Below, piece by piece: positions 1 through 17,206 of a stretch of DNA of 17,206 nucleotides (positions within the stretch are counted from its first letter, which is position 1; every line of letters starts with the position of its first letter). Position numbers and translations under genes: made by a program. This DNA comes from Candidatus Omnitrophota bacterium (GTDB lineage: Bacteria; Omnitrophota; Gorgyraeia; JACOVV01): assembly GCA_023248175.1 (NCBI GenBank), contig JAHFFC010000008.1, positions 1-17,206 on the forward strand, written 5' to 3'. Below the pieces are notes generated by a model. The model was not told the origin of the DNA. It did no database searches and saw only the letters and a program-made list of their open reading frames with translations.

Positions 1-80
1 CTTTTGACTTTTAAAGCAGTGCGATTCCCGTATCGCTGGACACGATTGTGGAACATCGCCACTAGGCTCGCTTCCTCCAT
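1..80 (-). CDS. AMP-dependent acyl-CoA synthetase-like protein, N-terminal fragment
   Basis: Only the first 26 codons are inside the window; the gene continues past the left edge. The reading starts MEEASLVAMFHNRVQRYG and continues NRTALKVK. The pattern of a short helix, an RYG turn and an N-R-T-A-L-K/R strand is typical of the N-terminus of long-chain fatty acid-CoA ligases of the AMP-binding family. These enzymes activate fatty acids with ATP and CoA at the inner membrane face. The start is supported by a strong Shine-Dalgarno sequence (AAGGAGG, about four bases before the ATG at 80-78). A second in-frame ATG lies at codon 9. The family call rests on very few residues, so any adenylate-forming enzyme with a similar N-terminus is possible. 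Confidence 0.55.
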   Translation of the reverse strand, partial: MEEASLVAMFHNRVQRYGNRTALKVK

Positions 81-153
81 CAATCCTCCTTTACCTCCCT
101 CTCAAGTTTTATATAGTTTCTGTCAAGTAAAAATAGGGAGCGGCTGTAATGCT

Positions 154-186
154 TCAGTCGTCAATGGTCAGTCATAAGTCATCAGT
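154..186. repeat. Short-period TCAGTC/GTCAT-rich tract
   Basis: The gap between the phosphodiesterase gene and the acyl-CoA synthetase start contains a tract made of imperfect repeats of TCAGTCGTCA, GTCAGTCATAA and GTCATCAGT. It looks like a decayed short tandem repeat. I see no protein-coding content and no convincing terminator in this gap. Confidence 0.35.
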
Positions 187-199
187 ATAAAACGGACGC

Positions 200-829
200 T
201 TAGAGAATATCCGGATAATCACTGATAATACCATCCACACCCATTTTCTTAAAATATTGTACCTGGTCTGGTGTGTTCACGGTCCAGGTAAAGACTTTTT
301 TCTTTCTCTGGTGAGCTTGATCCACTAATTCAGGTGTGCAAACCGTCCACCGTGGGTGGACTACGTCCAGTCCCATCTCCACGGCCTTTTGAAGGTGTAC
401 CATGGGGCGGCGGTCAAAGATGAGACCGTATGTAGGGGCACAGCGCCCCGTGCCGCTACTCGTCAAGGATTTTATCTGTCTCATTGTTGATGCGTCAAAA
501 GAAGAAATGACGCACTGATCTTCGAAGCCTTCCTGTTTTAAAAGAGAGAGCAGATTCTCCTCAATGCCTGGATAGGTTTTCCCACCCTCTTTAATTTCGA
601 TGTTCAATTGAATTTTACCTTTGATGAAATGGATAACCTCTGCCAGTAGGGGCGAATGATTATTCGCCCCTACCTTTTTGGGTTTTTGATGCCTCACCAC
701 CAATTGCCCCTTCCATTGGTGAATGTCAAGTTCGATCATGTCGGCTTTGAGATCAATCGCTTTCTGAAATGCCTCCAATGTATTCTCAGGTGCGTAGCCG
801 CTGGCGCCGCGATGGGCGATTTTAAGCAT
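200..829 (-). CDS. ugpQ: Short cytoplasmic glycerophosphodiester phosphodiesterase (GDPD family)
   Basis: The predicted enzyme hydrolyses glycerophosphodiesters to glycerol-3-phosphate and an alcohol. The 209-residue protein has the family signatures: HRGASGYAPENT (His6, Glu15, Asn16), the metal-binding ELD (33-35), a second His at 47 in VVRH, NIEIKEG near 76-82 and the C-terminal WTVN...GVDGIISDYP. No signal peptide is present, so it is more UgpQ-like than periplasmic GlpQ. The usual HD after the second strand is HQ here. The region between that His and the LLAEV helix is very short and is largely the repeat-encoded VGANNHSPL (53-61). A second repeat encodes SSGTGRCAPT (124-133). I chose the ATG at 829 because homologues begin a few residues before HRG; an ATG at 865 would overlap glpK. 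Neither start has a clear ribosome site, so coupling to glpK is likely. Confidence 0.85.
   Translation of the reverse strand: MLKIAHRGASGYAPENTLEAFQKAIDLKADMIELDIHQWKGQLVVRHQKPKKVGANNHSPLLAEVIHFIKGKIQLNIEIKEGGKTYPGIEENLLSLLKQEGFEDQCVISSFDASTMRQIKSLTSSGTGRCAPTYGLIFDRRPMVHLQKAVEMGLDVVHPRWTVCTPELVDQAHQRKKKVFTWTVNTPDQVQYFKKMGVDGIISDYPDIL
432..459. repeat. 28-base imperfect palindrome (GTAGGGGCAC type) inside ugpQ-like gene
   Basis: The arms GTAGGGGCACAG and CCGTGCCGCTAC pair at 10 of 12 positions around a four-base centre. The length of 28 and the GTAGGGGC start match the other palindrome family in this window, but the inner bases differ. The coding strand reads through it as SSGTGRCAPT, between the IKSL helix and the YGLIFDRRP strand of the phosphodiesterase. 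Confidence 0.7.
646..673. repeat. 28-base palindrome (GTAGGGGCGAAT family), copy 1
   Basis: Perfect 12-base arms GTAGGGGCGAAT and ATTCGCCCCTAC flank the centre GATT. The copy lies in the phosphodiesterase gene and is translated as VGANNHSPL. The two other frames contain TAG or TAA, so only this frame can be read through. Confidence 0.95.
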
Positions 830-836
830 GGTAGAT

Positions 837-2384
837 TCAGAGTCTTCTTTTTTTAGCTTTTCCATAGACTAACGTTGCTTCTACTGCATGTTGCCACTCT
901 CGATAAAGTTTCTCTCTAAAATGAGCTGACATCTTTGGACGAAAGATTGTGGTAGGTTGTTCTATCGCTCGGAGCTCTTCCACTGAACTCCAAAACCCCA
1001 CTGCAAGTCCAGCAAGCTTAGCGACTCCCCATGCCGTGGATTGCGCCATTGGAGAACAGAAAACTGGTTTTCCAAGAATATCCGCTTGAAACTGCATCAG
1101 GAAACGATTCGCGGTAGCTCCTCCATCCACCCGCAGAGGAATCTTCCTAGATCCCCTTTTTGAAGTGATATAAAGATGATAGATTTCTTCTATCATTGTT
1201 TGGTAGACATCCCTTGTTTGATAAGCAATCGCCTCCAGTGCCGCGCGGATGATCTGCTCCCTTCCTGTTCCTCGTGTTAAACCGACGATCGTCCCTCTTG
1301 CCTCTGAGTTCCAATAAGGGGCCCCCAGTCCCACAAAGGCAGGAACAAAGTAGACCCCTGCATTATCCTTTAACTGGCTTGCGGGTCGTTCGCTCTCTGC
1401 TGAGGTCTGAATGACTTTCAACGAGTCTCTCAACCATTGGACAACCGCGCCTGCAATAAAAACAGCCCCTTCCAGGGCATAACAAGGTCCCCCTTGATCA
1501 TTACAGGCAATCGTTGTGAGTAATCCCTTGTTGGAATAGATGAGTTTCTTTCCTAAATTCATCATCAGAAAACATCCTGTGCCGTAGGTATTTTTCACAG
1601 TCCCAAGATCATAACAACCCTGTCCAAATAAAGATGCCTGCTGATCCCCCGCGATTCCAGTAATCGGAATTCCCGAAGGTAGGGGCGAATAATTATTCGC
1701 CCCTACCTTGAGGATTTTACCAAAGATTCCCGAGGAGGGTTTGAGTTCAGGAAGAATGGAAGAATGGATTTTCAGAATTTTTTGAAGTTGCTGATCCCAC
1801 TGGAGTGTTTTTAAATCAAGCAACAGTGTCCTTGAGGCATTGGTATAGTCAGTGGCATGAACCTTCCCACCTGTCAAATGCCATAAAAGCCAGCTATCCA
1901 CTGTCCCAAACCGCAGATAGCCTTGATGAGCTAATCTGCGGATACGCGGGTGGTTTTCGAAAAACCATGTCAGCTTGGTCCCAGAGAAATAGGGATCTAA
2001 AATGAGCCCTGTTTTTCGACGAAAAAGTGACTCTAATTTCAATCTCTTGAGACGCTCGCAGATTTCAGCCGACCGACGACACTGCCAGACAATCGCATTG
2101 GCAACCGCCCTTCCGTTTCTGCTATCCCAGAGTACCGTTGTCTCCCTCTGATTGGTGATACCGATTCCTGCGATTTTAGCTGGAGATATTTTAGCCTTCT
2201 CAATTGCCTCAGCAATGACACGAAGAGTCTTTTGCAGAATTTCCTCAGGGTCGTGTTCTACCCACCCAGGATGAGGATAGATTTGTGTGATTTCACGGTA
2301 GGCATCACTGAGAATCTTTCCTTGTTTGTCAAATAGGATGGCCCGTGTTCCTGTAGTTCCCTGATCAATCGCCAGAATTGTCAT
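837..2384 (-). CDS. glpK: Glycerol kinase
   Basis: GlpK phosphorylates glycerol with ATP to sn-glycerol-3-phosphate in the cytoplasm and belongs to the FGGY sugar kinase family. The 515-residue protein starts MTILAIDQGTTGTRAILFD, the first ATP-binding loop. It has the glycerol-site strings NQRETTVLWD (78-87) and TDYTNASRT (178-186), then GIAGDQQASLFGQ (243-255), KNTYGTGCF and the signature GGATANRFLMQFQADILG. It is slightly longer than the usual 495-500 residues. Part of the excess is a repeat-encoded peptide VGANNYSPL (227-235) in the loop just before the GIPITGIAGDQQ strand. The start ATG overlaps the stop of the upstream membrane protein by one base (TAATG), so translation is probably coupled. 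The active-site motifs appear intact and the enzyme should be functional. Confidence 0.97.
   Translation of the reverse strand: MTILAIDQGTTGTRAILFDKQGKILSDAYREITQIYPHPGWVEHDPEEILQKTLRVIAEAIEKAKISPAKIAGIGITNQRETTVLWDSRNGRAVANAIVWQCRRSAEICERLKRLKLESLFRRKTGLILDPYFSGTKLTWFFENHPRIRRLAHQGYLRFGTVDSWLLWHLTGGKVHATDYTNASRTLLLDLKTLQWDQQLQKILKIHSSILPELKPSSGIFGKILKVGANNYSPLPSGIPITGIAGDQQASLFGQGCYDLGTVKNTYGTGCFLMMNLGKKLIYSNKGLLTTIACNDQGGPCYALEGAVFIAGAVVQWLRDSLKVIQTSAESERPASQLKDNAGVYFVPAFVGLGAPYWNSEARGTIVGLTRGTGREQIIRAALEAIAYQTRDVYQTMIEEIYHLYITSKRGSRKIPLRVDGGATANRFLMQFQADILGKPVFCSPMAQSTAWGVAKLAGLAVGFWSSVEELRAIEQPTTIFRPKMSAHFREKLYREWQHAVEATLVYGKAKKRRL
1679..1706. repeat. 28-base palindrome (GTAGGGGCGAAT family), copy 2
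   Basis: Perfect 12-base arms identical to copies 1 and 3, with centre AATT, which makes the whole 28 bases a perfect palindrome. It lies inside glpK and is read as VGANNYSPL (residues 227-235) in a surface-loop position of the glycerol kinase fold. Confidence 0.95.
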
Positions 2385-4195
2385 TAGAGTGGTCTCATGA
2401 TCTTATAGATCGTAATAGAACCGTTACGATAAACTGCTTCCATGGGTATTCCTTTAAAAATCTCATCCCGCTTGATTTCTATATCATATAAGCCAACCCA
2501 CACATAGTCGACCGGATACTTTCTCAATCCTATTAGTGGATTATATTCCGAAAAATTATGAATCATTTCTTGAGCTTTTTTTTCGGACAAGTAATTCCCA
2601 TTAAAACCAAACATGTATGACTCTCCGAAGGCTTCTCCTTTTGGAACCCCCGTTTTTTTAGTAGCATCCCTACTAGTAAACGCCTCTACATAATTCCGTG
2701 GAACTCCCAATATTTTATAAGCAGCCAAAAATCGCTCCAAGATCTCCTCGTTACTGGAAATCGCCTCTAATCCATTGCTTAGAAAAGCTCCATTATGGGT
2801 ATAAACCGGTAACAGAAAACTCGTTCTAAAACTACACGACATCACAATGCTTCCATTGGCGGTATTTTGGTTGAGCCAATTAAACGCAGACCGAAGTTCT
2901 GGGGATAGACTATAGCCATGATAGTTTTTAAAAGCAAAGCGGCCATTAGTATAATACCCATAAAAGATAAAAAAGGTAATCACTAAAGAACAAAACAAGA
3001 TATATATCCTCTTGAGTAATTGGGCCAAGTTGCGAATGAAAAAATTTTGATAGGGGTATTGAACAATTTTTACCAGAAAAACAATCATCATGATAACAAC
3101 CCAATGTTGTAGAATCATTGCATTCCAGTGATTTTTTAATATCGTTTTCCCGGTGACTAAATGAATATTTAACAAAAAAATTCCTGCAAAGAAAAAACTC
3201 ATTAAAAAATAAAATGTATTGTCTCGCTTTCCGTAAACCACTGTAAAAATCAACGCGAACGCTAGGTAAAACCATGGTATATTGGGTTGACGGCCATACT
3301 CTAACGCATACCGCACTAAGAATTCAAGATAGGCAGGATTTTTTACAAAGGAAAAGGCGCAAAACCAGAAAGGGATTGAAAGCAATACACCAATGACGAT
3401 CGTTAAAAGGATGAGTTTTGAAGAAATCCAGTCTTTCTTTACCAGGGACCAAACTAATAATATTACACAACCTGTGATAAAAAACGTCCAGTAATAGAAA
3501 TAACAATAGAAAAGGGTACCTAATAGCAAACCAGCAAGAATTCCGAGACCTATTTTTTTTGTCTGAAGCGACTTAAAAAAGAAGTAAATTGCCATCGTCA
3601 CTATTACAAAATTAAACTGGGACTCTAATCTTGAGAATTCTAATGGGACTTTCCCACTACCATAATTCACTAAATAACTCCAGGTCTGTTGTAATTTAGA
3701 CACGGTAATTGGTGGAAAACTAAATAGTAAATGATGTCCATATAAAACTGCAGCCCCCCCTAAGACACTCACCAGTTTCTTCTGAGTTATTTTGACCAAT
3801 AAACAATAGATGAGTAAAAAAATAATCGGCGGGAAAATAAAGTCTCCAAGAATAGATACGTTTTTTATAGATCCTAACCCACGCGTCATTAGCGCAAATA
3901 AAAAAACATGAAGTATGGGTGGACGAAAATATCCTCTCTCAAAATAGCGTCCATCATAGGCTTGCCTGACTTTAGAAGCATACCCCACCTCATCCCATTT
4001 TGCATGACTGAAAGGTTCAATCACAAATGGAGTATACGTTTTACCTTCTTTCTCAAGTAAGTAATTCATTATGATATGAGGACAACCAAACGAAAGACTA
4101 ACAATAACCAAAAATAAAATAAACATCCCGATTATTAAACAATGATTTAGTCTTGTATGACTAAACCTCGCCATGCCTGCAGTCTCAAATTTCAT
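2384..4195 (-). CDS. Polytopic membrane protein, GT-C/PMT-like, function unknown
   Basis: The protein of about 603 residues has roughly ten hydrophobic segments between residues 18 and 415, then a soluble C-terminal region of about 180 residues. After the first segment a long loop contains WDEVGYASKVR and FRPPILHVFLF. An acidic DE pair in the first external loop is typical of GT-C glycosyltransferases that use polyprenyl-phosphate sugars. The C-terminal FNWLNQNTANGSIVMS also resembles the soluble part of such proteins. I do not recognise a named family; an O-antigen or glycan membrane protein is the best guess. The ATG at 4195 is preferred because GGAGG lies nine bases before it. The ATG at 4204 directly abuts that site. 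Sampled lines have lower G+C (30-40%) than neighbouring genes (42-52%), which may indicate a separate origin. The gene begins 66 bases after pyrG and its stop overlaps glpK. Confidence 0.75.
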   Translation of the reverse strand: MKFETAGMARFSHTRLNHCLIIGMFILFLVIVSLSFGCPHIIMNYLLEKEGKTYTPFVIEPFSHAKWDEVGYASKVRQAYDGRYFERGYFRPPILHVFLFALMTRGLGSIKNVSILGDFIFPPIIFLLIYCLLVKITQKKLVSVLGGAAVLYGHHLLFSFPPITVSKLQQTWSYLVNYGSGKVPLEFSRLESQFNFVIVTMAIYFFFKSLQTKKIGLGILAGLLLGTLFYCYFYYWTFFITGCVILLVWSLVKKDWISSKLILLTIVIGVLLSIPFWFCAFSFVKNPAYLEFLVRYALEYGRQPNIPWFYLAFALIFTVVYGKRDNTFYFLMSFFFAGIFLLNIHLVTGKTILKNHWNAMILQHWVVIMMIVFLVKIVQYPYQNFFIRNLAQLLKRIYILFCSLVITFFIFYGYYTNGRFAFKNYHGYSLSPELRSAFNWLNQNTANGSIVMSCSFRTSFLLPVYTHNGAFLSNGLEAISSNEEILERFLAAYKILGVPRNYVEAFTSRDATKKTGVPKGEAFGESYMFGFNGNYLSEKKAQEMIHNFSEYNPLIGLRKYPVDYVWVGLYDIEIKRDEIFKGIPMEAVYRNGSITIYKIMRPL

Positions 4196-4261
4196 GTTAA
4201 GCATCCTCCTTCAGTTCAATTCGATTCAGTTTCAGCTTGACCTTTCTGTTTTAAACTTGAT

Positions 4262-5863
4262 TCAGATGGCTTCCAAAGAAGCCCGTATAAAATCCCTAAA
4301 AAGTGGATGGCAGGCGTCTGGTTTGGACTGGAATTCCGGATGGAATTGACACCCGATAAACCATGGGTGGTCTTGCAGTTCGATGACTTCAACGAGGTTG
4401 CCGGTCGGTGTTTGGCCTGAAATAATGAGCCCGTTCTTCTCCATCGCCTCCACGTATTTATTGTTGAACTCGTAGCGGTGGCGGTGGCGTTCCACAACTT
4501 CTTCTTTTTTATAGACTTTGTGGGTCAATGTTCCTTTCTTGACGACGCAGGGATAGCTTCCCAAGCGCATCGTCCCCCCCATTTTCTTGATTCGTTTTTG
4601 TTCTTCCAAGAGTGAAATAACAGGATAGGGAGTCTTCTTGTTAAATTCAGTAGAATGGGCTTCTTTAAACCCGCAGACATTGCGCGCAAATTCAATCACC
4701 GCGCACTGCATTCCCAAACAAATCCCAAAGAAAGGAATTCTATTCTCACGGACGTACTGGATCGCTTTAATTTTGCCAAGGATACCGCGGTCCCCAAACC
4801 CCCCCGGTACAAGAATTCCCTTGATGCCCCGCAGAAATCCCTCCGGCCCTTTTTCTTCGATATCAACCGCATCCACTTTTTTGATTTCGACCCTTGTGTC
4901 ATTTTCAATCCCGCCATGGCGAAGAGCCTCATAGATGGACTTGTACGCATCCTGCAATTCGATATACTTTCCGACAACGGCAATCTGTGTTGTCTTGGAG
5001 GGATTCAAAGCTCTCTTGACAACCTTCTCCTCCCATTCTTTTAAATCCTCCTGATGACATTTCAACCGGAGTAAATCAACAATGATCTGGTCCAGTTTTT
5101 GTTCCTTGAATACCAGAGGCACCTCATAGATGTCGCGCACGTCGGGAGCCTGGACGACGCATTCCTCTTCCACATTGCAGAAGAGAGCGATCTTTTCACG
5201 GACTTTTTTATTGAGCGGTTTTTCAGTACGGCAGAGCAAAATATCAGGTTGAATGCCAATCTCGCGTAATTTTCCGACGCTGTGCTGAGTAGGTTTTGTT
5301 TTTAATTCTTCCGCCGCCCTAATGTAAGGAACCAGCGTTAGATGAATGTTAATCGCGTTATGTCTTCCCACATCGTGGCGGAATTGACGGATGGCTTCCA
5401 AAAAGGGTAAACTTTCGATGTCACCTACTGTTCCTCCAATCTCACAAATCACCACATCGATTCTTTTTCCCTTGGTCACGGCCTTCAGGTACTGCTTGAT
5501 CTGGTTGGTGATGTGCGGAACGACTTGAATCGTCCCTCCAAGGAAAGCTCCCCGCCGTTCCTTCTCGATGACGGTGTAATAAATTTTACCGGCGGTGATG
5601 TTGTTTTCTTTGCCGATGACAGCGTGAGTAAATCGTTCGTAATGCCCCAAGTCCAGGTCGGTCTCCGCACCATCATGAGTGACATAAACTTCTCCATGTT
5701 GATACGGGTTCATAGTTCCGGGGTCAACATTGAGATAGGGGTCACATTTCTGCAGGGTAATTCTCAGCCCTTTGGCTTCGAGGAGTTTGCCAATCGAGGA
5801 AGCGGCGATTCCTTTTCCTAAACTAGAAACAACGCCGCCGGTCACAAAAATATATTTAGGCAT
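4262..5863 (-). CDS. pyrG: CTP synthase
   Basis: PyrG converts UTP, ATP and glutamine to CTP. The 533-residue protein has the normal family length. The N-terminal synthetase domain shows [10 protein letters not shown] (9-18), [19 protein letters not shown], the [16 protein letters not shown] stretch and [12 protein letters not shown]. The C-terminal class I glutaminase domain has the nucleophile Cys382 in GICLGMQ and the His508-Glu510 pair in HPEF. A longer open frame upstream of [10 protein letters not shown] only overlaps kdsB. The ATG at 5863 is the true start and has GGAG about eight bases upstream. It overlaps the kdsB stop by eight bases. The pairing makes sense because KdsB uses CTP to activate KDO, and kdsB-pyrG neighbours are common in Gram-negative bacteria. 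Confidence 0.98.
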
Positions 5864-6608
5864 CCACGTTCTCCATCTCTTCCTGCAGCCTTTTTTTCGC
5901 CAATTCCAAATCCTCCGGTGTATCAATTCCGACGGTATCGTATTTTGTCTCAATGGCGCGAATCCGATAGCCATGTTCTAATGCGCGGAGCTGTTCCAGT
6001 TTCTCCGCCTTTTCCAATTTGGAAACTGGGAGGTTACGAAAAGTAAAAAGAAAATCCTTGGTGTAGGCATACAGTCCCAAATGCCGGTAATAAGTTTGCT
6101 TGGGATGCCCTTTTTCATCACGGTAGTAAGGAATCGGTGCCCGGGAAAAATACAAGGCATAACCGTACTTGTCCGCCACTACTTTAACCACATTGGGATT
6201 ACAAATTTCTTCCGCGTTGCGGATCCGGACCATCAGCGTTGACATGACCGCTTTGGAATCCTCTAACAGCGCGCTGACCACTCCATGGATCATTTCAGGC
6301 CGGATAAAAGGCTCATCTGCCTGAATGTTGACGACTACTTTAACGTCGAGCGGCTGAATCACCTCTGTCAGGCGATCGGTTCCGGTTTCATGTCCTTTCG
6401 CGGTCAAAACCGCTTTCCCACCAAAGCCCTCGACGACTTTCAAAATTCTTTCGTCATCGCAGGCGACGATCAGATCGTCAAGAATCTTTCCCTTTTTGGC
6501 GTTTTCATAGACATGTTGAATTACCGGCTTGCCGCCAAGATCCGCAAGAACTTTTCCCTCAAATCGGGTCGAATGATACCGGGCAGGAATCACCCCAATC
6601 GCGTTCAT
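5856..6608 (-). CDS. kdsB: 3-deoxy-manno-octulosonate cytidylyltransferase (CMP-KDO synthetase)
   Basis: KdsB transfers CMP from CTP to KDO, giving the CMP-KDO donor for the inner core of LPS. The 250-residue protein has the family features: [16 protein letters not shown] at the N-terminus (nucleotide binding), ETGTDRLTE (74-82), the metal-binding NIQADEPFI (94-102), [23 protein letters not shown] and [12 protein letters not shown] near the C-terminus. The length is standard. The start ATG overlaps the upstream kinase stop (ATGA, four bases), and the 3' end overlaps pyrG by eight bases. This indicates one coupled operon for KDO and heptose activation. Many relatives have QGDEP where this protein has QADEP; the catalytic acidic residues are kept. 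Confidence 0.97.
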
Positions 6609-7591
6609 GGCTTTCTCCCAATTCTCTCGATCAATTCGTCCGGCGTTGCCACCGCGACGCCGATTTTGCCAACGACAATTCCCGCCGCGAAGTTTGATAT
6701 GCGGGCCGCCTGTTCTACTGTTGCTCCCACGGAAAGGGCCGCCGTCAGTACTGCGATCACTGTATCTCCTGCTCCTGAAACATCAAAAACCTCCTGAGCC
6801 ACGGTGGGGATATCTGTTACTTTTCCCTTCGTTTCAAAAAGACACATTCCATTTTCACCTACGGTAATCAGAACCGAATCACACTTGAGCAGTTTCAGCA
6901 GTTCCTTTCCCACTCGGTGCAGACTCTCATCCCCATTGACCTTGATTCCGACAGCATTACCAGCCTCATGGTGATTGGGGGTAATCACCGTGACCCCCTG
7001 ATAGTAATCAAAATGGTTTTCCTTGGGATCAACGCTGATGATTTTCTTATTGGCTTTTGCCATTGAAACCACTTCCTGAATCAGCCGCGCCGAGATGACT
7101 CCCTTGCCATAATCTTCAATGAGAAGCGCGTCAATCTTCTCCATCTGCTTTCGGATGTATGCCAGAATTTGCTCCAGGATATTGCCGTTGATTTCGGACG
7201 TCTTCTCACGATCCACACGGACCACCTGCTGATGGTGAGCCACAATCCGGGTCTTCATGGTAGTGGGGCGCTCCCCATCCAAAATTAACCCACCGGTATC
7301 AATTCCCCGCTTCTGCAATTCCTGTTGAAGCAGTTTTCCCCGTTCATCTTTCCCAACGATACCGCAAAGAAATGGTGTAGCTCCAAGAGCACGAAGATTA
7401 CTAGCCACGTTGCTAGCTCCCCCTGGCATGAACGATTCAGACTTCACCCAGACCACAGGAACAGGGGCCTCGGGAGAGATTCTCTCCACATCCCCCCAAA
7501 TGAACTCGTCTAAGATAAGATCGCCGATGACAAGGACGCGTGCCTTAGGGAGGCGGTTGACTAGATTTTTGAGGTGTGAAGGATTGACCAT
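6605..7591 (-). CDS. rfaE1: D-glycero-beta-D-manno-heptose-7-phosphate kinase (RfaE1/HldA type)
   Basis: This PfkB-family kinase phosphorylates heptose-7-phosphate at C1 in the ADP-heptose pathway for the LPS inner core. The 328 residues cover only the kinase domain; the cytidylyltransferase-like half found in bifunctional HldE is absent here and would have to be encoded elsewhere. Visible motifs are VIGDLILDEFIWG (21-33), FMPGGASNVASNL (54-66), the IEDYGKGV loop (158-165), DPKENHF, TPNHHEA and the anion hole and catalytic-base motif DVSGAGDTV (270-278). It is the first gene of its transcription unit: a promoter ends 38 bases upstream of the ATG. The ribosome site is weak. ADP-heptose made through this route would feed the GT9 transferases encoded just upstream. 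Confidence 0.93.
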   Translation of the reverse strand: MVNPSHLKNLVNRLPKARVLVIGDLILDEFIWGDVERISPEAPVPVVWVKSESFMPGGASNVASNLRALGATPFLCGIVGKDERGKLLQQELQKRGIDTGGLILDGERPTTMKTRIVAHHQQVVRVDREKTSEINGNILEQILAYIRKQMEKIDALLIEDYGKGVISARLIQEVVSMAKANKKIISVDPKENHFDYYQGVTVITPNHHEAGNAVGIKVNGDESLHRVGKELLKLLKCDSVLITVGENGMCLFETKGKVTDIPTVAQEVFDVSGAGDTVIAVLTAALSVGATVEQAARISNFAAGIVVGKIGVAVATPDELIERIGRKP

Positions 7592-7629
7592 AGATGCAAT
7601 CTTAAAACATTCTATAACACTGATAATTT

Positions 7630-7658
7630 ATTATACCTAACTCAATACTAATTCGCAA
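7630..7658 (-). promoter_or_regulatory. Sigma70-type promoter for rfaE1-kdsB-pyrG unit
   Basis: On the minus strand a TTGCGA -35 box (7658-7653; four of six consensus bases) is followed after exactly 17 bases by a perfect TATAAT -10 box (7635-7630). The start of rfaE1 lies 38 bases further on, giving an expected leader of about 30 bases. The promoter sits in the only sizeable gap (107 bases) between the overlapping LPS glycosyltransferase genes and the KDO/heptose genes. It therefore divides the region into two transcription units, although read-through from upstream cannot be excluded. Confidence 0.7.
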
Positions 7659-7698
7659 GTTTGCATTTTCCAGCTTTTCTCTAGAAAAACCTTAGGGG

Positions 7699-8745
7699 TT
7701 ATTCGATTGATTCAATGGTGACGGTAATTTTCCCCACGCGTGTAGCCTCGGCACGCACGATGAGGGGAATTCGCTTTTCATCGGCACTGAACCAAATCCA
7801 AATCCTCCCTTTAGGAGGGCCCGATTTCTTCTTGTCCCTCTGGCTCAGATCAGGAGAATCTGTAAGGATCGCAGACGGTTCTATGAGGAAGGCTTCATGA
7901 ACTCCAAAATTACGAATTTCCAAGATCCCCTGTTCTACTGTTTTCATCCCTACTTGCCAATTTTTTTCATCGGCGACCAGGGGGAATAAGAGTTCAAGAT
8001 CAGTCTTATAAGGGGCAGTCCTAAAATAATAAATCGCGCTCAAAATATCCTGGACGGATCCGGAAATCGTGAATTCCTTGGTTTCATTCTTCAAAGGAGC
8101 GTAATAAACACCTTTCTTCTCGGACGGATAGAAGGTGTTGATTTCGTAAGCGCGATATCTTCCCTGTGCCACTTTTCTTTCAAAACGGCGGCTCGAATGA
8201 TTCTGCGTGTCCCAGTAACTTTGATAGACATCGTCAATTTTGTAGAACTTTGAAAGAAATCCGTTGGATTTTATCGCACCGATGAGGTGATAAACCTCTG
8301 TTTGTTCAAAGAAAGTTTTCTCCTTCACTTCAATCGTGAGGGTGCCAACCGGGATTCCGATCCACCGAATGGTGTAAGTTAATTTTTCTCCAACCCTCGG
8401 CTCGACTTGGGGGGGCTTTAGGGTGACCTCTTTAACTTGCAACCCGGGAGTCACGGGATGTCTGCGCATCTGCGTTAAACTGGAACAGCCTGATAAGAGC
8501 AGAACCATCACTACTAACACGAGGACAATGTTTTCTGAGCGACTTTGGAGCCGAGTGAGAAGACTGGAACGGGGTCTTCGGCGAGGACTGTCTGATCCCA
8601 CACCCAGAATCCTCTGGGTGTGGGGGAGTTCCGCAGCCTCTGCCAGAGGCAGACCCGCCTCCGGCGGGGCCGTACCACTACCCTTCAAACGTCTTTCGGC
8701 GACACGGAGCGAAGAAAATATTGTCCTCGTGGTTTTATCCTTCAC
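7699..8745 (-). CDS. DUF3108-type lipoprotein with repeat inserted in signal peptide
   Basis: The mature part (from about residue 100) matches the DUF3108 pattern: VGEKLTYTIRWIGIPVGTLTIEV, YKIDDVYQSYWD, GSVQDILSAIYYFRT and KGRIWIWFSADEKRIPL. Its function is not established; such proteins are envelope-located. A lipobox LLSGC places the lipidated Cys at residue 87, far from the start. The frame begins with GTG at 8745 (AAGGA five bases upstream, overlapping the preceding GT9 gene by 11 bases). It reads MKDKT, then 71 residues from a 214-base repeat, then LVVMVLLLSGC. Removing the repeat restores a normal lipoprotein signal of 16 residues. Translation may instead begin at the internal GTG at 8520 or at the ATG at codon 80, but no ribosome site is visible there. 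Whether the protein is still exported is uncertain. Confidence 0.8.
   Translation of the reverse strand: MKDKTTRTIFSSLRVAERRLKGSGTAPPEAGLPLAEAAELPHTQRILGVGSDSPRRRPRSSLLTRLQSRSENIVLVLVVMVLLLSGCSSLTQMRRHPVTPGLQVKEVTLKPPQVEPRVGEKLTYTIRWIGIPVGTLTIEVKEKTFFEQTEVYHLIGAIKSNGFLSKFYKIDDVYQSYWDTQNHSSRRFERKVAQGRYRAYEINTFYPSEKKGVYYAPLKNETKEFTISGSVQDILSAIYYFRTAPYKTDLELLFPLVADEKNWQVGMKTVEQGILEIRNFGVHEAFLIEPSAILTDSPDLSQRDKKKSGPPKGRIWIWFSADEKRIPLIVRAEATRVGKITVTIESIE
8518..8731. repeat. 214-base MITE-like element with terminal inverted repeats and three hairpins
   Basis: The ends are 19-base inverted repeats (CACGAGGACAATGTTTTCT and its complement) with one mismatch. Inside lie three hairpins in a row: CCCACACCCAGA with its 12-base complement around ATCC (8597-8624), GCCTCTG/CAGAGGC (8636-8650) and CCCGCC-TCC-GGCGGG (8654-8668). 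There is no transposase gene and I see no clear target-site duplication. It contributes 213 bases, or 71 codons, to the lipoprotein frame and starts just after the stop codon of the upstream GT9 gene. It is probably a non-autonomous mobile element. Confidence 0.85.
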
Positions 8746-9805
8746 AATTTCCTTGTGTTTTTAAAATTCTCAGCGCCTCTTTTAATACTTCATCCACGGT
8801 AATCGCTGAAAGATTTTCCATCTCACTACCGACCCGCTTAAACAGATAGCGATCCCGCTTCCCCAACGGCCGCCAACGAACAGGCCCTAAGCCGGGATGA
8901 TCTCGTCCAAAAAGGGATAAGACAGGCGTCCCCGAGGCCACTGCTATATGGACCGGTCCGCTATCGTTGGAAATGAGTAATTTAGACTTCTTCACTAACG
9001 CCGTCAATTCTAAAAGTGTTGTCTCTCCTGATAAATCAATCGCTCCCGGGATTTGTTTTGCTATTCCCATTCCTAAAGAACGCTCAGCCGAGCCGGTGAT
9101 GACAACAATCCCAATATCGAACTGTTCCATTAATCGTTTCCCCGTTTCTGCAAAGCGCTCCGCCGGCCAGCATTTGCGGGGATCACTGGCGCCCGGATGC
9201 AAGACGATAAAAGGGCGATCTTTTGTCAGGCCGGCCGCTATTAGCCGTTGTTCCATCTTTTCCTCAGTCTTTCTATCGTGCGCGATCCAAAAAGAATAAG
9301 AGTTCGCCCTGCTGCTCTCTTTTGTCCCCCATGGGCTTTGATCAACAAAATCAAGAACATTCTCGACTTCATGCTGATTGCTCAGATGTCTTCGATCCGT
9401 AATAAAATCGGTCAACAGCCACTTTCCCCACTTCGCTGGATACCCTACCCGACGAGGAATGCCAGCTAAAAATACAACTAGATGCACTCGCCGAGTGGGA
9501 TGAAAAACAAGCACCGCGTCAAATTTTCTTTGTCTCAATTGAAAGACCAGACGGAGCGTCCCAAATACTCCTTTGTGAATTCCCCCCTTATCGAGAGCAA
9601 GCACTTCTTGCAGACCGGGATGTCCTTTGACTAGTTCTGCCGTGTTGACGTTTACCAGCATTGATTGTAGGGGCGAATAATGATTCGCCCCTACGGATCT
9701 TTTGCGCCATTTTTCATGGATATAAGAAATCGCCGGCACCGTTAACAAAAGATCACCGATACGATCACATCGAACCAATAGGATTCTTTGAGGTAATTGG
9801 ATCAC
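8735..9805 (-). CDS. Glycosyltransferase family 9 (heptosyltransferase-like), copy A
   Basis: The GT9 family transfers heptose, usually from ADP-heptose, to the growing LPS core at the cytoplasmic face. The 356-residue protein has the N-terminal RILLVRCDRIGDLLLTVPAI, a middle IVLHPGASDPRKCWPAERFAE and the C-terminal donor site LLISNDSGPVHIAVASGTP followed by LFGRDHPGLGP. Unlike the other GT9 proteins here it lacks the C-terminal cysteine cluster. The start is a GTG at 9805 that overlaps the upstream stop by four bases (GTGA). A longer frame to 9862 would lie inside the upstream gene. The peptide VGANHYSPL (38-46) is encoded by a palindromic repeat placed between the first helix (ISYIHEKW) and the following strand (SMLVNV). 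The exact acceptor cannot be told. Confidence 0.9.
   Translation of the reverse strand: MIQLPQRILLVRCDRIGDLLLTVPAISYIHEKWRKRSVGANHYSPLQSMLVNVNTAELVKGHPGLQEVLALDKGGIHKGVFGTLRLVFQLRQRKFDAVLVFHPTRRVHLVVFLAGIPRRVGYPAKWGKWLLTDFITDRRHLSNQHEVENVLDFVDQSPWGTKESSRANSYSFWIAHDRKTEEKMEQRLIAAGLTKDRPFIVLHPGASDPRKCWPAERFAETGKRLMEQFDIGIVVITGSAERSLGMGIAKQIPGAIDLSGETTLLELTALVKKSKLLISNDSGPVHIAVASGTPVLSLFGRDHPGLGPVRWRPLGKRDRYLFKRVGSEMENLSAITVDEVLKEALRILKTQGNCEG
9667..9694. repeat. 28-base palindrome (GTAGGGGCGAAT family), copy 3
   Basis: Perfect 12-base arms with centre AATG. It lies inside GT9 copy A and is read as VGANHYSPL, in the same frame of the repeat as the copies in the phosphodiesterase and glpK genes. 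Confidence 0.95.
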
Positions 9806-10731
9806 GATATCAATTCGTTTACGGCATCTAATATTTCTTTTGGCTGTATCTGTTCCATGCATTCATGGTGATAAACACAGAGTGACTTCTCACAGGGAGA
9901 ACAAAAGAGCGTTTTCCGGACAACCCGTGAATTCTCTCTCCATGAGCCATATTTTAACGGGTCCGTGGGACCAAAGATCGCCACGACCGGCGTGCCGAAT
10001 AAACCTGCCATGTGCAAAGGAGCGCTGTCATGGCTGATCAATAATTTCGCCTCGCGGATGAGCCAGGCAAGTTGCAGTAATTCTGTTTTCCCGCAGAGAT
10101 CAAAAACCCGCGGTGATTGTACCTGTTTGACAATCTCCTGGCTGCGAATGTGGTCACTTTCATCTCCAGTTAACAGAATCGGAAATGGATTTCGCCGGAC
10201 CAACGACCGGCAAAGCTCGACAAACCCCTCGACCTTCCAACGTTTTGTCATATTTAAACTTCCCGGTGTTACTATCATCCATTGCTCACTGATAGGAACT
10301 CCTTCTTTTTTTAGCAACTCTATTGCTCTCTGCTCTACTATTTCAGGAAGCCAAAGCGCTCTGGCGGTATTGACCTCATTGATAAAATCGGCGTTAACGA
10401 TTCCCTTTTGGATCAGTTTCTGGAAATGCATCACCCGGCGATGCGGCTTCCAATTTCGAAAACCAACCGGGTTTCTGAAGTTAATGACTTGATTAAATCC
10501 TTTGCTAATGATTTCTAATACCAGTAACAACTTTTCTTCAGCGCCTGCGTTTTTACGCCAAACCCAGACCTTTTTAAATCGAGGATCTCCTTCAAACAAC
10601 TGTTGTGCCCTCTCACCCACCACCAAACTTATCTCTGCCTGCGGAAATTTCTCCCGCAACGCCTGGATGGAAGGAAGTGTTAGCAAAACATCACCGATGT
10701 TGCTGAGAGTGATAATCAGAATCTTAGTCAT
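9802..10731 (-). CDS. Glycosyltransferase family 9 (heptosyltransferase-like), copy B
   Basis: A 309-residue GT9 protein, shorter than its neighbours. It begins KILIITLSNIGDVLLTLPSIQAL, the usual acceptor-side Rossmann start. It has VTPGSLNMTKRWKVEGFVEL in the middle and the donor site LLISHDSAPLHMAGLFGTP with AIFGPTDP. A C-terminal cysteine cluster (CSPC, then LCVYHHECM) matches that of many GT9 proteins. It begins only three bases after the upstream stop and ends in a GTGA overlap with copy A. No repeat insertion is visible. The region after INFRNPVGFRNWK is compact, which accounts for the short length. It is probably an LPS core or related sugar transferase; the specific acceptor is unknown. 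Confidence 0.9.
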   Translation of the reverse strand: MTKILIITLSNIGDVLLTLPSIQALREKFPQAEISLVVGERAQQLFEGDPRFKKVWVWRKNAGAEEKLLLVLEIISKGFNQVINFRNPVGFRNWKPHRRVMHFQKLIQKGIVNADFINEVNTARALWLPEIVEQRAIELLKKEGVPISEQWMIVTPGSLNMTKRWKVEGFVELCRSLVRRNPFPILLTGDESDHIRSQEIVKQVQSPRVFDLCGKTELLQLAWLIREAKLLISHDSAPLHMAGLFGTPVVAIFGPTDPLKYGSWRENSRVVRKTLFCSPCEKSLCVYHHECMEQIQPKEILDAVNELIS

Positions 10732-10734
10732 GTT

Positions 10735-11859
10735 TTATGCGGGCTTCTGCAGCAACTCACAACACGCCCTCCAAACCTCCTCCACCGAAATCGCTCTCAT
10801 ACAAACATTTTCCTTGCACCCCAGGTTATAACAGGGATCCTCATTACACCCGACTTCTTTGCGCAAAATCCTGACCGGGCCTTTGCCGTAGGGGCCCGTG
10901 AGGTGAGGTTGAGTTGGCCCAAAAAGAGTTACCACCGGCGTCCCGACCGCCGACGCCAGATGCATCGGTCCAGTATCGTTAGTCACGACCAAAGCCGCCT
11001 GTTTGAAGAGTGCCGCCAATTCCTCCAAGCCGTTCTTGCCGTAAAAGGACCAAACACCCCTGCGATCCCTTCTAACAACTTGCGTTATCAAAGATTCATC
11101 CGTTTTGCTCCCTGTTACAATCACAGGAATCTGCTCGTTGCTAAAATAATCAAGCAGTTTCGAAAAATTTTCTGTTGGCCAGCGCTTCAACTCCCAATTG
11201 GCCCCCGGCTGAACCACAACAAAGAGTCTATCCTTCAGTCCCATTGCCTCTAGCTCTTCCTGCGCCCATTTTCTTTTTTCTTCAACCAGATGAAATTGAT
11301 ACCACGGCCGGTGAATTTTGATTCCGGCAAAGCGGGCCAGATCTAAAAAATATTCCACTTTATGCTTGCCATGCTGGAGCCATTCTTGATGTGCAGGGGC
11401 GGGTTTTGGGGTCAAGTCTTGATATTTGACAAGCTTGTCAAATATCAAGACTTGACCCCAATGTCTCGACCGATTGGGCCAGAGCGGGTCGGTCAACAGC
11501 CAGCGTTGTTTCCAGTGAGCGTACCCAATTCTTTTTGGAATTCCCGCGAGGACGCAGAGTAGAAGCCTTGTCATTGATCGGTGAAGTAAAAATGCCGTGT
11601 CGAATCTTTTTTGGCGCAGTTGCGTGACGAACTTCCACTTTGAAAAAATCCCGCGGTTTCCCCTTTGGTCATAAACCAGTAGATCATCAATGAAGGGTTG
11701 CCCCTGTAAAAGTTCTACGCAGCGGGGGACCACCCAGCAGGTAATTTCCGCTTCGGGATAAGACTCCCTTAACGCGGCTAGGAATGGGAAAGTAAGGAGA
11801 ACATCCCCAACCCAGTTTGGATGAACGACAAGGATTCTTTTGGGAGTCGGCATCATCAT
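10735..11859 (-). CDS. waaF: Lipopolysaccharide heptosyltransferase II-like (GT9), copy C
   Basis: A 374-residue GT9 protein most like heptosyltransferase II (RfaF/WaaF). It has RILVVHPNWVGDVLLTFPFL at the N-terminus, VVVQPGANWELKRWPTENF in the middle and LVVTNDTGPMHLASAVGTP with LFGPTQP at the donor site. A cysteine-rich C-terminus follows (GCNEDPC, LGCKENVCM). WaaF adds the second inner-core heptose. The start is one of three consecutive ATG codons. The first (11859) overlaps the upstream stop as ATGA. The third (11853) lies six bases after an AAGGG site and could be the real one. Residues 134-151 (W...DLTP) are encoded by a perfect 56-base palindrome in the loop between the WLLTDPLWPNRS segment and the KVEYFLDLARFAGI helix. 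The waaF label is by resemblance only. Confidence 0.88.
   Translation of the reverse strand: MMMPTPKRILVVHPNWVGDVLLTFPFLAALRESYPEAEITCWVVPRCVELLQGQPFIDDLLVYDQRGNRGIFSKWKFVTQLRQKRFDTAFLLHRSMTRLLLCVLAGIPKRIGYAHWKQRWLLTDPLWPNRSRHWGQVLIFDKLVKYQDLTPKPAPAHQEWLQHGKHKVEYFLDLARFAGIKIHRPWYQFHLVEEKRKWAQEELEAMGLKDRLFVVVQPGANWELKRWPTENFSKLLDYFSNEQIPVIVTGSKTDESLITQVVRRDRRGVWSFYGKNGLEELAALFKQAALVVTNDTGPMHLASAVGTPVVTLFGPTQPHLTGPYGKGPVRILRKEVGCNEDPCYNLGCKENVCMRAISVEEVWRACCELLQKPA
11406..11461. repeat. 56-base perfect palindrome inside GT9 copy C
   Basis: I checked all 28 base pairs by eye: 11406-11433 is exactly complementary to 11461-11434, centred on AAGCTT with no spacer. The outer part TTGGGGTCAAGTCTTGA resembles repeat ends commonly associated with REP-type (RAYT/Y1) transposases. 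It is read through in the single stop-free frame as an 18-residue peptide from WGQVLIFDK to DLTP. Because it is palindromic, the same peptide is also encoded on the plus strand. Confidence 0.95.
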
Positions 11860-14033
11860 CCCTTGGTTGTTGATCTTTCTCTTCTGTCGTCTCTCGTCCC
11901 TCGCCTGCCCTGAGCAGGGTCGAAGGGTCCCTCATCCCTCAAGTACTTCCTCACCTCTTGATAAACTTCTTCGACCGTGACCGACTCCAGACAATTGTGG
12001 TGAACCAAGGGACAACGGGTTTTATAGCACGGCTGGCATATAAGATTACGATAAAAAACAGTCCCTTTTTTGTAAGGAGGCAAATGTCTTTGAGGATCCG
12101 TCGGCCCAAAAAGAGCGATCAAAGGGGTACCGACCGCGGCCGCTACATGGAGTGGGGCACTGTCATGCCCCACTAACACCCGGCATCCTTTTAGAAGAAC
12201 GGCTAACTCCACAATCGTCGTTTTCCCGACCAGATTCAACGGATTCGACTGCGTCTTTTGAATCAGCTCTCTAGCCAGAGGTTCGTCGCCGAGAGCTCCA
12301 ATCAGCACAGCTCTGATCCCCCCTTTTCCTAAGCGGTCGATTAATTCGGCGAAACGATCCATGCCCCATCGCTTGGCTATCCAGCGCTGGCTGGTAAAGG
12401 GACTGACAGCGACTAATTTCTGATTCTCTGAAATCCATCCGTTCTCAAACCACTTCTGAACTTTCTGTTCATCTTCTTTCGATGGCCAAAGTTCCAACAA
12501 TTCTTCCTTTGGGGGAGTGATCCCTGCAAAACGAAGAAGCTGAAACTGATGCTGGACTGCCGAGATTTTCTTCTTCCAATCTCTGCATCCATGGGAAAGC
12601 AGGAAGTCCCATTTTCCATTGCGATACCCGTAACGCAGAGGAGCAAAACTTAAAAATCCGGCAAGATGACTGATTTTATTATTCTGCAAATCAATGAGTA
12701 TATCAAACCGTTGCCGACGGAGTTCGCTGCCCAATTGGAGTATTCCAACCCACCCGTGATGACGCCTCTTTGAGTCGTAAACAATTATCTCATCTACATA
12801 TGGACACCTCTGCAAAATCGGGACTGATTCTGTTCCCGTCAATACCGCGATCCAAGCATTGGGATACTGAGAACGGATTGCCCGCAGGCTTGGAGTTGCC
12901 AGAATAACGTCCCCTATGGAACTCATCTTAATCACTAAGATTCTCTTGTTGGCCATCGCCTCCTCGTATACCGCCATCGAGCGGCTGACCATTTTTTCAA
13001 GGGAAAATTCTTCTTCTACCCGTTGTCGAGCCGCTTTCACCAGCGAATCAGCGAAAGCAGGCTCTTTCAGAATTCTCAGAATGGCAGCCGACAAAGTTAA
13101 GGGATCGGAAGGAGGAACCAATAGTCCTGTTTTTTGATCTTCAATGATATCCACCACACCGCCGACCCGAGTAGCTACGACAGGAACTCCCACGGCTTGG
13201 GCCTCCACAATGACTCTGCCAAACGCCTCCGGCGTCACCGTTGACAAAACCAGAACATCGAGATGGCTCAGGATCTCCGCGATATCGGAGCAATTTCCTA
13301 AAAACTCCACTTGGCGTGACAGCCCCAATCGGCGAGTCAGTTGTTGAAGGTGGTTCAAATAATCTTCCTTTTCTTTCGGTACGTCTCCGACGATCCAAAT
13401 TCGACAATTGGGAAACTCCTGAACTACCTTGACCATCGCTCTTAGAAAATCACCATGCCCCTTCAATGGAGTCATCCGCCCAATGATACCAACGGTGATT
13501 TCCTTTTCTTCTCCTGTCCGTTTTGTTTCTCCACGATAGGAAAACTGTGTTAAATCAACTCCTCTTGGAATCAACCGAATCCTTGAGCGCGGAACATCGA
13601 AATCCTCGATCATATGGCGGGCGATGGCGTTGCTGATAGCAATCACAAACTTTCCCCATCCCATCACGCGGCTGAAAAAATGATTGGAGTAGTATCCATG
13701 ACAGGTTGTGATGAAGGGAATACAATGTTTTCGACTTACCCAGAAACCAATCCAAGCCGGCACCCGGGAACGGGCATGGACAATATTAATCTTTTCCTGC
13801 TCGATGATTTTTCCAATTTCGCGCACCATTCTCCACATCGTTAAAAGATTCTTGTCATGGACAGGAAGCCGATAATGGATCACCCCTGTTCCAGAAAGTT
13901 TGTCAGCCAACTCCCCACCATTAGAAATGACCACTGATTTATGCCCCCGCTTTGTCAGAGCAATCGTTAAATCATAGGTTCCCCGCTCCACGCCGCCGAC
14001 ATCCATCTCTGGGACGATTTGTAGGATGTTCAT
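11856..14033 (-). CDS. Two-domain glycosyltransferase: GT4 fused to GT9
   Basis: The 725-residue protein joins two complete transferases. Residues 1-358 are a GT-B fold GT4 enzyme: DVGGVERGTYDL (11-22), TCHGYY, IPRGVDLTQF (155-164), GIIGRMTPLKGHGDF (182-196; Arg and Lys for donor phosphates) and the EX7E motif E269-E277. Residues 360-713 are a GT9 enzyme beginning MANKRILVIKMSSIGDVIL, with VGHDSAPLHVAAAVGTP, ALFGPTDP and a cysteine cluster (CQPCYKTRCPLVHHNC). At the junction an internal ATG (12956) follows GAGGAGG by two bases, as if two genes had lost a stop. Separate GT9 expression is possible. The extreme C-terminus contains repeat-encoded PFDPAQGRR and an Arg-rich tail. The gene overlaps both neighbours by ATGA. 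It probably adds two core sugars in succession. Confidence 0.9.
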   Translation of the reverse strand: MNILQIVPEMDVGGVERGTYDLTIALTKRGHKSVVISNGGELADKLSGTGVIHYRLPVHDKNLLTMWRMVREIGKIIEQEKINIVHARSRVPAWIGFWVSRKHCIPFITTCHGYYSNHFFSRVMGWGKFVIAISNAIARHMIEDFDVPRSRIRLIPRGVDLTQFSYRGETKRTGEEKEITVGIIGRMTPLKGHGDFLRAMVKVVQEFPNCRIWIVGDVPKEKEDYLNHLQQLTRRLGLSRQVEFLGNCSDIAEILSHLDVLVLSTVTPEAFGRVIVEAQAVGVPVVATRVGGVVDIIEDQKTGLLVPPSDPLTLSAAILRILKEPAFADSLVKAARQRVEEEFSLEKMVSRSMAVYEEAMANKRILVIKMSSIGDVILATPSLRAIRSQYPNAWIAVLTGTESVPILQRCPYVDEIIVYDSKRRHHGWVGILQLGSELRRQRFDILIDLQNNKISHLAGFLSFAPLRYGYRNGKWDFLLSHGCRDWKKKISAVQHQFQLLRFAGITPPKEELLELWPSKEDEQKVQKWFENGWISENQKLVAVSPFTSQRWIAKRWGMDRFAELIDRLGKGGIRAVLIGALGDEPLARELIQKTQSNPLNLVGKTTIVELAVLLKGCRVLVGHDSAPLHVAAAVGTPLIALFGPTDPQRHLPPYKKGTVFYRNLICQPCYKTRCPLVHHNCLESVTVEEVYQEVRKYLRDEGPFDPAQGRRGTRDDRRERSTTKG
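11905..11927. repeat. CCCTTCGACCCTGCTCAGGG-type repeat at the 3' end of the GT4-GT9 gene
   Basis: The segment has a small hairpin (CCCTG-AG-CAGGG, 11908-11919) and, on the minus strand, the string CCCTTCGACCCTGCTCAGGG. I recognise this from repeats scattered in many environmental genomes. It is read as PFDPAQGRR close to the C-terminus, after the last conserved helix of the GT9 domain (VEEVYQEVRKYL), so it probably extended the protein. Confidence 0.55.
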
Positions 14034-15970
14034 AGACTTCGAAGCGCCTCCACAAGTTCCTGTTGATATTGGGAAACGGCCATAGAAGTAGTCTGATGAG
14101 TCATCTCCACAAACTTCGTCACTTGGTCTATGCTTATCCTTTTAACCAATCCCTTTTGCTCCAACGCCTCCACCATCTTCTCATGTTTTGTCAACCGTTT
14201 CTTTTTCGCCGGAGGAAATATTACCGCCACCGGTTTCCCAGAAGCCACTGCTTCTGAAACCATGGACATGCTTTCTCCAGTAACCAAAATCACATCGGAT
14301 GTTTCTAGGATTTCCTCTATAACTCCATTCTGCTGGGAGCGATTGGCGATTTCGAGTAAAACGCATTGGGGATGATTTTTAAGGAGTGTCTCCACTTTTT
14401 CTTCGACTTCTTTGGAAGTTCGTCGGGAAGTAGTTACTAACAACCCCTTCTGGCTTTGTTGAATGCCTTTCAGGATTTTACCTAATAACTGTTCAACCCA
14501 CTTAGAATCCATCTGGTATTCATCGTTGTCTCCACCTAATAATATTCCTATCCGCCCTTTCCCACCCTCACCCCAACCCTCTCCCTGAAAGGGAGAGGAG
14601 GTATCGGAAACCTGTCTCATCAATAGGGAAGGAGTTATCCTTGTTAAGAGTACATTCTTGGGTAAAGGCTTTCCATCTTTCCAATCGTGCTCTGGAAGAA
14701 TAATTTTTTTAAATCGTCCCCACGGCACTAAGTTTGGTTTCATTAAATGAATGTTCCTCGCGTGCCAGCTTTTTCCCAGCCAGGCGTTCACGGCCGACAG
14801 ACTCGCCCCGGCGGAAATAACGATATCCCCCCGTACCGAAGCGACTGCCTGAAAAGAATTTTCTGTCAGCCCCCATTTTAAAATTCTCCATCGCCAAATG
14901 AGACTATTGCTGGGAACTGTTAATAATAAAGAGATGACCGTTTTCTTCAATTGGCTTTTGAATCGAACCGCGATTGTTTGGATTTGGATCTTTTCTTTTT
15001 GTCCCATTGCTTCTACAACAAACTCAGCAACAGCTAGAGATTGTTTTATGTGTCCTTTCTTTCCATCTTCAAGAACTACAATTTTTTGGATCGGACTCGA
15101 TTTCCAGCGATGGTGAAGCCACAGCCACTGATCCGGCGCTCGCTTTATATATTTCTCAAGCAGCTTCAAATAAACCGCAACTGTTCGAAGTATCTCCCCT
15201 TCATCCCGAGGGACGGCAATCGGTTCTTCAATATAGATGGTATGCCTGTCCCGCTGATGAGAATCTCTCACGATGAAAACAGGAACAAGCGGTTTCCCTG
15301 TCTTCACTGCCATAGAAAAAGCCCCTGGTTTGGTCGAAGCAGGTCTCCCCAAAAGGGGAGAGAAAATCCCATTTTTCCCACCGTCCTGGTCACTCAACAT
15401 AGCGACAGCCTCTTCCCTTTTGAGGCACTGAAAAACTTCGCGCAGGGCCATTCCCTTGGCAATCACCCGGCAACCATGAAGTTCACGAGCTTCGTTCAGA
15501 AACTGATTTAATTGGGAGAATTTCTGATTTCTTACGACAATGTTAGTAGGAACCCCTGCTAACGCAAAAGCCTGGCTCATTAACTCCCAATTGCCAAAAT
15601 GAGCTGTCAACGCGATGAATCCTTTTTTATTGCCGGTTTGGACTAAGGGTTTCATTTGTTCGGCGCCGTTGAATTCAATCCGCTCTTGGATTTCAGCCGA
15701 TGTTAATTCGGGGAAGCGAAGCACTTCAACAAAGCTGATGGCTAAATTTTGATAAAGACGCTTCAAACAGAATAAACGCTTTTCCACACTGAGCGAATCT
15801 CCCAATGCCTGGGTCATGTTGGCAAAACCAATATATTTTCGTTTGGGTTCTACCCAGAAGAGAAAAGTCCCGACCACCGAAGCGATTCTGATTCCCCAGC
15901 TAAAAGGAATTGTTCTAAAGAAGAGTCCAATCGTTCTTACCAGAATCACAAGGATTCGATCGCCTGCCAT
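14030..15970 (-). CDS. Lipid A acyltransferase (LpxL/HtrB type) fused to ELM1-like domain
   Basis: The 646-residue protein has two parts. Residues 1-292 are an LpxL-family acyltransferase: a hydrophobic N-terminus, the catalytic HX4E motif HFGNWE (124-129), MLSDQDGGKNGIFSPLLGRP (191-210) and QWLWLHHRWKS (281-291). It would add a secondary acyl chain to lipid A at the inner membrane. Residues 295-640 resemble the ELM1/DUF1022 family: KIVVLEDGKKGHIKQSLAVA, VISAGASLSAVNAWLGK, GILLGGDNDEYQMD and VILVTGESMSMVSEAVASGKP. In plants ELM1 acts in mitochondrial fission. Bacterial members have no settled function and look like GT-B glycosyltransferases. The peptide SSPFQGEGWGEGG (458-470) comes from a repeat. 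The start at 15970 overlaps lpxK by 25 bases; a GTG at 15949 (GTGA overlap with the lpxK stop) is an alternative. The 3' end overlaps the next gene by four bases. Confidence 0.88.
   Translation of the reverse strand: MAGDRILVILVRTIGLFFRTIPFSWGIRIASVVGTFLFWVEPKRKYIGFANMTQALGDSLSVEKRLFCLKRLYQNLAISFVEVLRFPELTSAEIQERIEFNGAEQMKPLVQTGNKKGFIALTAHFGNWELMSQAFALAGVPTNIVVRNQKFSQLNQFLNEARELHGCRVIAKGMALREVFQCLKREEAVAMLSDQDGGKNGIFSPLLGRPASTKPGAFSMAVKTGKPLVPVFIVRDSHQRDRHTIYIEEPIAVPRDEGEILRTVAVYLKLLEKYIKRAPDQWLWLHHRWKSSPIQKIVVLEDGKKGHIKQSLAVAEFVVEAMGQKEKIQIQTIAVRFKSQLKKTVISLLLTVPSNSLIWRWRILKWGLTENSFQAVASVRGDIVISAGASLSAVNAWLGKSWHARNIHLMKPNLVPWGRFKKIILPEHDWKDGKPLPKNVLLTRITPSLLMRQVSDTSSPFQGEGWGEGGKGRIGILLGGDNDEYQMDSKWVEQLLGKILKGIQQSQKGLLVTTSRRTSKEVEEKVETLLKNHPQCVLLEIANRSQQNGVIEEILETSDVILVTGESMSMVSEAVASGKPVAVIFPPAKKKRLTKHEKMVEALEQKGLVKRISIDQVTKFVEMTHQTTSMAVSQYQQELVEALRSL
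14561..14600. repeat. CCTCTCCCT-GAA-AGGGAGAGG repeat inside the acyltransferase-ELM1 gene
   Basis: A perfect hairpin with nine-base arms and a GAA loop (14578-14598) is preceded by CCCACCCTCACCCCAACC. This combination is a widespread interspersed repeat in environmental bacterial genomes. It is read in frame as SSPFQGEGWGEGG, a glycine-rich loop between the two halves of the ELM1-like domain (before RIGILLGGD). Confidence 0.8.
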
Positions 15971-17049
15971 AGTTCTCTTTCACCTTTTTTGAAAACCAAT
16001 TCAATTTCCAATTCATAAATGATAGGAGTGAAAATGGGGACTGTCCCCGCTTTTTGGGGACTGTCCCCATTTTCCACCTGTGCCTGTCCAATTTGTCGCC
16101 TCATTTTAACCGCGTCTTTGGAGGTTGTCACCCAGCAGAAAAGAGAATTTTTCTTTTGAATTGCCTCCATCTTCTGAAAATCGGCCGCTGAATAATGCGA
16201 ATGATCCCGTTTAAAATAGGTTTGCGTCACTCTTGCGCCTAATTTCTCGATTGTTCTCTTGAACGCTTCTGGATTTCCAATAGCGGCGACGAGGCCGACG
16301 TTTTGATCTTTTAAAGCGTTGAGATAGATTGTTTTCTTATTTCTGCCATCCTGTTTTTTAGATTCTTCGGCTTCGTGCGCTTCGCGCACTTCGCTCAGAA
16401 TGACAGGCAATAAGCAAACTGGACGGTAAATTGTCTCAGCGATTGGCGTCCATGGAATAATCTTTTGAATTTTTTCCTTTATTTGAGAAAGTTTTCCATC
16501 ACTGACTAGATCTGTCTTGGTCAAGATGATCCGGCTCGCCCTTTTCAAACTTTGAAGCGGCTCCCGCAGTTTTCCTGCAGGGATCAAGCGCCCATTTCCA
16601 AAAGGATCGGTTGCGTCAATGGTGATAATGTCCAGCTGGCGATTCAATCGCCGATGTTGAAATCCATCATCTAAAATCAAAAACTGACACCCTTGTTTCT
16701 CAGCTTTTTTAGCAGAGGCCACTCGGTCAGGATCAGCGAAAACAAGAATGCCATCTAATTTTTGCATCAGCCATTGTACTTCATCGGCCTGTTGCCGATC
16801 TTTAGGGGATCCATATCCCCGGCTCAAGACGGCTATTTTACTCTCCCTTTTTGCTATTCCTCTAGCCAGATATTCGACGGTTGGAGTCTTTCCGCTCCCT
16901 CCCCAGGTGAGGCTGCCAACGCTAATGACCTTTGGAAGGACTTTTCGGGTAGGAAATAGACCCGTTCGATACCCTCCATCCCATAGTAGCCAAGCTCCTC
17001 GATAAAGCCATTCCAAAGGATTGATAAACATAGCTTTGTATTTTATCAT
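15946..17049 (-). CDS. lpxK: Tetraacyldisaccharide 4'-kinase
   Basis: LpxK phosphorylates the 4' position of the lipid A disaccharide at the inner membrane, giving lipid IVA. The 367-residue protein has an N-terminal hydrophobic patch (PLEWLYRGAWLLWDGG), the P-loop GSLTWGGSGKTP (45-56), the catalytic LDDGFQHRRL (126-135), the RLIPAGKLREPL loop, KRDHSHYSAADF (280-291) and TTSKDAVK (308-315). It is somewhat longer than most LpxK proteins, which is explained in part by two repeat-encoded stretches at about 214-231 and 326-340. Neither touches a known active-site motif. The ATG at 17049 has a weak GGTGGTGGG sequence directly before it; an ATG at 17031 is an alternative start. It is the first gene of the LPS unit within this window and overlaps the acyltransferase gene by 25 bases. 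Confidence 0.95.
   Translation of the reverse strand: MIKYKAMFINPLEWLYRGAWLLWDGGYRTGLFPTRKVLPKVISVGSLTWGGSGKTPTVEYLARGIAKRESKIAVLSRGYGSPKDRQQADEVQWLMQKLDGILVFADPDRVASAKKAEKQGCQFLILDDGFQHRRLNRQLDIITIDATDPFGNGRLIPAGKLREPLQSLKRASRIILTKTDLVSDGKLSQIKEKIQKIIPWTPIAETIYRPVCLLPVILSEVREAHEAEESKKQDGRNKKTIYLNALKDQNVGLVAAIGNPEAFKRTIEKLGARVTQTYFKRDHSHYSAADFQKMEAIQKKNSLFCWVTTSKDAVKMRRQIGQAQVENGDSPQKAGTVPIFTPIIYELEIELVFKKGERELWQAIESL
16030..16074. repeat. 45-base double palindrome (AAAATGGGGAC-GTCCCC type) inside lpxK
   Basis: Two 19-base arms are inverted around a seven-base GCTTTTT centre with a single mismatch. Each arm also contains its own short palindrome GGGGACTGTCCCC, apart from the central base. 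The 45 bases supply exactly 15 codons (E326-F340) to lpxK, between the DAVK helix and the YELEIEL strand. The motif resembles REP-type repeats seen in many environmental genomes. Confidence 0.9.
16360..16406. repeat. TCATTCTGAGCGAAG-type repeat inside lpxK
   Basis: On the coding strand this reads CTGTCATTCTGAGCGAAG, followed by a GTGCG/CGCAC stem and GAAGAATCT. It matches a family of repeats (TCATTCTGAG...GAAGAATCT) that I recognise from many bacterial genomes. It is translated as part of LPVILSEVREAHEAEESKK in a linker of LpxK between the IYRPV strand and IYLNAL. Confidence 0.7.
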
Positions 17050-17131
17050 CCCACCACCTGATTTTACTAGTTGAAAGCTGGTTTACCAGAAATTCCCCAA
17101 GTTGACTGATGACGTTGATAATCTTAAAACT

Positions 17132-17206
17132 CCCCCTTTGAAAAAGGGGGAAAAAGGGGGATTTAGAGGATTTAGAGAATCAAATCCCCCCTGACCCCCC
17201 TTTTCT
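17132..17206. repeat. CCCCCTTT/AAAGGGGG intergenic repeat upstream of lpxK, cut by window edge
   Basis: The segment holds a hairpin of CCCCCTTT with AAAAGGGGG (17132-17150), a second AAAAAGGGGG, two tandem copies of GATTTAGAG (17160-17177) and then AAATCCCCCCTGACCCCCC. That last string is the start of an inverted counterpart. It is a widely distributed type of intergenic repeat and continues beyond the window. The remaining 80 bases before lpxK show a small CTGGT-TT-ACCAG hairpin but no promoter that I can support. Confidence 0.7.

Follow-up and report, generated by a model that had tools for sequence, protein, structure and literature searches.

The Rickettsia palindromic elements (RPEs) of Ogata et al. 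reportedly come from Rickettsiales and are said to be longer than the repeat considered here, at up to about 150 bp. The cyanobacterial small dispersed repeats (SDRs) of Elhai et al. 2008 are reportedly mobile repeats of 21-27 nt, some of them said to have a shared hairpin, compensatory changes and nested copies. The REPINs of Pseudomonas are paired REPs that are mobilised by REP-associated tyrosine transposases (RAYTs) and are intergenic. The GTAG REPs, as their survey presents the super-family (Di Nocera et al. 2013, PMC3733652), are palindromes of 20-40 nt with several types per genome and a patchy distribution over distant phyla; by definition they carry GTAG at one end, outside the base pairing, and they are mostly intergenic, with some lying within genes and translated. 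According to the same source, RPE-4 and RPE-6 are CGTC repeats, and gene-internal, translated palindromic repeats already have precedents in Rickettsia and in certain REP-rich genomes; Omnitrophota are not named in the part of that survey used here (PMC3733652).

The window, a stretch of 17,206 nt from a Candidatus Omnitrophota contig, contains three exact matches to a 28-nt palindrome, all on the minus strand and all read in the same frame as VGAN-(N/H)-(H/Y)-SPL. Copy 1 (646..673, translated VGANNHSPL) lies in a glycerophosphoryl diester phosphodiesterase gene (200..865, minus strand; Pfam GDPD, 111 bits, 1e-31). Copy 2 (1679..1706, VGANNYSPL) lies in glpK, the glycerol kinase gene (837..2384, minus strand; Pfam FGGY_N and FGGY_C, 275 and 145 bits, FGGY_N at 6.4e-82; 5e-165 against PDB glycerol kinases), where it corresponds to residues 227-236 within the FGGY_N match (3-254). 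Copy 3 (9667..9694, VGANHYSPL) lies in a glycosyltransferase family 9 (GT9) gene (8735..9862, minus strand; Pfam Glyco_transf_9, 113 bits, 1.4e-32). By these Pfam scores the hosts are real and unrelated genes, as the preliminary description had proposed. No further match with up to three mismatches occurs in the window, and three matches were reached in none of 200 dinucleotide shuffles of it. The GDPD gene holds a second, decayed family member, GTAGGGGCACAGCGCCCCGTGCCGCTAC (432..459, minus strand), recognised from its sequence and translation, which uses the other usable frame (frame 1, SSGTGRCAPT). A 48-nt RNA holding copy 1 folds at -25.1 kcal/mol (z -5.3); in copy 2 the base pairing extends three bases further on each side and the fold reaches -32.9 kcal/mol.

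The shared frame had been taken to mean that each insertion selected the only frame that keeps the protein open, the other two being stopped by TAG or TAA. In copies 1 and 2 the stops are as described, the third coding-strand frame being closed (RGE*); copy 3 leaves that frame open (RGESLFAP), and the statement is therefore true for two of the three copies. Among in-ORF copies of the genus, 33 are read in frame 0, nine in frame 1 and none in the TAG-reading frame, a usage that follows from the stop codons, as predicted. Where two frames are open, usage is 15:9 (p = 0.31); a preference beyond the stop codons is not supported by this count, and the shared frame therefore reflects survivorship.

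The three copies belong to a family built of the ends GTAGGGGC and GCCCCTAC around a variable, palindromic core, usually of 12-13 nt, with units mostly of 27-29 nt. The family has 17 copies in the genome containing the window (G000) and 79 in a same-genus Omnitrophota genome (G001), with 0 copies in reversed-pattern controls. These two, at about 74% DNA identity, are the only genomes found for the genus; both are incomplete MAGs (71% and 60%), and several contigs begin within a family copy. The cores of G001 fall into a few recurring types, one with 19 and another with 10 copies among 63, and those of G000 are mostly singletons, with 16 sequences among 17 copies. Among the fetched loci, faultless ends are seen in 51 of 56 well-paired copies of G001 and nine of 13 of G000, fractions biased upward in both genomes because most of the loci had been chosen for holding exact copies. 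Judged from record titles, the exact 28-mer spans at least 14 phyla (80 of at least 117 stretches listed) and is present in Desulfacinum infernum DSM 9756; no title among the 80 names Rickettsiales. Three locus pairs in Chloroflexota and two loci in one Okeania genome are alignable around filled sites, where an empty site is unreadable because all these loci were fetched as carriers of the 28-mer. A literature search for the string GTAGGGGCGAAT gave no match, and the family may still be published beyond that search.

In this genus, 42 of 68 family copies lie inside ORFs, contig-end copies excluded, compared with 82-87% of random positions. The G001 part of this set covers 58 of the 79 copies and leaves out two contig-start copies (C10, C49), and the ORF rule of 120 codons places a copy within the 100-residue SpoVG gene outside ORFs. 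For the exact type, with the four central bases free, the figure is 13 of 16 in the genus. In other organisms 25 of 82 listed copies of the exact 28-mer lie in ORFs and 57 outside them, a count that comes from 80 of at least 117 stretches, excludes the two G001 loci among them and concerns the exact type only, whereas 42/68 describes the whole family. A repeat confined almost wholly to intergenic regions with no frame bias, which the preliminary description gave as grounds for abandoning its reading, is thus not what this genus shows (42/68 in ORFs; frames 33:9:0), though outside the genus the identical 28-mer nearly fits that picture (25/82 in ORFs). Of the 48 in-ORF copies checked against Pfam, 27 fall within a domain or between two (23 in frame 0, four in frame 1) and the remaining 21 outside domains. 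The element is therefore like the RPEs in being translated in frame inside unrelated genes, and that much of the proposed resemblance stands. Membership of the RPEs is not supported: the same-genus genome is Candidatus Omnitrophota, and no Rickettsiales are among the 80 listed loci of at least 117 stretches. The ends of the element read GTAG; the tag of RPE-4 and RPE-6 is CGTC. Like the Pseudomonas REPINs, as far as these are covered in PMC3116915, it is short palindromic mobile DNA without a protein of its own. The in-frame gene insertions set it apart from the SDRs as these are reportedly described.

Each copy had been placed in a loop of its host protein. For GT9 this agrees with an AlphaFold2 model built from four sequences, in which the insert is predicted as coil, with helix 35-56 before it and strand 65-71 after it (mean pLDDT 69; residues 56-61 under 50). 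For GlpK the support is indirect: the site is variable in length among 29 class homologues, 28 of which have a segment of 25-27 aa against 30 aa in the window, and the insert falls in an alignment gap against solved glycerol kinases; a single-sequence model (pLDDT 39.6) gives no loop information. These homologues are the 29 loci fetched of 148 matching class genomes (that of the window included), and VGAN..SPL is absent at the site from all 29. Distant homologues sharing the peptide, which would have spoken against insertion, were accordingly not seen for GlpK (0/29); for GT9 the same peptide stands at the same site in the same-genus species, which we read as common descent.

The preliminary description had also reasoned that flanking bases must have changed along with the insertion, and the net lengths bear this out. 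Compared with repeat-free relatives, the 28- or 29-nt copies add +9 to +27 nt where readable, so target bases have been lost, 1 to 19 by net length. Filled versus empty, GatB gains 6 aa; the metallophosphoesterase, RecG and the first PabB site 7 aa each; the third PurH site 5 aa; and the DUF1015 protein 3 aa. GlpK is 3 to 5 aa longer than 28 of the 29 class homologues, and GT9 is 9 aa longer than two repeat-free paralogues in the window (+27 nt, almost the full element). No clean gain was seen at the second PabB site, the RodZ-like site or the GlgA end, where it was sought. Because the loops have diverged at about 74% DNA identity, these lengths fit loss at insertion and later trimming equally. 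Work on short-patch illegitimate recombination suggested a further candidate, replacement guided by microhomology with short single strands; it was rejected, since the longest word common to empty site and element is 4-6 nt at the six sites compared with random windows and microhomology is not above chance at 6/6.

Going beyond the preliminary description, we compared 17 orthologous sites of the two species: five are filled by the repeat in both, two hold another repeat and ten are empty in the other species. The shared fraction of 5/17 is biased upward because the GcvT, UDG4 and LpxK comparisons were spotted in translations and not by flank searches; a site on L061/L285 with only a 58-bp match was left unscored. 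The both-filled sites are those of GT9, GcvT, UDG4, the TPR protein and the second PurH site, and the cores differ at four of them. In the GT9 ortholog (G001 contig C115) the arms are identical at 24/24 bases and only the centre differs (CATT versus GATC), a stretch that is unpaired in G000. In GcvT, four of six core pairs are changed on both sides and none on one side, the core being paired in both species; the ends are identical at 15/16 bases and the junctions throughout, and the loop peptides read VGANHDSPL versus VGAHCNVPL. The G001 core at this site is a type found 10 times among 63 G001 copies and not once among the 17 of G000. The TPR core has one compensated pair, together with one changed pair and a one-sided change at bases unpaired in G000, and the UDG4 and second PurH sites are partly duplicated or gapped. 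Over GT9, GcvT and TPR, 47 of 48 end bases are unchanged. The different cores at shared sites point to a possible rewriting of the repeat where it sits, a reading of the sequences that draws mainly on GcvT.

We somewhat favor, at a rough probability of 0.55, the view that the element is non-autonomous, a dispersed palindrome of very small size, with GTAGGGGC...GCCCCTAC ends around a core, that spread into genes in this Omnitrophota genus with loss of target sequence and whose core can be replaced in place. Entry of a copy would cost some target bases in what we take to be a single event, and the survivors would be those with a net change of a multiple of three that struck a tolerant loop. As the ends read TAG in one frame, survivors are read as VGAx...PL or xRG....APT; they would presumably be neutral for the host protein. 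A site, once occupied, would then be kept even as its core is exchanged, the new core probably being copied from a different member of the family. Against such copying, no donor tract was seen, and the 16 core sequences among 17 G000 copies fit drift as well. They would likewise fit a possible, though doubtful, alternative in which ordinary mutation, together with the correction of imperfect palindromes by template switching, gave rise to the core differences, with nothing copied from one locus to another. Template switching is reported to homogenize inverted-repeat arms (PMC7202029, PMC8604942), and GT9 differs in its central bases only. However, the G001 cores recur (19 and 10 of 63), that of GcvT being one of the recurrent types, and the ends at GT9, GcvT and TPR remain constant though they are part of the same hairpin.

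Who would move such a palindrome is a related question. It could be a GTAG-type REP mobilised by a RAYT that the assemblies lack or whose action comes from outside the genome, which we consider unlikely. The GTAG tag, the 20-40 nt palindrome and the intragenic members described for the GTAG super-family (PMC3733652) match, as does the presence of many copies (79 in G001, 17 in G000); both genus genomes are incomplete, and one Spirochaetia Y1 transposase gene has an in-frame 28-mer just after its MPNHVH motif. However, G001 has no Y1_Tnp match despite its 79 copies, and Y1 occurs in 25 of 31 palindrome-bearing versus 200 of 261 other class genomes (hand-counted over 292; p = 0.82). Apart from that one in-gene copy, no flanking by RAYTs is seen: family palindromes occur in 0 of 61 Y1 loci (180,519 bp; 30 from five copy-bearing genomes). 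Neither the co-occurrence, these loci nor the neighborhood of the single G000 Y1 gene supports a RAYT as mobiliser. The GTAG is also paired with CTAC at both ends, in the window copies and, by the search pattern, in the counted ones, whereas it is unpaired in the families described in the survey (PMC3733652), and, unlike those REPs, most examined genus copies lie in ORFs, the exact 28-mer elsewhere being mostly outside them. The element works like RPEs and intragenic REPs, and it lacks features by which REPs are defined. Quite unlikely, in our estimate, is a trans-acting machinery other than a RAYT that would recognise the GTAGGGGC hairpin ends and rewrite cores, also within genes, while the 28-mer crosses phyla; if true, one loop of orthologous enzymes would be recoded while the site stays fixed.

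Equally improbable is that the loops are insertion hot spots struck independently in each species, and not filled once and then rewritten. LpxK and the first PurH site, where each species carries a repeat of a different family in the same position, would fit this view, as would the unrelated loop expansion in one GlpK homologue and the case, reported in the survey, of two Xanthomonas species whose recB genes hold different REPs at roughly one site (PMC3733652). Against this, both junctions agree to the base in GT9 and GcvT in alignments that are gap-free throughout, an agreement not to be expected of double hits if the number of bases lost varies from event to event. We give very little weight to a peptide or mRNA hairpin selected for its use to the host: the hairpins are strong (-22 to -33 kcal/mol in four copies, z -5 to -8.5) and the GT9 arms conserved, but the copies sit in unrelated genes, in two peptide frames and with differing cores, and the other species is empty at 10 of 17 comparable sites. 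An assembly or binning artefact, which the fragmented MAGs and the contigs beginning in a copy might bring to mind, is hardly credible given sites common to two separate assemblies, genes intact across the copies and the 28-mer in Desulfacinum infernum DSM 9756.

In practice, peptides such as VGANNYSPL and VGAGFKPAPT in predicted proteins should be treated as repeat-coded and not as motifs. The occurrence of the 28-mer in at least 14 phyla raises the question of how a fragment this short can spread with no transposase in sight. In two relatives the 28-nt version is dense enough to show sites that are occupied in both genomes, in one of them, or with cores that differ, and their comparison can now address how such an element enters genes without breaking them and whether it is renewed in place.

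The pattern GTAGGGGCGAATNNNNATTCGCCCCTAC, a 28-mer with fixed 12-base arms and four free central bases (the exact type), has three exact matches in the window, and three matches occur in 0 of 200 shuffles. They lie at 646-673, 1679-1706 and 9667-9694 in genes for a GDPD, a glycerol kinase (GlpK) and a GT9 protein, which are genuine and mutually unrelated, as the preliminary description held. On the coding strand they read VGANNHSPL, VGANNYSPL and VGANHYSPL, respectively, and each is predicted to form an RNA hairpin with 12 or more base pairs. The other two frames had both been described as holding TAG or TAA; the second indeed starts with TAG in all three, and the third is open in the GT9 copy (RGESLFAP) but closed in the other two. 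AlphaFold2, run with four sequences (mean pLDDT of the model 69), gives residues 57-64 of the GT9 protein as a coil with a helix on one side and a strand on the other, and two GT9 paralogues in the window have a nine-residue gap at this coil.

Measured against orthologues or paralogues without the element, the net gain is +27 nt in GT9, +21 nt each in RecG, a metallophosphoesterase and the first PabB site, +18 nt in GatB, +15 nt at the third PurH site, +9 nt in a DUF1015 protein, +39 nt for a 52-nt copy in a CobB/CobQ-type amidotransferase, and +9 to +15 nt in GlpK relative to 28 of 29 homologues. Solved structures agree for RtcB (about +4 residues) and GatB (about +6 residues), and no clean gain was readable at the second PabB site, a RodZ-like site and the GlgA end. 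The GlpK loop has 30 residues in the window's protein, 25-27 in the 28 homologues and 41 in the remaining one, from another genome of the class (L338, G128), whose different, longer loop has the same anchors and is without the family palindrome. Each gain read means that 1 to 19 native bases were lost, in the insertion event or later, which bears out the earlier expectation that insertion must alter flanking bases.

With the ends fixed and the core variable (the family), 16 copies occur in the window's genome (880 kb, 71% complete), or 17 with one single-mismatch copy that accompanies the genome's three exact-type copies; a reversed-pattern control found no matches there. A second genome of the genus, G001 (60% complete), has 12 exact-type and 79 family copies, counts that may be too low, since its contigs C10, C49, C60 and C127 start within a palindrome copy and assembly may break at repeats. 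Its contig C115 is identical to JACOVV010000175.1, from a Candidatus Omnitrophota groundwater MAG. Class-wide, the 28-nt form with family ends is present in 31 of 292 genomes (maximum 102 copies). Across a collection in which each species has a single genome, at least 117 stretches hold the exact type, and the 80 exact-type loci fetched represent at least 14 phyla, judged from record titles.

Among 75 copies classed in loci fetched from these two genomes, 42 lie strictly within ORFs (at least 120 codons), seven at ORF ends, seven at contig ends and 19 elsewhere; random positions fall within such ORFs in 82% (window's genome) and 87% (G001) of cases. The exact type is in ORFs in 13 of 16 cases within these genomes; in other organisms it is so in 25 of 82, probably an overestimate because ORFs there are uncurated, against 83% for random positions and 42/68 for the family in the two genomes (p = 0.00015). 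The in-gene habit is not class-wide: with the same 120-codon ORFs, 0/7, 0/4 and 3/4 copies examined were in such ORFs in G088, G083 and G147. By Pfam, 27 of 48 in-ORF copies checked sit within or between domains, in hosts including RtcB, CobT, CobS, GatB, an acyltransferase, PabB, RecG, LpxK and an amino acid permease; 21 are outside, some in orthologue-confirmed genes such as GT9 and TPR. Some single genes have two or three copies. Recognisable exact-type hosts elsewhere are IleRS (Xenococcus), TnpB (Oscillatoriales) and a Y1 transposase (Spirochaetia). The TnpB copy is in frame in its gene (L139 5020-6345), inside a stretch matching the TNB domain.

In-ORF copies use frame 0 in 33 cases, frame 1 in nine and the TAG-starting frame in none. 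Frame 0 is the sole open frame in 18 of the 33, and where two are open the split is 15:9. Survivorship explains the shared frame, in place of the earlier proposal that each insertion took the single protein-preserving frame.

The window also holds several families of in-gene repeats, given its further in-frame repeat-like stretches. A different family is represented by a perfect 56-bp palindrome (HWGQVLIFDKLVKYQDLTP) in frame in the third GT9 gene (11406-11461), with pieces matching G001 contig C73. Within the LpxK gene (16030-16074 and about 16350-16410) lie two more repeats in frame, one a pair of GGGGACTGTCCCC and the other a stretch of GTCATTCTGAGCGAAG type, and the G001 orthologue has a GTAGGGGC palindrome in place of the latter. 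Two repeat-like stretches are in frame at 14563-14600 and 8597-8624 (TSSPFQGEGWGEG; PHTQRILGVG).

As for a mobiliser, Y1_Tnp transposase (Y1) genes are equally common in class genomes with the palindrome (25/31) and without it (200/261); none was detected in G001, and 0 of 61 Y1 loci had a family palindrome. A Spirochaetia MAG (L129 531-1106) has the 28-mer in frame within a Y1_Tnp gene, matched at 23.4 bits against a cut-off of 23, and immediately following an MPNHVH motif, one case among 80 loci all selected for carrying the 28-mer. PMC3733652 describes REPs as mostly intergenic, some being intragenic and translated, and reports different REPs at roughly the same recB site in two Xanthomonas species. 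It takes an unpaired GTAG as the defining mark of GTAG repeats, which it links to REP-associated tyrosine transposases (RAYTs). Both of these GTAG features fail for the Omnitrophota palindrome. The Rickettsia elements behave alike, in genes and in frame, but differ in host and in length. We therefore call the palindrome a variant of a known repeat kind and assign it to neither family.

Seventeen sites were compared between the two genomes: five have a family member in both, ten are empty in the other genome, and two have another repeat family there. At the GT9 site the core type is alike and the centre different. At the GcvT site both junctions are identical to the base, yet the two genomes carry different cores, GAATCATGATTC and ACATTGCAATGT: both partners differ in four pairs, and no pair has a one-sided change. 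In the TPR protein both partners differ in two pairs and a single partner in a third; however, the window genome's copy has two unpaired positions there, which leaves one change as fully compensated. Cores differ too at uracil-DNA glycosylase and the second PurH site, with partial duplications or gaps. Partial arm duplications that look as if from hairpin slippage or nested insertion also adjoin complete copies in L054 (3063-3090), L264 (1585-1612) and L052 (5093-5138). End bases are identical at 16/16 (GT9), 15/16 (GcvT) and 16/16 (TPR) positions, against about 74% identity around the GT9 site. Cores may have drifted by template switching, and drift or decay in the window genome's lineage fits its singleton cores (16 different sequences over 17 copies); in the fetched loci of G001, 19 of 63 cores are GGGTTTAAAACCC and 10 of 63 ACATTGCAATGT. 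Double insertion at the shared sites is the other alternative. We read these sequence comparisons as suggesting that the shared sites were filled before the species split and that their cores have been replaced since, in G001 by the types current there.
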